Shown here: positions 1 through 64,000 of the stretch, one piece after another
Position numbering within the stretch: the stretch's first letter is position 1
Layout of the letters: each line of letters opens with the position of its first letter
Source of the DNA: Okeania sp. KiyG1
GTDB taxonomy: Bacteria; Cyanobacteriota; Cyanobacteriia; Cyanobacteriales; Microcoleaceae
NCBI RefSeq assembly: GCF_014132355.1
Contig: NZ_BLZO01000187.1
Coordinates: forward strand, 62,001 to 126,000
Direction: 5' to 3'
DNA length: 64,000 nt
The notes under the pieces: generated by a model
The model's input: only the letters and a program-made list of their open reading frames with translations
What the model was told of the DNA's origin: nothing
Database searches by the model: none
Program-made: the position numbers and the translations under genes

Positions 1-1282
1 CTTCTTTTGCAGCAGCTAAAGTTTTGTCAATATCTTCCTCCGTGTGAGCTAAAGAAGTAAAACCTGCCTCAAATTGAGAAGGTGCTAGATAAATTCCTCG
101 CTCCAACATTCCACGATGGAACTTGCTAAACTTACTCAAATCAGACTTTTTGGCATCTTCATAATCGTGAACTGGGCCTTTATTGAAAAAGATACCAAAC
201 ATTGCACTAATATGCCCACCACAAATAGGATTACCAGTTTCTTTTCCAAGCTCTAACAAGCCATCAGCAAGTCTTTTAGTAATTTTATCCAACTGTTCAT
301 AAGTACCCGGTTCCTTTAGTAACTCCAGAGTCTTAATACCAGCAGTCATAGCTAGAGGATTACCAGACAGAGTACCCGCTTGATACATTGGGCCTGCTGG
401 AGCTACCATTGACATAATATCCTCGCGACCACCATAAGCTCCTACAGGCAAACCACCACCAATAATTTTGCCTAAAGTTGTTAGGTCTGGAGTAACCTGA
501 AATTTTTCCTGAGCGCCACCATAAGCAATACGGAACCCAGTCATCACTTCGTCAAAAACCAGTAAAGCGTCATTGTCTTGAGTAATCATCCGTAACCCTT
601 CTAAGAAACCTGCATCTGGAGTAATAAATCCAGAGTTACCAACTACTGGCTCGAGAATAACACCAGAAATTTGGCCAGGGTTGTCGGCAAAAAGTTGCTT
701 AACTGCTTCTAAGTCGTTGTAGGGAGCGGTTAGGGTATTGCTAGTCACAGACTTAGGGACTCCAGGAGAGTCAGGCAGACCCAGAGTTGCCACACCAGAG
801 CCAGCTTTAACGAGGAACATATCAGCGTGGCCATGATAACATCCCTCAAATTTTATGACTTTGTCTCTACCTGTAAAAGCTCTCATTAAACGCAGTACGG
901 CCATACAAGCTTCTGTCCCAGAATTGACAAAGCGGACCATTTCAATGCTAGGTACAGCATCAATAACCATTTCAGCCAAGATATTTTCTAAAGCACAGGG
1001 TGCGCCAAAGCTGGTGCCTTTTTCCAGAACTTCTTTGAGAGAATTTAATACATCTCGGTGAGCATGACCACAGATAGCTGGTCCCCAAGTACCAACATAG
1101 TCAATATATTGATTGCCATCAACATCCCAAATATATGCTCCCTTGACTCGATCGAATACAATTGGTTGGCCACCAACAGACTTAAATGCTCTGACCGGGG
1201 AACTTACTCCCCCAGGCATGAGTTTTTGGGCTGCTGCAAAAATTTCTTCAGATTTAGTTGTGTTGAGTTTAGTAACTACCAA
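1..1282 (-). CDS. hemL: Glutamate-1-semialdehyde 2,1-aminomutase (3' end cut by window edge)
   Basis: This enzyme converts glutamate-1-semialdehyde to 5-aminolevulinate, the committed C5-pathway step to chlorophyll, haem and bilins, in the cytosol with PLP. The minus-strand translation contains [13 protein letters not shown] near the N-terminus, the [10 protein letters not shown] and [10 protein letters not shown] cofactor-site motifs, [12 protein letters not shown], and the PLP lysine in [14 protein letters not shown]. About 427 codons lie in the window against a usual length near 432, so only the last few residues are missing. I chose a TTG start at 1282-1280 because AAGGAG lies seven bases upstream and the following [14 protein letters not shown] matches the usual cyanobacterial N-terminus. 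The reading frame is open to the window edge. Confidence 0.96.
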
Positions 1283-1639
1283 GTTAATCTCCTTATTTTG
1301 TTTTTGTTTCAATCCCTACAGGGGATTTTATGTTATCACCAAATTCAAATAAACTTTATTAGGAAAGACAGAGGACAAGAGGCAGAAGGTAGAAGGAAAT
1401 TCTGACTCCTGAGCTCTACCCGTGAGCAAACTCCGCCGTTCGTGTTGCCTACAATTGGAATTGGGTGGGAAAACCCCATCCATTTGTTCCTTATGCCCTC
1501 TGTCATCTGCTCTCAGCATAAGTGCCTTAGTTTATGTATCATAAACATTCAACACAAATATAGTCATATTATGTAGTCATATGGTCTCCATAAATTTGGG
1601 CAACTATTGACATAATCTAACAATTTCTGTGATAATAGA

Positions 1640-1925
1640 AGACTAAATAGCCTCAAGAGTCAACGATCTGAGTTCAATAGGGTGAAATTCCTGGACTGAC
1701 ACGCTACCTCTAGACACATCAGAACCTACGTCCAAGCCTCTGTATTATGACCAAGTAGAAATTGAATCAGGGAGATCATCATGCAAAGAGGAAAAGAAAA
1801 AGTAGTCCCAAATGCTTTTAGCTATGGGATAGAGAAGCCAGTGCGTTGGGCGGGTCCCCCGACAGTCACGCAACTGGCGTGGTGTTGTAGTTCACCCAGT
1901 CAGAATAACACCTGCAAAATAAGGA
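1640..1925. ncRNA. Candidate structured non-coding RNA in the hemL-hisIE spacer
   Basis: The 870-bp spacer 1283-2153 has no convincing ORF. Its first part is repeat-like AT-rich DNA, but 1640-1925 is richer in GC and can fold. A stem pairs 1838-1846 (CCAGTGCGT) with 1868-1877 (ACGCAACTGG) with one bulged A, around a G/C-rich loop. A second pairing joins GGGTGAA near 1680 to TTCACCC near 1892. I could not match it to 6S, tmRNA, RNase P, SRP RNA or a riboswitch I know. The strand is uncertain, and this could be an old mobile-element remnant instead. Confidence 0.3.
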
Positions 1926-2153
1926 TATATCATAATTTGACTATATTTTTATGAACTATATTTAGGTAATTGTATCATTGCCCTAGGGGCATATTTATAG
2001 TTAATCTTGGAGAATTATGAAGCTTTTTTGACAATTTATTCATTGTATGATATGGGCGATAAAAAATAAATTAAAACTTAAAATTAAACATTCAGAAAAT
2101 ACTCAGAAGATATCCTAGATTTCGAGTATACAAATAAATTTTTTTGGCAAATT

Positions 2154-2810
2154 ATGTCTACCTCCGAACCAGTAGCTTTAAGTCAATCGATTCCAGTGGA
2201 GCAGGTTCGTTACAATGAACAAGGACTTGTGCCTGCTATTGTTCAAGATTATTTAGATGGTACAGTGTTAATGATGGCCTGGATGAATCAGGAATCATTA
2301 CAAAAAACTCTAGAAACAGCACAAACTTGGTTTTGGAGTCGTTCTCGGCAGGAGTTTTGGCATAAAGGTGCAACTTCCGGTCACTTTCAGAATATTAAGT
2401 GGATACGCTACGACTGTGACAGCGATACTTTGTTAGTGGGAGTTGAACAGGTAGGAGATATTGCCTGCCATAAGGAAGAGAGGAGTTGTTTTCATCTGGT
2501 CGATGGGGAGGTGGTCAAGCCACCTGCGGATATGTTATCTCAGCTTTTTGATGTGATTTGCGATCGCCGCGACCATCCCCAGGAAGGTTCTTATACTTGT
2601 AAATTATTTGCCGGGGGAGATAATAAGATTCTGAAGAAAATTGGGGAAGAGTCAGCGGAGGTGGTAATGGCGTGTAAGGATGATGAGAAAGAGGCGATCG
2701 CTTCGGAAGTGGCAGATTTATTTTACCATACTTTGGTTGCTCTAGCACAGCATAATGTTGAATTGCGAGATGTATATCGGAAGTTGGATGAACGCAGACC
2801 AAAAAAATAA
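2154..2810 (+). CDS. hisIE: Bifunctional phosphoribosyl-AMP cyclohydrolase / phosphoribosyl-ATP pyrophosphatase
   Basis: This protein catalyses steps 2 and 3 of histidine biosynthesis, removing pyrophosphate from PR-ATP (HisE part) and opening the PR-AMP ring (HisI part). The 218-residue length is normal for the fusion. HisI occupies about residues 15-115, with the zinc/active-site signature [17 protein letters not shown], the DCDSD metal motif and the C..K..RSCF cysteine region. HisE occupies about 125-215, with [15 protein letters not shown] and [13 protein letters not shown], the MazG-like metal-binding helices. It is a monocistronic gene with an AT-rich leader and no other his genes nearby, the usual cyanobacterial arrangement of scattered biosynthetic genes. 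Confidence 0.96.
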
Positions 2811-2962
2811 ATATTATAAATAAGTGGTGCTGAATTAGACTATGATTTTCCAAGGCGAGACCTTATTCTTTTGTCAAAATTAGACAAGTTAGAAAGTTAA
2901 GCACTCAAGAATCTAATCCTCTACTATATATTAATTTCTGGAAAACAAAATCAGGAACTAAA

Positions 2963-3406
2963 GTGGTACAAAATCGATTTGTTGGAACTTGGCGACTGGT
3001 ATCTTTTGAACTTAAAGATGTAAATGGTGAAGTAAGCTACCCATACGGTAAAGATACGATCGGATATCTAATGTATGCAGAAGATGGATATATGTCAGCG
3101 GTAATTATGGCGACAAGGCGTCCCAAGTTTTCCTCTGCAGATTTTTTGGGAGGAAGTACACAGGAGAAAGCTAACGCTATGGAAACATATATCTCCTATT
3201 GTGGTAGCTATGAAATTAAGGATAAAAAAGTAATTCACCATGTTAAAGCCTCTTTATTTCCTAATTGGGTTGGTACAAACCAAGAACGTTTCTTTGAATT
3301 TACAGAAAATTATTTATTATTAACTACACCTTCCTTTAAGGTGAGTGACAAACGGTTGACTGGACATCTGATGTGGGAGCCTTGTATTAAAACAATACTA
3401 ACTTGA
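2963..3406 (+). CDS. Lipocalin-like domain protein
   Basis: This 147-residue protein starts with the lipocalin-type signature FVGTWRLVSFEL followed by alternating strands (TIGYLMYAEDGYMSAVIM, SYCGSYEIKDKKVIHHV, LLLTTPSF). This fits the small eight-stranded barrel family often annotated lipocalin-like, found as single-domain proteins in bacteria. No signal peptide is visible, so it is probably cytosolic. The start is a GTG at 2963, the codon directly before VQNRFVGTW. The ligand or catalytic role is unknown. It stands alone, with hisIE 150 bp upstream and a MITE-like element downstream. The family call is by pattern; the function is not inferred. Confidence 0.75.
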   Translation: MVQNRFVGTWRLVSFELKDVNGEVSYPYGKDTIGYLMYAEDGYMSAVIMATRRPKFSSADFLGGSTQEKANAMETYISYCGSYEIKDKKVIHHVKASLFPNWVGTNQERFFEFTENYLLLTTPSFKVSDKRLTGHLMWEPCIKTILT

Positions 3407-3520
3407 TATAGCGTTTCTCAGTAAGCGTGAGGTAGACTCTTGTCTTTACTTCACTATTGCCTGTTGCCTGTTGCCTGTTGCCAAGAGTTTTGTACCTCAC
3501 TGCTTATGGGAATTACTATC

Positions 3521-3695
3521 AGGACTTACGCAAATTTACCTTAAAAACACCATATGTAGGGGCGTTAACGATAGTTATGCGAAGCAAATGCCATTTGCGT
3601 TCCGCAAAGCTCCGCTTTATATGTCGCGGAGCGTTAACGGAGTTATGCGGTAGCAAAACGCCCTCACTGGATAAGCGTGTCCGTGCGTAAGTCCT
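3521..3695. repeat. MITE-like element with AGGACTTACGCA terminal inverted repeats
   Basis: The element is 175 bp, bounded by AGGACTTACGCA on the left and TGCGTAAGTCCT on the right, a perfect 12-bp inverted repeat. The interior carries nested palindromes (AATGCCATTTGCG and a CGGAGCGTTAACG block) and no ORF of note. Related copies lie at 5462-5525, 14172-14299, 18137-18193 and 18291-18369. The spacer 3407-3520 before it holds three TGCCTGT repeats. It is a non-autonomous element; no transposase with these ends is present in the window. Confidence 0.8.
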
Positions 3696-3812
3696 GTTGA
3701 TATTAGATACAGCATCAATAACCTTCTGGACAAAGATGATGAAAAACAAACGATCGCTTTGCCAGTAAGGGATTTGTTCTATGATGTTATTGATAGTTTG
3801 AAACTCTCAAAT

Positions 3813-5291
3813 ATGAAATATATGATTAATCCTTCCCTATATCAAATAAACACCCGTGTTTGGCTCAATAGACTGTCCCAAAAGTTCGGTCGTCGCCTCA
3901 CCTTAGATGATATTCCCGATGCAGAATTGGACCAAATAGTAAATTCGGGATTTGACTGGGTATACTTTTTAGGAGTTTGGCAGACAGGAATAATGGCGCG
4001 AGATATCTCTCGTGCAAATCCTGATGTGCGAAAAGAAGCTACAGAACTTTTTGGCGATGAGTTCCAAGAAGATTATATTTGTGGGTCTTGTTTTGCGGTA
4101 ACTGGTTATCATGTCCATGAAAATCTAGGTGACAATGCAGCTATGTTACGACTGCGCGATCGCCTCCATAAAAAGGGACTAAAACTCATGCTTGATTTTG
4201 TCCCCAACCATACCGCCCCCGACCATCCTTGGGTACAAACAAATCCTGACTTTTATGTTCAGGGAACCCAGGCCGATCTTGAACGAGAACCCCAAAACTA
4301 TATACAAATAGAATTGCCAACAGGTAGCCAAATATTTGCTCATGGAAGAGACCCCTATTTTCCAGGTTGGTCTGATACTTTGCAACTGAACTACGGCAAC
4401 CCCAAATTACAGGAGGGGATGTTAGCAGAATTATTCAATATTGCTCATTTGTGCGATGGTGTTCGCTGCGATATGGCAATGCTAATATTGCCAGATATTT
4501 TTGAGCAGACTTGGGGTATTCCAGTGCAACCGTTTTGGCCTAATGCAATTTCCCAAATTAAACAGCAATATCCAGATTTTATCTTTATGGCAGAAGTATA
4601 TTGGGATTTGGAGTGGGAATTGCAACAGTTAGGATTTAATTTCACTTATGACAAACGCTTATACGATCGCCTCCATCAACAACAGGCAGTTTCAGTTAGA
4701 CTGCATCTTTATGCTGGTCTTGATTTTCAAAATAAATTAGCACGGTTTATGGAAAATCACGATGAACCCAGGGCGAATGCAGATTTTCCACCAAGAGTTC
4801 ATGAAGCTGCTGCCATTTTGACTTATTTTACCCCTGGTTTACGTTTTTTCCATCAAGGTCAGTTACAAGGTTGGTCTAATAAAATTTCGATGCACTTATG
4901 TTATGCTCCTGAAGAAGCTACTGTTCCACACATAGAGAAATTTTACCATCAATTATTAGATTCTTTAGCTCTGGATATTTTCCATGAGGGAAATTGGCAA
5001 TTACTTGAATGTGTTGCTGCATGGGAAGGAAATTTCACATGGAATAATTTTATTGCTTTCAGTTGGCAAGGAAAAGATGAGCGACTGTTGTTGATAACTG
5101 TTAACTATGCTTCTTATCAAGGACAATGTTATGTTCGGTTGCCATTTGAGAGTCTCAGGGGTGAAACGTATCGACTGCAAGATTTAATGAATGAGGTGAG
5201 TTACGACCGTTTGGGAGATAATTTGGTTTCACGAGGTTTATATTTGGATTTACCTGCATGGGGTTATCATGTTTTTGATGTTATTAGTTAG
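3813..5291 (+). CDS. Alpha-amylase family (GH13) glycoside hydrolase
   Basis: This is a predicted cytosolic alpha-glucan-active enzyme of the GH13 (beta/alpha)8-barrel clan. In order it shows LIYQINTRVWL-like strand 1 (here SLYQINTRVWL), LMLDFVPNHTAPDHPW (region I), GVRCDMAMLIL with the nucleophile Asp (region II), FMAEVYWD with the acid/base Glu (region III) and FMENHDEPR with the transition-state Asp (region IV). No signal peptide is seen, so glycogen or other internal glucan metabolism is the likely setting, but the substrate is not readable. The open frame extends upstream to 3759 (TTG) and beyond to a stop near 3673. I chose the ATG at 3813 because the fold starts just after it, although no clear ribosome site is visible. 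A MITE ends only 118 bp upstream and may have replaced the original 5' region. Confidence 0.88.
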   Translation: MKYMINPSLYQINTRVWLNRLSQKFGRRLTLDDIPDAELDQIVNSGFDWVYFLGVWQTGIMARDISRANPDVRKEATELFGDEFQEDYICGSCFAVTGYHVHENLGDNAAMLRLRDRLHKKGLKLMLDFVPNHTAPDHPWVQTNPDFYVQGTQADLEREPQNYIQIELPTGSQIFAHGRDPYFPGWSDTLQLNYGNPKLQEGMLAELFNIAHLCDGVRCDMAMLILPDIFEQTWGIPVQPFWPNAISQIKQQYPDFIFMAEVYWDLEWELQQLGFNFTYDKRLYDRLHQQQAVSVRLHLYAGLDFQNKLARFMENHDEPRANADFPPRVHEAAAILTYFTPGLRFFHQGQLQGWSNKISMHLCYAPEEATVPHIEKFYHQLLDSLALDIFHEGNWQLLECVAAWEGNFTWNNFIAFSWQGKDERLLLITVNYASYQGQCYVRLPFESLRGETYRLQDLMNEVSYDRLGDNLVSRGLYLDLPAWGYHVFDVIS

Positions 5292-5901
5292 GAGAGCAGA
5301 ATAAAGAAGCAAAAAGTATCATTTATAGTTTTGTTTTCTCACAACGGCAAAACTATATTTGAAAACTCTAACGGCAAATTTATGCCGGAAAATTTTGACA
5401 ACTGGATTTGGTATTATTTTAAATCTCGATAATTAATTATGTAAGCATTCAGCTATATCTAGTAGGGGCGAACAGCCGTTCGCCCCTACAGATGGTGTAT
5501 AATTTGATATTTTGCGTAAGTCCTGATCATGTTCGGTTGAATACTTATAAATAACTTTTGTGAGGAGTCAGGAGTCAGGAGGGAAGAAAAGAGGAATAGT
5601 ATTGATAATTTTAGTATTTATTTGGTACTGTCGGCACTGTCAGTCCTTCAATTTTATTTATAACTGATTATCCGTTAGCGTAGCTCCCCCGGAGGGGGAA
5701 CATGATATAACAAATATTTTGGAATTAATAGTTTAACCAGTATGTCAATCTTTGACTATTATTTCAGCGAATAATTAAGATTTAAAGTCTCTAGACATCA
5801 AGGAAAAATAAAGAAAAAAATTATTTTAGCCAATCTTATCTGTTTTAAGGAGAAGTAATTGTTAATTATTCAACTGATGAATTTTAGAGGATCAAAAACT
5901 T
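5292..5901. repeat. Gene-free spacer with MITE remnant and short repeats
   Basis: No gene was found in these 610 bp. At 5462-5489 there is a near-perfect palindrome (GTAGGGGCGAACAG and its complement) followed by a right end TGCGTAAGTCCT at 5513-5524, a shortened relative of the 3521-3695 element. GGAGTCA repeats lie near 5562-5580, and a GATTTAAAGTCTCT block near 5778 resembles the spacer repeats at 33650-33750. The region just before 5902 is AT-rich and probably holds the promoter of the downstream gene, but no -35/-10 can be called with confidence. Confidence 0.6.
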
Positions 5902-6948
5902 ATGAAAATGAAAAAATATTTTTACACCTTCCTCACAATATTAGTCATAATATTAGCCAGCTATAATGCTAACGCCAACACTGTAATATTTGAAAATTAT
6001 GTTATTGACAACTCTATTGCTCAAGTAGCAAACTCCAAATTTGACCTACCTGTAAAATGTAACTTAGACAAAGACTGTTTTATTTTATTGTACAGCGATC
6101 GCGACCCCAGTCCAAAAGCAGTAGATTTTGGCTGCGGTCGGCAAACTTACGACGGTCACAAAGGAACAGATTTTGCTATACCTGATGAAGAAACAATGGC
6201 CAGAGGTGTACCTGTAGAAGCAGTAGCTCCAGGTAAAGTATTAAGAGTGCGAGATGGAATACCTGACAAACGGGTAAAAAATCAGGCAGATAAAGATGCA
6301 GTTGATGGTATTGAATGCGGTAACGGAGTCGTAATAGATCATGGTAATGGTTGGGAAACTCAGTCTTGCCATCTCCGCAATAGTAGCGTTGTTGTTAAAC
6401 CAGGAACAGTTGTGGAAGCAGGTACTCAATTAGGAATGGTAGGAGAGTCTGGTTTAGCTTCTTTCCCTCATGTACATTTGAGTTTTAGATATCAGGGAGA
6501 AATAGTAGACCCATTTGTGGGAGTTAATGCTGAGAGTGGTTGTAATACTTCTCGTAACCCAATTTGGCAACAACCGTTGAGTTATAAACCAACTGGTATT
6601 ATTCGGACTGGGTTTGCTGGGGAGGCGCCTACTATGGATGATTTATGGAAAGGCAAATTTTACGACACAGTTTTACCTGGAGATATTGCAGCATTAATAT
6701 TTTGGGTACAAATATACGGTGTTTTGCCTGGAGATATAGAGCATTATCAATTATTTGCTCCTAACGGAGAGCAGGTTATAGACAATAAAACAGAAATTAA
6801 ATCTGCCAATAAAACATGGGTAGGATATGCAGGAAAACGTAATAATTCTCAGCGTCCGCTTGCTCTGGGTAAATGGAAGAGTCAGTATAGTTTGATGCGA
6901 GGTGATAAAGTATTGGTAAATGTGAGCAAAGAGGTTCAATTAAATTGA
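5902..6948 (+). CDS. Secreted M23-family metallopeptidase
   Basis: This is a probable cell-wall peptidase that cuts peptidoglycan cross-bridges or stems outside the membrane. Residues 1-26 form a signal peptide (KK, a hydrophobic core FLTILVIILASY, then ANA). The LytM/M23 zinc site is visible: GHKGTDFAIP supplies the H...D pair, NGVVIDHGNGWETQSCHL the strand before the active site, and FPHVHLSF the HxH motif, so all metal ligands are present. The last ~130 residues form an extra domain of unknown type. The length is 348 aa. GAGG lies 12 bases before the ATG. The gene is convergent with the dipeptide epimerase gene at 7151-8224, whose substrates are released by this kind of hydrolase. The link is inference from proximity only. 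Confidence 0.88.
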   Translation: MKMKKYFYTFLTILVIILASYNANANTVIFENYVIDNSIAQVANSKFDLPVKCNLDKDCFILLYSDRDPSPKAVDFGCGRQTYDGHKGTDFAIPDEETMARGVPVEAVAPGKVLRVRDGIPDKRVKNQADKDAVDGIECGNGVVIDHGNGWETQSCHLRNSSVVVKPGTVVEAGTQLGMVGESGLASFPHVHLSFRYQGEIVDPFVGVNAESGCNTSRNPIWQQPLSYKPTGIIRTGFAGEAPTMDDLWKGKFYDTVLPGDIAALIFWVQIYGVLPGDIEHYQLFAPNGEQVIDNKTEIKSANKTWVGYAGKRNNSQRPLALGKWKSQYSLMRGDKVLVNVSKEVQLN

Positions 6949-7150
6949 TTCAAGAAGGAAGAAGGAAGAAGGAAGAAGGAAAAAGCGAATAATGGAGCTA
7001 TGTTGGTAACAAAGCACGAGAGCAAGATGCTCCCACTGCCGTCCCTGTTAACGAAGTCAGAAGTCAGAAGTCAGAAGTCAGAAGTTGTAGGTTGGGTTAA
7101 GCGACAGCGCAACCCAACAAAAATACTGAATAATACCGATGCTACCAGAT
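6949..7150. repeat. Period-7 short tandem repeats
   Basis: The convergent spacer between the M23 peptidase and the epimerase holds GAAGGAA-type heptamers (6955-6982) and five tandem AGTCAGA heptamers (7054-7084), with the common GGTTGGGTTAAGCG spacer sequence between them. These are the short tandemly repeated repetitive sequences typical of filamentous cyanobacteria. No gene or terminator was identified. Confidence 0.75.
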
Positions 7151-8224
7151 TTAGTATAACTTCTCAACTTCTGACTTCATAACTTCACTAACTCCCAACC
7201 CAGGTAAATCATTCGGTAACAGCCGCCCTTTTTCCATGACTGCACCAATAAATGGATCGTCAATCAAATTGAGATGACTATCCAAGTCCAAATAATCAGC
7301 GAGTGGAGCAAGTTGTGCTGCTGCTGTATTTGCCAAACAACTGTTAGAATAGCAACCAAACATTACTTTCAACCCACAAGCTTTAGCTACATAAACCATC
7401 CGCATTGCTTCAGTTAACCCCCCAGACTTCATCAACTTAATATTAATGCCATGCACCATTTCTGCCAAAACGGGAATATCCTTAGCAGTAAAACAACTTT
7501 CATCCACAAAAATAGGTAAGGGCGATCGACTGTAAAGATGAGGTAGAGTGGCGATCGCTGAAACAGCAGCTAATGGTTGTTCCACATAAATAACCCCAAC
7601 CCCTGCCAACCAGTCACACATTTTGACTGCATCCTCCAGACTCCAACCCCCATTAGCATCTACATATAACAAAGCATCTGCGGGTGCTTCTTCTTTGACT
7701 GCCATCAACATTGCTTGGTCTGCTTCAATACCTTCCGGACTACCTAATTTTACTTTCAACACCCGCGCATCAATAAATTCTAGCCAGTTTCGCACTCTCT
7801 GTTTGGCAGCTTCAGGGGTGCTGATACCAATAGTAACTGAGATGGGAACAATGCGATCGCGTTCTAACCCCCAAAGTCGCCATAAAGGCAACCCAACTTT
7901 TTTACCCACCCAGTCATGCAAGGCAATATCAATAGCTGCTCTAGCGGCGGATGGTATTTCCAACTCTATCAATACTTTTTCTATTTGTTGTCGGTCAAGT
8001 GGAGTAAACTTTTTTAGAGCAGGGGTAAGTTGCTCTAAAGCTTGCTGTAAAATTTTTGTAGTTTGTGGTTTTTCCCCTAAAGAAAAAGGTGAAGCTTCTC
8101 CCCAACCTTCGATACCTTCTTGTTGTATTTTTACCAAAATGTTGTTACTTTCGGCAGTAGTTCCTCGACTAATAGTTAAAGGAAATCTTTTATGGACAGT
8201 AAATGTTTGAATCTGAATTTGCAT
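7151..8224 (-). CDS. Dipeptide (L-Ala-D/L-Glu type) epimerase, enolase superfamily
   Basis: This protein belongs to the mandelate racemase / muconate-lactonizing subgroup of the enolase superfamily. In muropeptide recycling such enzymes convert L-Ala-D-Glu to L-Ala-L-Glu. Visible elements are an N-terminal capping domain (WGEASPFSLGE), the catalytic VLKVKLGS (KxK) lysines at the end of barrel strand 2, metal ligands in YVDANGGWS (Asp), YVEQPL (Glu) and FVDESCF (Asp), and the opposite catalytic lysine in INIKLMKSGGL. The length of 357 aa is normal. It faces the M23 peptidase gene, supporting a wall-turnover role. Exact dipeptide specificity cannot be read; an o-succinylbenzoate synthase is less likely because the motif spacing fits the epimerase group better. 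Confidence 0.85.
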   Translation of the reverse strand: MQIQIQTFTVHKRFPLTISRGTTAESNNILVKIQQEGIEGWGEASPFSLGEKPQTTKILQQALEQLTPALKKFTPLDRQQIEKVLIELEIPSAARAAIDIALHDWVGKKVGLPLWRLWGLERDRIVPISVTIGISTPEAAKQRVRNWLEFIDARVLKVKLGSPEGIEADQAMLMAVKEEAPADALLYVDANGGWSLEDAVKMCDWLAGVGVIYVEQPLAAVSAIATLPHLYSRSPLPIFVDESCFTAKDIPVLAEMVHGINIKLMKSGGLTEAMRMVYVAKACGLKVMFGCYSNSCLANTAAAQLAPLADYLDLDSHLNLIDDPFIGAVMEKGRLLPNDLPGLGVSEVMKSEVEKLY

Positions 8225-8445
8225 GATTAATAAATTTAATAATTCTCTGCCAGCTTACATCAAATTGGATTGATGTGAATTAGTCTGAGGTAAAATAGAA
8301 TAAATACTTTTCTATATAATAGTGAATATGACCGAAAAATTTTGGTCTTAACCCTCCCCTTTTAAGGGGATAAAAAAAGAGAATATTCCATATTTCAAGC
8401 CTCCCTATTCCAGGAGGTACTGATAACTGATAATTGATAACTGAA

Positions 8446-9819
8446 ATGACCTTACATCAACCTAATGATATTATTGCTCAACGATATCGTATTGTCACTG
8501 CTTTAGGACAGGGAGGAATGGGAATTACTTATGAAGCAGAAGACCTGACAAATTATCAGCGAGTAGCAATTAAAGCGGTTTCTTTACAACAAACAAAAGA
8601 CTGGAAAATATTAGAACTTTTTGAGAGGGAAGCTAAAGTTATTGCTAATTTACATCATCCTCAAATTCCCAAATATCTGGATTATTTTTATATTGATACA
8701 GATACAGATAGACGGTTTTATTTAATGCGTGAGTTGGTGTGGGGAAATTCCTTAGCAAATTGGGTGAAAAAAGGTTGGCATCCGACAGAAATACAAGTTA
8801 AAAATATTGCGATTCAAATTTTGAACATTCTCAGTTATTTACATCAACTAAATCCGCCAATAATTCACCGGGATATTAAACCAGAAAATATTATTTTACA
8901 ACCTGATGGTCAAGTATTTTTAGTAGATTTTGGGGCAGTTAAAGATATTTATCGTCAGACAATGTCTTTCAGTGGAACCTTTGTCGGAACTATTGGATAT
9001 ATGCCACCAGAACAATTACGAGGACAAGCTTATTATGCCTCAGATTTATATAGTTTAGGTGCAACTTTATTGTATTTATTAACCCATCGTTCCCCAGATG
9101 AATTGCCTCAAAAAAGAATGAAAATAGATATTCGTTCTTGTGTGGAAATTTCACCAGAATTTATGAATTGGTTAGAATTAATATTAGAACCGATGTGGGA
9201 AGATAGATTTCAGTCGGCAACAGCAGCTTTGAATGTACTTAATAATAAGTCAGAAATGATTTATTCTGCTTCCTCTTCAGTTAAATACTCTCATCAAAAA
9301 CCTGAAGGCAGTGAAGTAACTCTGAAAAAAACATCTACAAGTTTAATTATAGATATTCCATCTCCGGAAGGACAAAAACCAGAGATATATTTCTTTGTAA
9401 CTGTGCCTTTTATATTATTTTTTAGCTACCTTATGACATTACAAATGGGTCATATAATTTGGTGGGTACTTAGTTCATTATTAATGACTATTTTTGTATT
9501 CTATCTATCATTTGATTTCTACCATAAAACTCATATCCAAATACATCAAAATAAGTTTTTGATTAACTGGAGTTATTGGGTATTTAGTCGTACAATCACA
9601 GCTAAAACAGAAGATATAATGCGAGTTTATATTGAACAAGATTTTTACAATAGCGCAAGAGAAGTTATCACGTTTTTATTGAAAGGTGGAAAAAAAACAT
9701 CTACATTGTTGGATAATAAACATATGTTTGGCCATTCTATAAATAGAATAGAAAAAGAGTGGGTAATTGCTGAAATTCGAGATTTTATCAAACAATTAAA
9801 ACCCCATAAAAATGTCTAA
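8446..9819 (+). CDS. Serine/threonine protein kinase with membrane C-terminus (copy 1 of 3)
   Basis: This is a Hanks-type kinase followed by a membrane and sensor tail. Residues 1-270 hold the glycine loop GQGGMGITYEAED, the AIKAV lysine (about K43), HRDIKPENI, DFGAV and GTIGYMPPEQ. Two hydrophobic segments follow around residues 320-365 (FFVTVPFILFFSYLM and WWVLSSLLMTIFVFYL), then a ~95-residue cytoplasmic-looking domain (HIQIHQNKFLINWSYWVFSR). I chose the ATG at 8446 because MTLHQPND is shared by all three copies, although the frame is open from TTG 8434. The kinase domain is nearly identical to its two downstream neighbours while the tail differs, so the copies probably read different inputs. 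Targets are unknown. Confidence 0.9.
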   Translation: MTLHQPNDIIAQRYRIVTALGQGGMGITYEAEDLTNYQRVAIKAVSLQQTKDWKILELFEREAKVIANLHHPQIPKYLDYFYIDTDTDRRFYLMRELVWGNSLANWVKKGWHPTEIQVKNIAIQILNILSYLHQLNPPIIHRDIKPENIILQPDGQVFLVDFGAVKDIYRQTMSFSGTFVGTIGYMPPEQLRGQAYYASDLYSLGATLLYLLTHRSPDELPQKRMKIDIRSCVEISPEFMNWLELILEPMWEDRFQSATAALNVLNNKSEMIYSASSSVKYSHQKPEGSEVTLKKTSTSLIIDIPSPEGQKPEIYFFVTVPFILFFSYLMTLQMGHIIWWVLSSLLMTIFVFYLSFDFYHKTHIQIHQNKFLINWSYWVFSRTITAKTEDIMRVYIEQDFYNSAREVITFLLKGGKKTSTLLDNKHMFGHSINRIEKEWVIAEIRDFIKQLKPHKNV

Positions 9820-9895
9820 AAATCAGGAAAATATTGGATAAACCTGAGTTAGTCAGGAGTGAAATAGAATAAATATTTTTTACAGGATAGTGAAC

Positions 9896-11275
9896 ATGAC
9901 CCTACACCAACCTAATGATATTATTGCTCAAAGATATCGTATTGTCACTGCTTTAGGACAGGGAGGAATGGGAATTACTTATGAAGCAGAAGACCTGACA
10001 AATTATCAGCGAATAGCACTTAAAGTCGTTTCTTTACAACAAGCAAAAGACTGGAAAATATTAGAACTTTTTGAGAGGGAAGCTAAAGTTATTGCTAATT
10101 TATATCATCCTCAAATTCCCAAATATCTGGATTATTTTTATATTGATACAGATACAGATAGACGGTTTTATTTAATGCGTGAGTTGGTGTCGGGAGATTC
10201 TTTAGCAACTAAGATAGAAAAAGGTTGGCATCCTACAGAAGCACAAGTTCAACAAATTGCCATACAAATATTAGATATTCTCAGTTATTTACATCAACTC
10301 AAACCAGCAATAATTCACCGGGATATTAAACCAGAAAATATTATCTTACAACCTGATGGAAAAGTATTTTTAGTAGATTTTGGGGCAGTCCAAGATATTT
10401 ATCGTCAGACAATTTCCCTCAGCGAAACCTTTGTAGGAACTATTGGATATATGCCACCAGAACAGTTAAGAGGAAAAGCTTATTGTGCTTCAGATTTGTA
10501 TAGTTTAGGTGCAACTTTATTGTATTTATTAACCCATCGTTCCCCAGATGAATTACCTCAAAAAAGAATGAAAATAGATTTTCGTTCTTGTGTGGAAATT
10601 TCACCAGAATTTGCCAATTGGTTAGAAGTAATATTAGAACCGATATGGGAAGATAGATTTCAGTCGGCAACAGCAGCTTTGAATGTACTTACTAATAAAT
10701 CAGAAATTATTTATACTGCTTCGTCTGGTGTTAAATCTATTCATCAAAAACCTCCAGAAAGTCTAGTTACTATGGAAAAAACATCCCAAAGCTTAATTAT
10801 TAATATTCCACCTAATCCACGAGATATTTTAGGTTGCGGTTGTTTATTGCCTTTTTTATTTCTTTGGTGGGAATTTTTATTTAAAGAGCTTGCTATTATT
10901 TTTCTGAGAAATATTGGTATAGGAACACATTCATTATATTTAATCCCTTTCACCTTTTGGATTTTAGTCAGTTTATTGCATTTAGTCAGTACTCAGATTA
11001 AAATCTCTCACAATGAATTTTTGATTCACTGGAAAATTTTGTTATTTAGTCGTAAAGTCAGAGGTAAAACAGTAGATTTATGCAAAATTGCTATTAATAA
11101 AATTAACAGGAAATCTCGTAAATCAAAACAATGGGAAGAATGCGTTTTGTTTGAAGGTGTAAAAAAGCATAAATTTGGTTTTTCATTGACAAAAGAAGAA
11201 AAAGAATGGATAGTTGCTGAAATTTCCGATTTTTTGCAAGAATTAAAATCCCAAAAAAGCCGAAAAATCTATTAA
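9896..11275 (+). CDS. Serine/threonine protein kinase with membrane C-terminus (copy 2 of 3)
   Basis: This is the tandem paralogue of the kinase at 8446, only 76 bp downstream. AGGA lies nine bases before the ATG at 9896. The kinase core has the same motifs (GQGGMGITYEAED, ALKVV with the lysine, HRDIKPENI, DFGAV, GTIGYMPPEQ). The juxtamembrane and membrane segment is different (CGCLLPFLFLWWEFLF, then LIPFTFWILVSLLHLV), while the distal domain (QIKISHNEFLIHWKIL) is shared with copy 3. The sequence pattern suggests a recent triplication with replacement or fast divergence of the membrane region. It is probably part of one transcription unit with copies 1 and 3. Confidence 0.9.
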   Translation: MTLHQPNDIIAQRYRIVTALGQGGMGITYEAEDLTNYQRIALKVVSLQQAKDWKILELFEREAKVIANLYHPQIPKYLDYFYIDTDTDRRFYLMRELVSGDSLATKIEKGWHPTEAQVQQIAIQILDILSYLHQLKPAIIHRDIKPENIILQPDGKVFLVDFGAVQDIYRQTISLSETFVGTIGYMPPEQLRGKAYCASDLYSLGATLLYLLTHRSPDELPQKRMKIDFRSCVEISPEFANWLEVILEPIWEDRFQSATAALNVLTNKSEIIYTASSGVKSIHQKPPESLVTMEKTSQSLIINIPPNPRDILGCGCLLPFLFLWWEFLFKELAIIFLRNIGIGTHSLYLIPFTFWILVSLLHLVSTQIKISHNEFLIHWKILLFSRKVRGKTVDLCKIAINKINRKSRKSKQWEECVLFEGVKKHKFGFSLTKEEKEWIVAEISDFLQELKSQKSRKIY

Positions 11276-11414
11276 ATTAATGTGCGTTTGACAGAAGTAA
11301 AATATTTTTTCTTAATTGAAATCCGATGATGTTTGAGTGACGGTGATTTATTGTTGTCAAAATAGCTATCAGCTTATAATAGAAAAATCATGGTTAAACT
11401 GGATAATATTCAAC

Positions 11415-12836
11415 ATGACTCTACACCAACCTAACGATATTATTACTCAAAGATACCGAATTGTTACTCCTTTGGGACAGGGAGGAATGGGAATTACTTA
11501 TGAAGCAGAAGACCTGACAAATTATCAGCGAGTAGCACTTAAAGTCGTTTCTTTACAACAAGCAAAAGACTGGAAAATATTAGAATTATTTGAGAGGGAA
11601 GCTAAAGTTATTGCTAATTTGCATCACCCTCAAATTCCCAAATATTTGAATTATTTTTATATTGATACAAATACAGATAGACGGTTTTATTTAATGCGTG
11701 AGTTGGTGTCGGGAGATTCTTTAGCAACTAAGGTAGAAAAAGGTTGGCATCCTACAGAAGCACAAGTTCAACAAATTGCCATACAAATATTAGATATTCT
11801 CAGTTATTTACATCAACTCAAACCAGCAATAATTCACCGGGATATTAAACCAGAAAATATTATCTTACAACCTGATGGAAAAGTATTTTTAGTAGATTTC
11901 GGGGCAGTCCAAGATATTTATCGTCAGACAATTTCCCTCAGCGAAACCTTTGTGGGAACTATTGGATATATGCCTCCGGAACAGTTAAGAGGAAAAGCTT
12001 ATTGTGCTTCAGATTTGTATAGTTTAGGTGCAACTTTATTGTATTTATTAACCCATCGTTCCCCAGATGAATTACCTCAAAAAAGAATGAAAATAGATTT
12101 TAGTTCTTGTGTAGAAATTTCACAGGAATTTATGAATTGGTTAGAGATAATATTAGAACCAATGTGGGAAGATAGATTTCAGTCGGCAACAGCAGCTTTG
12201 AATGTACTTACTAATAAATCAGAAATGATTTATGATGTTGATTTTAGGGTGAAAGGAAGTCGAGTGACTTTGAAAAAAACACCTAGCAGCTTAATTGTTA
12301 ATATTCCACCTAGAGGTTTTCGAGTACAGGATTTTTTTTCATGTCTTTTTAACTTATTTCATCTAGGATGGTCTGGAAGTTATATATTATCTATTATGTT
12401 CTATAGTCCTACTATAGAAAGAATGTTGGATTTCTTACCTATGGTTTCTATTTCCTTTTCCTTAGTTGTTAGTATTGTCGTTTTCGGCTTTTTCTTCAGT
12501 AAGATGGCTTATTTATTATGGTGTTCAGCCAGCAAAAGTCAGATTAAAATCTCTCACAATGAATTTTTGATTCACTGGAAATTTTTGATATTTAGCAAGG
12601 AAGTCAGAGGTAAAACAGTAGATATAAACAAGATTGCTATTAATAATATGGAGATAGAAATCCAAGGAGCATCTATGATAAATTGCGGTTTGTTTGAGGT
12701 CAGAAAAGCATATCAGTTTGGTTTTTTACTAGAAGAAGTAGAACAAGAATACTTAGTTGCTGAAATTCAAGATTTTCTGGAACAATTAAAAATTCAAGAA
12801 AGTCTGAAAAAACCAGATAAAAAATTATTAGATTAA
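11415..12836 (+). CDS. Serine/threonine protein kinase with membrane C-terminus (copy 3 of 3)
   Basis: This is the third tandem copy. The frame is open from 11337, but the conserved MTLHQPND start is the ATG at 11415. All kinase motifs are intact (GQGGMGITYEAED, HRDIKPENI, DFGAV, GTIGYMPPEQ). The linker is shorter than in copies 1 and 2, and the membrane part is longer, with three hydrophobic stretches (LFNLFHLGWSGSYILSIMF, MVSISFSLVVSIVVFGFFF, MAYLLWC). The end repeats the QIKISHNEFLIHWKFL domain seen in copy 2. Gene conversion among the three kinase cores is plausible, given the near-identity at nucleotide level up to about residue 270. Downstream 12837-13129 holds only repeats (GGAGTCA heptamers). 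Confidence 0.9.
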   Translation: MTLHQPNDIITQRYRIVTPLGQGGMGITYEAEDLTNYQRVALKVVSLQQAKDWKILELFEREAKVIANLHHPQIPKYLNYFYIDTNTDRRFYLMRELVSGDSLATKVEKGWHPTEAQVQQIAIQILDILSYLHQLKPAIIHRDIKPENIILQPDGKVFLVDFGAVQDIYRQTISLSETFVGTIGYMPPEQLRGKAYCASDLYSLGATLLYLLTHRSPDELPQKRMKIDFSSCVEISQEFMNWLEIILEPMWEDRFQSATAALNVLTNKSEMIYDVDFRVKGSRVTLKKTPSSLIVNIPPRGFRVQDFFSCLFNLFHLGWSGSYILSIMFYSPTIERMLDFLPMVSISFSLVVSIVVFGFFFSKMAYLLWCSASKSQIKISHNEFLIHWKFLIFSKEVRGKTVDINKIAINNMEIEIQGASMINCGLFEVRKAYQFGFLLEEVEQEYLVAEIQDFLEQLKIQESLKKPDKKLLD

Positions 12837-13129
12837 AGTAAGCTTGATCAAACTAAAAGACAATAATATTATGTCCGGTTGAACAGTTATAAATAAACGA
12901 CAGAGGAGTCAGGAGTCAGGAGTCAGGAGTCAACCCACCCCTCGCCCCTCCCAGGAGGGGAAGAAAGAATGAAGAAAGAGGAGGAGAAGGAGAAAGTTTT
13001 TTTATCACTAATTATCCTGACATGATATAAATACTTTTCTCTTAGTTGAAACGTTACATAAATAACTACTAATTACCACATAATGATATAATCTCCAAGT
13101 TAATCTAGTCAAAAAATCGATCTAAACAA

Positions 13130-13978
13130 GTGTCAATTGAGAAAAAAAATATAACAGTCGGTTCTCTAGAATGGTTTTATCGGGAAGCTAAACCTAATGA
13201 CGAAACAGATAAACTGCCAATTTTACTATTACATGGATTTCCTGCTCAAAGTCATAGTTGGACTGCTATGATGCCCGAATTAGCTGAAGCAGGTTATCAA
13301 GCGATCGCTCCAGACTGGATAGGTTGTGGTTTATCCCCTAAATTAGATAAACGAGATTTTTCCTACAAACCAGAAGCTTTTATTCAGGCTTTAGCAGAAT
13401 TGATTGACGCTCTAGAAATTGAACGATTTTATCTAGTTATTCAAGGATTTTTAGGTTCTATTGGCTTACAATATGCTTTGCGAAATCGAGGAAAAATTGA
13501 GCGTTTAACTATTTTAAATACACCACTTTCTCCTACAGCAAAATTACCTTGGCAAATGAAACAATTAGGCATACCTTTTGTTGGTGATATGCTCGTTCAA
13601 GACCCTCTATTTGTCGATCGAACTTTAGAAAAAGGCAGTTGTTTAACAGTTGCTGATGAAGATTTAGACGTCTATCGTAGTCCTTATCTAAAAAGTTCTG
13701 CTGCTGGTAGATCCGTATCAGCAATTGTGCAAAATTTAGACTTAAAAAACTCAATGACAGAAATTGAATCTGGCTTTAAAGGGTGGCAACAACCTACATT
13801 AATTGTTTGGGGAACAAAAGACCCTTGGTTAGATGTTAGTCAAGCTGAAAATTTAGTTAATATTTGTGAAAATGGAAAGTTAGTTAAATTAGCAGAAGCT
13901 GCACATTATCCTCAAGAACATTGGTCTGGAGATATTACAGATGAACTACTGTTATTTTTGAGGAGGCAAGAAGTTTAG
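13130..13978 (+). CDS. Alpha/beta-hydrolase fold protein with an atypical nucleophile elbow
   Basis: The 282-residue protein has the full alpha/beta-hydrolase layout: oxyanion LLLHGFPAQSHSW near residue 34, a PDWIGCGLSP loop, the acid residue in WGTKDPWLD and the histidine in EAAHYPQEHW. The nucleophile elbow, however, reads LVIQGFLGSIG, so Phe107 sits where Ser, Asp or Cys is expected (G-x-Nuc-x-G becomes Q-G-F-L-G). It resembles haloalkane-dehalogenase/epoxide-hydrolase relatives but may be non-hydrolytic or use a different residue. The start is GTG 13130 without a strong ribosome site. It has no operon partner. Function unknown. Confidence 0.8.
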   Translation: MSIEKKNITVGSLEWFYREAKPNDETDKLPILLLHGFPAQSHSWTAMMPELAEAGYQAIAPDWIGCGLSPKLDKRDFSYKPEAFIQALAELIDALEIERFYLVIQGFLGSIGLQYALRNRGKIERLTILNTPLSPTAKLPWQMKQLGIPFVGDMLVQDPLFVDRTLEKGSCLTVADEDLDVYRSPYLKSSAAGRSVSAIVQNLDLKNSMTEIESGFKGWQQPTLIVWGTKDPWLDVSQAENLVNICENGKLVKLAEAAHYPQEHWSGDITDELLLFLRRQEV

Positions 13979-14171
13979 CTTCCTGGCGTCAAATTATTCA
14001 TCGCGTAGGGGTCGGTTATATCAAATCCGCTGGCTCCGGAGTAATATACAGCATATTTTGGGCAAATGATTATAGGATAAATGGTGAAAATCATGTAGTG
14101 CGGGCATCTTGCCCGCGTGGGTGTACCTCATAAAAACGGGAAGCGCTGTAATTCTGTTGATCGTTATATAA

Positions 14172-14380
14172 TCGGTAAGGGCGAATGCCATTTGCGTTCC
14201 GCAAAGCTCCGCTTTATATGTCGCGGAGCGTTAACGGAGTTATGCGGTAGCAAAACGCCCCTACATATGGCGTTTTCAAGGTGAATTTGCGTAAGTCCTG
14301 ATTCTTATGTTTACTTCTCCCCCACTCCCCCACTCCCCCACTCCCCTACTCCCCTACTCCCCCACTCCCCTACTCCCCTA
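14172..14380. repeat. MITE-like copy followed by a period-8 tandem repeat
   Basis: 14172-14299 repeats, in the same orientation, the interior of the 3521-3695 element and ends in TGCGTAAGTCCT at 14288-14299; its left end is lost. About 14314-14380 is a run of ACTCCCCC/ACTCCCCT octamers that stops directly at the 3' end of the truncated patatin gene. The rest of the spacer 13979-14171 contains no recognisable gene. Confidence 0.75.
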
Positions 14381-14384
14381 CTAA

Positions 14385-14567
14385 TTATTTGGGGCTTTTC
14401 CCTAATGCAATTCCTACAGCCAATATAGACCCTGTTGAAGTACCAGCTATTAGATCGAAGTGGTCTTTTAAACGGCCACCTAATTGTTCCTCAATTTTCT
14501 CAAGAATACGGGCTGGCATGACACCCCTAATACCGCCACCATCCAAGCATAGAATACGAAAAGTCAT
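14385..14567 (-). pseudogene. Patatin-like phospholipase, N-terminal fragment
   Basis: The 60 codons encode only the beginning of a patatin fold: the oxyanion motif LDGGGIRGVMPARIL and the nucleophile elbow LIAGTSTGSIL with its Ser. The catalytic Asp segment (DGG/DGA) and the remaining two-thirds of the usual 300+ residues are absent. The frame runs into TAA where the octamer repeat (GGGGAGTA on this strand) begins, so the gene was truncated at the repeat. It cannot be a working Ser-Asp lipase. The ATG at 14567 is the natural start of intact family members. Confidence 0.85.
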
Positions 14568-14727
14568 AATATTATCTCCGGCATTTCTTTTTATTAATCT
14601 ACCAAAACTCCTTGAAATTTCAATATTTAGTATATATTTAATAAAATTTATATTTTTTATACTATGATTAATTATGTAATGTAATTTTATAACTTTACTT
14701 TACATCACTAATCTCAGAGCGAATAAA

Positions 14728-15522
14728 ATGAAAACTGCATTAATTACAGGTGCTTCTTCTGGAATAGGTGAAATTTTTGCCAAAGAATTAGCAACTAGAA
14801 AAACTAACTTAGTATTGGTAGCTCGTTCAGAGGATAAACTACAACAATTAGCAAATCAATTACAAAGTCAATATCAAATTCAGGCTGATGTAATAGTCCA
14901 AGATTTAACAGCACCAGCAGCAACAAAATCTGTATTTGAGACAGTTTTTCAGAAAGGATTAAGTATAGATTTATTAGTAAATAATGCTGGTTTTGGTGAC
15001 TATGGAAATTTTACCGAGAGACCTCTAGAAAAGCAAGTTAATATGATTCAATTAAATATTACTGCTTTAGTAGAATTAACACATTTATTTTTACCTGGAA
15101 TGCAACAAAATAAGTCCGGGGCAATTATTAATGTTTCCTCAATAGGTGGTTTTCAACCTTTACCTTATATGTCAGTTTATGGTGCAACAAAAGCATTTGT
15201 TTTGAGTTTTAGTGAGGCATTATGGGCAGAAAATCAAGATTCAGGGGTGAAGATATTAGCACTTTGCCCTGGGCCGACAGAATCAGAATTTTTCCAAACA
15301 GCGGAATTTCCTAAATCTGTAGGCGGTTCTTCAATGTCAAAATTGACCCCGGCAGAAGAAGTAGTAAAAGATGCTCTTCAAGCCTTAGAAAAAAATCAGT
15401 CTAATGTTGTGACAGGAGGCTTTTTAAATCAGGTAATTGTTAATATGTCCCGTCTTTTCCCACGAGAGACTTTAATCAGTGCAGTAGAAAAACAGTTTAG
15501 AAGTATTCAGCAAAATAAATAA
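14728..15522 (+). CDS. Short-chain dehydrogenase/reductase (classical SDR)
   Basis: This is an NAD(P)-dependent oxidoreductase of 264 residues with a Rossmann fold. TGASSGIG is at residues 7-14, an ARS basic residue after strand 2 suggests NADP preference, NNAG is near residue 90, a catalytic Ser lies in INVSSIGGF, and the YGATK motif supplies Tyr and Lys. LCPGPTESEFF marks the usual PG turn. It resembles the YqjQ/DltE-like acyl or keto reductase subgroup, but the substrate is not readable. It is a single gene with an AT-rich leader and no linked partner. Confidence 0.92.
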   Translation: MKTALITGASSGIGEIFAKELATRKTNLVLVARSEDKLQQLANQLQSQYQIQADVIVQDLTAPAATKSVFETVFQKGLSIDLLVNNAGFGDYGNFTERPLEKQVNMIQLNITALVELTHLFLPGMQQNKSGAIINVSSIGGFQPLPYMSVYGATKAFVLSFSEALWAENQDSGVKILALCPGPTESEFFQTAEFPKSVGGSSMSKLTPAEEVVKDALQALEKNQSNVVTGGFLNQVIVNMSRLFPRETLISAVEKQFRSIQQNK

Positions 15523-15539
15523 GTATATATACTCCCCTT

Positions 15540-15808
15540 GCCAAAATGGTCGTTTCCATTTTAACTTCCCTGGCGGGAAGTCCCGCGCTCTCCGGTCAGG
15601 GGAGCGTCCTATGGGAAAGCCAGGGCCTTGAGTCGGATATCTCCACAAATAAAACCTTCCTATACCTTTGACAAGCTAGGAGGTATGCATGTTATTATCA
15701 AGGTCAATACAGGGGGAGGACATCACCTCTGTCAAAACAGCGGTCATTTTTTTCATGACTGAAGAATCCCGCGTTGTCGCGCCATGCGCAACGTCGGGAG
15801 TATGTCAA
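15540..15808 (+). mobile_element. Remnant of an IS200/IS605-type element (right end)
   Basis: This G/C-rich insert in an AT-rich spacer ends with a hairpin (CCCG, CGTTG ... CAACG, CGGG) followed by TATGTCAA at 15801-15808. That matches the right-end design of the two better-defined elements at 34744 and 37621 (hairpin, a short spacer, then TCAA). No transposase ORF and no clear left end are present. It lies immediately upstream of psbQ, leaving only about 40 bp for the native leader, so it may carry or disrupt that promoter. Confidence 0.5.
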
Positions 15809-15848
15809 ATCTAATATGGAATATTCAATTTAGTCGATTACGAAAGAG

Positions 15849-16295
15849 ATGATGTTAAATAAACGCTCAATAGTAGCATGGATGATGGCGCTGTTAGTAG
15901 CGTTTTTGGCAAGCTGTGGTTCCCCTGCTCCACCGCCAACCTACTCAGATGCTCAATTACAAAAAATTGAACAGTACACAACCGGAATTGTCGCTTTGCG
16001 CGATCGCATGGATGAACTGAAAACCCTAATTCAAAAGGAAGATTGGGTAAATGTAGATACATTTATTCATGGGCCTTTAGGAGACTTGCGGAGCAAGACT
16101 AACTATTTGACCCAAAGTTTGTTATTGCCAAAGGATAAGGGACCTGTGTCGGATGCAGCAAAGGAAGTATTTCAGGATTTAGAGGAAATTGATGTTGCAG
16201 CAGCAGCAAATGACAAACGGCAAGCGACTAATGAGTACAAAGAAGCAATAGCAGATTTTGTCACTTTCTTAAATTTGATACCGAAAAGTAATTAA
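15849..16295 (+). CDS. psbQ: Photosystem II extrinsic lipoprotein PsbQ (CyanoQ)
   Basis: This is a lumenal lipoprotein that stabilises the oxygen-evolving side of photosystem II. Residues 1-24 form a lipoprotein signal (MLNKRSIVAWMMALLVAFLA) with lipobox LASC, so Cys25 would be lipidated after cleavage. The mature part is a four-helix PsbQ domain (YTTGIVALRDRMDELKTLI, LGDLRSKTNYLTQSLL, AAKEVFQDLEEIDVAAA, YKEAIADFVTFLNLIP). The 148-residue length is typical. Two adjacent ATGs exist at 15849 and 15852; GAAAGAG directly precedes them. It is monocistronic. Confidence 0.93.
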   Translation: MMLNKRSIVAWMMALLVAFLASCGSPAPPPTYSDAQLQKIEQYTTGIVALRDRMDELKTLIQKEDWVNVDTFIHGPLGDLRSKTNYLTQSLLLPKDKGPVSDAAKEVFQDLEEIDVAAAANDKRQATNEYKEAIADFVTFLNLIPKSN

Positions 16296-16971
16296 ATAAG
16301 CAATCAGCAATCAGCAGTCAGTTATTGGTAGTAGCCTGACACACCTAAAATGTGGCAATAGTAGGGGCGGGTTCCGCGTTAAGTTAATGGTGTGACAAAC
16401 TATTCAGATAAACCCGCCCCCTCCCCAATAATCTAATGCACCATTTTAGCTGTATCGGTCCAGTAGTGGATTGTTTCATCTTAAATGTTGCATTAGAAAA
16501 TGGGGTGATGGGAACCCACCCCTAACCCCGACCGTGGAGGGGAATTTGGTGGTGATGGGGGGATGGGGTGACAAAAAAAGCTAATGCACTATTTTAGGTG
16601 AAACAGTCCAGTAGTGGATTGTTTCATCTAAAAATGTGCATTAGAAAATGGGGGGGGTGGGAACCCACCCTAACCCCGACCGTGGAGGGAATTTGGGGGT
16701 GATGGGGGATGGGGTGATTATCAAAAAGGCTAATGCACTATTTTAGGTGAAACAGTCCAGTAGCGTAACGCACAAAAAGCCTAGTAGGTGGCTGTCAGGT
16801 TTTCAATAAGAGTTGTTCTGCAATAGTGCTGTTGAACATTCTGTTTTCTCAAACTTAAAATCGTACACTCAACCAGAAGTGTAGCGACGATAAATTTCAA
16901 TATTGCTTGATGGGGTGCGCACTGCGTACCCTATCTTAATTTTTACTTTAAACTGATAACTGATAACTGAA
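16296..16971. repeat. Spacer with 148-bp tandem duplication and a palindromic GGGGCGGGTT repeat
   Basis: At 16365-16425 lies a copy of a dispersed inverted repeat (GGGGCGGGTT ... AACCCGCCCC with TAAGTTAATGGTGT inside) also found at about 24463, 24530, 25796 and 30803. From 16433 a unit of about 148 bp beginning CTAATGCACC is repeated at 16581, with a partial third copy from 16730. Each unit contains GAACCCACCC and GACCGTGGAGG. The remaining sequence up to 16971 holds nothing coding. Confidence 0.75.
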
Positions 16972-18138
16972 ATGACTCATATAGTAATTATTGGATGTGG
17001 AATTATTGGGGCATCGATCGCCTATCAACTAAGTAAAATTGAAGGGTTAAAAATTACGGTATTGGACAAACAAGCACCTGCTCAAGCTTCTACTGGCGCT
17101 GCTTTGGGCGTATTGATGGGGGTAATTAGCCAAAAAGTTAAAGGCAGACCTTGGAAAATGAGGCGCATGAGTGTCCAGAGCTATCATAATTTAATTCCTG
17201 AGTTGGAAGCAAAAATAAATCGCCCTATTTCTCATAACCGTGATGGTATTTTGTTGTTGTGTTTGCCTGGGGATGACTTAGATAGATGGAAAAGATTGAT
17301 AGATATTCGGCAAGCAGACGGTTTACCATTAGAAATGTGGGATATTGCTCAACTGCGCGATCGCTCTCCTCAGATCGAGACATCTGAAGTTACAGCGGCT
17401 ATTTATTCTCCTCAAGATTGGCAAATTAACCCGGTGGAGCTTACTTTAGCTTTGGTGGAAGCGGCTCAACAAAATGGGGTAAATTTTCATTTTGGAGTAA
17501 CCGTTGCGGAATATAATACTATAGCGCTACCAAAGAATGAATATCGTTGTCAGCAAATACGGACAAAAAGTCTAGACTCAACTAAAAAAGCTCCTGTTTT
17601 GGCGGATATAGACTGGTTAGTTGTGGCAGCGGGGTTGGGGTCGTTGCCATGTTTGGAAGGAATAAAAGATGGTAAGTTGAGGTCTCTACAACTGAAGCGT
17701 AAATCAAATTTTGAACATAGATTTACTATTGTTCCCGTGTTGGGTCAAGCTCTACATTTGCAAGGACGATCGCCTCTGGGAAATCTAGATTTTCAGCCAG
17801 TGATAACTGGGGATGATGTGCATATTGTACCAGTGGGGGAAAATGAGTATTGGGTGGGAGCAACAGTAGAATTTCCTGATGATGTGGGTGAGGTGGTAGC
17901 GGACTCTAGTAGATTGGATACGGTGATGGAGAGAGCTATTAGTTTTTGCCCGAGTTTAGCAGATGCAACGGTGTTAAGAAAATGGTCTGGTTTGCGGCCG
18001 CGTCCAGAAGGTCAAGCAGCTCCTGCAGTGGGTTATTTGGAGGGGTTTAAAAATGTGTTGTTGGCAACAGGTCACTATCGGAATGGGGTGTTATTAGCTC
18101 CTGCAACTGCGGAAGCAGTAGAGAAAATGATTATGTAG
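16972..18138 (+). CDS. FAD-dependent amino-acid oxidase/dehydrogenase family protein (DAO/ThiO-like)
   Basis: The N-terminal dinucleotide-binding motif IIGCGIIGASIAYQLSK, followed by an acidic strand end (VLDKQAP), identifies the DAO superfamily (glycine oxidase, D-amino-acid dehydrogenase, sarcosine-oxidase-like). The C-terminal part shows the second FAD-contact region (WSGLRPRPEG ... LLATGHYRNGVLLAP), characteristic of glycine oxidase/ThiO. With 388 residues the length fits. ThiO supplies iminoglycine for thiazole synthesis, but no thi gene is adjacent, so the symbol is withheld. The ATG at 16972 follows a TAACTGATAACTGA repeat tail. Confidence 0.85.
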   Translation: MTHIVIIGCGIIGASIAYQLSKIEGLKITVLDKQAPAQASTGAALGVLMGVISQKVKGRPWKMRRMSVQSYHNLIPELEAKINRPISHNRDGILLLCLPGDDLDRWKRLIDIRQADGLPLEMWDIAQLRDRSPQIETSEVTAAIYSPQDWQINPVELTLALVEAAQQNGVNFHFGVTVAEYNTIALPKNEYRCQQIRTKSLDSTKKAPVLADIDWLVVAAGLGSLPCLEGIKDGKLRSLQLKRKSNFEHRFTIVPVLGQALHLQGRSPLGNLDFQPVITGDDVHIVPVGENEYWVGATVEFPDDVGEVVADSSRLDTVMERAISFCPSLADATVLRKWSGLRPRPEGQAAPAVGYLEGFKNVLLATGHYRNGVLLAPATAEAVEKMIM

Positions 18139-18369
18139 GGGCGAATGGCATTCGCCCTCCCTACCTATATAATAGATAGACTGCGTAAGTCCTGATTATG
18201 TTAGGTAGAAAAGTTATAATTAGGCTCGTAGTTGGGCTTTAGCCCTCATTATACTGCTATAAATTCTTCCTAATTTTTTTATAATGAAATAGGACTTACG
18301 CAGGGACTCTAAATATAGCAAGGGCGAATGCCATTCGCCCCTAAATCTTGATCAATTTCCGTAAGTCCT
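18137..18369. repeat. Two small MITE-like palindromic elements
   Basis: Starting at the stop codon of the oxidoreductase, GTAGGGGCGAATGG (18137) forms a palindrome with the CATTCGCCC that follows and ends in TGCGTAAGTCCT (18182-18193). A second element, 18291-18369, has AGGACTTACGCA and GTAAGTCCT ends around a GGGCGAATGCCATTCGCCC palindrome. Between them is GGGCTTTAGCCC, a short palindromic repeat also seen near 62670. No gene is present up to 18409. Confidence 0.75.
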
Positions 18370-18409
18370 AATAATGAAAAATAACTAAAATATAAGATAT
18401 TAAATAATT

Positions 18410-20722
18410 ATGATTGAATGGTTAATGGCTTGGGGAGCTACTCAAGCAGTTGGGTTTATTGCTAAGGAAGTTATTGGAGAATTAGCAAAAGGTGCTGCTG
18501 AAGATTACGTTAAAGATTTTTTTAAGCAATGTCTTTCTGATAGTATTGGTCGCATAACAAAGAAAGAACCTTTACAAAAAGCTACAGCAGAAGCAATTAA
18601 AAAATTTTTAGAATTACTAGAGGAAGAATTAAAAGATGTTGGACTGGATGAAAGTCAATTAGAGCAGTATATTAAACCCTTAGAAAAGTTTCTTAAAAAT
18701 AAGTCAGTTTTAGAAATTCTGGGCAGTGCTTTTGATAATAATGTAAAAATTATAAATACTAATAAATTAGCTACTATTGGGAATCAAATTAACCCATCTT
18801 TACCAGATGATTTTGACTGGGAAGTAGTTGCTAAGAAATATAAAAGAAAGGTGAAAAAGATTATCGGAGAGTCGGATGAATTACGGAAAATATTAGATTC
18901 AGAAAATCTAGATAAACTGACAAGTCAAATTGAAATCAAACCAGAATTTGACTTAAAAAAACATCAAGAGGGAATTCGAGAAAGATATGGCAATCTCAGA
19001 CTAGACAGTTTAGATACTAAAGGTTATGCCTATAATGTCAAATTATGGCGAATGTTTATTCCTCAAAAAGTACGGGAGACTCAAGAATTTCTGCCTCAAG
19101 TTCATGAAATTCCGAAAGAGTATCAGCAGCGATTAAAAGAGACTGGACAATTAGAAACAGAACTTTCTCAAGAACAGTTGGAGAGTCTCCGGCGCAAATA
19201 TTTTGAGCAGCAGACTCGCTCGGTTTTAGAATTAGTAGAAGACAACAACTATAAGTATTTAGTAATTTTGGGCGACCCTGGTTCTGGTAAGTCTACTTTA
19301 TTACAATATATAGCTCTTCAGTGGACAAAATTATTACCGAAGGATTTGTCTTCTCATCCAATTCCTATATTAATTGAACTGCGAATTTATATTAGTAACT
19401 ATAATGATAATAAGTGTAAAAATTTTCTAGATTTTCTAGAACAAGGTAATGGAGTTATTTGTCGCCTTCCTCAACAGGAACTTCATGCAAAATTACAAAA
19501 TGGTGATGCATTTGTGATGTTTGATGGGTTAGATGAAGTTTTCGATCCTGGTAAACGAGAAGATGTAATTACTGATATTCATCGATTTACTAATGACTAT
19601 AAAGATGTGCGAGTTATTGTTACTTCGCGAGTGATTGGTTATAAACCACAAAGACTCCGAGATGCTGAATTTTATCATTTTATGTTGCAAGATTTGGATG
19701 AAAAGCAAATTGAGGATTTTATTGAGCGTTGGCATGAACTTACTTATAACAATGATGAAGAAAAGGAGTGGAGAAAAGAGCGCTTAGTACAAGCAATTAA
19801 GGGTTCTTCAGCTATTAAAGAAATAGCTGGAAATCCTCTATTACTAACTATGATGGCTATTATGAATCGTAATCAAGAACTGCCAAAAGATAAAGCCAAC
19901 CTATATACTAATTCTTCAGAACTTTTGTTAAAGTGGGATGTGGAAAGGGCACTTCGTAGAGCAAATATTGAATTAATCGATCTTGACTATATACAAGTTA
20001 AAGATAAGCAGGAAATATTGCGCCGGATGGCTGATTTTATGCAGAGAAATAAAGAAGGTTTTGCTGGTAATTTAATCAATGAGGATGATGTAGAAAGAAT
20101 TATCAAGGAATATCTAGAAAGTATAGATATTAAGAATGCAAGAATTATAGCTAGAGCGCTGGTCAAAGAATTACGGAATCGGAATTTTATTTTGTGTTTT
20201 GTCGGTGCAAAATATTATGCTTTTGTGCATCGGACTTTTTTGGAATTTTTCTGTGCTTGGAGTTTTGTTTGGCAGTTTAAGGAAACACGGGAGACTTCAA
20301 TAGATGAATTGAAAGATGATGTTTTTGGGAATCATTGGCGGGATGAAAAATGGCATGAGATTTTGCGATTAATTGCAGGAATGATTGATGCTAAGTTTGT
20401 GGGAGAAATTATTAATTATTTGATGGAACAAGATGGAAAAGAGGAAAGATTTATGAATTTATTTTTGGCGGGTAATTGTTTGTTTGAAGTAACGCACCCT
20501 CAGCCTATTTCTAAGATAGCTTCCGAGCTATTGAATAAGTTAAAAGATTTGACAAGTTATAATATTGATTATGATAGTGAAATTCGTACTCAAGCTGTAG
20601 CAATTGTAGCAGCAACTTGGAGGGATAACCCTTCAACTAAGACATGGCTTGAGGAGCTTGCAACATCTCACAATGATTTGAATGTGCAAGAGAAAGCAAA
20701 GGAAGAATTAGCTAATTTTTAG
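18410..20722 (+). CDS. NACHT-domain NTPase (copy 1)
   Basis: This is a STAND-class NTPase of 770 residues. Residues 1-110 form an alpha-helical domain of unknown type that starts with a hydrophobic WLMAWGATQAVGF segment. The NACHT core has Walker A GDPGSGKSTLLQY at about residue 288 and Walker B FVMFDGLDEVFD at about 367, then a TSR sensor-like strand (VIVTSRVIGY), AGNPLLLTMMA and the winged-helix motif VHRTFLEFFCAW. The C-terminus is short and ends after the first helices of a repeat region. Bacterial NACHT proteins of this size are often antiviral NLR-like sensors, which is inference here. The paralogue starts 28 bp downstream. If it was once longer, the missing part is the HEAT array present in copy 2. 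Confidence 0.88.
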   Translation: MIEWLMAWGATQAVGFIAKEVIGELAKGAAEDYVKDFFKQCLSDSIGRITKKEPLQKATAEAIKKFLELLEEELKDVGLDESQLEQYIKPLEKFLKNKSVLEILGSAFDNNVKIINTNKLATIGNQINPSLPDDFDWEVVAKKYKRKVKKIIGESDELRKILDSENLDKLTSQIEIKPEFDLKKHQEGIRERYGNLRLDSLDTKGYAYNVKLWRMFIPQKVRETQEFLPQVHEIPKEYQQRLKETGQLETELSQEQLESLRRKYFEQQTRSVLELVEDNNYKYLVILGDPGSGKSTLLQYIALQWTKLLPKDLSSHPIPILIELRIYISNYNDNKCKNFLDFLEQGNGVICRLPQQELHAKLQNGDAFVMFDGLDEVFDPGKREDVITDIHRFTNDYKDVRVIVTSRVIGYKPQRLRDAEFYHFMLQDLDEKQIEDFIERWHELTYNNDEEKEWRKERLVQAIKGSSAIKEIAGNPLLLTMMAIMNRNQELPKDKANLYTNSSELLLKWDVERALRRANIELIDLDYIQVKDKQEILRRMADFMQRNKEGFAGNLINEDDVERIIKEYLESIDIKNARIIARALVKELRNRNFILCFVGAKYYAFVHRTFLEFFCAWSFVWQFKETRETSIDELKDDVFGNHWRDEKWHEILRLIAGMIDAKFVGEIINYLMEQDGKEERFMNLFLAGNCLFEVTHPQPISKIASELLNKLKDLTSYNIDYDSEIRTQAVAIVAATWRDNPSTKTWLEELATSHNDLNVQEKAKEELANF

Positions 20723-20750
20723 TGCATGAAATGTCAAGAGCTTAAATAAT

Positions 20751-23700
20751 ATGATGAAATGGCTAATCACCTGGGGAGCTACTCAAGGGGTGGGATTTTT
20801 TCTTAGCGAAGTTATCAGAGAAGTAGCTAAACGTGCGGCTGAAGACTACGTCAAATATTTTTTTAAGCTACTTATTTCTGACCTTAATGGTAGCCTGATA
20901 AATACAAAACTTTTAGAAAAAGCAACTATAGAAGCAATCAAAGAATTTTTGCAATTGGTCAAGCAAGAATTAGAAGATGTTGGATTAGATGAAAATCAAT
21001 TAGAACAGTATATTGAACCCTTAGAAAAGTTCATTAAAAATCAATCAGTTTTAGCAATTTTAGGTAGTGCATTTGATAATAATGTCAAAATTTTAGATAC
21101 TAATAAACTAGCTACTACCTGGGATAAAATTAATCGACCTTTACCAGATGATTTTGACTGGGAATTAGTTGCCAAGCAATATCAGAGAAGGGTGAAAAAG
21201 ATTATTCGAGAGTCGGATGAATTACGGGAAATATTAGACTCAAAAAATCTGGATAAATTGGCAAATCAAAACACTGAAATTAGACCAGAATTTGACCTCG
21301 AAAAATATCAGGAGGGAATCCGAGAACAATATGGCAATCTGAAATTAGAAAGTTTAGATACCAGTGGTTATGCCTATAATCAATTGAAATTATGGCGAAT
21401 GTTTATTCCTCAAAATGTCCGGGAATCTCAGGAGTTTCTGCCTCAAGTACATGAAATTCCTAAAGAATATCGGCAGCGATTAAAGGAGACTGGACAGTTT
21501 GGGGAGGATTTTTCTCAAGAACAATTGGAAGGTCTCCGTCGGAGATATTTAGACCGACCTATTCGTTCGGTTTTAGAGTTAGTTGAAGATAGAAATTATC
21601 AATATTTAGTGATTTTGGGAGACCCTGGTTCTGGTAAGTCTACTCTATTACAATATATTGCTCTACAATGGGCAGAATTACCTCGGAAAGATTTGCCTTT
21701 ACAGCCAATTCCTATATTAATTGAACTACGGACTTATGCTAGGAACCATGATGCTAATAAATGCCAAAATTTTCTGGATTTTCTGGAAAAAGGTAGCGGC
21801 ATAACTTGTCAATTACCTCAACAGGAACTCCATACAAAGTTACAAAATGGCGATGCTATTGTGATGTTTGATGGATTAGATGAAGTTTTTAATCCTGCTA
21901 AACGAGAGGAGGTAATAACTGATATTAATCGATTTACTAATGACTATAAAAATGTCCAAATTATTGTCACTTCGCGGGTCATTGGTTATAAACCACAAAA
22001 ACTCCGGGATGCTGAATTTAGTCATTTTATTTTGCAAGATTTGGAAGCCGAACAAATTGAGGATTTTATTCAACGTTGGCATAATTGGACTTATCTGGAT
22101 GAGGCGGAAAAAGATAGAAAAAGGGAAAGGTTAAAACGAGCAATTCAGGATTATCCAGCTATCAAGGAATTGGCAGGAAATCCCCTTTTATTAACTATGA
22201 TGGCTATTCTGAATCGAAATCAAGAATTGCCGAGAGATAGAGCCGAACTTTATAATCAAGCTTCGCGGGTTTTATTACATCAATGGGATATAGAAAGAGC
22301 ATTAGTTGATGCAAAGATTGACCCGATAACTATTGACTATAAAGATAAACAGGCAATTTTGCGTCGAGTTGCTCATTTTATGCAGGGAAATATTGCAGGT
22401 TTAGCTGGTAATTTGATTTCTGAAAATGATTTAGAAAGGATTATTAAAGATTATCTCAAAAGTGTAGATATTAATAATGCAAAAATTTGGGCTAAGGTGT
22501 TGATGGAACAGTTGCGGAGTCGGAATTTTATTTTATGTTTTGTTGGCGCTGAATATTATGCTTTTGTGCATCGAACTTTTTTGGAATATTTCTGTGCTTG
22601 GAGTTTTGTTTGGCAGTTTAAGGAAACACAAACTATTTCAATGGATAGGTTGATCAATGATGTTTTTGATAAGCATTGGCAGGATGAAAAATGGCATGAG
22701 GTTTTGCGGTTAGTTGCGGGGATGATTGATGCTAAGTTTGTGGGAGAAATTATTAGTTATTTGATGGAGCAAGACGGGGAAGAGGAAAAGTTTCTGAATT
22801 TATTTTTAGCTGGCAAGTGTTTGTTTGAAGTTAGGAGTCGTCAGAGTATTGGTGATGTGGGAAATCGGTTATTAAATGAGTTAAAAAATTTGACTGGGTA
22901 TGATCTTGATTATTCTTACGAACCTTATGACAGTTACTCTCAAGAAATTTATCAGAAAAATGCAGCCTTAGTTCGTGAAATTCGTACTCAAGCTGTGGAA
23001 GTGGTAGCTGCAACCTGGAGGGATGACTCTTTAACCTATACTTGCCTTAAACAATGGTTAATGTCTGATGAAAATTGGGATGTGCGACTTGAAGCACTGC
23101 GACAAATTGCTAGTGGTTGGAAACATGAACTGGGAATTTTAGAATTACTTAAACAAAGGGTAGTGTCTGATGAAAATTGGGATGTGCGACGTGAAGCACT
23201 GCGACAAATTACTAGTGGTTGGAAACATGAACCAGGGATTTTAGAATTACTCAAACAATGGTTAGTGTCTGATGAAAATTGGGATGTGCGACTTGAAGCA
23301 CTGCGACAAATTGCTAGTGGTTGGAAAGATGAACCGGGAATTTTAGAATTACTCAAACAAAGGGTAGTGTCTGATGAAAATTGGAATGTACGACGTGAAG
23401 CAGTGCAACAAATAGCTAGTGGTTGGAAAGATGAACCGGGAATTTTAGAATTACTCAAACAAAGGGTAGTGTCTGATGAAAATTGGGATGTGCGACTTGA
23501 AGCACTGCGACAAATTGCTACTGTTTGGAAAGATGAACCGAGAATTTTAGAATTACTCAAACAATGGGTAGTGTCTGATGAAAATTGGGATGTGCGACGT
23601 GAAGTAGTGCGACAAATTGCTACTGTTTGGAAAGATGAACCGGGAATTTTAGAATTACTCAAACAATGGGTAGAGTTTGATGATAATTCGGATGTGCGAC

Positions 23701-24365
23701 TTGAAGTAGTGCGACAAATTGCTACTGTTTGGAAAGATAAACCGGGAATTTTAGAATTACTCAAACAAAGGGTAGTGTCCGATGAAAATTGGTATGTGCG
23801 ACTTGAAGCACTAAGACAAATAGCTACTAAACATGAACCGGGAATTTTAGAATTACTCAAACAAAGGGTAGAGTCTGATGATGATTTGGATGTGCGAGTT
23901 GAAGCACTGCGACAAATTGCTAGTGGTTGGAAAGATGAACCGGGAACTTTAGAATTACTCAAGCAGTGGGTAGAGTTTGATGATAATTCGGATGTGCGAC
24001 GTGAAGCACTGCGACAAATTGCTAGTGGTTGGAAAGATGAACCGGGAATTTTAGAATTACTCAAGCAGTGGGTAGAGTTTGATGATAATTCGGATGTGCG
24101 ACGTGAAGCACTGCAACAAATTGCTAGTGGTTGGAAAAATGAGTCGGGAATTTTTGAGTTGTTTTATCACACCGCCCTCAATGACTCCTTTCAACGTGAA
24201 AATGACTTTCAAGACAACCCTCGACAAACAGCACTAGAAGCAATAGTCAAACATTACCCAGACAATCCGCAAACCCTCCCGCTATTACAAGACAGAGCAG
24301 AAAATGACCCAGACGAACAACTGCGGGAGTGGGCAAAAAAGAAATTACAGCAATTAGAGAATTAG
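20751..24365 (+). CDS. NACHT-domain NTPase with C-terminal HEAT-like repeat array (copy 2)
   Basis: This is the 1204-residue paralogue of the upstream protein, with the same helical N-terminus, Walker A (GDPGSGKSTLLQY, about residue 290), Walker B (IVMFDGLDEVFN) and VHRTFLEYFCAW. After about residue 765 come eleven units of 34 residues (one of 32) with the pattern LLKQ-x2-x-SDENW-DVR-x-EALRQIASGWKDEPGILE, then two degenerate units. Variation is concentrated in a few positions (W/R, V/L, S/F, EN/DN). HEAT-like solenoids bind proteins or nucleic acids, so this is probably the sensor domain. The gene is 28 bp from copy 1 and likely co-transcribed. A defence role is inference; no effector motif could be recognised. 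Confidence 0.9.
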   Translation: MMKWLITWGATQGVGFFLSEVIREVAKRAAEDYVKYFFKLLISDLNGSLINTKLLEKATIEAIKEFLQLVKQELEDVGLDENQLEQYIEPLEKFIKNQSVLAILGSAFDNNVKILDTNKLATTWDKINRPLPDDFDWELVAKQYQRRVKKIIRESDELREILDSKNLDKLANQNTEIRPEFDLEKYQEGIREQYGNLKLESLDTSGYAYNQLKLWRMFIPQNVRESQEFLPQVHEIPKEYRQRLKETGQFGEDFSQEQLEGLRRRYLDRPIRSVLELVEDRNYQYLVILGDPGSGKSTLLQYIALQWAELPRKDLPLQPIPILIELRTYARNHDANKCQNFLDFLEKGSGITCQLPQQELHTKLQNGDAIVMFDGLDEVFNPAKREEVITDINRFTNDYKNVQIIVTSRVIGYKPQKLRDAEFSHFILQDLEAEQIEDFIQRWHNWTYLDEAEKDRKRERLKRAIQDYPAIKELAGNPLLLTMMAILNRNQELPRDRAELYNQASRVLLHQWDIERALVDAKIDPITIDYKDKQAILRRVAHFMQGNIAGLAGNLISENDLERIIKDYLKSVDINNAKIWAKVLMEQLRSRNFILCFVGAEYYAFVHRTFLEYFCAWSFVWQFKETQTISMDRLINDVFDKHWQDEKWHEVLRLVAGMIDAKFVGEIISYLMEQDGEEEKFLNLFLAGKCLFEVRSRQSIGDVGNRLLNELKNLTGYDLDYSYEPYDSYSQEIYQKNAALVREIRTQAVEVVAATWRDDSLTYTCLKQWLMSDENWDVRLEALRQIASGWKHELGILELLKQRVVSDENWDVRREALRQITSGWKHEPGILELLKQWLVSDENWDVRLEALRQIASGWKDEPGILELLKQRVVSDENWNVRREAVQQIASGWKDEPGILELLKQRVVSDENWDVRLEALRQIATVWKDEPRILELLKQWVVSDENWDVRREVVRQIATVWKDEPGILELLKQWVEFDDNSDVRLEVVRQIATVWKDKPGILELLKQRVVSDENWYVRLEALRQIATKHEPGILELLKQRVESDDDLDVRVEALRQIASGWKDEPGTLELLKQWVEFDDNSDVRREALRQIASGWKDEPGILELLKQWVEFDDNSDVRREALQQIASGWKNESGIFELFYHTALNDSFQRENDFQDNPRQTALEAIVKHYPDNPQTLPLLQDRAENDPDEQLREWAKKKLQQLEN
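23043..24158 (+). repeat. Eleven tandem 102-bp coding repeats (HEAT-like units)
   Basis: Ten units of 102 bp and one of 96 bp (the eighth, lacking two codons) lie in phase inside the NACHT gene. Nucleotide identity between units is so high that the antisense strand is open for 342 codons, an artefact of the repetition. Such an array expands and contracts by recombination and is a likely site of strain variation or assembly collapse. Confidence 0.9.
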
Positions 24366-24603
24366 TCCAGGTCAGATTTTTCGCTTTTGTTGGGTTGCGC
24401 TGCCGCTTAACCCAACCTACTGGACTGACACAGCTAATTTTATGGATTAGATTATTGGGGTGGGGGCGGGTTTACTCAGTCGTGGGTGACACCATTAACT
24501 TGACGCGGAACCCGCAGATTATTGGGGTGGGGGCGGGTTTACCCAGTCGTGGGTGACACCATTAACTTGACGCGGAACCCGCCCCTACTACTGATAACTG
24601 AAA
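24366..24603. repeat. Two direct copies of the GGGGCGGGTT palindromic repeat
   Basis: Between the convergent genes lies the common GGGTTGCGCTGCCGCTTAAC spacer sequence, followed by two almost identical units (about 24463-24529 and 24530-24590). Each has GGGGGCGGGTTTAC, CGTGGGTGACACCATTAAC and GCGGAACCCGC, so each can fold into a long hairpin. No terminator with a T-run was identified. Confidence 0.7.
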
Positions 24604-25191
24604 TTACCTCGCTCCTGCTTCAATGGCAGAATTAGCCATTTTTTTCAAAGTCTCCCCCTCAATTTCTGGACTTTGACCAACTCCTTTTAAAGATATACGA
24701 TAGAATACTCCTTGATATTCCCACCCAATAATTGGAGGCGCACAAGATGCTCCACAAGTTAAAGGTCTAAAATATCCTTTAATGTCTTGTACTAAACTCA
24801 ATTCTCGACTAAATTCATCATCTAAAGGTTTGCCTCCTTTTTCTCCACTCATATAACCAATGGAGCAAGCATTAGCACTACAATCTTTTTCAAAAGCCAA
24901 AGTTATTTCATAACCATTATTTGTGCCTTTCCCATCAACATAAATTTGATTATCTGTGCCTGTAATTAATAATTCACTCGGAAGTAAAATTGGCACCTTA
25001 GTTTCTTGTTTAATTTTCGGTAAAATCTCCGTTAATTCTGCCGCGACTGGTTGAGAATTTTGTGTCAATAACTGACTTGTTACTGGATTAATTTGATAAT
25101 TTGATAGTCTCACAATAGGTTGTTTCCAACCCATAGATATTGTGAGGTAGGTCAACAAAATTATATTTTCAAAGGGAATAATAATAGACAT
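24604..25191 (-). CDS. Hypothetical exported protein
   Basis: I do not recognise the family. The 195-residue product begins with a hydrophobic segment (IIIPFENIILLTYLTISMGW) that could be a signal or membrane anchor. It continues with a beta-rich domain (ILLPSELLITGTDNQIYVDG, YEITLAFEKDC) containing two cysteine pairs (CSANAC and CGASC). The shape suggests a periplasmic or cell-surface protein stabilised by disulfides. It is convergent with the NACHT genes and flanked by repeats. The start at 25191 is an ATG just before repeat-rich DNA. Confidence 0.6.
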   Translation of the reverse strand: MSIIIPFENIILLTYLTISMGWKQPIVRLSNYQINPVTSQLLTQNSQPVAAELTEILPKIKQETKVPILLPSELLITGTDNQIYVDGKGTNNGYEITLAFEKDCSANACSIGYMSGEKGGKPLDDEFSRELSLVQDIKGYFRPLTCGASCAPPIIGWEYQGVFYRISLKGVGQSPEIEGETLKKMANSAIEAGAR

Positions 25192-25867
25192 AGTTAAATA
25201 AAGAAGGAAGAAGAAAGAAGGAAGAAGGAAGAAGGAAAAAGAGAGAGGGAAGAAGACTTTAGTTTTCTAGTCTAGTGCTACATCACTCGCCCCCTAAATC
25301 CCCCAAAATTGGGGGACTAGAGCAAGCAAATTGACTCTTGTTCCCCCCAAACTTGGCTTGCTCGGGGGGCAAATTTCAGGGTTAAAAAAGAAGGAAAAAG
25401 AGAGAAGTAAGAAGTAAGAAGGAAGAAGAAAGAGGGAAGAAGACTTTAGTTTTCTAGTGCTATATCACTCGCCCCCTAAATCCCCCAATTTTGGGGGACT
25501 AGAGCAAGCAAATTGGCTTTTGTTCCCCCCAAACTTGGGGGGCTAGGGGGGCAAATTTCAGTGTTAAAAAAGAAGGAAAAAGGGATAGGGAAGAAGTAAG
25601 AAGGAAGAAATAAAAAGATAGGTGGAAGAAGACTTTAGTTTTGAAGCAAATTGACTCTTGTTCCCCCCAAACTTGGCTTGCTCGGGGGGCAAATTTCAGT
25701 ACCCAACAATAGTAAGGTTGTGTTGGGTTTCCCTCCGGGAAGCTCCGCTAACACTGCCGTTTAACCCAACCTACTGGACTCCTTTTACTTACGTTTAGGA
25801 GCGGGGGCGGGTTTACTCAGCCATGGGTGACACCGTTAACTTGACGTGGAACCCGCCCCTACTTCTG
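25192..25867. repeat. Repeat-filled spacer
   Basis: Period-7 GAAGGAA runs alternate with three copies of a ~95-bp unit (about 25286-25382, 25467-25563 and a shorter 25640-25700). Each full unit includes CGCCCCCTAAATCCCCCAA, a GGGGGACTAGAGCAAGC segment and CCCCCCAAACTTGG. At 25796-25862 is another copy of the GGGGCGGGTT palindromic repeat, ending at the stop of the ABC-F gene. No coding potential was seen. Confidence 0.7.
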
Positions 25868-27586
25868 TTACTTACGTTTAGCCGCCGCTTTCTCCTGATC
25901 TTTCTGTTTCTTCTTAGCAGCTTTCTCAGCTTTCTTAGCAGCTTTTTCAGCCATAATCTTTGCCACTCTTTCTGCCTCTTTTTCCTCCTCAATCTTATCT
26001 AAATAATAATGATAATCTCCTAAATAAACTTGAAAATCACCATCACGAATTTCCACAATTTTATTTGCTACCTGAGAAATAAAATAACGGTCGTGAGAAA
26101 CAATAACTACAGTTCCATCATAATTTTTCAAAGCTTCTTCCAACATTTCCTTTGCTGGAATATCCAAATGATTTGTTGGCTCATCAAGTAACATAAAATT
26201 ACCTGGTTTAAGTAACATTTTTGCTAAAGCTAAACGTGCCTTTTCACCACCACTTAAAGCAGCTACTTTTTTAAATACCGTCTCACCACTAAATAAGAAA
26301 TTACCAAGTAAAGTTCTTACCTCTTCATTTTTCCATTCCGGCACTTCATCATGGATAGTTTCCATCACATTTTTTTTCAGGTCTAAAGCTTCTGCTTGAT
26401 TTTGCTCAAAATAACTAGGAATAACATTATGATTACCTAATTTCACAGTTCCTTCTGTGGGTTCTTCCATTCCCATAATCATCCGTAAAATAGTAGATTT
26501 TCCACAACCATTCGGCCCCAAAAAAGCAATCCGGTCGCCTCTTTCTATCTCTAAATTTGCTCCTAAAAATAAAATTTTATCCCCATAAGTATGAACTAAG
26601 TCTTTAATTGTTACTACCTCTCTACCACTACGGGGTGCTGGAGGAAAACGGAAACTTAAACTTCTTAATCCTGCTACGGGCGCTTCTACAAGTTCTACTT
26701 TTTCTAATTGTTTTTCTCTACTTTTTGCCTGGGTACTCCGAGTAGCACTAGCGCGAAAACGTTCCACAAAAGCTTGTTGTTTTTCTATTTCTTTTTGTTG
26801 TCGTTCATAAGTACTCAGTTGTGCCGCTTGATTTTCTAACTTTTGTTGTAAATAAGCCGAATAATTACCCAAATAAGTATTAGAAACACCTCGTTCTGTC
26901 TCCACAATTTGAGTCGAAAGACGGTCAAGAAATTCCCGGTCATGGGAAACTATCACCATGGGAGTAGTTAATTTTTTCAAATAATCCTCCAACCATTCAA
27001 TTGTTTCTAAATCTAAGTGGTTCGTAGGTTCGTCCAATAATAATATATCTGGATTTTGTAAGAGAATTTTACCCAAACTCATACGCATTTGCCAACCACC
27101 ACTAAAAGCACTAACCAAGCGATCGCCATCTTCCGGTTCAAATCCCATTTCGGGCAATATTTTCTCAATTTCTGCATCTAGTCCATAACCATTTAAACCT
27201 TCAAATTGTCGTTGTAAACGGTCTAATTTATGTATCAATTCATCCAACTCTTCTGGAGTAGCAGTTTCCATTTCTTGCTGTACTTTTTGTATAGATTCAT
27301 GGATTTCATTTACCTCTTTAAATACCCTCCAAAATTCTTCTCTCACAGTACGGTTAGGGTCTACTTCAAACTCTTGATTTAAGTAAGCAATTTCTAAACT
27401 AGCAGGACGAATAATTTCTCCAGAAGAAGGTTCTATTTCCCCAGTAATAATTTTTAATTGAGTAGATTTTCCTGCCCCATTTACACCCACTAACCCAATG
27501 CGATCGCCTGGTTTAACCTCCCAGTTAACATCTTTAAGAACAACACCTGTAGGATAAATTTTACTTATATGTTCTAATCTCAGCAT
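25868..27586 (-). CDS. ABC-F family ATPase (ribosome-associated type)
   Basis: This is a soluble twin-ATPase protein without membrane domains. ABC-F proteins act at the ribosomal E site in translation quality control or antibiotic resistance. Domain 1 has Walker A GVNGAGKSTQLK, signature FSGGWQMR and Walker B ILLLDEPTNHLD. An arm/linker region (KQQAFVERFRASATRSTQAKSR) connects to domain 2, with GPNGCGKSTILR, LSGGEKARLALAK and FMLLDEPTNHLD. The tail is very rich in Lys and Ala (AEKAAKKAEKAAKKK-like), typical of an RNA-binding C-terminal extension. The length of 572 aa is normal. The start ATG at 27586 gives MLRLEHISKIY, the classical beginning. The subfamily (Uup/YheS/YdiF) is not resolved. 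Confidence 0.93.
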   Translation of the reverse strand: MLRLEHISKIYPTGVVLKDVNWEVKPGDRIGLVGVNGAGKSTQLKIITGEIEPSSGEIIRPASLEIAYLNQEFEVDPNRTVREEFWRVFKEVNEIHESIQKVQQEMETATPEELDELIHKLDRLQRQFEGLNGYGLDAEIEKILPEMGFEPEDGDRLVSAFSGGWQMRMSLGKILLQNPDILLLDEPTNHLDLETIEWLEDYLKKLTTPMVIVSHDREFLDRLSTQIVETERGVSNTYLGNYSAYLQQKLENQAAQLSTYERQQKEIEKQQAFVERFRASATRSTQAKSREKQLEKVELVEAPVAGLRSLSFRFPPAPRSGREVVTIKDLVHTYGDKILFLGANLEIERGDRIAFLGPNGCGKSTILRMIMGMEEPTEGTVKLGNHNVIPSYFEQNQAEALDLKKNVMETIHDEVPEWKNEEVRTLLGNFLFSGETVFKKVAALSGGEKARLALAKMLLKPGNFMLLDEPTNHLDIPAKEMLEEALKNYDGTVVIVSHDRYFISQVANKIVEIRDGDFQVYLGDYHYYLDKIEEEKEAERVAKIMAEKAAKKAEKAAKKKQKDQEKAAAKRK

Positions 27587-29096
27587 TTATAATTAGTCTC
27601 CAAGTTTAGGTTAAGAGCAAGTTATGTTTTTCATGGCCAAATCATTAATATTGGCTCTTATAGCAGAAGGAAGAAGGAAGAAGGAAGAAGGAAGAAGGAA
27701 GAGGGAAGAAGGAAAAATCTTCCGTTGTCTGAGTTTTAAGCTTTTGATATGTCCGCGCCCTTTCCTTCGACTGCTATAGATAATGTTTAAGCTTAACAAT
27801 TTTTAATTATATTTTATACATCAATTCAGTTATTGCAATTCCCAAAAAGCGTGAGATACAAAATTCCTTTGTTTTAGGGAGTAGGTCATTTCAGTTATCA
27901 GTTATCAGTCATCAGTGATCCAGAGTCATTTCATTCTAGATTTTGGCAATAAATTTATTTATTTTTAGACAGCAAAAGATAAATTTCCTAAAGCTTGAAA
28001 TAAGGTGGCTTCCTCAATACATAAAATGGCACAGTTTTAGATTGAAATAGCCCTATCAGTTATCAGTATTTTGAGAATATTTTAATTACCTATTTTTCCG
28101 TTTATTGTTCCTCTCTTAAAATCGGTATTCACTGACAAAAAATATTAGATTTATTGAGGACTTCAGTTATTAAGTAATAGGTCATGGTTATTCATTAATT
28201 GATAACTGATAATGGATAATTGATAATTACCTCTGGTTAAAACCGCTACGGAATTGAATATAAGGAAATATTATTTCTTCTCTTGGTCGATTGGATATGG
28301 CGAGGAGACCCTTCCCTCCGGGACGCTACGCGTTAACGTAGTGGACCGACACAGCTAAAATGGTGCAATAGATTTTTGTTTCTAGTGGACCGACACAGCT
28401 AAAATGGTGCAATAGATTTTTGTTTCTAGGTGTCTTTATCTCCCAATCTCCCCATCCCCCATCCCCCATCTCCCCATCTCCCCATCTAATGCACCATTTA
28501 AGGTGTGTCAGTCTAGTAGTGGACCGACACAGCTAAAACTGTGCAATAGATTTTGTTTCTAGGTGTCTTTATCTCCCAATCTCCCCATCCCCCCATCCCC
28601 CATCTCCCCATCTAATGCACTATTTAAGTTGTGTCAGTCTAGTAGTTGTGCGTTAGCAAACGCCATCCCACCCTACGGGAAGCTGCGCTAACGACCGCTG
28701 TCTTGGTCGATTGGATATGGCGAGGGGACCTCGCCATCCCTCGACCGCTTTTTTCCCTTAAAAGGGAAGGCTTCAAGGCGCGAATTATTTAATTATTAAT
28801 TATTAATTATTAATTATTAATTATTCGGTAATGTTTTTAGTAATTATTTGGTAAGCATTTCCTCCGGAATGCTGCGCAAAAAGCCGTCAGCGCTTCCCTG
28901 CGGGATGCTACGCAAACAGCGTTCAGCTATTGCTTTTAGTTTTAGATAAAAGCTTTAGTAATTGAGGCAGAATTTATACTTACTACCAAAGTCGGCTGAA
29001 ACAGTCTATCCATAAAATTAAAAACTATCATAAGTTCTAGACATTCATAATATAATTGCTATATTTTTTGATACACTTCAGATATTTTATTCTTTC
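27587..29096. repeat. 1.5-kb gene-free region of dispersed repeats
   Basis: 27666-27715 is a GAAGGAA heptamer run. Three units starting AGTGGACCGACACAGC lie at about 28341, 28385 and 28518, two of them followed by TCTCCCCATC octamer-like runs and CTAATGCACC. 28222-28310 is near-identical to 33215-33300 (ACCTCTGGTTAAAACCGC ... CTTGGTCGATTGGATATGG), and a related tail (CTTAAAAGGGAAGGCTT) follows at about 28755. TTATTAA runs lie at 28790-28825. No ORF with coding character was found on either strand. Confidence 0.7.
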
Positions 29097-29495
29097 TTAT
29101 AAACCTTTATTCGTGTTATATAATTCCACAGATTCTTGAATAACACTTTTAAGTTCTGGAAGAGAACAAGGTTTAGTTACACATTTAAAAATATCAGCCT
29201 CTTTTACCTCATCAACACCACAATTTATTTGTTCTTCAGCATAACCACTTAACAAAATACGAACAGTATCAGGAAAACTCTCTCTTGTTTTTCTCAGAAA
29301 TTGAATACCAGTCATATCTGGCATACTTTGGTCAGAAATAATAATAGCCATTTCCCCTTCAGTGTCGAGAATTTCCATAGCTAAAGTAGCACTTTCTGCC
29401 TTAATAACTTTAAATTCACGTCTAAAAGTCCGATAAAGTAAATCCAAATTATTAGGTTCATCATCAACAACCATTAATTTAAGTTTTTCTGACAT
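29097..29495 (-). CDS. Single-domain response regulator (CheY-like receiver)
   Basis: The 132-residue protein is one receiver domain with no output domain. The acidic pocket is VVDDEP (residues 9-14), the phosphoacceptor is Asp55 in IIISDQSMPDMTG, the conserved Thr/Ser position is ILLSGYAEE, and the lysine is in VTKPCSLPEL. It closely resembles the receivers at 57949 and 59564 in this window, suggesting a shared type of partner kinase. No kinase gene is adjacent. It probably works by binding a partner in a phosphorelay. Start ATG 29495. Confidence 0.9.
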   Translation of the reverse strand: MSEKLKLMVVDDEPNNLDLLYRTFRREFKVIKAESATLAMEILDTEGEMAIIISDQSMPDMTGIQFLRKTRESFPDTVRILLSGYAEEQINCGVDEVKEADIFKCVTKPCSLPELKSVIQESVELYNTNKGL

Positions 29496-29994
29496 TGTTA
29501 AATTTATAGCAATTTCTTTCTAAGGAACAAGTTTTAACAAAATTGGTTATGTACAAATTTCTAAGTACCCATGCATAATTATCATATAGCAATTCTCAAT
29601 ATTTGTAGGGAACAGAAAATGAAGAACAACAAGTTTACCTTATGACTCCGAGAAACACTTGACTAGACAGATTCAAGAATTTAGAATTAAGAATTAAGAA
29701 TTTATAATTACCTCTTCTGATCAATAAGAGGATTGGATCAAAAGATTTTTTTTCTTCTCTTGGTCGATTGGATATGGTTAGGAAACCCATCCATCCCACC
29801 CTACGGGAAGCTCCGAAGATCGACCACTTTTTTTCTCCATGAATGGAGAGGCTTTATACCTGAATTTTTCGGTAACTAAATGTTTCATTATGTACATAAA
29901 ACTAGATTTTATAGGGGTCAGATAACGTCAGATTTTTCCTTCTCTCTAGATAACTAAACGCCTTCTTCCTCTTCCTTCTTCCTTCTTCCTTCTT
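29496..29994. repeat. Spacer with a dispersed repeat copy
   Basis: About 29705-29878 is a member of the family that starts TTACCTCT and ends CGGTAA. It contains CTTGGTCGATTGGATATGG and GAGAGGCTTTATACC; other members lie at 28222, 33215 and (inverted) 33650. 29962-29996 is a period-7 CTTCTTC run that reaches the stop codon of ccmP. There is no gene. Confidence 0.65.
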
Positions 29995-30633
29995 TTATTC
30001 TTGAGCTTGCTGAGAATGTTCCCGACCAGAAACATTTTGCATGGCCTCCAAAGCTGCTCGAGAACCTGCCAAAATATCTCGTTCTTCCCCTCCCAAATAA
30101 AGCCGACCAAAACTACCCACAGCTTGAATTTGCAAAATATTAATTAAAGCAGCTTTCTCCGCTTCATTAGCAGCTAAAGCAGCATAAGCAGCAGGTTGTA
30201 CTTCCAATACATAGAGAGTTTGTCCACCCAAAAGCATTTGGCCTCGACGATTACGATTAATCAATTGTGCTTGGTGAGAATCAATATTCCGGATCACCTG
30301 ACTAGAGACAATGCGAGGTTTGAGGCGATCGCGTTCCGCCACCCCCAAAGCTTGTAAAATAGCCTTTCCAGCAGCTTTCGTATCTCCCTGACGACTGGAA
30401 TGAATTTCTAGCAAACCATAAAGTCGTTCCACAAACTGTACCCCAGGCCGAACAGAATTAGACTTGAGGGCCACATCAGTAATCCGGTTAATTTCAATAC
30501 CTGGCGAAATCTCCACCCACAGAGAGGTATCCCCAGGTAGGGGCAAGAAGCCAAGGGCCACTGTACCGATATAAGCGGCGTGTTGAGGTTGCAAATTATC
30601 TATGTATACATAGCTGCGCAGTTCTATACCCAA
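29995..30633 (-). CDS. ccmP: Carboxysome shell protein CcmP (tandem BMC domains)
   Basis: CcmP is a trimeric double-BMC-domain shell component of beta-carboxysomes that stacks into a chamber with a gated pore for larger metabolites. The 212-residue product starts [20 protein letters not shown] and contains the first BMC-like half ([24 protein letters not shown]-type [13 protein letters not shown]) and the second ([52 protein letters not shown]). This is the pattern I know from cyanobacterial CcmP; no search was run. It lies away from any ccmKLMNO cluster, which is usual for ccmP. The start ATG is at 30633. Confidence 0.88.
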
Positions 30634-30769
30634 GACTTAAGTCTCCCTGTAATATGGAAAAATTTTAATCGTAAGTCATTATATGACAACAAATACACTG
30701 AGTTAGCGAAGTCAGAAGTCAGAAGTCAAAAGTCAAAAATAAGAAGTCAGAAGCAAGTGAATCACACAG

Positions 30770-30865
30770 TAGTAGCGTGACACACCTAAAATGTGGCAAT
30801 AGTAGGGGCGGGTTCGGCGTTAAGTTAATGGTGTTACAAATTATTCATGAACCCGTCCCCCTGCT
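30770..30865. repeat. Copy of the GGGGCGGGTT palindromic repeat
   Basis: AGTAGCGTGACACACCTAAA at 30770 followed by GGGGCGGGTTCGGCGTTAAG and a downstream GAACCCGTCCCC matches the unit at 16330-16430 closely. The segment 30700-30760 before it is a run of AGTCAGA heptamers. There is no gene in 30634-30929. Confidence 0.7.
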
Positions 30866-30929
30866 CGCGTAAGTCAAAAAAATTTTTTGTCATAAAGTCA
30901 TAAAATATAATCTTGAAACGTCCTATATA

Positions 30930-31160
30930 TTAGGAAGTGATTTTTGCTTAACTTCCGATGATGACACAGACCCGCCCCTCTGGGCCAAAAGTTGGATTCG
31001 TGAAGCATAGTCCCTGTCAGTTCTGAGTCTCGCAATGCTCAATACCTGATATGGCCTCGGGTCACGTTCCTCAAGCCACAGCTTCGACCGTGGGTTGCAG
31101 GTTAACAGTTCGTTACCCGTTCCTGCCTTCGAGCCGATGGGAATCCGACTATTGTCCATG
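30930..31160 (-). ncRNA. Candidate transposon-associated structured RNA (HEARO/omega-RNA-like)
   Basis: This GC-rich block of about 230 bp stands out from AT-rich surroundings. Read on the minus strand it holds several neighbouring hairpins: CCACGG-TCGAAG-CTGTGG, then GGCTTGAGG ... CGAGGCC, a TGAG ... CTCA stem and GGCCCAGAGGGGC. The minus strand is open for 78 codons, but the product (SRIPIGSKAGTGNELL...) looks like translated RNA rather than a protein. The design resembles guide RNAs that accompany IscB/TnpB elements, but I cannot confirm the family from memory and no nuclease ORF is attached. It might instead be another mobile-element end. Confidence 0.35.
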
Positions 31161-31204
31161 AGGTGTTAGTGGGATTATCAACCCTTGTATATACAGGAAA
31201 TTCA

Positions 31205-31777
31205 ATGAAAACCGCAATTAAGTTCTTTCAAACTCTGGCGATCGCTTTAGCGATATCAGTTGCTTTCTTAAGCATTCCCGGGACAACCTCCCCAGCTGCA
31301 GCCTATGATTGTCAATACCTGCCCTATGGACCTCGCATCTCTGGGGTAGTGACCAGGGTCAACGTAGCAGATTTTGAGGCGAGCAAGGAATTTTATGGGG
31401 ACGTTCTGGGGATGACATGCATTTTAAATTTTGACGATCCCCCCTATTGGGCCGAGTTCTACAATTCTGTGGACCCTAAAGCACAAGCAAGCATAGGTCT
31501 CAATAACAAGTTCGGAGAAACTAAAAAGAAGGTCGTTCCAACAGTGATTGTGCCTGATATCGCTTCTGCTTGTGAAAACCTTAATGCCTTTGGTGTCCCT
31601 ATCAAGTCAAGCGAATACGCTGGCAAGGGCGTATGTCTAGCTTTCTTCGATGACCCAAATGGAAATGAGGTGGCTTATCGTCAAGAGAACTGGGGTATCT
31701 TGAATGCACAGAATCCGGATGAAGAACCCGATATCAAAGCTGAATGTCTTGAGATAATCGAAGAGTTCTGCCAGTAA
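31205..31777 (+). CDS. Exported VOC-superfamily (glyoxalase/dioxygenase fold) protein
   Basis: Residues 1-33 form a signal peptide (MKTAIKFFQTLAIALAISVA, then SPAAAYD with an Ala-x-Ala type cleavage site). The mature part holds one vicinal-oxygen-chelate module: VVTRVNVADFEASKEFYGDV opens it, and PTVIVPDIASACENL and LAFFDDPNGNEVAYRQE close it with the typical FxDPxGN turn. A metal-site Glu (E in NEVAY) is present; the usual first His position is Thr/Arg here, so metal binding is uncertain. A tail rich in acids and Cys follows. I chose the ATG at 31205 over 31163 because the signal peptide begins there. Export of a VOC protein is unusual. Substrate unknown. Confidence 0.8.
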   Translation: MKTAIKFFQTLAIALAISVAFLSIPGTTSPAAAYDCQYLPYGPRISGVVTRVNVADFEASKEFYGDVLGMTCILNFDDPPYWAEFYNSVDPKAQASIGLNNKFGETKKKVVPTVIVPDIASACENLNAFGVPIKSSEYAGKGVCLAFFDDPNGNEVAYRQENWGILNAQNPDEEPDIKAECLEIIEEFCQ

Positions 31778-31942
31778 ATGGTTGCCAAGAATAGCTGTAA
31801 CCGTTTGCTTGTCTACAGTTAGCTGTATCTCATCTATCTGAAAAACGCTATAAACAACCTCCTTCTTAGGTATGGACTGGTGGCGGGATGAACTCCTGAC
31901 TGACCAACATTGGGAGGTTGCTTAAGTGTAGAGTTACTAAAA

Positions 31943-31967
31943 ATCCCGCCCTAGCTTTGGGTGGGAT
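31943..31967. terminator. Possible terminator-like hairpin in the VOC/pentapeptide spacer
   Basis: ATCCCGCCC (31943-31951) pairs with GGGTGGGAT (31959-31967) around a seven-base loop, lying 166 bp after the VOC gene. A T-run is weak, so it may instead be a repeat or transposon end. A flanking CAACCTCC ... GGAGGTTG inverted repeat (31855-31920) supports the latter. The rest of 31778-32168 has octamer-like CCCATCTC repeats and no gene. Confidence 0.35.
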
Positions 31968-32168
31968 TCTGCTTTCTGGAGGTTAAGAAAATTGTAGGGT
32001 GCTTTAGACAGCTTAAATTCAGACTATGAAAGAGATTTAACAATCCGTTGTAACGCACCGTTTTAGTTGTGTCGATCTACTACTTTTTTGAGACTAACAA
32101 TCAGCAGATAATAAACGGTGCCTTAGCAAAGCGTAATGCACCCATCTCCCCATCTCCCCATCTCCCAT

Positions 32169-33143
32169 CTAAGGTAATTTACAACCCTCTAAATTAGCAT
32201 TTTCCAGATTAGTATTCTCAAGATTAGTATTTTCTAAATTAGCATCCTGAAGATTTGCAGATTCTAAATTAGCATTACTCAAGTCAGCACCAAAAAAATT
32301 AGCTCTACTCAAATTAGCATCCCATAATTCTGCATATTTCAAATTAGCGTTTTTCAGGTCAGCTTCTTGAAGATTAGCTCCGCTTAAATTAGTATCTCTC
32401 AGGTCAGCTTCCTCTAAATTTACCCTGTTCAAATTAATGTTACTTAGATTAGCATTTTTGAGAATAATATTCCTCAAATTTGCATGATAACAATTAGCAC
32501 CTTTCAGGTTGGCATAACTTAAATTAGCCTGACTTAAGTTGACATTTTGTAAATTAACATGACTGAAGTTTATATTTACTAAATACATTCCATTTAAGTC
32601 AACATTACTGAGATTAGCTCCCCACATAAAAGCATGAGTAAAATCAACCCCTTTCAAACAAGCATGACTGAAATTACAACAACTCAAATAAGCATCTGTT
32701 AGATTAGCATTTTGCAAATTAGCATGACTGAAATTTGTATTTCTCAAGTTAGAATTTTTGAGGTTAGCTGAACTTAAATTAATCCGACTCAAATCAACAT
32801 CTGTTAATTCAGCATTACAGAGATTAGCCCTAATAAATTTTCTATTACCATTTATATATAATTCTAAAAGTCTAGCTACTTCCCATTGATATTCTGATAA
32901 TGCCTGTATAACTTGAGGTTCTTCTATTTCCTGCAAAATAGCATAAGCTCTCCATTGTATTTCTTGTGAATTATCTTGTAATGCCTTAATTATTAAATCT
33001 AGGCTAATTTTTTGCCCTTTTATTGCTGCAGATAATGTCGCGATGTTATTTGCTAACAGCAATTGTTTAACGTCTTCAGTTTCTAATATTAATTTATTAG
33101 CTAAATCAGTATCGAAATAAATTTGATTAGGATTATTGCTCAT
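32169..33143 (-). CDS. Pentapeptide-repeat protein with HEAT-like N-terminus
   Basis: The 324-residue protein has an N-terminal ~100 residues without pentapeptides, including a PBS-lyase/HEAT-like unit (LIIKALQDNSQEIQWRAYAI). Then more than 40 A(D/N)LxX pentapeptides run from about residue 105 to the end (RANLCNAELTDVDLSRINLS and so on). The repeats fold into a right-handed quadrilateral beta helix; the role is usually scaffolding or protein binding and cannot be told here. No signal or membrane segment is seen. The C-terminal repeats (NLENTNLENTNLENANLEG) are nearly identical to each other and probably recently expanded. Start ATG 33143. Confidence 0.9.
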   Translation of the reverse strand: MSNNPNQIYFDTDLANKLILETEDVKQLLLANNIATLSAAIKGQKISLDLIIKALQDNSQEIQWRAYAILQEIEEPQVIQALSEYQWEVARLLELYINGNRKFIRANLCNAELTDVDLSRINLSSANLKNSNLRNTNFSHANLQNANLTDAYLSCCNFSHACLKGVDFTHAFMWGANLSNVDLNGMYLVNINFSHVNLQNVNLSQANLSYANLKGANCYHANLRNIILKNANLSNINLNRVNLEEADLRDTNLSGANLQEADLKNANLKYAELWDANLSRANFFGADLSNANLESANLQDANLENTNLENTNLENANLEGCKLP

Positions 33144-34379
33144 GATTGAGAAGAAAGAAGGAAGAGGGAAGAGGGAAGAAGTTCATTAATTGATAATTGA
33201 TAATGGATAATTGATAATTACCTCTGGTTAAAACCGCTACGGAATTGAATATAAGGAAATATTATTTCTTCTCTTGGTTGATTGGATATGGCGAGGGGAC
33301 CTCGCCATCCCTCAACCGCTTTTTCCCCTTAAAAGGGAGGCTTTAAACCAGAATTATTTAATTATTAGTAATTAATAATTAATAATTCGGTAAGAGGAAA
33401 AGGTAGAAGGGAAAAGGAAAAAGAAAAAGTATTAGAGTGGAAGAGGAAAAAATCTAGTATTTTCCAAGTTTTAAGCTTTATTTTTCTATGTCAAATATAG
33501 TCATGGCAAATGCTTTTTTAATATCAGTTTGTAATATCAAGTCTCATTAATTAGCCCGTGGTAAAAATGTTTTATCTGATAAAATTTTCCCTGTTCCCTA
33601 TTTCCTGTTCCCTATTCCCTATTCCCTATTCCCTATTCCCTATTCCCTGTTACCGAATAATTAAGATTTAAAGCCTCTTCTTTCAAGGAGAAACAAGAAA
33701 AAATTTTCCTTTGAGTCAATCCTCTTCTTTTAAAGGAGAGGTAATTAATAATAATTAATTATTAATAATTAATAATTAATTGTTTAACTTACCTACTTTT
33801 AGAGAATGAAAACCAATAAAAATTAGCAGTTGTTGTCAAACTTAAAAAAAGTAAATTTATTTTATGATTATTAGCGATTTCAGCCACTTTGCCGATTTTA
33901 AATTAGATAAAGTTATCTTCTTTTCTGCTTTTTATTTAAACGATAGTCATCTGATTTTTTGACTACAGAAATATTCATCTTAGAAGCTTTTTTGCAGTTT
34001 TTTTCAAAGTTTTCAATAAATCTTTTTCTTTAATAGGTCTTAAATACTGCTTGAATAAATCTTTTTCTAAACTCATTGCTTGACTTGAACTCTACAAAAT
34101 CTATTTTAGCTCATAGAAGAAGGAAGAAGGAAGAAGGAAGAGGGAAGAAGGAAGAAGGAAGAAGGAAGAGGGAAGAAAGGAAAGGAAGTAGGAAAAGAGA
34201 AAAGGGAAAAATCTGGTGTTGTCTGAGTTTTATAGAACCCATTTGAGATTTATTGAAAAAGAGATGGGGAGATGGGGACTATTTTTCAACCTTTTTCTCT
34301 TATACCAATATGGGAATTGCTATAGACAGTTGTCATAAATTACAATATAATACAAGTAATACAAAATATAAGGACTCAG
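33144..34379. repeat. 1.2-kb gene-poor region with dispersed and tandem repeats
   Basis: 33215-33395 is a full member of the TTACCTCT ... CGGTAA family, and 33650-33752 is an inverted member (starting GTTACCGAATAATTAAG). 33595-33655 contains CCCTATT heptamers, 34120-34175 GAAGGAA heptamers. On the minus strand around 33960-34085 there are two short open stretches (33 and 21 codons, Lys-rich) that may be debris of a lost gene. I would not call them genes. Confidence 0.6.
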
Positions 34380-34743
34380 ATGGCACGACTAAATCAAATT
34401 ATTGCGATTGAAAAAGGAATCAAAAGTCGGTCAGTGCAGGAACTAGCAGAAGCTCAAAAAGCTTTGCAGAAACCTGCTTTACTTTCCGGCATTTCTCGAA
34501 CCTATCGCCCCAAGGATGAGGAGGGAGAACAACTCCCACCAGAGTCGAAAAGGGTGGAAGTTAAAGCAGAAGAGATTATCCGTAAAACCTCCGAGGTATT
34601 AACTAAGTTGTTTGATGTGACGGCAACAAAAGATTGGACAAACTGTACCGCCCGAGCTGATGTGGTGGTGGATGGTCAAACATTGTTGACTCAAGCTCCG
34701 GTTAGTTATCTACTTTTCCTAGAAAAGCAGTTTGCAGACTTAC

Positions 34744-34978
34744 CGAAAAATTGGGTTTAAAGCCTCGCCCTTGTAGGGCGACTTTTTATTTTATGTTAAG
34801 TGAATTGAATATATGCTATAGTGTTATTAGTTGCCGGGGGGCACTCGGAAACTCTAAACGGACGTGGAGGCAAGCGTCAGACTACTGCCAAAGTAGCAGC
34901 AGCCTGTGAGACGTCAACCCACCGAGGAGCTAAGGCTCGGTAGGAATCCCCGTGCCTTTAGGCCGGGGAGGATGTCAA
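34744..34978 (+). mobile_element. Non-autonomous IS608-like (IS200/IS605) element, 235 bp
   Basis: The left flank ends in TTAC (34740-34743) and the element ends in TCAA (34975-34978), exactly the left and right cleavage tetranucleotides known for IS608. The left-end hairpin is CGCCC-TTGTA-GGGCG (34766-34780). The right-end hairpin is CCCCG-T-GCC-TTTA-GGC-CGGGG (34949-34968), followed by AGGATGTCAA. The interior retains a stretch equal to the last codons of tnpB and the region that encodes the omega RNA, but no transposase. The same ends bound the longer element at 37621-39081. Confidence 0.85.
34830..34978 (+). ncRNA. Predicted omega (guide) RNA region of the 235-bp element
   Basis: In TnpB systems the omega RNA overlaps the 3' end of tnpB and the right end of the element, and its guide lies just outside. 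Here 34830-34978 aligns by eye with the corresponding part of the longer copy (CGGACGTGGAGGCAAGC, GTAGCAGCAGCCTGTG, CGTCAACCCACCGA, then the terminal hairpin). The expected guide would start at 34979, i.e. the interrupted gene itself. Without a TnpB in cis it could only work with one supplied in trans. Confidence 0.5.
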
Positions 34979-35260
34979 GGTCTTTTATTAAGAAATTGCC
35001 TGTTCTGGATGCGACAGATACTTGGACATTTGACGAATCTTCAGACTGTTGGGCAACGGAACCAGTCCAAACTTTGCGAACTTTCAAAACTCCCCGTAAC
35101 CACGTTAAGGCTGAAGCAACGGAACATCATCCCGCACAAGTGGAGGTATATTATGAAGATGTGACTATTGGATATTGGCGGACGGTAAAATTTTCAGGTG
35201 CTTTGCCTGCACGTCGGGTTAATGAAATGTTGGAAAGGTTAGAAAAACTTTCTCAAGCTG

Positions 35261-35482
35261 TTAAGTTTGCTCGTGAAGAATCCCCACGTTGCTTGTCCGA
35301 GGCCAAATGTGCTTGCAATCCAAGCAGTAATAGTTAATCCAACCTTCCTGGATATTATTGCTGCCACATTTTGGACAAAGTAAATTACGGTAAAAATCAA
35401 AAATCGTCATCCTCCATCTCAATTGAAGGTCGAATTTGGAATTCAAGTGTTTTTGACAAAAAATTTTCAATATCTTTAACAC
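35261..35482 (-). CDS. Small zinc-ribbon protein
   Basis: The 73-residue product contains CPKC ... CLDC with 14 residues between the pairs (LLCPKCGSNNIQEGW then NYYCLDCKHIW), a treble-clef/zinc-ribbon pattern like the N-terminal finger of IS1-type transposases or small phage regulators. The GTG start at 35482 is uncertain; an ATG at 35410 gives a 49-residue version starting MTIFDFYRN. Its 3' end overlaps the tail of the convergent interrupted gene by 77 bp, which lowers confidence. Confidence 0.4.
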   Translation of the reverse strand: MLKILKIFCQKHLNSKFDLQLRWRMTIFDFYRNLLCPKCGSNNIQEGWINYYCLDCKHIWPRTSNVGILHEQT

Positions 35483-35530
35483 AAAGACGATGACGCTTCA
35501 TTTCTCTCAATAACCTTTTATCCCTTTCTT

Positions 35531-35734
35531 TTAATAAACTCTCTGTATTTTTAAATTACTCTCATTTTCCTTAATTTGATACTCTATTTTTCCTATGTAC
35601 CTAAAAACTCCCCAACTGCCAACAATTACAACTGCAAAAGTAGATATCATGCCAATAGTGACAACTGTTTCTGGTGGCATTTTTTGAATTTTATTGATAA
35701 CTTTATATAACGCTAATTCTTTGGAAAAATACAA
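35531..35734 (-). CDS. Small single-pass membrane protein
   Basis: This 67-residue protein has one transmembrane helix (VVTIGMISTFAVVIVGSWGV, residues 24-43) flanked by a Lys-rich N-terminal part and a charged C-terminal helix (IEYQIKENESNLKIQ). In a prophage-like setting, with a peptidase gene in the same island, it could be a holin or spanin-like protein, but nothing in the sequence proves that. It is the last gene of the minus-strand run. Confidence 0.5.
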   Translation of the reverse strand: MYFSKELALYKVINKIQKMPPETVVTIGMISTFAVVIVGSWGVFRYIGKIEYQIKENESNLKIQRVY

Positions 35735-35785
35735 TTCAAATATTTTTCCTTAAATTCTATTCGTTAAAAAAATAATTCTATTTCA

Positions 35786-36162
35786 CTATGGCTCTATATA
35801 TTCCCAGATAGACAAAGTTATTTCGCTCATTCTTGTAGGAACAATAAACTTTAAAGAATAACTAACTTTAGTAGGTAATTGAATTAAAGTTTTATTATTA
35901 ATTTTGAGATTTTGGTTGTAGGCAATAACATTAGTGTCAATATTAGGAATGTTAATTAATACTTCCAAATACGCACCCAACCACCAATAACTAGGAACAG
36001 TGGGGTTAAAAGGTTGCACTACAATATCAGAATTTTGAAAGGTAATAGGAATTATAATTGGGTCAATAGGATAATATTGATTTGGTGTTTTATAAACAGC
36101 TTCATATTTTTGATAAAACTTAAAGCCCAATTTTCACTATTAACTATTGTTTGGTCAATCAT
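35786..36162 (-). CDS. Island protein of unknown function with an apparent frameshift near its start
   Basis: The main ORF (35786-36130) begins with TTG and has a stop directly upstream. The natural start is probably the ATG at 36162-36160, which overlaps the TGA of the upstream gene (ATGA, typical translational coupling). From that ATG the frame reads MIDQTIVNSE and then needs one additional base near 36132 (an A4 run) to enter the main frame at KLGFKFYQKYEAV. The product would be about 125 residues, beta-rich (PIIIPITFQNSDIVVQPFNP), without recognisable domain. The frameshift may be real decay or a sequence error. Confidence 0.5.
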
Positions 36163-36782
36163 TGACTTCGTTTAATTGAAGCCATAACACTATTTTTTCC
36201 TAAAATAAGACTAGCTGTGCCATTAGTTCCCATAACTGAAGCTAAAGGCCCAATGGGCGCGGTTTGGCTGAATTGCGCAATAAACCAATCGTAAACATCG
36301 TCAAAGCTCGGAGTTCCTGTTAAAGATGGATTAAACCCAAAAGGGATTAATCTGTGGGATTGCCCGTCACTTTCTTCGCTGTAATCTCTTATCCAACTGG
36401 TACCCCATTCTGTTTTTTGTCTAGTTGGAGTGCCTACACCATGAACAATTAGCACTCTGGCATATTTGGTTGTGGCGTATTTATTTGAAACTTTTGCAGC
36501 ATTTTTAATATCGGCGTTATAAGGCAAACAGCCAATTTTTGCCAATCCTGCTGCATCAATAGTTTTGCAAACTTTTTCAATAGATGCTACTGTGTCTCGG
36601 ACTATGTAATATAGTTCTGTTGGATCTTTAAAAGACGGCACCAAAACATCTATAGTTTCGCCTTGAGGAGTATAAGTAGTTTGTTTATTGGGGTCTGCTC
36701 GTCTAGCAACTAAAGCTTTTAATTTTCTTTCTTCTTGAGCGATTTTTTCGGATAAATATATTGAGTCTTTGATTTGTCCCAT
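36159..36782 (-). CDS. Island protein of unknown function, paralogue of its upstream neighbour
   Basis: This 207-residue protein opens with a charged helix (EKIAQEERKLKALVARR) followed by a domain with QGETIDVLVPSFKDPTELYY, EWGTSWIRDYSEESDGQ and SHRLIPFGFNP. The neighbouring 194-residue product has the same order of motifs (VTYYVPSLTDPEELYIKV, LTPWGTRVVDYNNEIAGQKS, RQLPIGG), so the two are paralogues from a tandem duplication. Both look like virion or surface structural proteins by composition, but I do not recognise the family. Its stop overlaps the start of the next gene. Confidence 0.6.
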   Translation of the reverse strand: MGQIKDSIYLSEKIAQEERKLKALVARRADPNKQTTYTPQGETIDVLVPSFKDPTELYYIVRDTVASIEKVCKTIDAAGLAKIGCLPYNADIKNAAKVSNKYATTKYARVLIVHGVGTPTRQKTEWGTSWIRDYSEESDGQSHRLIPFGFNPSLTGTPSFDDVYDWFIAQFSQTAPIGPLASVMGTNGTASLILGKNSVMASIKRSQ

Positions 36783-36797
36783 TTTTTTAATTAAATT

Positions 36798-37382
36798 TCA
36801 TGCTTCTAAATTTTTACTATCAATAACAGAGTTATCTACGCCCAAAAGGTAAACAGCACATGGTTTAGCGGTGGAAACAATTTCGCTATCTATTGTTCTC
36901 CAAATCAAATTTATGTCTTTCATATTAGCGCCACCTATAGGAAGCTGACGGCTCTTTTGACCAGCTATTTCATTGTTGTAATCAACTACTCTAGTTCCCC
37001 AAGGCGTAAGCCTTGCTACTGCAGTAGCTCGTTTGTGTTCGACTTTAATGCTGCAATAATGGTTAGAAAAACCACGTTGAGGAGCAGAAGCTTTATTTGC
37101 TGGTAAATTTAACGTTCCGCCAATGCTTGTTAAGTTAATTTCTTCTGCTCCGCCTAAAATTTGTATAAGACTCGTTTCAGGTACAGATACTTTTATATAA
37201 AGTTCTTCTGGATCGGTGAGGGAAGGTACATAATATGTAACCATATCGCCTTTACCTTGATAAGCTGTGGTAGCTCCTTGCTCAATTTGTTGTTTTAAAG
37301 CATTGTCTTTGTACTCTTCTCTTTTTTTAGCTATAGCTGTTTGTCGCTTTAGTCTTACAAGCTTTGTTGATAATCTAGCCAT
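36798..37382 (-). CDS. Island protein of unknown function, paralogue of its downstream neighbour
   Basis: This is a 194-residue protein with a basic N-terminal helix (ARLSTKLVRLKRQTAIAKKR) and a globular part sharing the PSLTDPEELY and TPWGTRVVDY blocks with the 36159-36782 product. Only 15 bp separate the two genes, in the same frame, as expected of a recent tandem duplication. A perfect 18-bp palindrome lies 60 bp upstream (37442-37459) and may control this pair. Function unknown. Confidence 0.6.
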   Translation of the reverse strand: MARLSTKLVRLKRQTAIAKKREEYKDNALKQQIEQGATTAYQGKGDMVTYYVPSLTDPEELYIKVSVPETSLIQILGGAEEINLTSIGGTLNLPANKASAPQRGFSNHYCSIKVEHKRATAVARLTPWGTRVVDYNNEIAGQKSRQLPIGGANMKDINLIWRTIDSEIVSTAKPCAVYLLGVDNSVIDSKNLEA

Positions 37383-37441
37383 ATATTTTTGTTGGTTAGT
37401 TATCTTTTATTTTTAGCTTAAAAACTACTGGGTTTTACGCT

Positions 37442-37459
37442 AGATAGGTATACCTATCT
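37442..37459. promoter_or_regulatory. Perfect 18-bp palindrome upstream of the paralogue pair
   Basis: AGATAGGTATACCTATCT is its own reverse complement. It lies between the stop codon of the interrupted gene (37470-37472) and the ATG at 37382, in the only sizeable spacer of this minus-strand run. This is consistent with an operator for a dimeric regulator, though a terminator-like stem cannot be excluded. No second copy was seen in the island. Confidence 0.4.
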
Positions 37460-37620
37460 GAGCATTTTTTTACAAATTTACAAGGTTAGGTAAAATTTCC
37501 CCTTTATCACTGATTAAAGTTATTAATTGTGGCCATTTATGCAGGAAAATTGTGGCGTATTGAAATTTTACATCTGCTATAGGTCTGTGACGTGGTTCTG
37601 TAATTTGTTTTCCTAACACA

Positions 37621-37800
37621 TTGACATCCTCTCCGGCGGTCAGGCGCGGAGATTCCTACTGAACCGTAGCTCTTCGGTGGGTTGACGTTTTGCTAGCGCA
37701 AAGCTCCGCTAACACAGGCTGCTGCTACCTTGACGCTAGTCTTATGCTTGCCTCCACGTCCGTTTAATGTCTCGGACTGCCCGCCCGCGACTAATATATT
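37621..37800 (-). ncRNA. Predicted omega RNA region of the longer element
   Basis: This region overlaps the 3' end of the tnpB pseudogene and runs to the right end, ending in the terminal hairpin and TCAA. It shares GACGTGGAGGCAAGC, GTAGCAGCAGCCTGTG and CGTCAACCCACCGA with the 235-bp element. An additional TTAGCGGAGCTTTGCGCTAG palindromic insertion is present here only. Any guide would derive from sequence beyond 37620, within the interrupted gene. Confidence 0.45.
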
Positions 37801-38447
37801 GATTGCTGCATTCTCGTCTCTGTCGTGTTTGCTGCTACAGTTGAGACACTCCCATTCTCGCACCTTCAGGTCTAGCTTCCCACCTTTAAAGCCACAATTT
37901 GAGCAAACTTGAGAGGTAGGTTCAAGGGCGACTAATTACTCTAAAATCGCGACCATATTTTTCTGCTTTTCCTTCTAAAAAAGTCCTGAATGTTCTCCAG
38001 CCTAAATCAGAAATTGCTCTGGATAATTTACGGTCTCTTGGTGCGCGTTCCGCAAGCGAGCTGGCGTCGTCGCGGGGTCGCACCGCTTTTTCACCATACC
38101 AGAAACGTTGTTATACTTCTAAAACAACTGTTTGGTTTTCACGAATTATTTCAGTAGATAATTTATGTAGAAAATCTGTCAAGCGTATCTTTCAGCGTGG
38201 CATAGAATTTAGCTACTCTAATCCTGGCTTTTTCATACCTTTTAGAGCCTTTAGTTTTATGAGATAATGACAAACTTTACCTTTCTTAACTTCTTAATTC
38301 GTTTCTTTAGTGGTTTTGGTGCATCAATCTTTGTACCGTCACTGAATGTAGCAAAGGTTTTAATACCTAAATCTATACCTACTGAATTATCAGTTTTAGG
38401 TAAGATTTCTGGTTGTATTTCTACTACAAAACTTAAGAAGTATCTAT

Positions 38448-38475
38448 GTAGGGGCGAACGGCCGTTCGCCCCTAC
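38448..38475. repeat. 28-bp perfect palindrome inserted in tnpB (A)
   Basis: GTAGGGGCGAACGG followed by its exact reverse complement. On the tnpB strand it is translated in frame as VGANGRSPL between VTVIKD and RYFLSFVVE, a place where intact TnpB proteins have continuous sequence. Confidence 0.85.
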
Positions 38476-38690
38476 GTCTTTGATTACTGTTACTGATGAT
38501 GGAGCAGCAGGTAACTCTCTTGACCATACTATTTTCAGCTTTCCTATCTTTGCTAAATAGACTTTATGTTGACCAATTTTAAATCCTCACGAGTGTAAAC
38601 CTAGCAGTTTGTTTTGATTTCCTGGTTTTGAATTTAGGAGGTTTAATAGGTCTACCTTTTCTCTCACCTTTTGTCGATTTAAAAAAGTTT

Positions 38691-38718
38691 GTAGGGGCAA
38701 ACGGCCGTTTGCCCCTAC
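38691..38718. repeat. 28-bp perfect palindrome inserted in tnpB (B)
   Basis: GTAGGGGCAAACGG followed by its exact reverse complement. It differs from palindrome A by one symmetric pair of bases. Read with tnpB it gives RRGKRPFAPT between LQQSLNDLN and FFKSTKGERK, again without a stop. Confidence 0.85.
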
Positions 38719-39269
38719 GGTTTAAATCATTCAAAGATTGCTGTAATGGTATAGCAGAAACTTCTGATAACCATTCTCTGTCTTCAGTATTTTTCGATTG
38801 AGTGATAAACTGTTTTTGTAGCTGAGAATTATTGGGTTTCTTTTCTCCCGATCTATACTTTTCTTGACAACAAGCTAGGCTATCATTCCAAACCACACGG
38901 ACACAACCAAATAGCTTTGCGCTCTCGGTATTTTTGTCCCAGTGTGGGATAGATACGATACTTAAATCTAGCTTTCATAATTTGACTCTTAAACTAACAA
39001 TATGATAACATATTTCTTGAAATAAAATCAACTACTAAAAAGTCGCCCGCTTATGGGCGAGGCTTTAAACCCAATTTTCTGGTAATTTGCTTGGGTATAG
39101 TAGGGTAATTTATTTCTGGCTCTTCTGGTATATTATTTTTAAAAAATTTTGATTTATATGTGTGGCCTTGAATTGAAATAATTTTACTTACAATTTCTTT
39201 TGCTACAGGTTTATTTCGACACAATAATTGAAGTTGATAACCGTTTGACCAATCATGGTAAGAGTACAT

Positions 39270-40079
39270 TTATTTGCCTTTTTTCCAAATATAACCACCA
39301 TTATTCCAAAACAAAGATTTAATTTTAGTAGCTAAATTGTTCAAATCAGCTTTAGTAATTTTTGGCAAAGACGATTCTGGATCATCTGTTTTATCCATTA
39401 ATCTAAAGCTTATTTCTCCAGCAACAGGAGAATAACCAGGCTCTACATCTGCCATATCTTCCAAGAAATGCAAAAATACTCTTGGCTGAGTCCGTCGCGC
39501 AATGCGGTCTGGTGGAATGTAAGGCATAGTATTATTAATAGCTTCAACTGCCCGCATTCTGTCTAGCAACTGTTGCCTTAGTTCTATATAAGTACCCGCT
39601 AAAATCTCTGAATCAGATTCAACAGTCCGGTCTTTCCAGAACCGAATCACCATATATCCCCTTTCCCTAGCTTGCTCTTTAGTAAGCAAGTTTAACTTTT
39701 TAGGTCTGTTAGCTACTTCTTTCCCCCAAGGTTTTAATTTACTCGCTGCTGGTTTTTTAGCAGAAGGCAGATTTTTTTGGAATTCATATTCAAAGTCTTC
39801 AAACCATTTCTCAAAATCTATTGTGAATCCCAGGCGATCGCCTAACATATCATGGCCAGCTTTTAAAAGGCTTGACTGCTGAATAATGGATGATTCCGGG
39901 CCAATCAGATAATACCTTTGTATTTGGTCCAAATCCTTGTTTGGTGTAAATTGATACGCATCAATATTGGCCTGCTCAAATATTTCTCCACTACCAACAC
40001 TCCCACTAATTACTGTTGCTTTGTGAATATTGGAAATTTCCTCTAATATCTGCTTTTCCCAGTTATTTTGTGCTGCCAT
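39270..40079 (-). CDS. Island protein of unknown function
   Basis: This is a 269-residue protein with no hydrophobic segments. It opens with an acidic helix (AQNNWEKQILEEISNIHKAT), has a central basic region (AKKPAASKLKPWGKEV and NRPKKLNLLTKEQARERGY), and ends with FRLMDKTDDPESSLPKITKA and LFWNNGGYIWKKGK. The last motif runs straight, through an in-frame TAA, into MYSYHDWSNGYQLQLL of the next gene. The two could be one ancestral protein, since a GGYxWxKGK ... YSYxDWxxGYQL succession looks like one continuous domain. Composition suggests a structural or DNA-associated role; no family is recognised. Confidence 0.6.
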   Translation of the reverse strand: MAAQNNWEKQILEEISNIHKATVISGSVGSGEIFEQANIDAYQFTPNKDLDQIQRYYLIGPESSIIQQSSLLKAGHDMLGDRLGFTIDFEKWFEDFEYEFQKNLPSAKKPAASKLKPWGKEVANRPKKLNLLTKEQARERGYMVIRFWKDRTVESDSEILAGTYIELRQQLLDRMRAVEAINNTMPYIPPDRIARRTQPRVFLHFLEDMADVEPGYSPVAGEISFRLMDKTDDPESSLPKITKADLNNLATKIKSLFWNNGGYIWKKGK

Positions 40080-40084
40080 ATTTT

Positions 40085-41044
40085 TTATGAAGTGACAATT
40101 TGAATTGAGTCACCGAAACCTTGCCACAGGCCAGAGCGAACACCTTTACTAAAGTTGAGGATTCTTTCGTCCTTAATAATAGTTTTTTCCAGCTTATTTA
40201 CCCCATCTTCCAAACTCCACGGTTCATTGTCCTCATCTCCCCATTTAGCGATCGCCTTATCAAGACCAGGTATTAACTTCTTAACTCCGTCGGGAAAACG
40301 TTTCCACAGCTTTTTTATTGCCCTTCTACCATGCAAAAATGCGTATTTTATCGCGATTTGCAAACCCGTTTGAATACCTTGATAGGCAAAGTTTGAAACG
40401 TTTTGAAGCAGCTCTTGTCTTAACTCTGGTTTAAGCTGCCAAACCAAAGCCATTGTTCTTAAATTTATTTGAACTTTAGGCGGTGAGTTTAATCCACCTA
40501 CTGCTATAGTTGCAATTTGTCGTCCTATAAATTCTCCTGCGGGACCGTAAAGATTATTAACAGCGGTTTTAATATCTTCTAGTATCCGTTTGTCTGAGAT
40601 TTGAATATCAAATTCATACAAATTTTCAGCAGTAGTTAAAATTCCAGTAGCTAATCCTCCCAGACCACCTCCCACTACTAATGAACCGCCAACACCAAGG
40701 GAACTTACCGCTGCACCTACACCACCTGTCACCCATCCTACAGTTGCACCACCAACAAGCAGAAGTGTCCCAGCAGCTAAACCAGTCGCCACGGTTCCTG
40801 CTGCTGCTGCTAAAGGATCGTCTTTTGCCCATTGGCTGAAAATTTTACCAAACGTACCTTTTTGAATACTTTCTACTAAAGCTTTACCACCTTCTACAAC
40901 TTTATTCAAAAAGTTCCCTGCCGACACTACAGGTTTTTTTGCTAATTCAGCCAGCGGACTACCAATTTGTTTAAGCCAAGTCAGGTCTACAGGTTCTTCA
41001 CTTGTAATAGCTGAGGATAAAGTTGCTGCTGCTATAAATACCAT
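40085..41044 (-). CDS. Island protein with a glycine-rich hydrophobic core
   Basis: The central part (about residues 75-140) is strongly hydrophobic and Gly/Ala-rich (AAAAGTVATGLAAGTLLLVG, GGVGAAVSSLGVGGSLVVGG) with the look of glycine-zipper membrane hairpins. It is followed by a soluble, basic C-terminal half (YAFLHGRRAIKKLWKRFPDG). Such proteins occur among phage tape-measure, ejection or pore-forming toxin-like proteins; which of these applies cannot be decided. The ATG at 41044 overlaps the stop of the upstream gene by one base. Function unknown. Confidence 0.6.
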   Translation of the reverse strand: MVFIAAATLSSAITSEEPVDLTWLKQIGSPLAELAKKPVVSAGNFLNKVVEGGKALVESIQKGTFGKIFSQWAKDDPLAAAAGTVATGLAAGTLLLVGGATVGWVTGGVGAAVSSLGVGGSLVVGGGLGGLATGILTTAENLYEFDIQISDKRILEDIKTAVNNLYGPAGEFIGRQIATIAVGGLNSPPKVQINLRTMALVWQLKPELRQELLQNVSNFAYQGIQTGLQIAIKYAFLHGRRAIKKLWKRFPDGVKKLIPGLDKAIAKWGDEDNEPWSLEDGVNKLEKTIIKDERILNFSKGVRSGLWQGFGDSIQIVTS

Positions 41045-41448
41045 TATTTCTTGCTTTTACTATTTTTTTGACCACCTCCAAATCCTTTAGAGCCAGGAGT
41101 AGCAATGTCTACTTTTTTCTTTGTACTAACTTTTTTCAACTCTGGCTGTTGGTCTTTATCCGTTTTGGTTTGCTGTTTCACATTTGTCATGCCAGAAAAA
41201 TCATTCTCTAATTGTTGTCTATAGGTTTTTAAATCCTTACTTCCGTCTGTTCCTCCAGCATATTGCATATCTCTAATCATTAATGCTCGCTCTCCATATT
41301 GCATGGCAATTAATCCTTGTAATCTTACTTCCAATAAGTCAGATATTGCCTGGACTTTTTCCTCTGGAGTTCTGGGATTGGATGTTTGAGAAGCGTTATT
41401 AAAATTTGGATTACCGTAAGGTCTAGTTTTATATTGTTTGATTACCAT
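41044..41448 (-). CDS. Small basic island protein
   Basis: This 134-residue protein has a disordered N-terminus (KTRPYGNPNFNNASQTSNPR), a central helix (EEKVQAISDLLEVRLQGLIA) and a Lys-rich tail (VSTKKKVDIATPGSKGFGGG, then QKNSKSKK). No family is recognised. The gene is packed with no spacing between its neighbours (stop overlaps the next start; 3 bp from the previous stop), so it belongs to the same transcription unit. Confidence 0.6.
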   Translation of the reverse strand: MVIKQYKTRPYGNPNFNNASQTSNPRTPEEKVQAISDLLEVRLQGLIAMQYGERALMIRDMQYAGGTDGSKDLKTYRQQLENDFSGMTNVKQQTKTDKDQQPELKKVSTKKKVDIATPGSKGFGGGQKNSKSKK

Positions 41449-41451
41449 ACT

Positions 41452-42069
41452 TTAATTTTCCAACCATTTTAAAATATTATCTTTGATAAGATTAAAACCC
41501 TGCTTTGACAAATTACCAAATTTATCAATATAGTTTCTTTTGTTGTAATTATTTAATGGCGATAAATCTACTATTCTGTCAAATTCAGTCAACATTTGTA
41601 TTGCTTTATTCGGCAAATTTAATTGTTTATCGTAATAATGCGCTCTTACTGGAAGTAATACTATCTTAGGGTTTTGTTGATAATAATAGTCAATCATTTG
41701 CATCCAGTTTTCAAAAAGAAAATCTATATCGCTTACTGACAAATTCTTCCACCATTCATCATTGTAAAACCCTTTGCTATCAGGTTTATGACGATAAGAG
41801 GTTGTGCGTAAATCAATATCTTTTCTTTGTAAATTTTTGATAAATTCAATTTCTTTACAACCAGCTAAGGGATAGGTGCAATGAAAAAATATTACATCAA
41901 AAGTTTCGTATCTACGAAACGCCTGCTTGATAGAACTGTCATTAATGGGCAATCCATCAACTTTATGTTTAATACTGTCATTTAAGTAAATCGAATTTTG
42001 AGCAGAACTATCTCCGAAAAACATAAAAGTTTTATTTTTCAATGATTTGCTCAATGTTACTAATGTCAT
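41452..42069 (-). CDS. Possible SGNH-hydrolase-like island protein
   Basis: The product starts with a strand and FMFFGDSSAQNSIY, reminiscent of block I (GDS) of SGNH/GDSL hydrolases, has IFFHCTYPLAG and KIVLLPVRAHYYD strands, and ends NYIDKFGNLSKQGFNLI where block V (DxxH) is expected. The His is replaced, so activity is doubtful. The length of 205 aa fits the family. The match is weak and by shape only. The start overlaps the upstream gene by 38 bp; an internal ATG at 42024 would avoid the overlap. Confidence 0.5.
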   Translation of the reverse strand: MTLVTLSKSLKNKTFMFFGDSSAQNSIYLNDSIKHKVDGLPINDSSIKQAFRRYETFDVIFFHCTYPLAGCKEIEFIKNLQRKDIDLRTTSYRHKPDSKGFYNDEWWKNLSVSDIDFLFENWMQMIDYYYQQNPKIVLLPVRAHYYDKQLNLPNKAIQMLTEFDRIVDLSPLNNYNKRNYIDKFGNLSKQGFNLIKDNILKWLEN

Positions 42070-43780
42070 TTTGATTTAGAGCCTCAATTAAAGTAGGTTC
42101 ATCATCATTATACCCCTCATAACGAAAGGTTTGAGTTGAGGATTGAACAAACTTAGGTAAAAGAGTTTCCAGTTTTTCTTCAGTATTTAAAACTTTCTCT
42201 GTGACTTTTTCAACTTTTTTACCTTTTCTCTTTTTAGTAACTTTATTTTTATATAATGCTTGAATATTAAAAGGCATTGTTATTTTGAATGACTTGTCCT
42301 TCAATGGCATTCCTAAAAATACCATAATATCTCGGATACTTTTGGTAGCTTCTGTTGTTATCCTGGTAATCTGAGACAAGGCTATACCAAATGCTCCTAA
42401 TATTCTCAGGATAGCTTCGTTATTAGTATCGTTTTTATAGCTATTTTCCAATATTTGTTTAATGGCTGCATGAGCATTTACAGTTTTTGTGTTCAAAGCT
42501 TGTTTTCCGGCTTTAAGTAAATTAGCATCGCTAATTTCGGCTTTGACTGGATGTATACCTAAGTGATCGCCCATTCTTACTAAAAATTCGAAGATTTTTA
42601 AGTAATTTGTAGCTAAATAATAGCCCTTTCCTTCCATAGAAATTAATCTATTAGGAGCTGAAAAACCTTCATCAATCAACTCGTCAGGTGCCAATACATC
42701 ATAAATTTCCTCAATCATTTTACAGCATCTTTTATCCATATCTTCATCCTCTGGATCATCTTTTTTCTCCCCACCATTATAGTTAATTCCTTTTCTCGTG
42801 GGAAAGCCTTTTTCAGTTATGCGATAATCTTGCAAATCCATCTTAGGATAAGTATATTTGTAATTATAAGCATCAGGTCTGCCTTCTACTGGATAAGTGA
42901 AATAGAAATCCTCTAGCTCTTCTTGTACTTTATTGCTTCTTCTCATCCACCTTTGTATTTGCCATTTTTCGCCTTTCAAGAATATGTCATTAATACGGAG
43001 TGCAGAATCAACAAAATTGAATCTATAACGCCAACGTAGAACGTCATTAATATTAAGAACTGGAATAGTGCGAGTATCAGATGATGTCCTTATTCGTGGA
43101 TATCCTGGTCTTACCAACATCCTTGGGTAGCCAGAAACTGGCTGATAATACCTTTCTTCCAAGTTATACAAGTTGAAACTTACTGTAGCAGATTCTTTAT
43201 AACGTTCAACGCTTGTTATTTGACCTGAATAACTAGAATACTGATCGATCATGCTTCCGGTAAACAGTCCTTGAAAATTACAAGTTCCGCTTCTTCTGTT
43301 AACATCCATAGTCAGCAACCAATATCCGTAATCCCATAGCTCACCTGGTAAGTTAGCTTCTACTTCTCCTTTTCTTTCCGACGGTCTTTCTCCTTCCGGT
43401 GGTAATTTCTTCTGCTCTTTCTCCTGTTCCTTTTCCTCGTCACAATCAGGAATTTTTCTAACTTCCGTGTGAGTTACTTGTCCAGCAATCTTGTAAGTCA
43501 ATACTACGGTACACTCATCGCGCGCGCTTTCAATCTCATACAAACCAAAAGCATAACTAACTTTGGAGTTGTTTAATTCCCCTAAATCTAACTCTACTGC
43601 AGCAATCCCAATTCCTAGAGAAATTTTTATGCCATCAGCACCGAAAATCACAGACGCTCCAATCCCCGCCTTTTCCCACCCAAGAGTAACCTCCCCTCCT
43701 TGGGCATCAACTTCAAAATTTTCAGACAGCCCTTTTCCTTGTCGCTTTTTCCCTTTTCTCCCCGCCCTACCTTTTGCCAT
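42032..43780 (-). CDS. Large island protein of unknown function
   Basis: This 582-residue protein has a very basic start (MAKGRAGRKGKKRQGKG), a beta-rich N-terminal region (GGEVTLGWEKAGIGASVIFG), a charged Glu/Lys linker (EEKEQEKEQKKLPPEGERP), and a central domain (LPGELWDYGYWLLTMDVNRR) followed by aromatic-rich beta sequence (YRFNFVDSALRINDIFLKGE). It ends in an alpha-helical region (KQALNTKTVNAHAAIKQILE). I do not recognise it. Its size, composition and position in a one-direction run suggest a virion-type structural protein, which is inference. Confidence 0.6.
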   Translation of the reverse strand: MAKGRAGRKGKKRQGKGLSENFEVDAQGGEVTLGWEKAGIGASVIFGADGIKISLGIGIAAVELDLGELNNSKVSYAFGLYEIESARDECTVVLTYKIAGQVTHTEVRKIPDCDEEKEQEKEQKKLPPEGERPSERKGEVEANLPGELWDYGYWLLTMDVNRRSGTCNFQGLFTGSMIDQYSSYSGQITSVERYKESATVSFNLYNLEERYYQPVSGYPRMLVRPGYPRIRTSSDTRTIPVLNINDVLRWRYRFNFVDSALRINDIFLKGEKWQIQRWMRRSNKVQEELEDFYFTYPVEGRPDAYNYKYTYPKMDLQDYRITEKGFPTRKGINYNGGEKKDDPEDEDMDKRCCKMIEEIYDVLAPDELIDEGFSAPNRLISMEGKGYYLATNYLKIFEFLVRMGDHLGIHPVKAEISDANLLKAGKQALNTKTVNAHAAIKQILENSYKNDTNNEAILRILGAFGIALSQITRITTEATKSIRDIMVFLGMPLKDKSFKITMPFNIQALYKNKVTKKRKGKKVEKVTEKVLNTEEKLETLLPKFVQSSTQTFRYEGYNDDEPTLIEALNQNDISNIEQIIEK

Positions 43781-43794
43781 ACTATCAATTCAAA

Positions 43795-44700
43795 TCAATA
43801 AAATTCTTGAAAAGTGACTCGACCAGCACTTTTATCTCTAATGCAATATAACCTTTGAGGTAAGTAATATTTAGTCGCAGTTTTAATCCAATGATGATTG
43901 CCTCCACCACTCCAAAACGCTTTTTCAAAATCTACACTCAAACTTTCCCTGGGTTCAAGGAACGGCGCATTGACCGAGGCTGCACTTCCGGTGTTTGAAA
44001 ACCTAAAGTATACCCTGCTGTTTGCTTCATTGCACAAATACAACATTTTTCGTGTTGGGCGACTTCCTAGTACAAGAGTGGGAGTGTTTTCAACTATTAT
44101 GCTTCCTGCGTTTTCTGACAAACTTTCTGTCGGCTCAGTTTCAAAGTAGGTGATAGTTCCTGAATAGCCGCCATTAATTTCGGCGATATCAAAATCTCCC
44201 AAAACTCCATCTATACTTACTCCTACCTGATATCGAATATCGCTATACAATATTTCTGCATTTCTGAGTAAGTAGGGGTCAAAAAGATTGAGATACCCAT
44301 ATTGACCCAAGTTATAAAGAAATTCTCCCGCTTTTGGCATTCCCCAATCTTCACTTCCCCACTTGGTATGAATCATCAGTTCAACGGCGTGCTTTGATTT
44401 AACGTTGAATTTTCGCTTGAAATCGAAATACTTGGTTTGCTTCTGTAAATTTGTTTCGCGTAACTCGTTTACTTTGGGTAAATTTTCTGAATTAATCTTA
44501 CTAAGGCTTGTAATATAATAGTCGCATTGTAAATATTCTAGTTGACCTTTGAATACATAGTCAATACTGTTCTGTGGTTGGTGAAATTGAGCGATTGCTG
44601 CCCAATTTATCAATGTCATGATTTCACCAGGCACAGTATCTTTATTCAATCTCAGTGGTCGAATATGACCACAGATTTCCCGTTTAACTCCTTCTCTCAT
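43795..44700 (-). CDS. Island protein with a beta-sandwich-like C-terminus
   Basis: The frame is open from 44799, but the ATG at 44700 avoids a 92-bp overlap with the upstream gene. The 301-residue product (MREGVKREICGHIRPLRLNK) contains an aromatic central domain (TKWGSEDWGMPKAGEFLYNL, YGYLNLFDPYLLRNAEILYS). Its C-terminal module reads RKMLYLCNEANSRVYFRFSN, APFLEPRESLSVDF; this arrangement of strands resembles small carbohydrate- or tail-associated beta-sandwich modules of phage proteins. The resemblance is structural intuition only. No family name can be given. Confidence 0.55.
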   Translation of the reverse strand: MREGVKREICGHIRPLRLNKDTVPGEIMTLINWAAIAQFHQPQNSIDYVFKGQLEYLQCDYYITSLSKINSENLPKVNELRETNLQKQTKYFDFKRKFNVKSKHAVELMIHTKWGSEDWGMPKAGEFLYNLGQYGYLNLFDPYLLRNAEILYSDIRYQVGVSIDGVLGDFDIAEINGGYSGTITYFETEPTESLSENAGSIIVENTPTLVLGSRPTRKMLYLCNEANSRVYFRFSNTGSAASVNAPFLEPRESLSVDFEKAFWSGGGNHHWIKTATKYYLPQRLYCIRDKSAGRVTFQEFY

Positions 44701-44707
44701 CTTGCAA

Positions 44708-45193
44708 TCAAAAACCCCCAAGCGTAAAAGTGCCACCTTGCTCGGGTGTCTCAGTGTTAGGTTGATAATCGGTGATAATACAGGTATCGCCAAAACCACT
44801 AAAAGTGTTAGTCGCAGTAAATCGACCGACTAAAAGATTGTAGTAAGGTTTTACCTCCAGAGTGCCTCCAGATACGCTGTCAGTCTTTCCACCATAGGTG
44901 AAACACTCCCCTAAATCACCTTTTCCGCTCAATAAAGTAGGAACATCTATGTTCAAAAAATTATGAATTCCCACATGAAATAGCATCCTTAACAATTCAT
45001 CAAACTTGATAAACTGCATTTCTATCTTGTTACCAATAAAGCTAGTACTGCTAGTGCTGACGTTAAAAGAAATTTTTTTTCCTGGGGTGAACCCATTGAT
45101 TACAAATATTTTATATCCAGGTATAAAATCGTCATGCGGTATGTGTTCGCAGACAAGACCGGAGCAGTTTACCCTGATGAATTGCAGCCTCAA
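44708..45193 (-). CDS. Island protein of unknown function (5' end uncertain)
   Basis: The frame is open for 161 codons with a TTG at 45193 as the only candidate initiator before Met58, and that start overlaps the divergent gene at 45134 by 60 bp. The content is beta-rich (KISFNVSTSSTSFIGNKIEM, CFTYGGKTDSVSGGTLEVKP, YYNLLVGRFTATNTFSGFGD). It is the first gene of the minus-strand run. The true start could be a non-canonical codon near 45130. Function unknown. Confidence 0.5.
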   Translation of the reverse strand: MRLQFIRVNCSGLVCEHIPHDDFIPGYKIFVINGFTPGKKISFNVSTSSTSFIGNKIEMQFIKFDELLRMLFHVGIHNFLNIDVPTLLSGKGDLGECFTYGGKTDSVSGGTLEVKPYYNLLVGRFTATNTFSGFGDTCIITDYQPNTETPEQGGTFTLGGF

Positions 45194-45640
45194 CTAAACC
45201 CAACAGTTAATACCTTTTACTATCGGCAGCTTTCAAGGTTAGACAACTTGTTCCAAATCACAGGTAGTTATGTGGCAAGGAACATTCAGCAAATTCCTGT
45301 CGCGACATTGAATGACTATAATACTGCCAACGGCACAACTTTCACCCAAGAAACAATGGAAAAGCTGATTTTACCAATCACCAATGGAAACAGTACGGAT
45401 GTTCCACTAACTTTAGCAGCAGAACATGAGTGGAGGAACCTTGACAATGGGAGTGTAATTGAATGGCTGGAGCCATTTGCTGCAGCATGGAGAGCGACTT
45501 CAAAATATATTGACTTTAAATATCAAAAAGGTCAATACGCAACACTTTTTGGAAATACTTTGGAGTGGGATATTAAAGTAAGTTTCCAAGGTCTAGTACA
45601 TCTAACAAATGAGGAAGTTGCTGCCCTCGCTGGCGGTTAA
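45134..45640 (+). CDS. Island protein of unknown function
   Basis: This 168-residue protein is transcribed away from the minus-strand run. It reads MRYVFADKTGAVYPDELQPQ, then NNG-rich beta segments (ATLNDYNTANGTTFTQETME, EWRNLDNGSVIEWLEPFAAA) and ends VSFQGLVHLTNEEVAALAGG. An AGG 14 bases upstream is a weak ribosome site. Composition suggests a structural component, but no family is recognised. It is followed by an inverted repeat and the C39-like peptidase gene. Confidence 0.6.
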   Translation: MRYVFADKTGAVYPDELQPQLNPTVNTFYYRQLSRLDNLFQITGSYVARNIQQIPVATLNDYNTANGTTFTQETMEKLILPITNGNSTDVPLTLAAEHEWRNLDNGSVIEWLEPFAAAWRATSKYIDFKYQKGQYATLFGNTLEWDIKVSFQGLVHLTNEEVAALAGG

Positions 45641-45652
45641 ACAGTTTAAAAG

Positions 45653-45688
45653 GGTGTCTAGTGACTTGTCTAGTAGTGACTAGACACC
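45653..45688. promoter_or_regulatory. Inverted repeat GGTGTCTAGT/ACTAGACACC
   Basis: GGTGTCTAGT (45653-45662) and ACTAGACACC (45679-45688) flank a 16-base loop that contains TGTCTAGTA. The same core (TGTCTAGTA ... TACTAGACA) recurs in the spacer 52015-52058 of this island. It could be a terminator for the gene ending at 45640 or a shared operator. Confidence 0.45.
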
Positions 45689-45832
45689 AAGTTAACAAGT
45701 ACTTATAATCCAATAATAATCAGTGTTTGACTTTTAGAAAAAGGAAAAGTCAAGCTTCACAAACTGCCAAGGTTAATAGCCAAGACTGCTTGGTGTCTTG
45801 GTAGTTCTTAGTTGAAACAGGAAATATTAATC

Positions 45833-46330
45833 ATGAAACTTTCAGTTCCTTACTATTCCCAGATAGATAACAGAGTTGATTGGTGGAGGACTTGCAATGC
45901 TTCTTCAATAGCTATGTGCTTGAAGTTCCTCAAACCTGAAGCCATCTCCGGTGATGATGATTATATCGATCGCCTGGCTGGTTATGGAGACACCACAGAC
46001 CATTTTGCTCACACTCGCTTGCTTGCAGATTTAGGAGTAAACAGCGAATGGAAAACCGACTTAAGTTATGCAGATTTGGACGCTCAACTAGATAGAGGTA
46101 AGCCTGTTCCCATAGGTGTGTTACACAAGGGGACTTTGAATTATCCTACTGGAGGCCATATTTGCGTAGTAGTAGGCAAAGAAGCTGGTGGTTATATTTG
46201 TCATGACCCTTGGGGGCATGGTTTTAGCTACAACGACCACAATGGTAAGGATTGCTATTATCCTTATCAGAGTCTTGACGCTAGGTGGTTGGTTGAGGGA
46301 GCAAATACAGGATGGGGAAGGATGTTTTAG
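45833..46330 (+). CDS. C39-like papain-fold peptidase (probable lysin)
   Basis: This 165-residue single-domain cysteine peptidase is of the C39-like type seen in bacterial and phage lysins. SVPYYSQIDN opens it, WWRTCNASSIAMCLKFL carries the catalytic Cys in the first helix, TGGHICVVVGKEAGGYI supplies the His, and HDPWGHGFSYND the Asp. No signal peptide is seen, so release would need a holin-like partner (perhaps the small membrane protein at 35531) or lysis. The frame is open from TTG 45812, but I chose the ATG at 45833, where the conserved KLSVPYYSQ begins. Substrate, peptidoglycan stem or bridge, is inferred from the family. Confidence 0.8.
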   Translation: MKLSVPYYSQIDNRVDWWRTCNASSIAMCLKFLKPEAISGDDDYIDRLAGYGDTTDHFAHTRLLADLGVNSEWKTDLSYADLDAQLDRGKPVPIGVLHKGTLNYPTGGHICVVVGKEAGGYICHDPWGHGFSYNDHNGKDCYYPYQSLDARWLVEGANTGWGRMF

Positions 46331-46396
46331 TAGGAATATTTAAGAGTAGCTTTTAATTAGTAAAAAGTAGCCTTGTTCTTGAGGCACTTGTGCTAA

Positions 46397-46984
46397 TTAT
46401 AAAGTTTCCAGCACTTTAACTACTTCTGCCGGGGAGACATCTATATATTCCTGCAATGTTTGAATTGATTTGTGTCCGGTTATTTGTTGGATGGTTGCTA
46501 GGGGATGACCTTCCCTAGACAATCTGGTAATCAATGTCCGTCGCGGACTGTGTAATGAAAAGCCACGACGGCTCAACCCAGCAACTACCAAAGCTGACCT
46601 AAATGCCTCATCGTAACTTTGCCTTTTTAAGTGGTGTACGCCATTCGCTTTATTAGGGAATAGCCAACCTGATAATGGTGGATAATAATTGTGCAGCTCG
46701 GCAGCCAGTGCCCTACTTATTGGTATTTGTCTAGTTGCTCGTGTACCATCTGGAGTGGCTTTCCTGGTTGATGCTCGGTAAGTTATTTCACGATGGGGAA
46801 ATGATTGGATGGCATCTAGATAAACATCACTGACTTTTAACTGCAATACTGCACCGATTCTTTCTCCGGTATATCTAAGTATTTGCCAGATTAATTTGTG
46901 ATGTTTGGATTTGAAAGCTGAGTAGATTTTTTCAAATTCTTGATTGGTTAAAATTTCAGCTTTTCCGTGTCCTTTATTTTTCAC
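46397..46984 (-). CDS. Short tyrosine recombinase/integrase
   Basis: This is a 195-residue site-specific recombinase consisting only of the catalytic domain. Arg I is in RYTGERIGAVLQLKVSDV, the HxxR box in SLHSPRRTLITRL, the His/Trp position in QQITGHKSIQT, and the nucleophile Tyr in LQEYIDVSP, so the active site is complete. The core-binding N-terminal domain usual in phage integrases is missing. Such short forms are common in cyanobacteria and may act in integration, resolution or host rearrangements. It lies between the C39-like peptidase and the replication-type genes; no att sites could be identified. Start 46984. Confidence 0.88.
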   Translation of the reverse strand: MKNKGHGKAEILTNQEFEKIYSAFKSKHHKLIWQILRYTGERIGAVLQLKVSDVYLDAIQSFPHREITYRASTRKATPDGTRATRQIPISRALAAELHNYYPPLSGWLFPNKANGVHHLKRQSYDEAFRSALVVAGLSRRGFSLHSPRRTLITRLSREGHPLATIQQITGHKSIQTLQEYIDVSPAEVVKVLETL

Positions 46985-47048
46985 CTGCTCGTCCTGCTGA
47001 TTTTGTTAATTATAACTTTTTTAGCAGGTATGGGTGCAGCAGGTCTCA

Positions 47049-47507
47049 CTAGCAAAATTTATAAGGAAGCCTAATGGCGCTAGTTCTAGCAGTTTGGAAG
47101 TACCTTGCTGTTTTATGTAAAACAGCAGGATAAAGATATTTGACAGTAGAAAAGTCCTCGGCTTCGAGGACTAAAAATTCCTTAAGATGTTTGTAAGTAC
47201 CTGTTTTTATATTAACAGATATTTGTAGAATTTGATTCCTAGTTGATTTTTTTAGTTCATCTATCCAGGGGATAAACCAAAATATTAAAGCAAGGTTAAT
47301 AGTGAATTCGTAGAGGATATTTTTCAGATCGGATTTGAATGTGTAGACAACACAAAAGTCTAAGTCCTTTTCAGCTCTTTCCCTGACTTTTACCATACCT
47401 TGGTATTTATCCTCAACCCACAATTGCTGAAAGTCTGATTGCTCCTTCCCTTCTAGTAAATTATTGGTTAAGCTGGATAATATAAAAGCAGCTATCTGCA
47501 GTTGACT
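47049..47507 (-). CDS. Unknown protein or C-terminal part of the upstream gene after an in-frame TGA
   Basis: Directly after the TGA that ends the upstream gene (47508-47510) the same frame continues open for 152 codons (SQLQIAAFILSSLTNNLLEG ... SAIRLPYKFC). The only usual initiator is a TTG at 47423, giving 124 residues. One hydrophobic segment is present (LYEFTINLALIFWFIPWI). It is either a separate small gene or the second half of a ~378-residue protein broken by a single nonsense change. Function not recognised. Confidence 0.45.
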   Translation of the reverse strand, partial: SQLQIAAFILSSLTNNLLEGKEQSDFQQLWVEDKYQGMVKVRERAEKDLDFCVVYTFKSDLKNILYEFTINLALIFWFIPWIDELKKSTRNQILQISVNIKTGTYKHLKEFLVLEAEDFSTVKYLYPAVLHKTARYFQTARTSAIRLPYKFC

Positions 47508-48185
47508 TCACATGACTGCCTCATTAATTCCCAAGTAAATTAATAGTCTGCGGTCTTTACCATCAAAATTAGCTAAAGCATATTCGAGCATCTCACCTGC
47601 TATTTTTGAACCATAGAATAAGTGGTTGTGGGTGGTGAAGTTGCCAATATTTTCCTTAGATATCCAGTGACTTTTATCTGCTAATGCTGCCTTGATGCAG
47701 TTGCCATAAAGACTTTGGCATTCCATCCTAGCTGTATCCTGGAACATTCCATCAAAGGTAAAGTGTTCCAGCCTGTCAACAAACCACTTTATTAAACTAT
47801 CGTTCAAGGTATCGCCCAAGCCTTCTAGGGTTGCTGGCTTTTCAAATATTGCAGAAGATTTGATTAGTTTTACGAGGTTAGGTTTTAATAGGTTAATTCG
47901 TTGAAGTCTGGCTACATCGTCAAGTATATATCTTTGAGATTTATAATATTGATTCTTTTCAAAACATTTACTTGCTTCAGGGATGGAAATTTTCTCAGAA
48001 TGATCCCAAACAAAAATCTTTGACTCTTCATCTCCTTCAAATCGGGGTAAACCAGGGTAGCTGACCAGTTTAACTTCCTTCCTAGAGTGTGGACATACAC
48101 AAATTAATTCTTGATAACTATTGGGGTCTACTTCCTCAGCATCTATTAATTGACCACATAATAATAATGATTCAGCGTATTTCAT
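47508..48185 (-). CDS. Unknown island protein with an N-terminal Cys-containing domain
   Basis: The 225-residue product begins MKYAESLLLCGQLIDAEEVD and has an ELICVCPHSRKEVKLV segment followed by FVWDHSEKISIPEASKCFEK. This is faintly like the start of CoiA-type nuclease proteins (a zinc/Cys strand and an H-rich stretch), but not enough for a call. The 3' end is a TGA with the frame open beyond it. It overlaps the upstream gene by 14 bp, a sign of coupling. Function unknown. Confidence 0.55.
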   Translation of the reverse strand: MKYAESLLLCGQLIDAEEVDPNSYQELICVCPHSRKEVKLVSYPGLPRFEGDEESKIFVWDHSEKISIPEASKCFEKNQYYKSQRYILDDVARLQRINLLKPNLVKLIKSSAIFEKPATLEGLGDTLNDSLIKWFVDRLEHFTFDGMFQDTARMECQSLYGNCIKAALADKSHWISKENIGNFTTHNHLFYGSKIAGEMLEYALANFDGKDRRLLIYLGINEAVM

Positions 48186-49023
48186 TGACCCTACTCCCTA
48201 ATAAATATTCTTTGATTTGACTAATTGGATAATTCTCTTTAATGAGATGTTTAATTTCTGGTAATGTTCTTGCTGAAACTTCTGTTTTATCCACCATCCA
48301 TTTGCAGATATGATGGCAATAATAGTAAGTTATTGTTCCGTCCTTGTGGGGGCGATTGTCTATCCACCCACTGGCAGGAATTGTGTTTTTTGCACCTCTA
48401 GGTCTACCAGGCTTTTTCTTTAGTTTAGCCGTGGGAGGAAATATTAGTTTTTCATGGGGTTGCGTTGTTTGCAATATTTCCTCCCGTGGTGGTGCAATAT
48501 TTCCTCCCGCGATTTCAGGGCGGTTTTTAGTAATAAATTCTTGCTCTAATTTTAGGAGGGTGTTTCTATCAGGTTTAGTGATGGGGATAATGTTTTGTAG
48601 GAGGTCTCTTAGCTTATGCTCCATGATTCTTTCTCTTTCTAAAAAGCGGTATAGTTGGTCGTCTGGTTCTTCTACTGTACCGATTTTTCTGCAAGATTTT
48701 TTGAGTTTTTCTTTGTGCAGTTTTAGGTGAGTTTTTACTTTTAATACCCTACTTGCTGATAGAGATATTTGCTCCGGGATGAGTAAAGTATCACATCTTT
48801 TACTGTTAGGTTGGTCTACCCATACCATCATTCCTTCCCCCTTGGTTCTCCAGTAGGGGAAGGGTGGGGGAACTAACTCTAGCTCATTGATGCTGATAAG
48901 TTGTTCGGGGGGGCCGGGAAAGTAGGCAACCTGTAGGTGTTGGTGGTAGTGGTTGAGTTGGAATATTTTCCCACTAAATTCCCCGGTGGTTATTTTGGCA
49001 AATTGTTGATGCAGGATTTTCAT
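48172..49023 (-). CDS. AT-hook-containing protein of unknown function
   Basis: This 283-residue protein has a small N-terminal beta domain (SGKIFQLNHYHQHLQVAYFP), a basic helical middle (RVLKVKTHLKLHKEKLKKSC), an AT-hook (KKPGRPRGAKNT, about residues 203-214) and a C-terminal aromatic domain (DGTITYYYCHHICKWMVDKT) ending in a helix (HLIKENYPISQIKEYLLGSR). The AT-hook implies binding to the minor groove of AT-rich DNA, consistent with an accessory replication or regulatory role in this island. It is preceded by a terminator-like hairpin at 49037-49058. Confidence 0.6.
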   Translation of the reverse strand: MKILHQQFAKITTGEFSGKIFQLNHYHQHLQVAYFPGPPEQLISINELELVPPPFPYWRTKGEGMMVWVDQPNSKRCDTLLIPEQISLSASRVLKVKTHLKLHKEKLKKSCRKIGTVEEPDDQLYRFLERERIMEHKLRDLLQNIIPITKPDRNTLLKLEQEFITKNRPEIAGGNIAPPREEILQTTQPHEKLIFPPTAKLKKKPGRPRGAKNTIPASGWIDNRPHKDGTITYYYCHHICKWMVDKTEVSARTLPEIKHLIKENYPISQIKEYLLGSRVNEIR

Positions 49024-49028
49024 TGCAT

Positions 49029-49058
49029 AAAAATTACCGACCGCATTGCTGCGATCGG
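49029..49058 (-). terminator. Rho-independent-terminator-like hairpin
   Basis: On the minus strand CCGA-T-CGCA loops through GCAA to TGCG-G-TCGG (one mismatch) and is followed by TAATTTTTA. It sits between the broken RHH gene and the AT-hook gene, so it would end transcription of the former just before the ATG at 49023. Confidence 0.5.
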
Positions 49059-49068
49059 CACCCTGGTT

Positions 49069-49467
49069 TTACTCTTCTTCTTCGTTGGAGGTTTCAACAA
49101 GGTCGTTTTTCATAAGCCTTAAAAGCTCAATTTCATCGTCGCACTTATCTAAGCTTGCTGGCTTGTTCCAAGAAGTCAGCCTTAGTCTTTAGCCTTCTGT
49201 TTACCGCGTCTTCCCAAGACGCTCGCTGTGAGCGTCCATATAGTTTAAACCTCCGCATAACTGTTCCACGGACGACAGGCCTAAGGATTCCCCCAAGCCA
49301 ATCTATAGATTCCAGCTCGTCCCATGCTCGCGTCCACTTCTCTACTAGCTCGCTGCGACTGATGTCGAGGGCAGGCCGCTATTTCGTCCATCCTTTGCAA
49401 AGTTTCTGGCGTTAGCGATACCTGTAGCTCGCTTCTTGTTGCTGTTGTAAATTGGTTTCCTGGCCAT
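49069..49467 (-). pseudogene. Ribbon-helix-helix-type regulator, frameshifted
   Basis: From the ATG at 49467 the frame reads MARKPIYNSNKKRATGIA. The next piece is VSLTPETLQRMDEIA in another frame, then LDISRSELVEKWTRAWDELE in a third, and finally DKCDDEIELLRLMKNDLVET before TAA. Put together these give a plausible small RHH DNA-binding protein with a C-terminal extension. The first break coincides with a sequence where one copy of an 8-bp direct repeat (GTATCGCT) has probably been lost. At least two further indels are needed. No single ORF is functional. Confidence 0.65.
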
Positions 49468-49776
49468 TCGTTTTTTCCATGTGTACTTCTTACATAAGAT
49501 AGCTCAATATTGTGTAATAAATATTGTACCATATACTTGCTTGTTTCATTAATCTTATATACAGATAGTCTCATAAGTAAAAGACATAGCTTATACAGCA
49601 CAGATATATCAAGGAGGTGGTGCCCAACCGGAACGTAAAAATGGTTATTTCCTGCTTATAAACTGACATAGCCGTCTATTTCTCAATAATTAATTAATGG
49701 TTATTTGACGGGGTGGGGCTTCTATCTCCTAGCCTCCCCCTTACTCCCCCACCTGACTTTTTCTTACTTTTTTAAA

Positions 49777-50676
49777 ATGTCTAGACTTTTTGACCAATTT
49801 GGATTTGCCAATTGTTTCAGCCCAAAGGATCTACCTGCTTGGGGAGAATTCATTTGGTACTCTTACGAGGATCTATATTTGTGTAACAATTCTGTAGACC
49901 TGGAAGACCGCATAGACCGTATAGAAGAAATATGGACAAAAGCTAGCTATTCTTATGTAGAAGAAGGCATGGCTTACAACATCATTAAAGTTTATAAACT
50001 ATACGAAAAACTAGGCTTTAAAGATTTCAAAGAATATTGCCTGAAACGAGTCAAGAAAACAGTTTGGCGAGTTGAACACATCATCAAAGCAGCTCAGACG
50101 ACTTGGAACTTGTTGTTGAATGGGTTTGAAGAACTCCCCAGCAACGTATCTCAAGCCTACGCTTTATACGAGCCTACAAAGAAGAAAGACAATGACTATG
50201 ACATTGAAACTGCTTGGCAAGACATACTTCACCGCTGCGAAGAAGAGAACACTGCCATTACTGCGGGATTAATAGAAAAAACTGTTAGCCCTGAGAAAAA
50301 GAAAAGAGGTTCAAGGGTCAAATTACCTGAAGATGTGATGGCCAAATTAAGAGAAGAGGCCGAAGCAAAAGGCCAAGACCCTGATGATTTGGCAGCAGAC
50401 ATCATCAAAGAATATTTTGCCGTAGAACATGACTCTGGCCCGGATACCGAAACAGCAGCCGAGCCAGAGCCAATAAACAATTTAAAAGTTCCTGTGTCAA
50501 AAACACCAGAGACCAAAACTTGGGAAGAAGACCTCGAAGCTTTAGTCCAGGAAAGATATGCTAATGAAAACAATTATGGCACAACCACAGACAGTTCCGC
50601 AGTACCGGAAGTTTTTCATCCAGAAGGGGATATCTCCCCTGGAGATAAAGGCCAAGTACGGAGACCTCCGACTTAA
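49777..50676 (+). CDS. ParB/Rep-like DNA-binding protein (tentative)
   Basis: The 299-residue protein contains a helical domain (EDRIDRIEEIWTKASYSYVE, KLGFKDFKEYCLKRVKKTVW, VEHIIKAAQTTWNLLLNGFE) ending ELPSNVSQAYALYEPTKKK. This resembles the LPTSxxQxxPL region of plasmid partition/replication proteins of cyanobacteria. It is followed by an RHH-like segment (SRVKLPEDVMAKLREEAEAK) and an acidic disordered tail. The frame opens at 49705, but the ATG at 49777 (MSRLFDQFGF) is the likely start. It heads a plus-strand cluster with small unknown genes, typical of a plasmid- or phage-type replication/partition module. Tentative. Confidence 0.6.
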   Translation: MSRLFDQFGFANCFSPKDLPAWGEFIWYSYEDLYLCNNSVDLEDRIDRIEEIWTKASYSYVEEGMAYNIIKVYKLYEKLGFKDFKEYCLKRVKKTVWRVEHIIKAAQTTWNLLLNGFEELPSNVSQAYALYEPTKKKDNDYDIETAWQDILHRCEEENTAITAGLIEKTVSPEKKKRGSRVKLPEDVMAKLREEAEAKGQDPDDLAADIIKEYFAVEHDSGPDTETAAEPEPINNLKVPVSKTPETKTWEEDLEALVQERYANENNYGTTTDSSAVPEVFHPEGDISPGDKGQVRRPPT

Positions 50677-51148
50677 GGCCACTTGGGAACAGGCTCACCT
50701 TGAATATACCTATGAGAGATTGCCCATAATTCAGGCGATCGCACAAGTGGAAAGGCCACAACCACAACCAATACCACAGCCACAACCACAACCAATACCA
50801 CGAGCGACGGTCAATGTTGCTTCAGTCTTGGCCAAACTAGAAGAAAGTTCCAGCACTTTAGACTTATTTAGTGATGGAAACATTCCTCCAGTGGAGCAAA
50901 ATGCGGGAAAAGTACTGCATGAAGAATTGGTGATTGACTGGGGAGTAGGGATTGGAAGGTATTGCAAATTTAAACCTATCTACTGCCAAGTATATAAACT
51001 GCCAGCCACTCCTAGTACTCCAGAACGAAAGGTGTTGGTAGTTAGTCCTGTACCAATAGTGAGCAATGTAGCTTTTGGGGAATATTGCGATCGCAAAAAA
51101 TCTGTGGGCATTACTCAAAAGCGTCGCCTCTTGGGTAATTCTTGCTAA
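50558..51148 (+). CDS. Unknown protein with a Pro-Gln-rich linker
   Basis: The gene overlaps the end of the preceding gene by 119 bp. AGGA lies just before the ATG at 50558; an alternative ATG is at 50576 (MAQPQTVPQYRKFF). The N-terminal part (YRKFFIQKGISPLEIKAKYG, LKATWEQAHLEYTYERLPII) looks like a small helical domain, followed by a QPQPIP repeat linker (residues 67-82) and a C-terminal domain (HEELVIDWGVGIGRYCKFKP). The CCACAA repeats in the DNA encode the linker. Function unknown. Confidence 0.55.
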   Translation: MLMKTIMAQPQTVPQYRKFFIQKGISPLEIKAKYGDLRLKATWEQAHLEYTYERLPIIQAIAQVERPQPQPIPQPQPQPIPRATVNVASVLAKLEESSSTLDLFSDGNIPPVEQNAGKVLHEELVIDWGVGIGRYCKFKPIYCQVYKLPATPSTPERKVLVVSPVPIVSNVAFGEYCDRKKSVGITQKRRLLGNSC

Positions 51149-51189
51149 GTTACCGAAAGTTATCAATCAATTATTATCAAAGGTTTATC

Positions 51190-51465
51190 ATGCAAAATCC
51201 AATAATTTTGCCTCAGTTTGTGTTGAGTAAATTAGCCAAAGCGCCAATTATTACTGTGCAAATTTCTGCTTTAGACCTGTTTGTTATTTGCCAAGCTTTG
51301 TTAGTTTGGTCAAATATTTATCCAGGTAAAAAAATGGCTGAGAAGTTAGTAGGAAAGTTCAAAAGCCTCCTTTTTTTTCTACTGCCAAATTGTCGAAATG
51401 AAATTACGTTGTTGTTAACTTACGGAGCATCTAAAGCTTATGACAATATTAAAACAAACTCTTAG
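51190..51465 (+). CDS. Small unknown helical protein
   Basis: I chose the ATG at 51190 (MQNPIILPQFVLSKLAKAPI), preceded by AAAGG, over the open frame from 51142. The 91-residue product has a hydrophobic helix (ITVQISALDLFVICQALLVW) and a second one (SLLFFLLPNCRNEITLLLTY). The stop overlaps the next start by 26 bp. No family is recognised; the tight packing suggests an operon with its neighbours. Confidence 0.5.
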   Translation: MQNPIILPQFVLSKLAKAPIITVQISALDLFVICQALLVWSNIYPGKKMAEKLVGKFKSLLFFLLPNCRNEITLLLTYGASKAYDNIKTNS

Positions 51466-51973
51466 ACTTGAACATAAATTAGACGATGGGGATGTTCTTT
51501 CTTCAGAAATTGAATTTGATTTTGACGGTTACGATAATTACGATGAAACATTAAATGAAGCTCGGCAATTCTTGGTAGATATTATCTCTAACGGACGACC
51601 TGGTATTATTGATAAGTGCCGACATGCAATGGGAATGAGATATTCTCAAGCAGAGTTTAATAAGGACTGGCTGCATTATCAACAACTGTGTTTAAATATA
51701 GACAAAAACAAGCTTAAGATAGCTACTAAAAGAAAAAATTTAAAGTTTTTACTTGACGCAGACAATAGACTAACAGCTTTAGAACAAATGATGAAAACTG
51801 CTGGTTTTTATCAAGAGTTTTGCGACTTGTTAGAAGCTTCTACCAAGGTCCAAGGGGGTGAAGATTTAAAAGAGGAAAAAGAACAGTTATCTCATTTAAA
51901 ATTGCCAATGGTTTGTCCCTCAGAAGGGGAAGCGGAAGATGAAAGCGACCAAAGAAAAGCAGATACTGATTAG
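51440..51973 (+). CDS. Unknown acidic protein
   Basis: The 177-residue product starts MTILKQTLRLEHKLDDGDVL, has an acidic beta region (SSEIEFDFDGYDNYDETLNE), a helical centre (EFNKDWLHYQQLCLNIDKNK, LTALEQMMKTAGFYQEFCDL) and a charged tail. No known motif is visible. It is translationally linked to the preceding gene by overlap. Function unknown. Confidence 0.55.
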   Translation: MTILKQTLRLEHKLDDGDVLSSEIEFDFDGYDNYDETLNEARQFLVDIISNGRPGIIDKCRHAMGMRYSQAEFNKDWLHYQQLCLNIDKNKLKIATKRKNLKFLLDADNRLTALEQMMKTAGFYQEFCDLLEASTKVQGGEDLKEEKEQLSHLKLPMVCPSEGEAEDESDQRKADTD

Positions 51974-52014
51974 TTATTTCTGATTTATTAATTGGTCTAT
52001 TTACTTAATTTATT

Positions 52015-52058
52015 TGTCTAGTACTATATCTACTAGATACTAGACAGCTTACTAGACA
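52015..52058. promoter_or_regulatory. TGTCTAGTA inverted/direct repeat cluster
   Basis: TGTCTAGTA (52015-52023) is followed by TACTAGACA at 52038-52046 and again at 52050-52058. It shares its core with the inverted repeat at 45653-45688. It sits in the short spacer before the small gene at 52094, so a regulator-binding site is plausible. Confidence 0.4.
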
Positions 52059-52093
52059 TCTTTAACTGACGCAAGAATTTAAAAGGATAACTG

Positions 52094-52270
52094 ATGGATG
52101 AATTAGACATTCATAATCGTTATGTCTTAAGAATTAACGATTATAGACTTTCTATTGAACTTAACTTTTGGCTGCCAGAAGTAAATGATTTTGTTGAAGG
52201 TAGAATTTGGGAGCTTGAAGATATTTTGAATTTTTCAATTAGGCTTGATAAGAGTATTAAGGTTGAATGA
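52094..52270 (+). CDS. Small unknown protein (58 aa)
   Basis: ATG at 52094, nine bases after AAAAGG, opens a frame of 58 codons: MDELDIHNRYVLRINDYRLS followed by IELNFWLPEVNDFVEGRIWE and ending SIRLDKSIKVE. Codon use and the ribosome site look real, and it continues the plus-strand cluster. No family is recognised. A 19-codon frame at 52303 (MAMVKFLGLAIEKIGDISF) may be another mini-gene but is too short to call. Confidence 0.45.
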   Translation: MDELDIHNRYVLRINDYRLSIELNFWLPEVNDFVEGRIWELEDILNFSIRLDKSIKVE

Positions 52271-52358
52271 TAAAAAACAATTGTTAAACTAGAAAAAAAA
52301 TTATGGCGATGGTTAAATTTTTAGGGCTTGCAATTGAAAAAATAGGTGATATTTCTTT

Positions 52359-52634
52359 TTGAAAGTATCTTTTGAAGTGTATCAAGAAATAAAATTTGCT
52401 TATATAAATTTTAGGAACGTGGTCAGTATTAATAATTCAGCGTTGGCTTATGACAATAGTATTCGTGTGCAATTTGATAGAAGGATAGAAAGTTTAAGAA
52501 TTCACGCAATTGACGCAAACAAACGTGATTTTTCATATGTAGGAAATAAAACTTTTAAGTTTACCAGTAGTGAAAAATTAATAGATAAATCTGTATTGAT
52601 TTACTTAACTAAAGAATCAGACAAAACCGCCTGA
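52359..52634 (+). CDS. Unknown 91-residue protein
   Basis: This frame starts with TTG at 52359 and encodes MKVSFEVYQEIKFAYINFRN, then RIESLRIHAIDANKRDFSYV and ends LIDKSVLIYLTKESDKTA. It may be a short beta-rich protein, without any motif I recognise. It is the last gene before the structured leader of the IS110-type transposase. Confidence 0.4.
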   Translation: MKVSFEVYQEIKFAYINFRNVVSINNSALAYDNSIRVQFDRRIESLRIHAIDANKRDFSYVGNKTFKFTSSEKLIDKSVLIYLTKESDKTA

Positions 52635-52654
52635 TGACTAACTAATTGTTAGGG

Positions 52655-52976
52655 CACTTTACCAGGACCGGGTAAAGATGTCGTGGCGCAATTCCACAGA
52701 AATTTCCACGCCTGGAAGTTGCGGTGAGGGGTAGCTCCCTAATCCGTCGGCTGTGGGTTAAACCGCAGTTGATTAAGTCATTGGCAAGGCACAAACTTTA
52801 AGGGAGAAGTGAACTTTAAAAGTTTTTTTATCTTCATGGGTTTACCTTGCTTTTGACTTAAACTGGTAGAGGCTTTAAGAGTGAATTGAATTAATCATTT
52901 TCGGGTGATTCCTGAGCTATTGATGCCAGTTTGAAACAGCTATTGAAACCCAAAAGATGAACCTTGAAAATTTAAT
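52655..52976 (+). ncRNA. Candidate IS110 bridge RNA in the transposase leader
   Basis: The 342 bp between 52635 and the transposase start have no ORF but several strong hairpins: CTTTACC-AGGACCG-GGTAAAG (about 52659-52679), GTGG-CGCAATT-CCAC, AGGGG ... CTCCCT, and CTGTGG-GTTAAA-CCGCAG (about 52748-52765). IS110-group elements are known to encode a bridge RNA in the non-coding region just before the transposase, with loops that pair with target and donor DNA. Position and foldability fit; the two recognition loops have not been assigned. Confidence 0.55.
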
Positions 52977-54410
52977 ATGAGAATAATTGGTGGGGATGTT
53001 TGTAAAAGTTCTCTGGTTTGTTGGGAGTTGGTAAAACAACCAGGAAAACTTAAGCAGATATTTAGCAATGAAAAGCGTAAATTTTCAAAATCTAAACCAG
53101 ACCCCTTGACTTTTCATGCCAATAAATCAAGTTTAGCAGATTTTGAAGCTTATTTACTTGGCGATCGCAAATTGGCTAAGGCAAAAGTTAAAGCTGATTG
53201 CTTAGTATTGGAACCAACTGGAATTCACTATGCCAAAGTTTGGGCAATTGTTGCTGAATATATTGGTGTTGAGGTTAGGTGGGTTGGTCATCAAGAGTCG
53301 GTTTTTACCCGGCGGTCTGAACGTTTACCCAATAAAAACGACCAGGCTGATGCATTAGCTTTAGCTGCTTATGCCTGGAAACATTGGGAACAGTCAGAAT
53401 ATTTTTTAGATTTCCAGCCTAACCCTATTGCTGAGATTAGAAATTTGTATTATCAAATGAATTCTTTGATTAGAGTTCAGTCGCCGCTGATTAACAGAAT
53501 TAGGCAGCAATTGGCTGAGGAGTTTCCTGAAGCTGCAATTGCCAGCTTAGAAACTTCTCTCATAGATGGCTTACAACCATTACTTGCTTGGATAGCTGGT
53601 TATCCTAGAAAAACACTCAAAACAAATAGCGCTTGGAAAAACAGGTATAACAAAAGCTGTTTACTAAAATATGATGTAACAATCTCGCAATTTACAAAGG
53701 ATTTTAGTTGGTTACTTTGCCGGGTGCATGAGTTAGAGTTTAATTACCGTTCAAGGTTAGTTTAGTAAGTTTACAATGAACTTGTCAAAAACTATAACTT
53801 AGTCTTTGACCAATTTAATTTCAACTACAAGCTCCGAGCTATTATCTTGATTCAAATTTATCCTCTTACTAGATTTTCCAGTCGGGCTGCTTTTAAAAGA
53901 CGACTAGGAATGGGGAAAGACCAGTACCAATCTGGAGATGTTCAATATTTTAGAAATTCTGGCAGTTCTGAGGCTAGAAGTCAATTGTTGTTGTGGTGTC
54001 GGCAGTGCATTGTTTATTCTCCACGTCGTCCAACCTCTTTAGTTGGCAAAGAGTTGGGTGCTAAATATAATGAGTTACTGGCTAAATATTCTAGTGATGG
54101 AAACTTGGGGAAGATTCAGGCTATTGCTAAATACTTTGATAAGCAGATTGAGGCGATCGCTAAAATCGAAAGTTCAATGGCTGAAACTCCTAACAGTCCG
54201 GCACTTTTGCAAATTAAGGCTGTTAAGTTAGCCACAATTCAAAGCAAGGATGCTTTGATTTTGGCTGCTCAGTCTGGAGTTAATGTAGATTTACCAAGTG
54301 ATGGAACATCTCAAAAAGCTAAAGGATTTAAGACTTTAATTGCCTTTAAAGTTATTTCTTTGGCCCTTAGAAGATTGTGGCCAATGCTTCAAAAGGCCAA
54401 TTGTACTTAA
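52977..54410 (+). pseudogene. IS110-family DEDD transposase, split by tandem in-frame stops
   Basis: The RuvC-like half (52977-53765) begins MRIIGGDVCKSSLVCWELVK with the first Asp, then DCLVLEPTGIHYAKVW (Glu) and NKNDQADALALAAYAWKHW (Asp pair), the DEDD signature. The Transposase-20 half (53847-54410, IQIYPLTRFSSRAAFKRRLG ... SGSSEARSQLLLW) is in the same frame. Between them TAG TAA at 53763-53768 interrupts LEFNYRSRLV--VYNELVKNYNLVF. It may be inactive, or the second half may be restarted at TTG 53847. The element's outer ends were not located. Confidence 0.8.
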
Positions 54411-55310
54411 AAGGCGATCGCTACAATTGTCCCTGATAGTTTAGGAGATAAGTAAAACTTTTTCTCCTTTTTTCTTCAGAGTGAAGCTAATAATTCTCAG
54501 ACAGAAGAGCAAAGAGTTGGAGAGCGTATTTTTCAATATTTATTTGGTTAATTAAGTTGTCAATTTTTATAGTTTGAGTTATTATTAAATTGGAGTACAA
54601 ATTTAATCTCAAACTTTAGTTTAAACCGTACAAATATTATAGTGTCAGTTCGATTCTGACCTTCATTCCATAAACGAAGTAGCCCAAGTAAACATCTGCG
54701 ACAATTCACTTGAGAGCCTTACGAAAAGGTAATCTAATCTTTAATGTCCGGAGAGATACAACTAGGTAGAGGCGATACTTTGTACATTTTCAATATGAAG
54801 CTATTACTCCAAGCTGAATATTCATCACTGTCGCGAGAACGAATTTCGAGGAAAAATATCATTGAAATGCTGGCTCGCATCCGGCTCCTGGCTTCAATAT
54901 TGTACGCAAGTTTATATGCCGGGATAGTTTAACTGGAAAAACCCAATGATGAAAAATTAAAACCGAGAATTAAAAGCGATCGCGTGTACAATTGAGTGAT
55001 AACATGAGGCCCTAAGTAAGGACAGAACTTAGGGCTTCACTTTTATGGCAGAAGGAAGAAGGAAGAAGGAAGAAGGAAGAAGGAAGAAGGAAGAAGGAAA
55101 AACGGTAGTGCGTCAAGGAAGTGTGGGGAGGGTGGGAAGTGTGGGAAGTGTGGGAAGACGCTCGAAAGTAGGAGGATAAAAAAAGAAGATTCCGTATTTT
55201 CGTAGCCTCCTTATTGCAAAAGGTACTGATAACTGATAACTGATAACTGATAACTGAAATGACTCCTGACTGCTCCATAATAAATAATAATCAGAATTAA
55301 GATCGTAAAA
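54411..55310. other. Spacer with tRNA-like fragments and tandem repeats
   Basis: 54645-54672 resembles the 3' half of a tRNA: GTCAG-TTCGATT-CTGAC forms a T-arm, followed by an acceptor-like CTTCATTCCA. 54917-54944 resembles a tRNA 5' end (GCCGGGATAGTTTAACTGG). Another stretch, AACTAGGTAGAGGCGATAC (54759-54777), looks like a D-arm. None completes a cloverleaf, so these are at most decayed tRNA genes or leftovers of an attachment site. 55040-55095 is a GAAGGAA heptamer run, and ATAACTG repeats precede the next gene. No convincing ORF. Confidence 0.35.
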
Positions 55311-57851
55311 ATGAAAATGTGGGAACTATTAAAAACAATTTTTTCTCCAACTCAATATATGCCTCACGGTAGTTGTTATTTATGGCAAACTTCATTAGTA
55401 TGGCTCCATCTTTTGAGCGATCTACTAATAGCGATCGCCTATTTTTCTATACCAACAATGTTGCTGTATTTTCTCTATAAACGTAAAAATGAAGTTCCAT
55501 TTTTAGGGGTATTTATTTTATTTGGAGCATTCATTATTTTATGTGGGTTTGGTCATTTATTAGAAGTCTGGACCTTGTGGCATCCTGCTTACTGGTTTTC
55601 AGGTGTGGAACAAGCATTAACTGCTTTAGTTTCTTGTTGTACAGCTTTACAAATGGCGACACTTTTGCCTAAATTTCTGGCTTTAAAAACGCCGGAACAA
55701 CTAGAAGCAGTTAATCGAGAATTACAACATCAAATAGTAGAACGTCAACAGGCGGAACAGATATTACAAAATATTGTTGTTGCGACTTCTTCTGTTACAG
55801 GGGAAGAATTTTTTCCAGCTTTAGTAGAAAATTTAGCAAAAGCTTTAGATGTTACTTATGTAATTGTTAGTGAAAGAATTAAGGACTCTTTTGAGTTAAA
55901 AACATTAGCTATTTGGGGAGAGGGAAAAATTCGAGATAATATTGAATATAATTTCCTAAATTTACCCTGTGGATCGGTTATTAATGAAGAAGAATTATTC
56001 TGTTATCCCCAAAAAATTCAGGAAATTTTTCCTGACAAAACTATTTTACAAAATATGAAAGCTGAATCTTATCTAGGAATGCCATTGTTAGATGAAAATC
56101 AGCAAGTAATTGGGGTGTTGTATGTGGTTAGTAATAAAATTTTAGCTGACCCAGAAAGTGCCATAGCAATGATGAAAGTTTTTGCTACTAGAGCAACTTC
56201 TGAACTACTACGCCAAAGAGCAGAAATAGCACGCCGTCAAGCTTATGATGAGTTAGAAATTCGGGTTCAAAAAGCTACAGAAGGGTTGCATTTGCGTACT
56301 GCTGAGTTAGTAGAAGCAAATACTGTTTTAGAAAAAGAAATCAAAGAAAAAGTTGCAGCAGGTTTGGCAATACAAGCTAGAGAAAATCGTCTCAAAAAAC
56401 AACAAACTGGATTGTTAAAACTAGCTAAGAGCAAAAATTTATATGAAGGAAATTTGCAGGCTGCTTTACAAGAAATTACAGAATTAGCAAGTAATATTCT
56501 TAATGTAGAAAAGACAAGTGTGTGGTTCTACAATGAGGATAAATCAGAACTTAAATGTGCAGATTTATATGAAATATCGACTACACAACATAGTCAAGAA
56601 AATTCACTATTTACTGGGGAAATTTCTCTGTTATATCAAAATGTTAACGATCGAGATATAAATCTGGAAGATAATATTGATAACCACCTCAATACTCAAG
56701 AAAAATTAGTAGATTATTTTTCTCCTATCTCAGTTAGCAGCACTTTGAATATCCCAATTAATTTTAAGGGACAAATAACTGGTTTTATTTGTCTAGATAA
56801 TAAAGGATATTATAGAAATTGGGAAGTAGAAGAACAGAATTTTGGCAGTTATTTAGCATATATGACTGCTCTGGCAATGGAATCTCGCGATCGCCTGCAG
56901 GCGGAGTTAAATCTACGTCAAAAAAATCAGGAGTTAGCTACTACTCTTGAGCAACTACAAACAGCTCAACAAGAATTAATTCAATCAGAAAAAATGGTAG
57001 CTCTCGGACAATTAGTGGCTGGAGTAGCTCATGAAATTAATACTCCTTTAGGAGCCATTAATTCCTCAATTAATAGTATTGCTAATTTCTGGGAAACTTA
57101 TCTAGAAAAGTTACCTATTTTTTTCAAAGAACTTTCTCCTGAGCGACAGGAAGACTTTTTTGGTCTACTTAAAAAATCAAACTCTGGACGCATTTCTTTA
57201 TCTACTAGAGAGCAGCGTCAAATTAAAAGAAATTTAGTTAGTCAACTCAAGACACATTTAGTAGAGCGGGGTACTACTATTGCTAACTATTTGCTAGGAA
57301 TAGGAGTCTATGATAATTTAGAAGAATTTTTACCATTATTGAGAGACTCAAACAGTGAAGAAATTCTCAAAATTGCTTATCAATTTGCTAATGTTCAAAC
57401 CAGTAGTAAAACTATTCGTACTGCCGCAGAAAGAGCTGCAAAAGTAGTATTTGCCCTCAAAACTTATGCTCGTTATGACTCTACAGGGGAGAAAATAAAA
57501 GCCAATATTCTAGAAGGTATTGAAACAGTTTTAACCCTATATCATAATAAAATTAAGCATGGTGTCGAAGTTATTAAAGAATTTGATAATTCTTTGCCTC
57601 TTATCCAATGTTATCCTGACGAGTTAAATCAAGTTTGGACAAATTTAATTCACAACGCTTTACAAGCAATGGAATATCACGGTAGTTTAACTATTCAAGC
57701 AACTCAGTCAGATGCAGATATTAAAGTAAGTATTACTGATAGTGGTCAGGGAATACAACCAGAGATTATGTCAAAAATATTTCAACCATTTTTTACAACT
57801 AAACCACGAGGAGAAGGTAGTGGTTTAGGATTAGATATTGTGAAAAAATAA
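55311..57851 (+). CDS. Ethylene-receptor-type hybrid-free sensor histidine kinase (frameshifted at the 3' end)
   Basis: The N-terminus has three membrane helices (LHLLSDLLIAIAYFSIPTML, PFLGVFILFGAFIILCGFGH and a third) with the Asp, Cys and His of the ethylene/copper-binding domain (CGFGHLLEVWTLWHP), as in Slr1212-like receptors. A coiled coil, a GAF domain (SSVTGEEFFPALVENLAKAL), a second GAF (LASNILNVEKTSVWFYNEDK), a dimerisation helix with H-box MVALGQLVAGVAHEINTPLG, and an ATPase domain (N box NLIHNALQAM, DSGQGI, FFTTKPRGEGSGLGL) follow. The frame stops at 57851 after IVKK. One extra A in the A6 run at 57843-57848 would continue it as IIKKHDGNIEVKSVPGQTTF and end at TGA 57950-57952, overlapping the next ATG. 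Confidence 0.88.
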   Translation: MKMWELLKTIFSPTQYMPHGSCYLWQTSLVWLHLLSDLLIAIAYFSIPTMLLYFLYKRKNEVPFLGVFILFGAFIILCGFGHLLEVWTLWHPAYWFSGVEQALTALVSCCTALQMATLLPKFLALKTPEQLEAVNRELQHQIVERQQAEQILQNIVVATSSVTGEEFFPALVENLAKALDVTYVIVSERIKDSFELKTLAIWGEGKIRDNIEYNFLNLPCGSVINEEELFCYPQKIQEIFPDKTILQNMKAESYLGMPLLDENQQVIGVLYVVSNKILADPESAIAMMKVFATRATSELLRQRAEIARRQAYDELEIRVQKATEGLHLRTAELVEANTVLEKEIKEKVAAGLAIQARENRLKKQQTGLLKLAKSKNLYEGNLQAALQEITELASNILNVEKTSVWFYNEDKSELKCADLYEISTTQHSQENSLFTGEISLLYQNVNDRDINLEDNIDNHLNTQEKLVDYFSPISVSSTLNIPINFKGQITGFICLDNKGYYRNWEVEEQNFGSYLAYMTALAMESRDRLQAELNLRQKNQELATTLEQLQTAQQELIQSEKMVALGQLVAGVAHEINTPLGAINSSINSIANFWETYLEKLPIFFKELSPERQEDFFGLLKKSNSGRISLSTREQRQIKRNLVSQLKTHLVERGTTIANYLLGIGVYDNLEEFLPLLRDSNSEEILKIAYQFANVQTSSKTIRTAAERAAKVVFALKTYARYDSTGEKIKANILEGIETVLTLYHNKIKHGVEVIKEFDNSLPLIQCYPDELNQVWTNLIHNALQAMEYHGSLTIQATQSDADIKVSITDSGQGIQPEIMSKIFQPFFTTKPRGEGSGLGLDIVKK

Positions 57852-57948
57852 TTAAAAAGCATGATGGTAATATAGAAGTGAAATCTGTGCCTGGTCAAAC
57901 TACTTTTACAGTATATTTACCGAGAAATAGAATGGAGATAAAGTTAAA

Positions 57949-58347
57949 ATGAGTGAAATGGCGATTGTATGTGTGGATGATGAATTATCAATTTTAAAAA
58001 GTTTAGAAATAGAACTTATAGAAGCCTTTGAAGATCGATATATTTACGAATTTGCAGAAACAGCAAATGAAGCTCTAGAAATTATTGACGAATTAGAAAG
58101 AGAAGGAACCAGAATTTTTATCATAGTTTCTGATTGGTTAATGCCAGGAATTAAAGGAGATGAACTTCTGATTAGAGTTCATAATAAATATCCTCAAATT
58201 ATCAAAATAATGTTGACTGGACAAGCTGATGAAGAGTCTATTGAAAGAGTGATAAAAGAAGCTAATTTATATCGTTGCTTGACTAAACCTTGGAATAATG
58301 AGGAATTAGTATCAACCATTGAAAATGCTCAGATTAATACTAATTAA
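57949..58347 (+). CDS. Single-domain response regulator
   Basis: This is a 132-residue receiver domain: acidic pair VDDE (residues 9-12), phosphoacceptor Asp62 in IIVSDWLMPGIKGDEL, MLTGQADEE for the Thr position, and Lys in CLTKPWNNEEL. Its ATG overlaps the TGA of the full-length kinase frame (ATGA), so it is the probable direct partner of the upstream ethylene-receptor-type kinase through translational coupling. There is no output domain; the downstream target may be the receiver-cyclase 1.2 kb further on, as inference. Confidence 0.92.
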   Translation: MSEMAIVCVDDELSILKSLEIELIEAFEDRYIYEFAETANEALEIIDELEREGTRIFIIVSDWLMPGIKGDELLIRVHNKYPQIIKIMLTGQADEESIERVIKEANLYRCLTKPWNNEELVSTIENAQINTN

Positions 58348-58891
58348 TTTAAGCATTTCCTACGGAATGCTGCGCAAACAGCCATTAGCTATCAGCTATC
58401 AGCTAGCCTCCTATAATCGGAACTACCTTATCAGCTAATTTAAGCATTTCCTACGGAATGCTGCGCAAACAGCCATCAGCTATCAGCTATCAGCTAGTCT
58501 CCTATAATCGGAACTGCCTTATCAGCTAATTTAAGCATTTCCTACGGAATGCTGCGCAAACAGCCATCAGCTATCAGCTATCAGCTAGTCTCCTATAATC
58601 GGAACTACCTTATCAGCTAATTTAAGCATTTCCTACGGAATGCTGCGCAAACAGCCATCAGCTATCAGCTATCAGCTAGTCTCCTATAATCGGAACTGCC
58701 TTATCAGCTAATTTAAGCATTTCCTACGGAATGCTGCGCAAACAGCCATCAGCTATCAGCTATCAGCTAGTCTCCTATAATCGGAACTGCCTTATCAGCT
58801 AATTTAAGCATTTCCTACGGAATGCTGCGCAAACAGCCATCAGCTATCAGCTATCAGCTAGCCTCCTATAATCGGAACTGCCTTATCAGCT
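58346..58891. repeat. Six tandem copies of a 91-bp repeat
   Basis: The segment AAGCATTTCC starts at 58351, 58442, 58533, 58624, 58715 and 58806, an exact 91-bp period. Each unit holds TACGGAATGCTGCGCAAACA, GCTATCAGCTATCAGCTAG and CTCCTATAATCGGAACT. The copies differ at only a few positions. Units are directly adjacent, without variable spacers, so this is not a CRISPR. Single related segments lie at 28855 and 59230. It starts at the stop codon of the receiver gene. Confidence 0.9.
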
Positions 58892-59563
58892 ATTGAATAG
58901 AAGAGGAGGTCATTTCAGTTATCAGTTATCAGTTATCAGTTAGCCTCCTCCGGAGGAGCTACGCTTTTTCCGTTTGTCATGCTCCGCAAACATGTCCCGG
59001 AGCGTTAACGTTTGCGCCCTTCATTCCGTTAGGAAAGTTCTGCGCTAGCAAAACAGTACCTCTGCAATAAGGAGGCTTGACATTAGGAATATGCTCTTTT
59101 TTTGTCCCCTTAAAAAGAGGCTTTAGACCAGAATTTTTTGGTAAAAGCAATTGAAAAATTGAGAAAGAATTAAAAGTTACTACCAATGTACGATCCTTCA
59201 ACCTTAGAAAGAATTATTCATTATTTGTTGTTTGCGTAGCATCCCGCAGGGAAGGGCTGACTGCTAAGAGCTGAATACTTACTAATACCATGCATGAAAA
59301 AAGAATGTTACGAATAATAAGCATGAGAAAAATACTTTACAGCAGGTCTTCCTTTGACAAAAAATAGAATTTACTAGCTCAAAACTGGTATTGAAGTTAT
59401 TCCCATACGACTCCTGACTCCTGACTTCCCCTCCCCTCCACGGTCGGGGTTAGGGGTGGGTTGTGAGGGGAGAGGCGAGGGGTGGGTTGACTCCTAAGAA
59501 ATAGCCTAACTATTTGTAGCAAACATTTATCAAATTGGTATAATTAACTAAAAAAAAGCAAAG
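58892..59563. repeat. Gene-free spacer with dispersed repeats
   Basis: ATCAGTT heptamers lie at 58915-58940. A CGGAGCGTTAACG block (58997-59010) is related to the MITE interior at 3640, and GCTTTAGACCAGAATTTTTT (59111-59130) is the tail of the TTACCTCT ... CGGTAA family. A CACGGTCGGGGTTAGGGGTG block lies at 59439-59458. No credible gene was found; the 74-codon minus-strand frame over 58977-59201 is made of repeats. Confidence 0.6.
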
Positions 59564-60052
59564 GTGATGAATCAAATAGTTATTATCTGCGTTGATGACG
59601 AACCTATGATTTTAGATAGTCTCCGCATAGAATTAGAAGGAAATTTAGGAGATGATTGTTTGATTGAATTAGCCCAAAGTGGAGAAGAAGCTTTAGAAAT
59701 ATTTATAGAATTACGAGAAGATAATTATAAAATTCCAATAGTAATTGCTGATTATATTATGCCGGATATGAAAGGAGATGAACTACTTAAACGTATTCAT
59801 TCTATATCTCCTCAAACTCTAAAAATAATGCTGACTGGTCAAGCAGATGTAGCAGGAGTAGGAAATGCTATTAACTATGCAAACTTATATCGTTATATTC
59901 CTAAACCTTGGGAATCTGAAGACCTGAAATTAACAGTAAAAGAAGCTTTGAATAGCTATTTTAGAAAACAGGAAATCGAGCAAAAAATGCAGATTTATAT
60001 AGAATTAATCAGGAACTACTTCAGGCTAATCAGAATTTACAAAAAGCTTTAG
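59564..60052 (+). CDS. Receiver half of a response regulator-cyclase (frame broken before the cyclase)
   Basis: The receiver has VDDEP (residues 10-14), phosphoacceptor Asp63 in IVIADYIMPDMKGDEL, LTGQADVAG and YIPKPWESEDL. After residue ~142 the frame runs into nonsense and stops at 60052. Inserting one A into the A6 run at 59982-59987 converts EQKMQIYIELI into EQKNADLYRINQELLQANQN and joins the frame of the cyclase at 60112 without a stop. The intact gene would be 59564-60897, a receiver, coiled coil and class III cyclase. The break may be biological or a sequencing artefact. Confidence 0.85.
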   Translation: MMNQIVIICVDDEPMILDSLRIELEGNLGDDCLIELAQSGEEALEIFIELREDNYKIPIVIADYIMPDMKGDELLKRIHSISPQTLKIMLTGQADVAGVGNAINYANLYRYIPKPWESEDLKLTVKEALNSYFRKQEIEQKMQIYIELIRNYFRLIRIYKKL

Positions 60053-60111
60053 AAGCTGAATCAAAATTAACTGCTGCTGCAACTAAATTTGTACCTCATC
60101 AATTTTTATCT

Positions 60112-60897
60112 TTGATGGGGTATCAAAATATTACAGATGTCAAATTAGGAGATAGTGTCGAGCAGAAAATGTCAGTTTTATTTGCTGATATTCGCAACTT
60201 TACCACAATTTTAGAATCCATGACTCCAGAAGAGAGTTTTAAGTTTATCAATGGATATCTCTCAATCATGGAACCGGCAATAATTGAAAATCAAGGCTTC
60301 ATTGATAAATACATTGGCGATGCAATAATGGCACTATTTCCTAGTAAACCAGATGACGCTATTCATGCAGCTATTTCAATGTTAAAACGACTAGATGAAT
60401 ATAATAAAACTAGACAAAGACCAGAAAGACAACCATTAAAAATTGGCATTGGAATTAATACAGGAGATTTGATTTTAGGTACAGTAGGAGGCGCTCAAAG
60501 AATAGATGGTACAGTTATTGGCGATACAGTAAACTTAGCATCTCGTTTAGAAGAATTAACCAAACAATATGATGTGTCTTTATTCATAAGTAATTCTACA
60601 TTTATATCATTAGAAAATCCTGGAAAATATTCTATTAGATTAATTGACAGAGTTAAGGTAAAGGGAAAAGCAGACATGGTGACAGTATTTGAAGTTTTTG
60701 ATGCAGATCCACCTGAATGTTTAGAGGGTAAAACAATGACAAAACATATATATGAAGAAGCAATAATATTGTATTATCAAAGAAAATTCAGTCAAGCTGC
60801 TCAACGATTTCAAGATTGTTTGAATAAAAACCCTAACGACCGAGTAGCTCGAATTTATTTAGAACGTTGTCAACAAAATTTAGAATTTAGAATTTAG
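60112..60897 (+). CDS. Class III adenylate/guanylate cyclase (output half of the receiver-cyclase)
   Basis: The cyclase homology domain shows VLFADIRNFTTILESMTPEE with the first metal Asp, FIDKYIGDAIMALFPSKPDD with the second, GINTGDLILGTVGGAQRIDG and TVIGDTVNLASRLEELTKQY with the Asn-x3-Arg pair. RVKVKGKADMVTVFEVFD follows as the usual end, then a TPR-like tail (YYQRKFSQAAQRFQDCLNKN). The first metal Asp plus the KxG/D substrate positions resemble adenylate rather than guanylate cyclases, but this is not certain. In-frame sequence upstream (ATKFVPHQFLSLMGY) shows the true protein starts earlier, in the receiver at 59564. cAMP signalling controlled by the receiver is the inferred role. Confidence 0.88.
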   Translation: MMGYQNITDVKLGDSVEQKMSVLFADIRNFTTILESMTPEESFKFINGYLSIMEPAIIENQGFIDKYIGDAIMALFPSKPDDAIHAAISMLKRLDEYNKTRQRPERQPLKIGIGINTGDLILGTVGGAQRIDGTVIGDTVNLASRLEELTKQYDVSLFISNSTFISLENPGKYSIRLIDRVKVKGKADMVTVFEVFDADPPECLEGKTMTKHIYEEAIILYYQRKFSQAAQRFQDCLNKNPNDRVARIYLERCQQNLEFRI

Positions 60898-60980
60898 AAT
60901 TTAGAATTCTTAATTCTAAATTCTAGATTGATTTATAATAAAAATTTAACCTCAATATAATTGGAAACTTAACAGAACTA

Positions 60981-62078
60981 ATGTCCGTATTGTTAGCGAT
61001 CGCAGTTTTAGGCGCACTCATTGTAGTTCACGAGTTAGGCCATTTTCTGGCAGCTCGACTCCAAAAAATCCACGTTAATCGTTTTTCCATTGGTTTATTT
61101 GGCCCGATATTATGGAAGTATCAAGGGCCAGAAACAGAATATGCTATCCGCAGCTTTCTATTTGGCGGTTTTGTGGGTTTTCCCGATAATGACCCCGATA
61201 GTACAATTCCCAAAGATGACCCAGACCTATTACGCAACCGCCCTATCCTCGACCGAGCGATCGTTCTCAGTGCGGGAGTCATTGCTAACTTGATATTTGC
61301 TTACTTTCTATTAGTTACTCAAGTGAGCATCATTGGCATACCAGAATTTAACTATGCTCCAGGAGTAACAGTTCCAGCAGTTGCTACAGAAGTTAGCTCT
61401 GCAGCTACAAAAGCAGGCATTAAAGCAAATGATATTATTTTATCCGTTAACGACCAACAATTAGGCCCAAACAAAGAAGCTATTACCACCCTAGTAGAAA
61501 CAATTCAAAATAGTCCGAATAAACCTTTGGATATGGAACTTGAGCGTGACGGACAAAAGCTATTTGTTGAAGTTACACCAGACCTAGGAGATGATGGCAA
61601 AGGTCGTATTGGAGTACAACTAATATCCAATGGAGACGTAGTGCGACATCGCCCTGACAATATTTTTGCAGCTTTTAGCGTCGGTGCTAATGAATTTCAA
61701 AGGATTGTAGTTTTAACACTTCAAGGTTTTGGGCAACTCATTAGTAACTTTAGTCAGACAGCAGGACAACTTGCTGGGCCTGTGGCCATTGTAGATATGG
61801 GGGCCAAAATTGCTGAAGATAATGTGGGGGAATTATTTCAATTTGCTGCATTGATTAGTATTAACTTAGCAGTGATTAATATTTTACCTTTACCAGCTTT
61901 AGACGGCGGTCAGTTAGCATTTTTACTAATAGAGGGAGTAAGAGGTAAACCCTTACCTATGAATATTCAGGAAAATGTGATGCAGACAGGTTTAGTTGTA
62001 TTGTTAGGTTTAGGAATTTTCTTAATTATTAGAGATACTGCTAATCTGGAAGGAGTGCGGTCGTTACTCCAAAGATAA
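60981..62078 (+). CDS. rseP: Site-2 intramembrane zinc protease (M50B), RseP family
   Basis: This is an intramembrane metalloprotease that cleaves anti-sigma factors or other membrane proteins. Features in order: first helix with the zinc motif HELGHFLAA (about residues 18-26), a second helix around residues 93-113 (AIVLSAGVIANLIFAYFLLV), a single PDZ domain (SSAATKAGIKANDIILSVND ... LDMELERDGQKLFVEVTPDL), and a C-terminal helix with the third zinc ligand in NILPLPALDGGQL followed by a last helix. The 365-residue length fits cyanobacterial forms. Start ATG 60981. It stands alone, 83 bp after the cyclase gene, and separated from it by AGAATTT heptamers. Confidence 0.93.
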   Translation: MSVLLAIAVLGALIVVHELGHFLAARLQKIHVNRFSIGLFGPILWKYQGPETEYAIRSFLFGGFVGFPDNDPDSTIPKDDPDLLRNRPILDRAIVLSAGVIANLIFAYFLLVTQVSIIGIPEFNYAPGVTVPAVATEVSSAATKAGIKANDIILSVNDQQLGPNKEAITTLVETIQNSPNKPLDMELERDGQKLFVEVTPDLGDDGKGRIGVQLISNGDVVRHRPDNIFAAFSVGANEFQRIVVLTLQGFGQLISNFSQTAGQLAGPVAIVDMGAKIAEDNVGELFQFAALISINLAVINILPLPALDGGQLAFLLIEGVRGKPLPMNIQENVMQTGLVVLLGLGIFLIIRDTANLEGVRSLLQR

Positions 62079-62829
62079 AAGATAGTATCATGTCCGGTTG
62101 AATATTTAGGAGAATTTAGAATTTAGAATTCAGAATTTAGAATTTAGAATTCAGAATTTAGAATTTAGAATTTAGAATTTAGAATTTAGAATTCAGCAGA
62201 AGAAGAACCTATCCCACTATTTTTAACAAGCTTATTTGTTTAAGTAGAATGTGTTGAAAAAGCTGAATTTTTGGTTTTTAACTCTCAAAATATTTAGGAT
62301 TTTGAGCAAAAATATTATTAGTGGGATAGGTTCAAAGTTTTTGTTCATAGCGTAAGCGGAACGGAGTTCTATCGCGCAATTAAACGGATTAGAATTTAGA
62401 ATTTAGAATTTAGAATTTAGAATTCATATCAAATCCGGTTAAATACCCTCACAATCAATAGCTTAAAACCCTGATTATTACCTTATTGGATCTATGTGTA
62501 ATTAGGCGGGTTTGATATCAGGAGAAGAAAGTTTTTGTTCATCGCGTAAAGTTCTTGAGTAAACAAGTAAAGATATAGATGGAAAAAGTGGTTGATTTTT
62601 CTTTCCTTCCTGCCTCTTCCTTACTTATATAATGTTCGGTAGAAAAGTTATAATCAGGCTCGTAGTTGGGCTTTGCCCTCATATAAGTATTGCAAAGGCT
62701 CAAGCCCAACTACAAACAAAAAATTTATTATAAGTAATTATCTTAACTAGATTATTACCTCTTCCTTCTTCCTTCTACTATAAATTATTCCTTCCTTCTT
62801 CCCTCTTCCCTCTTCCTTCTTCCTTCCCA
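62079..62829. repeat. Spacer with AGAATTT heptamer arrays
   Basis: Tandem AGAATTT/AGAATTC heptamers occur at 62112-62190 and 62391-62424. A GTGGGATAGGTTC segment recurs near 62210 (inverted) and 62322, suggesting a small inverted element of about 120 bp (ATCCCACTA ... TAGTGGGAT). GGGCTTTGCCC and AAGCCCAAC near 62668 and 62705 are a palindromic repeat also seen at 18235. 62755-62825 is a CTTCCTT heptamer run ending at the start of nth. No gene. Confidence 0.65.
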
Positions 62830-63492
62830 ATGGTAACAACTCGTAAATTTTCAGTAAAGCGACAGCGATCGCTCGAAATACTCCTTCGTCTCAAACGTCT
62901 ATATCCAGATGCCACCTGTACCCTCAGTTATCAAACCCCAGTACAGTTACTTGTGGCGACTATCCTTTCTGCTCAATGTACAGATGAACGAGTGAATAAA
63001 GTTACACCTTCCCTATTTGAAAAATTCCCGGATGCTGTAGCACTGGCAAATGCAGATATTGAAGAATTAGAAAACCTAGTACGCTCCACAGGATTTTATC
63101 GTAATAAAGCCAAAAATATTAAAGCTGCTTGCCAAATGATAGTTGAAAAGTTCGACTACCAAGTGCCAAAGCAGATGGAGCAAATGTTACAACTACCAGG
63201 AGTAGCAAGGAAAACAGCTAATGTCGTTTTAGCTCATGCCTACGGAATTATTGTAGGAGTAACAGTAGATACTCATGTTAAACGGTTAAGTCAAAGATTG
63301 GGTTTAACAGAACATTCCGATCCAATTAAAATAGAGCGAGATTTAATGCGGTTACTACCTCAACCTGATTGGGAAAATTGGTCAATCAGATTAATTTATC
63401 ATGGCCGGGCAGTTTGTAAGGCCAAAAATCCAGCCTGCGATAAATGTTTATTAGCTGACTTATGTCCTTCGGTCGGAGGAGTAGGGGAGTAG
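62830..63492 (+). CDS. nth: Endonuclease III (DNA glycosylase/AP lyase)
   Basis: This is a base-excision repair enzyme that removes oxidised pyrimidines. The helix-hairpin-helix is LPGVARKTANVVLAHAY with the catalytic Lys. The catalytic Asp is in GVTVDTHVKRLSQRLGL. The 4Fe-4S cluster loop is C-x6-C-x2-C-x5-C (CKAKNPACDKCLLADLC). The 220-residue length is typical. Start ATG 62830 (MVTTRKFSVKRQRS). The C-terminal SVGGVGE and the stop codon are encoded by the beginning of a GGAGTAGG octamer array, so the array has overwritten the original 3' end. It probably remains functional because the cluster loop is complete. Confidence 0.95.
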   Translation: MVTTRKFSVKRQRSLEILLRLKRLYPDATCTLSYQTPVQLLVATILSAQCTDERVNKVTPSLFEKFPDAVALANADIEELENLVRSTGFYRNKAKNIKAACQMIVEKFDYQVPKQMEQMLQLPGVARKTANVVLAHAYGIIVGVTVDTHVKRLSQRLGLTEHSDPIKIERDLMRLLPQPDWENWSIRLIYHGRAVCKAKNPACDKCLLADLCPSVGGVGE

Positions 63493-64000
63493 GGGAGTAG
63501 GGGAGTAGGGGAGTAGGGGAGTAGGGGAGCGGGGAATAGTAAAATTTCTAGCAATACTAAACGTTTAAGGGTTTAACATCCTCTACTGACTACTAATACC
63601 AACTTTATAAATGTTTGTTACAAATGGTAGGGACGTTGCATAGTCCGTACGAAAGAAGGAAGAAGGAAGAAGGAAGAAGGGGAAAATATTGAAAAAAAGG
63701 GAAAAACGATAGAAATAACTATCTAAAATGAACTGGAGCAGCTATTTTTCAGCATATCCGATCAATACCTACCTTTTTGTAGCATTCTTTTTTAAAATTG
63801 GTATAACTATTAGACATCTGGTAAAAATCAAAAATAAAATCAATTCTTATCCATAAATTATCAATTATTCCCCTCTTGGGAGGGGTTAGGGGTGGGTTCC
63901 CTTTTGCCAGAAGAGCTGTTGCCTGTTGCCTCTTTTCTGGAGATGTCTATTGACTACTACATTTATAGCAATGTGCGCTGGCATATTTACAAATTGCAGG
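63480..64000. repeat. Octamer array and gene-free end of the window
   Basis: 63478-63530 is a run of GGAGTAGG octamers that begins inside the last codons of nth. 63655-63680 is a GAAGGAA heptamer run. A CTTGGGAGGGGTTAGGGGTG block at 63873-63892 and TTGCCTGTTGCCTC at 63916-63929 recur elsewhere in the window. No gene is visible up to the edge. Confidence 0.65.

Follow-up and report, generated by a model that had tools for sequence, protein, structure and literature searches.

Element 1, a 235-bp insertion on the + strand of a DUF7873 gene in Okeania sp. KiyG1, is in our reading rather probably a PATE that borrows TnpA for its movement and TnpB for its persistence, the latter by way of an omegaRNA of its own. 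We analysed positions 62,001–126,000 of the forward strand of contig NZ_BLZO01000187.1 (assembly GCF_014132355.1), a stretch of 64,000 nt called the window here; coordinates are window positions, loci are coded L### and the genomes of relatives G###. A second insertion in the window, element 2 (1461 bp, − strand), is likewise preceded by TTAC and ends in TCAA, and the sequence supports placing both elements in a single IS200/IS605 family of the IS608 type, with insertion after TTAC. The features are as follows, with their basis in parentheses.

34380..34743, + strand: DUF7873 host gene, part preceding element 1 (PF25283 match)
34740..34743, + strand: target tetranucleotide TTAC of element 1, also the predicted TnpB TAM (sequence; also present at the empty site in six genomes)
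34744..34978, + strand: element 1, a non-autonomous IS605 element of PATE type carrying a putative gene for an omegaRNA (copy comparison)
34759..34762, + strand: AAAG, at the position of the IS608 left guide tetranucleotide (sequence; IS608 definition, PMC5934647)
34765..34781, + strand: left-end hairpin (1 terminator call vs 0.4 expected in shuffles)
34814..34822, + strand: extended −10-like box TGCTATAGT (TGnTAnnnT in 72/72 same-genus copies)
34828..34978 (5′ end approximate), + strand: putative omegaRNA scaffold of element 1 (comparison with tnpB copies, pairing)
34944..34947, + strand: GAAT, foot of the right-end hairpin, at the position of the IS608 right guide tetranucleotide (sequence; PMC5934647)
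34979..34998, + strand: predicted 20-nt guide of element 1, from the host flank (19/20 identical to the G004 empty allele)
34979..35280, + strand: DUF7873 host gene, part following element 1, interrupted by the island at 35280 (PF25283 match, relatives)
37470..37620, − strand: host gene 2, part following element 2 (homologous loci)
37621..37792, − strand: putative omegaRNA scaffold end of element 2 (scaffold alignment row L021)
37621..39081, − strand: element 2, tnpB-only, same family, tnpB broken (sequence, tnpB reading frame)
39082..39085, − strand: target tetranucleotide TTAC of element 2 (sequence)
39082..39269, − strand: host gene 2 (small cyanobacterial protein, role unassigned), part before element 2 (homologous loci)

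A first-pass annotation had described IS608-like elements at 34744-34978 and 37621-39081, preceded by TTAC, terminated by TCAA and bounded to the base, and had claimed that removing either restores a host reading frame. The sequence bears out the boundaries, including AAAG and GAAT beside the end hairpins, the guide tetranucleotides of Helicobacter pylori IS608 in the available text of PMC5934647, and the frames are restored in both cases. The left piece of host gene 1 covers positions 1–121 of DUF7873 (PF25283) and the right piece, from its second codon, positions 124–223, which leaves space for the junction codons only. In six genomes (G004, G009, G012, G017, G023 and G035) the flanks of element 1 abut with gap 0 at the same junction to the base, so the search for empty sites in relatives that the annotation had proposed was successful; gap-0 empty sites were found for five insertions of the family. 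For host gene 2, the left piece matched all 17 named homologous loci and the right piece 16 (none for L224), exactly one codon lies between the pieces in 16/16 loci with both matches, and no homologue (0 of 17) has a stop across the junction. Given the empty sites and the uninterrupted homologues of both hosts, we attach practically no credence to the elements being ancestral parts of the host proteins instead of insertions, for which nothing spoke.

Contrary to the first-pass annotation, the two elements do not share an island. In G004, window 34315-35280 joins directly to 54483, which places element 1 outside the island, in the adjoining chromosomal DUF7873 gene, ∼300 bases from a 19.2-kb insertion that contains element 2. 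Nor did the proposal of a favoured target, drawn from two hits in ∼5 kb, hold up: 7 left-end pairs lie within 5 kb of each other versus 4.2 expected, a count reached in 12% of 300 random draws, and a local hot spot was rejected. A parallel insertion at the DUF7873 TTAC of G001, after which the left end of a different IS605-type element begins, was also considered; in G004, however, the right flank of that element stands behind another TTAC, which is better accounted for by a deletion from one TTAC site to the other. In G003, a deletion begins ∼10 nt after the same DUF7873 TTAC and is possibly the scar of a TnpB cut, a single case that shows nothing by itself.

Element 1 belongs to a numerous cyanobacterial family of short copies that have lost their protein genes; the first-pass annotation had noticed neither this family nor the putative TnpB guide-RNA scaffold in element 1. 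Copy numbers are lower bounds (40 of 731 candidates were scored and 150 of 503 listed). With up to 3 mismatches, the left-end pattern matched 94 times and the right-end pattern 92 times in the own genome, and the reversed patterns 0 times each. We extracted 92 short copies, at least 32 being present in the own genome and 60 more coming from ten relatives (G001-G005 gave 40, and five genomes belonging to another genus gave 20); L082 had been excluded before the counts as the same place as L018. Their target is TTAC in 83, TGAC in 6 and TCAC in 1, with two not placed; the right end is TCAA in 91/92, and 87 of the 90 complete guides are distinct. The 66 left–right end pairs of the own genome comprise 29 of 225–265 bp, 10 of 312–508 bp and 27 of 1304–1666 bp, and 34 of the 39 short pairs (29 + 5) carry a scaffold of the element 1 type; full elements were extracted in 8 of 27 attempts. 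Eight own copies are 99–100% identical at seven distinct places (L002 and L007 have common flanks), which suggests recent movement. A single T present in near-identical sister copies is absent from element 1. No record in the plasmid and phage collections covered 80% of element 1, giving short end matches only; an exact left-end scan of viral contigs gave 0 matches, and a PHROGs search of 8 proteins nothing useful.

Structurally, element 1 joins a left end, which has a promoter-like box, to the final 150 bases of a tnpB element, so that a putative omegaRNA scaffold is retained and a guide would be drawn from the right flank. Having no protein gene, near-terminal palindromes and no target duplication, it corresponds to a PATE. 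No Y1 TnpA lies inside either element, which makes both non-autonomous members rather than complete IS, and element 2 has a broken tnpB. On a tree, 66 of whose 114 forks are open, short copies are interspersed among tnpB copies with 5 changes of type, and the short-copy junctions differ between the two genera. In the second genus, several copies have GAAA or another tetranucleotide in place of GAAT.

The scaffold sits at the right end of the short copies as it does in the tnpB copies, with its pairing retained. Merging identical scaffolds and excluding L156, which is without the scaffold-start motif, reduced the 92 short scaffolds to 78, of which 58 formed alignment A2; the others were L008 and L116, both near-duplicates, and 18 copies of 172–174 nt that carry a 22-nt insert. 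Alignment A1 held 24 of 28 tnpB scaffolds, and 18 of 20 newly fetched tnpB loci yielded a scaffold, for 42 tnpB rows in total. When the structure from the tnpB copies (30 of 32 pairs) was counted on the 58 short copies, 95.8% of cells were paired, versus 90.3% in shuffled and 33–50% in slid controls; the covariation score was 0.213 versus 0.128 shuffled, and 94 cells had changed on both sides versus 32.7. Two of the five covariation measures, those least inflated by relatedness, give a weak result: both sides had changed in 8 pairs versus 6.2 shuffled (26/500 shuffles as high), and there were 26 further pair types versus 28.1 (497/500 as high). Pair 44-75 of the joint alignment shows a compensating swap: of the 78 distinct short copies, 44 have G-C there, and of the 42 tnpB copies none does. 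The swap takes 2 changes on a tree built without these columns. Four pairs are retained only 63–74% in the second-genus copies. An Rfam search of 8 loci gave 0 matches at E 0.01, and non-membership in Rfam decides little.

Upstream of the scaffold, the 72/72 same-genus matches to TGnTAnnnT compare with 9% of shuffled windows, and in the second genus 12 of 20 copies match versus 21% shuffled; a sigma-70 scan of element 1 called no promoter. The left-end hairpin may also read as an intrinsic terminator against incoming host transcription.

Open tnpB genes that share the family ends number at least six, and the open TnpB copies keep the D, E, D residues that we take to be the RuvC catalytic residues. 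Among solved structures, the natural protein that matches best is TnpB 8bf8. A Y1 TnpA with the same ends, which the first-pass annotation had proposed to look for elsewhere in the genome, did not appear in intact form among the 15 loci fetched of 24 own Y1 loci; L060 and L064 have only weak 24-base matches to the family ends. In relatives, the family left end stands beside tnpA in L234, L235, L236 and L248, all decayed.

Since element 1 retains an apparent TnpB guide-RNA gene, it may borrow TnpB to keep its place. It would be transcribed from its own left end to give an omegaRNA with the right flank as guide; TnpB produced elsewhere in the genome would bind this RNA and cut the empty allele, TTAC plus guide, whether left by excision or met on incoming DNA, and repair from an element-bearing copy would restore the element. 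Movement itself would depend on borrowed TnpA, acting in trans. More tentatively, and with slightly less than even confidence, we suggest that the whole family are guide-RNA parasites: gene-free omegaRNA cassettes (terminator-like hairpin, promoter, scaffold, end) that gain a fresh guide with each landing, so that a few TnpBs would serve dozens of copies and every unoccupied allele would be cut; this would amount to a homing drive that acts at many sites and lacks its own nuclease. If TnpB is indeed used in trans, a linked nuclease is unnecessary for selfish homing, and it would be explained why so many IS605 copies without genes occur beside decayed TnpA genes.

This arrangement can be set against known systems, as far as the available text of each report goes. 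Element 1 and element 2 resemble IS608 in their TTAC/TCAA cleavage sites, AAAG/GAAT and subterminal hairpins (PMC5934647), and in gap-0 insertion with no target duplication; they differ from it in that element 1 is gene-free, element 2 has a broken tnpB only, and the family left end accompanies tnpA only in relatives, in decayed loci. In Haloquadratum walsbyi, the PATE HqIRS71 retains part of the tnpB C-terminal region (PMC3119063), and a PATE-like element of Halanaerobium hydrogeniformans combines 28 nt from the left end and 58 nt from tnpB with a right end of 160 nt (PMC7290912). Like these, element 1 is a gene-free IS605 derivative with near-terminal palindromes; unlike them, for which the text seen of both reports mentions no guide RNA, it belongs to an amplified family with a promoter-like box and pairing tested across copies. 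As in OMEGA/ISDra2 TnpB, where the right end is the 3′ end of the scaffold, the guide lies outside the element and the TnpA target serves as the 5′ TAM (PMC10278001), the putative scaffold here is at the right end and the predicted guide beyond it, but it is carried by an element without a nuclease gene. A preprint describes a TnpB gene drive of plasmid IS elements through selfish cutting of unoccupied sites (PMC11870625); there the element carries its own TnpB, whereas element 1 would borrow one. Our literature search, including the accessible parts of PMC10711439, PMC12558985, PMC8987985 and PMC11870625, did not find amplified PATEs interpreted as guide-RNA genes, and the newness of reading PATEs as guide-RNA-bearing is uncertain.

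The main alternative, to which we give a smaller though appreciable chance, is that element 1 is a plain internal-deletion derivative moved by TnpA in trans, its scaffold being passive ballast kept by where the deletion stopped or by a TnpA that needs a long right end. PATEs are, after all, already known (PMC3119063, PMC7290912), and several measurements agree with ballast: mean pairwise identity is no higher in the scaffold body (0.854) than in the promoter area (0.866; spacer, 0.81), the two more stringent measures of covariation give a weak result, element 1 folded by itself does not stand out (z −1.29, 18/200 shuffles as good), and distant plasmids match only its last 40 bases, as a transposase site would. 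Yet no element below 225 bp occurs among the 66 end pairs of the own genome, while the seen part of PMC3119063 has a 52-bp terminal-only PATE in Haloquadratum; the swap at pair 44-75 occurs in short copies only, and short forms with several junctions retain the same two parts. It is improbable, in our view, that the retained RNA serves another use, such as a decoy soaking up TnpB or a guide for a TnpB that binds but does not cut. Scaffolds do far outnumber the open TnpB genes found in the family, as such a use might suggest, but the D, E, D residues are kept in the open copies and the guides match empty sites, which is a prediction of homing.

In three insertions, the predicted guides match the empty allele of a sister species at 20/20, 19/20 and 19/20 positions. 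Copy L143 of G001 has a right flank that equals the own genome's empty allele at 20/20 positions after TTAC, and the two form a natural test pair.

The first-pass annotation had read two IS608-like insertions at TTAC in the window, and both are real: each is preceded by TTAC and ends in TCAA, and the flanks of each are continuous in relatives.

Features of the window considered here
34744-34978, plus strand: element 1, a short gene-free copy, preceded by TTAC, terminal TCAA
37621-39081, minus strand: element 2, a tnpB-only copy with a broken tnpB, preceded by TTAC, terminal TCAA
46397-46981: phage-integrase-like gene, inside a 19.2-kb insertion

Element 1 carries one hairpin near either end, with AAAG at the left hairpin and GAAT at the right, which a published figure legend gives as the IS608 guide tetranucleotides (PMC5934647, Figure 1 legend). 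Across the 10.98 Mb of the source genome, the left-end pattern of the family occurs 94 times and the right-end pattern 92 times, while the reversed patterns occur 0 times. The family was matched in 16 of 60 genomes searched (source genome included). Host gene 1 encodes a DUF7873 protein; when its two pieces were searched separately, the left fell on profile positions 1-121 and the right on 124-223, and the element 1 flanks adjoin with 0 bases between them in the relatives G004, G009, G012, G017, G023 and G035. Host gene 2 encodes a small cyanobacterial protein whose left piece was found at 17 of 17 named loci and its right piece at 16, the pieces standing one codon apart wherever both are present, uninterrupted by a stop in all 17. 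Both elements are IS608-type insertions, ordinary in kind.

The same annotation had placed both elements in one island and proposed it as a favoured target, and neither idea held. In G004 the counterpart of window 34315-35280 joins directly to 54483, which makes 35281-54482 an insertion of 19.2 kb near the 3′ side of the DUF7873 gene, with element 1 outside it and element 2 within. Left-end pairs at most 5 kb apart number 7 versus 4.2 at random (94 left ends), and 12% of 300 draws gave 7 or more. The insertion missing in G004 bears an integrase; the Pfam cut-off was passed by 2 of 13 scanned ORFs (phage integrase and IS110-type transposase), and PHROGs matched 0 of 6 ORFs. Two relatives have deletions starting at the TTAC used by element 1, or about 10 nt past it (L185 1681-2000 in G001; L186 1428-1450 in G003). 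Elsewhere, 18410-24362 encodes two neighbouring NACHT proteins; both have NNH2 domains, and the second adds HEAT repeats. We take them to resemble STAND-type defence genes.

Element 1 has at least 44 matches in its own genome, 8 of which (window copy included) are 99-100% identical across almost its entire length. We extracted 92 full short copies, 32 from this genome and 60 from ten others, which are preceded by TTAC (83), TGAC (6) or TCAC (1), with 2 unplaced, and end in TCAA in 91 cases. Right flanks of 20 nt, the prospective guides, were complete in 90 and distinct in 87 of these; three pairs of copies have their flanks in common. The source genome holds 66 left-right end pairs, with 28 left and 26 right ends lacking a partner: 29 span 225-265 bp, 10 span 312-508 bp and 27 span 1304-1666 bp, and none is shorter than 225 bp. 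Five of the ten mid-size elements contain the scaffold of element 1, and the other five have the ends alone in common. Five elements of 385-486 bp (L192 to L196) combine the family ends with a different interior, perhaps RNA-like too, and a 22-nt insert sits mid-scaffold at the same position in short and tnpB copies (L015 1501-1758 and others of ∼258 bp). The ends are widespread: at the right end, the final 40 bases (34938-34978) are 93-95% identical to plasmid stretches from Klebsiella, Xylella, Serratia and others, and at the left end the first 50 bases have 85-88% matches in cyanobacterial plasmids and in Pseudanabaena phage PA-SR01.

The short element retains the left end through a box, TGnTAnnnT, plus the final 150 bases of a tnpB element. 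In TnpB systems, as described in one report (PMC10278001), the omegaRNA scaffold has its 3′ end at the right end of the element, with the guide beyond it. All 72 short copies of the same genus have the box (12 variants), as do 12 of 20 from a second genus and every one of the 8 full elements extracted and of the 10 mid-size elements; among shuffled windows it appears in 9% for the same genus and 21% for the second. A sigma-70 scan returned no promoter at the element 1 box, and one terminator-like hairpin lies at 34765-34781. Element 1 is a PATE that retains a putative guide-RNA gene; a guide-RNA function for the short element is inferred. PATEs of the same layout are already in print, without an RNA reading where those papers describe them (PMC3119063, PMC7290912).

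Pairing was scored on 58 short copies, with 30 pairs drawn from the structure into which 24 tnpB copies fold. Pairs formed in 95.8% of cells versus 90.3% partner-shuffled and 33-50% slid, and the covariation score was 0.213 versus 0.128 shuffled, though kinship of the sequences alone can outdo shuffles on both. Covariation is weak on the two measures that such inflation affects least: pairs changed on both sides number 8 versus 6.2 (a value reached in 26 of 500 shuffles), and pair types 26 versus 28.1, fewer than shuffled (reached in 497 of 500). More telling is a swap at pair 44-75 of the joint alignment: of 42 tnpB copies, 41 have C-G there and 1 has T-G, whereas G-C is found in 42 of the 59 short copies from the same genus and in 2 of the 19 from the second. 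The swap requires two changes on a tree built without these columns (149 columns, 120 rows; 66 of 114 forks open). Counting against a guide-RNA role are scaffold identity (0.854, not above 0.866 for the promoter area), the element 1 fold (z -1.29) and Rfam, with no match on 8 loci.

Among the fetched loci, gap-0 empty alleles were found for five insertions. Guides agree with the empty allele at 20/20 positions for L143 (G001) and 19/20 for L141 (G002), both against the source genome, 19/20 for element 1 against G004, and 17/20 for L118 (G004) against G026, where TTAT stands. The L006 guide matches an own-genome paralogue at 15/20 (mismatches at 8, 10, 11, 15 and 20), and no perfect self-target was found among these loci.

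As to partner proteins, the source genome has at least 150 OrfB matches. At six loci with family ends tnpB is open, encoding 389-410 residues that include a zinc ribbon and what we take to be the catalytic D, E, D; against solved structures, the L041 protein matched TnpB 8bf8 at E 4e-69, ranked behind an AI-designed relative. Of the 24 own Y1 loci, 15 were fetched, and none has family ends, save for L060 and L064, where 24-base stretches match weakly. In 12 relatives, from which 30 Y1 loci were fetched, tnpA adjoins and points towards a family left end in L234, L235, L236 and L248, and all four are decayed. Haloquadratum offers a parallel: as reported there, insertions are specific to strains, yet one strain's IS200-type transposases are all pseudogenes (PMC3119063). 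The broken tnpB of element 2 contains two inserts of a 28-bp palindrome (38448-38475 and 38691-38718), which also occurs in many other tnpB copies and lies in frame in the open TnpB of L040; tnpB inserts are described in Halanaerobium too (PMC7290912).
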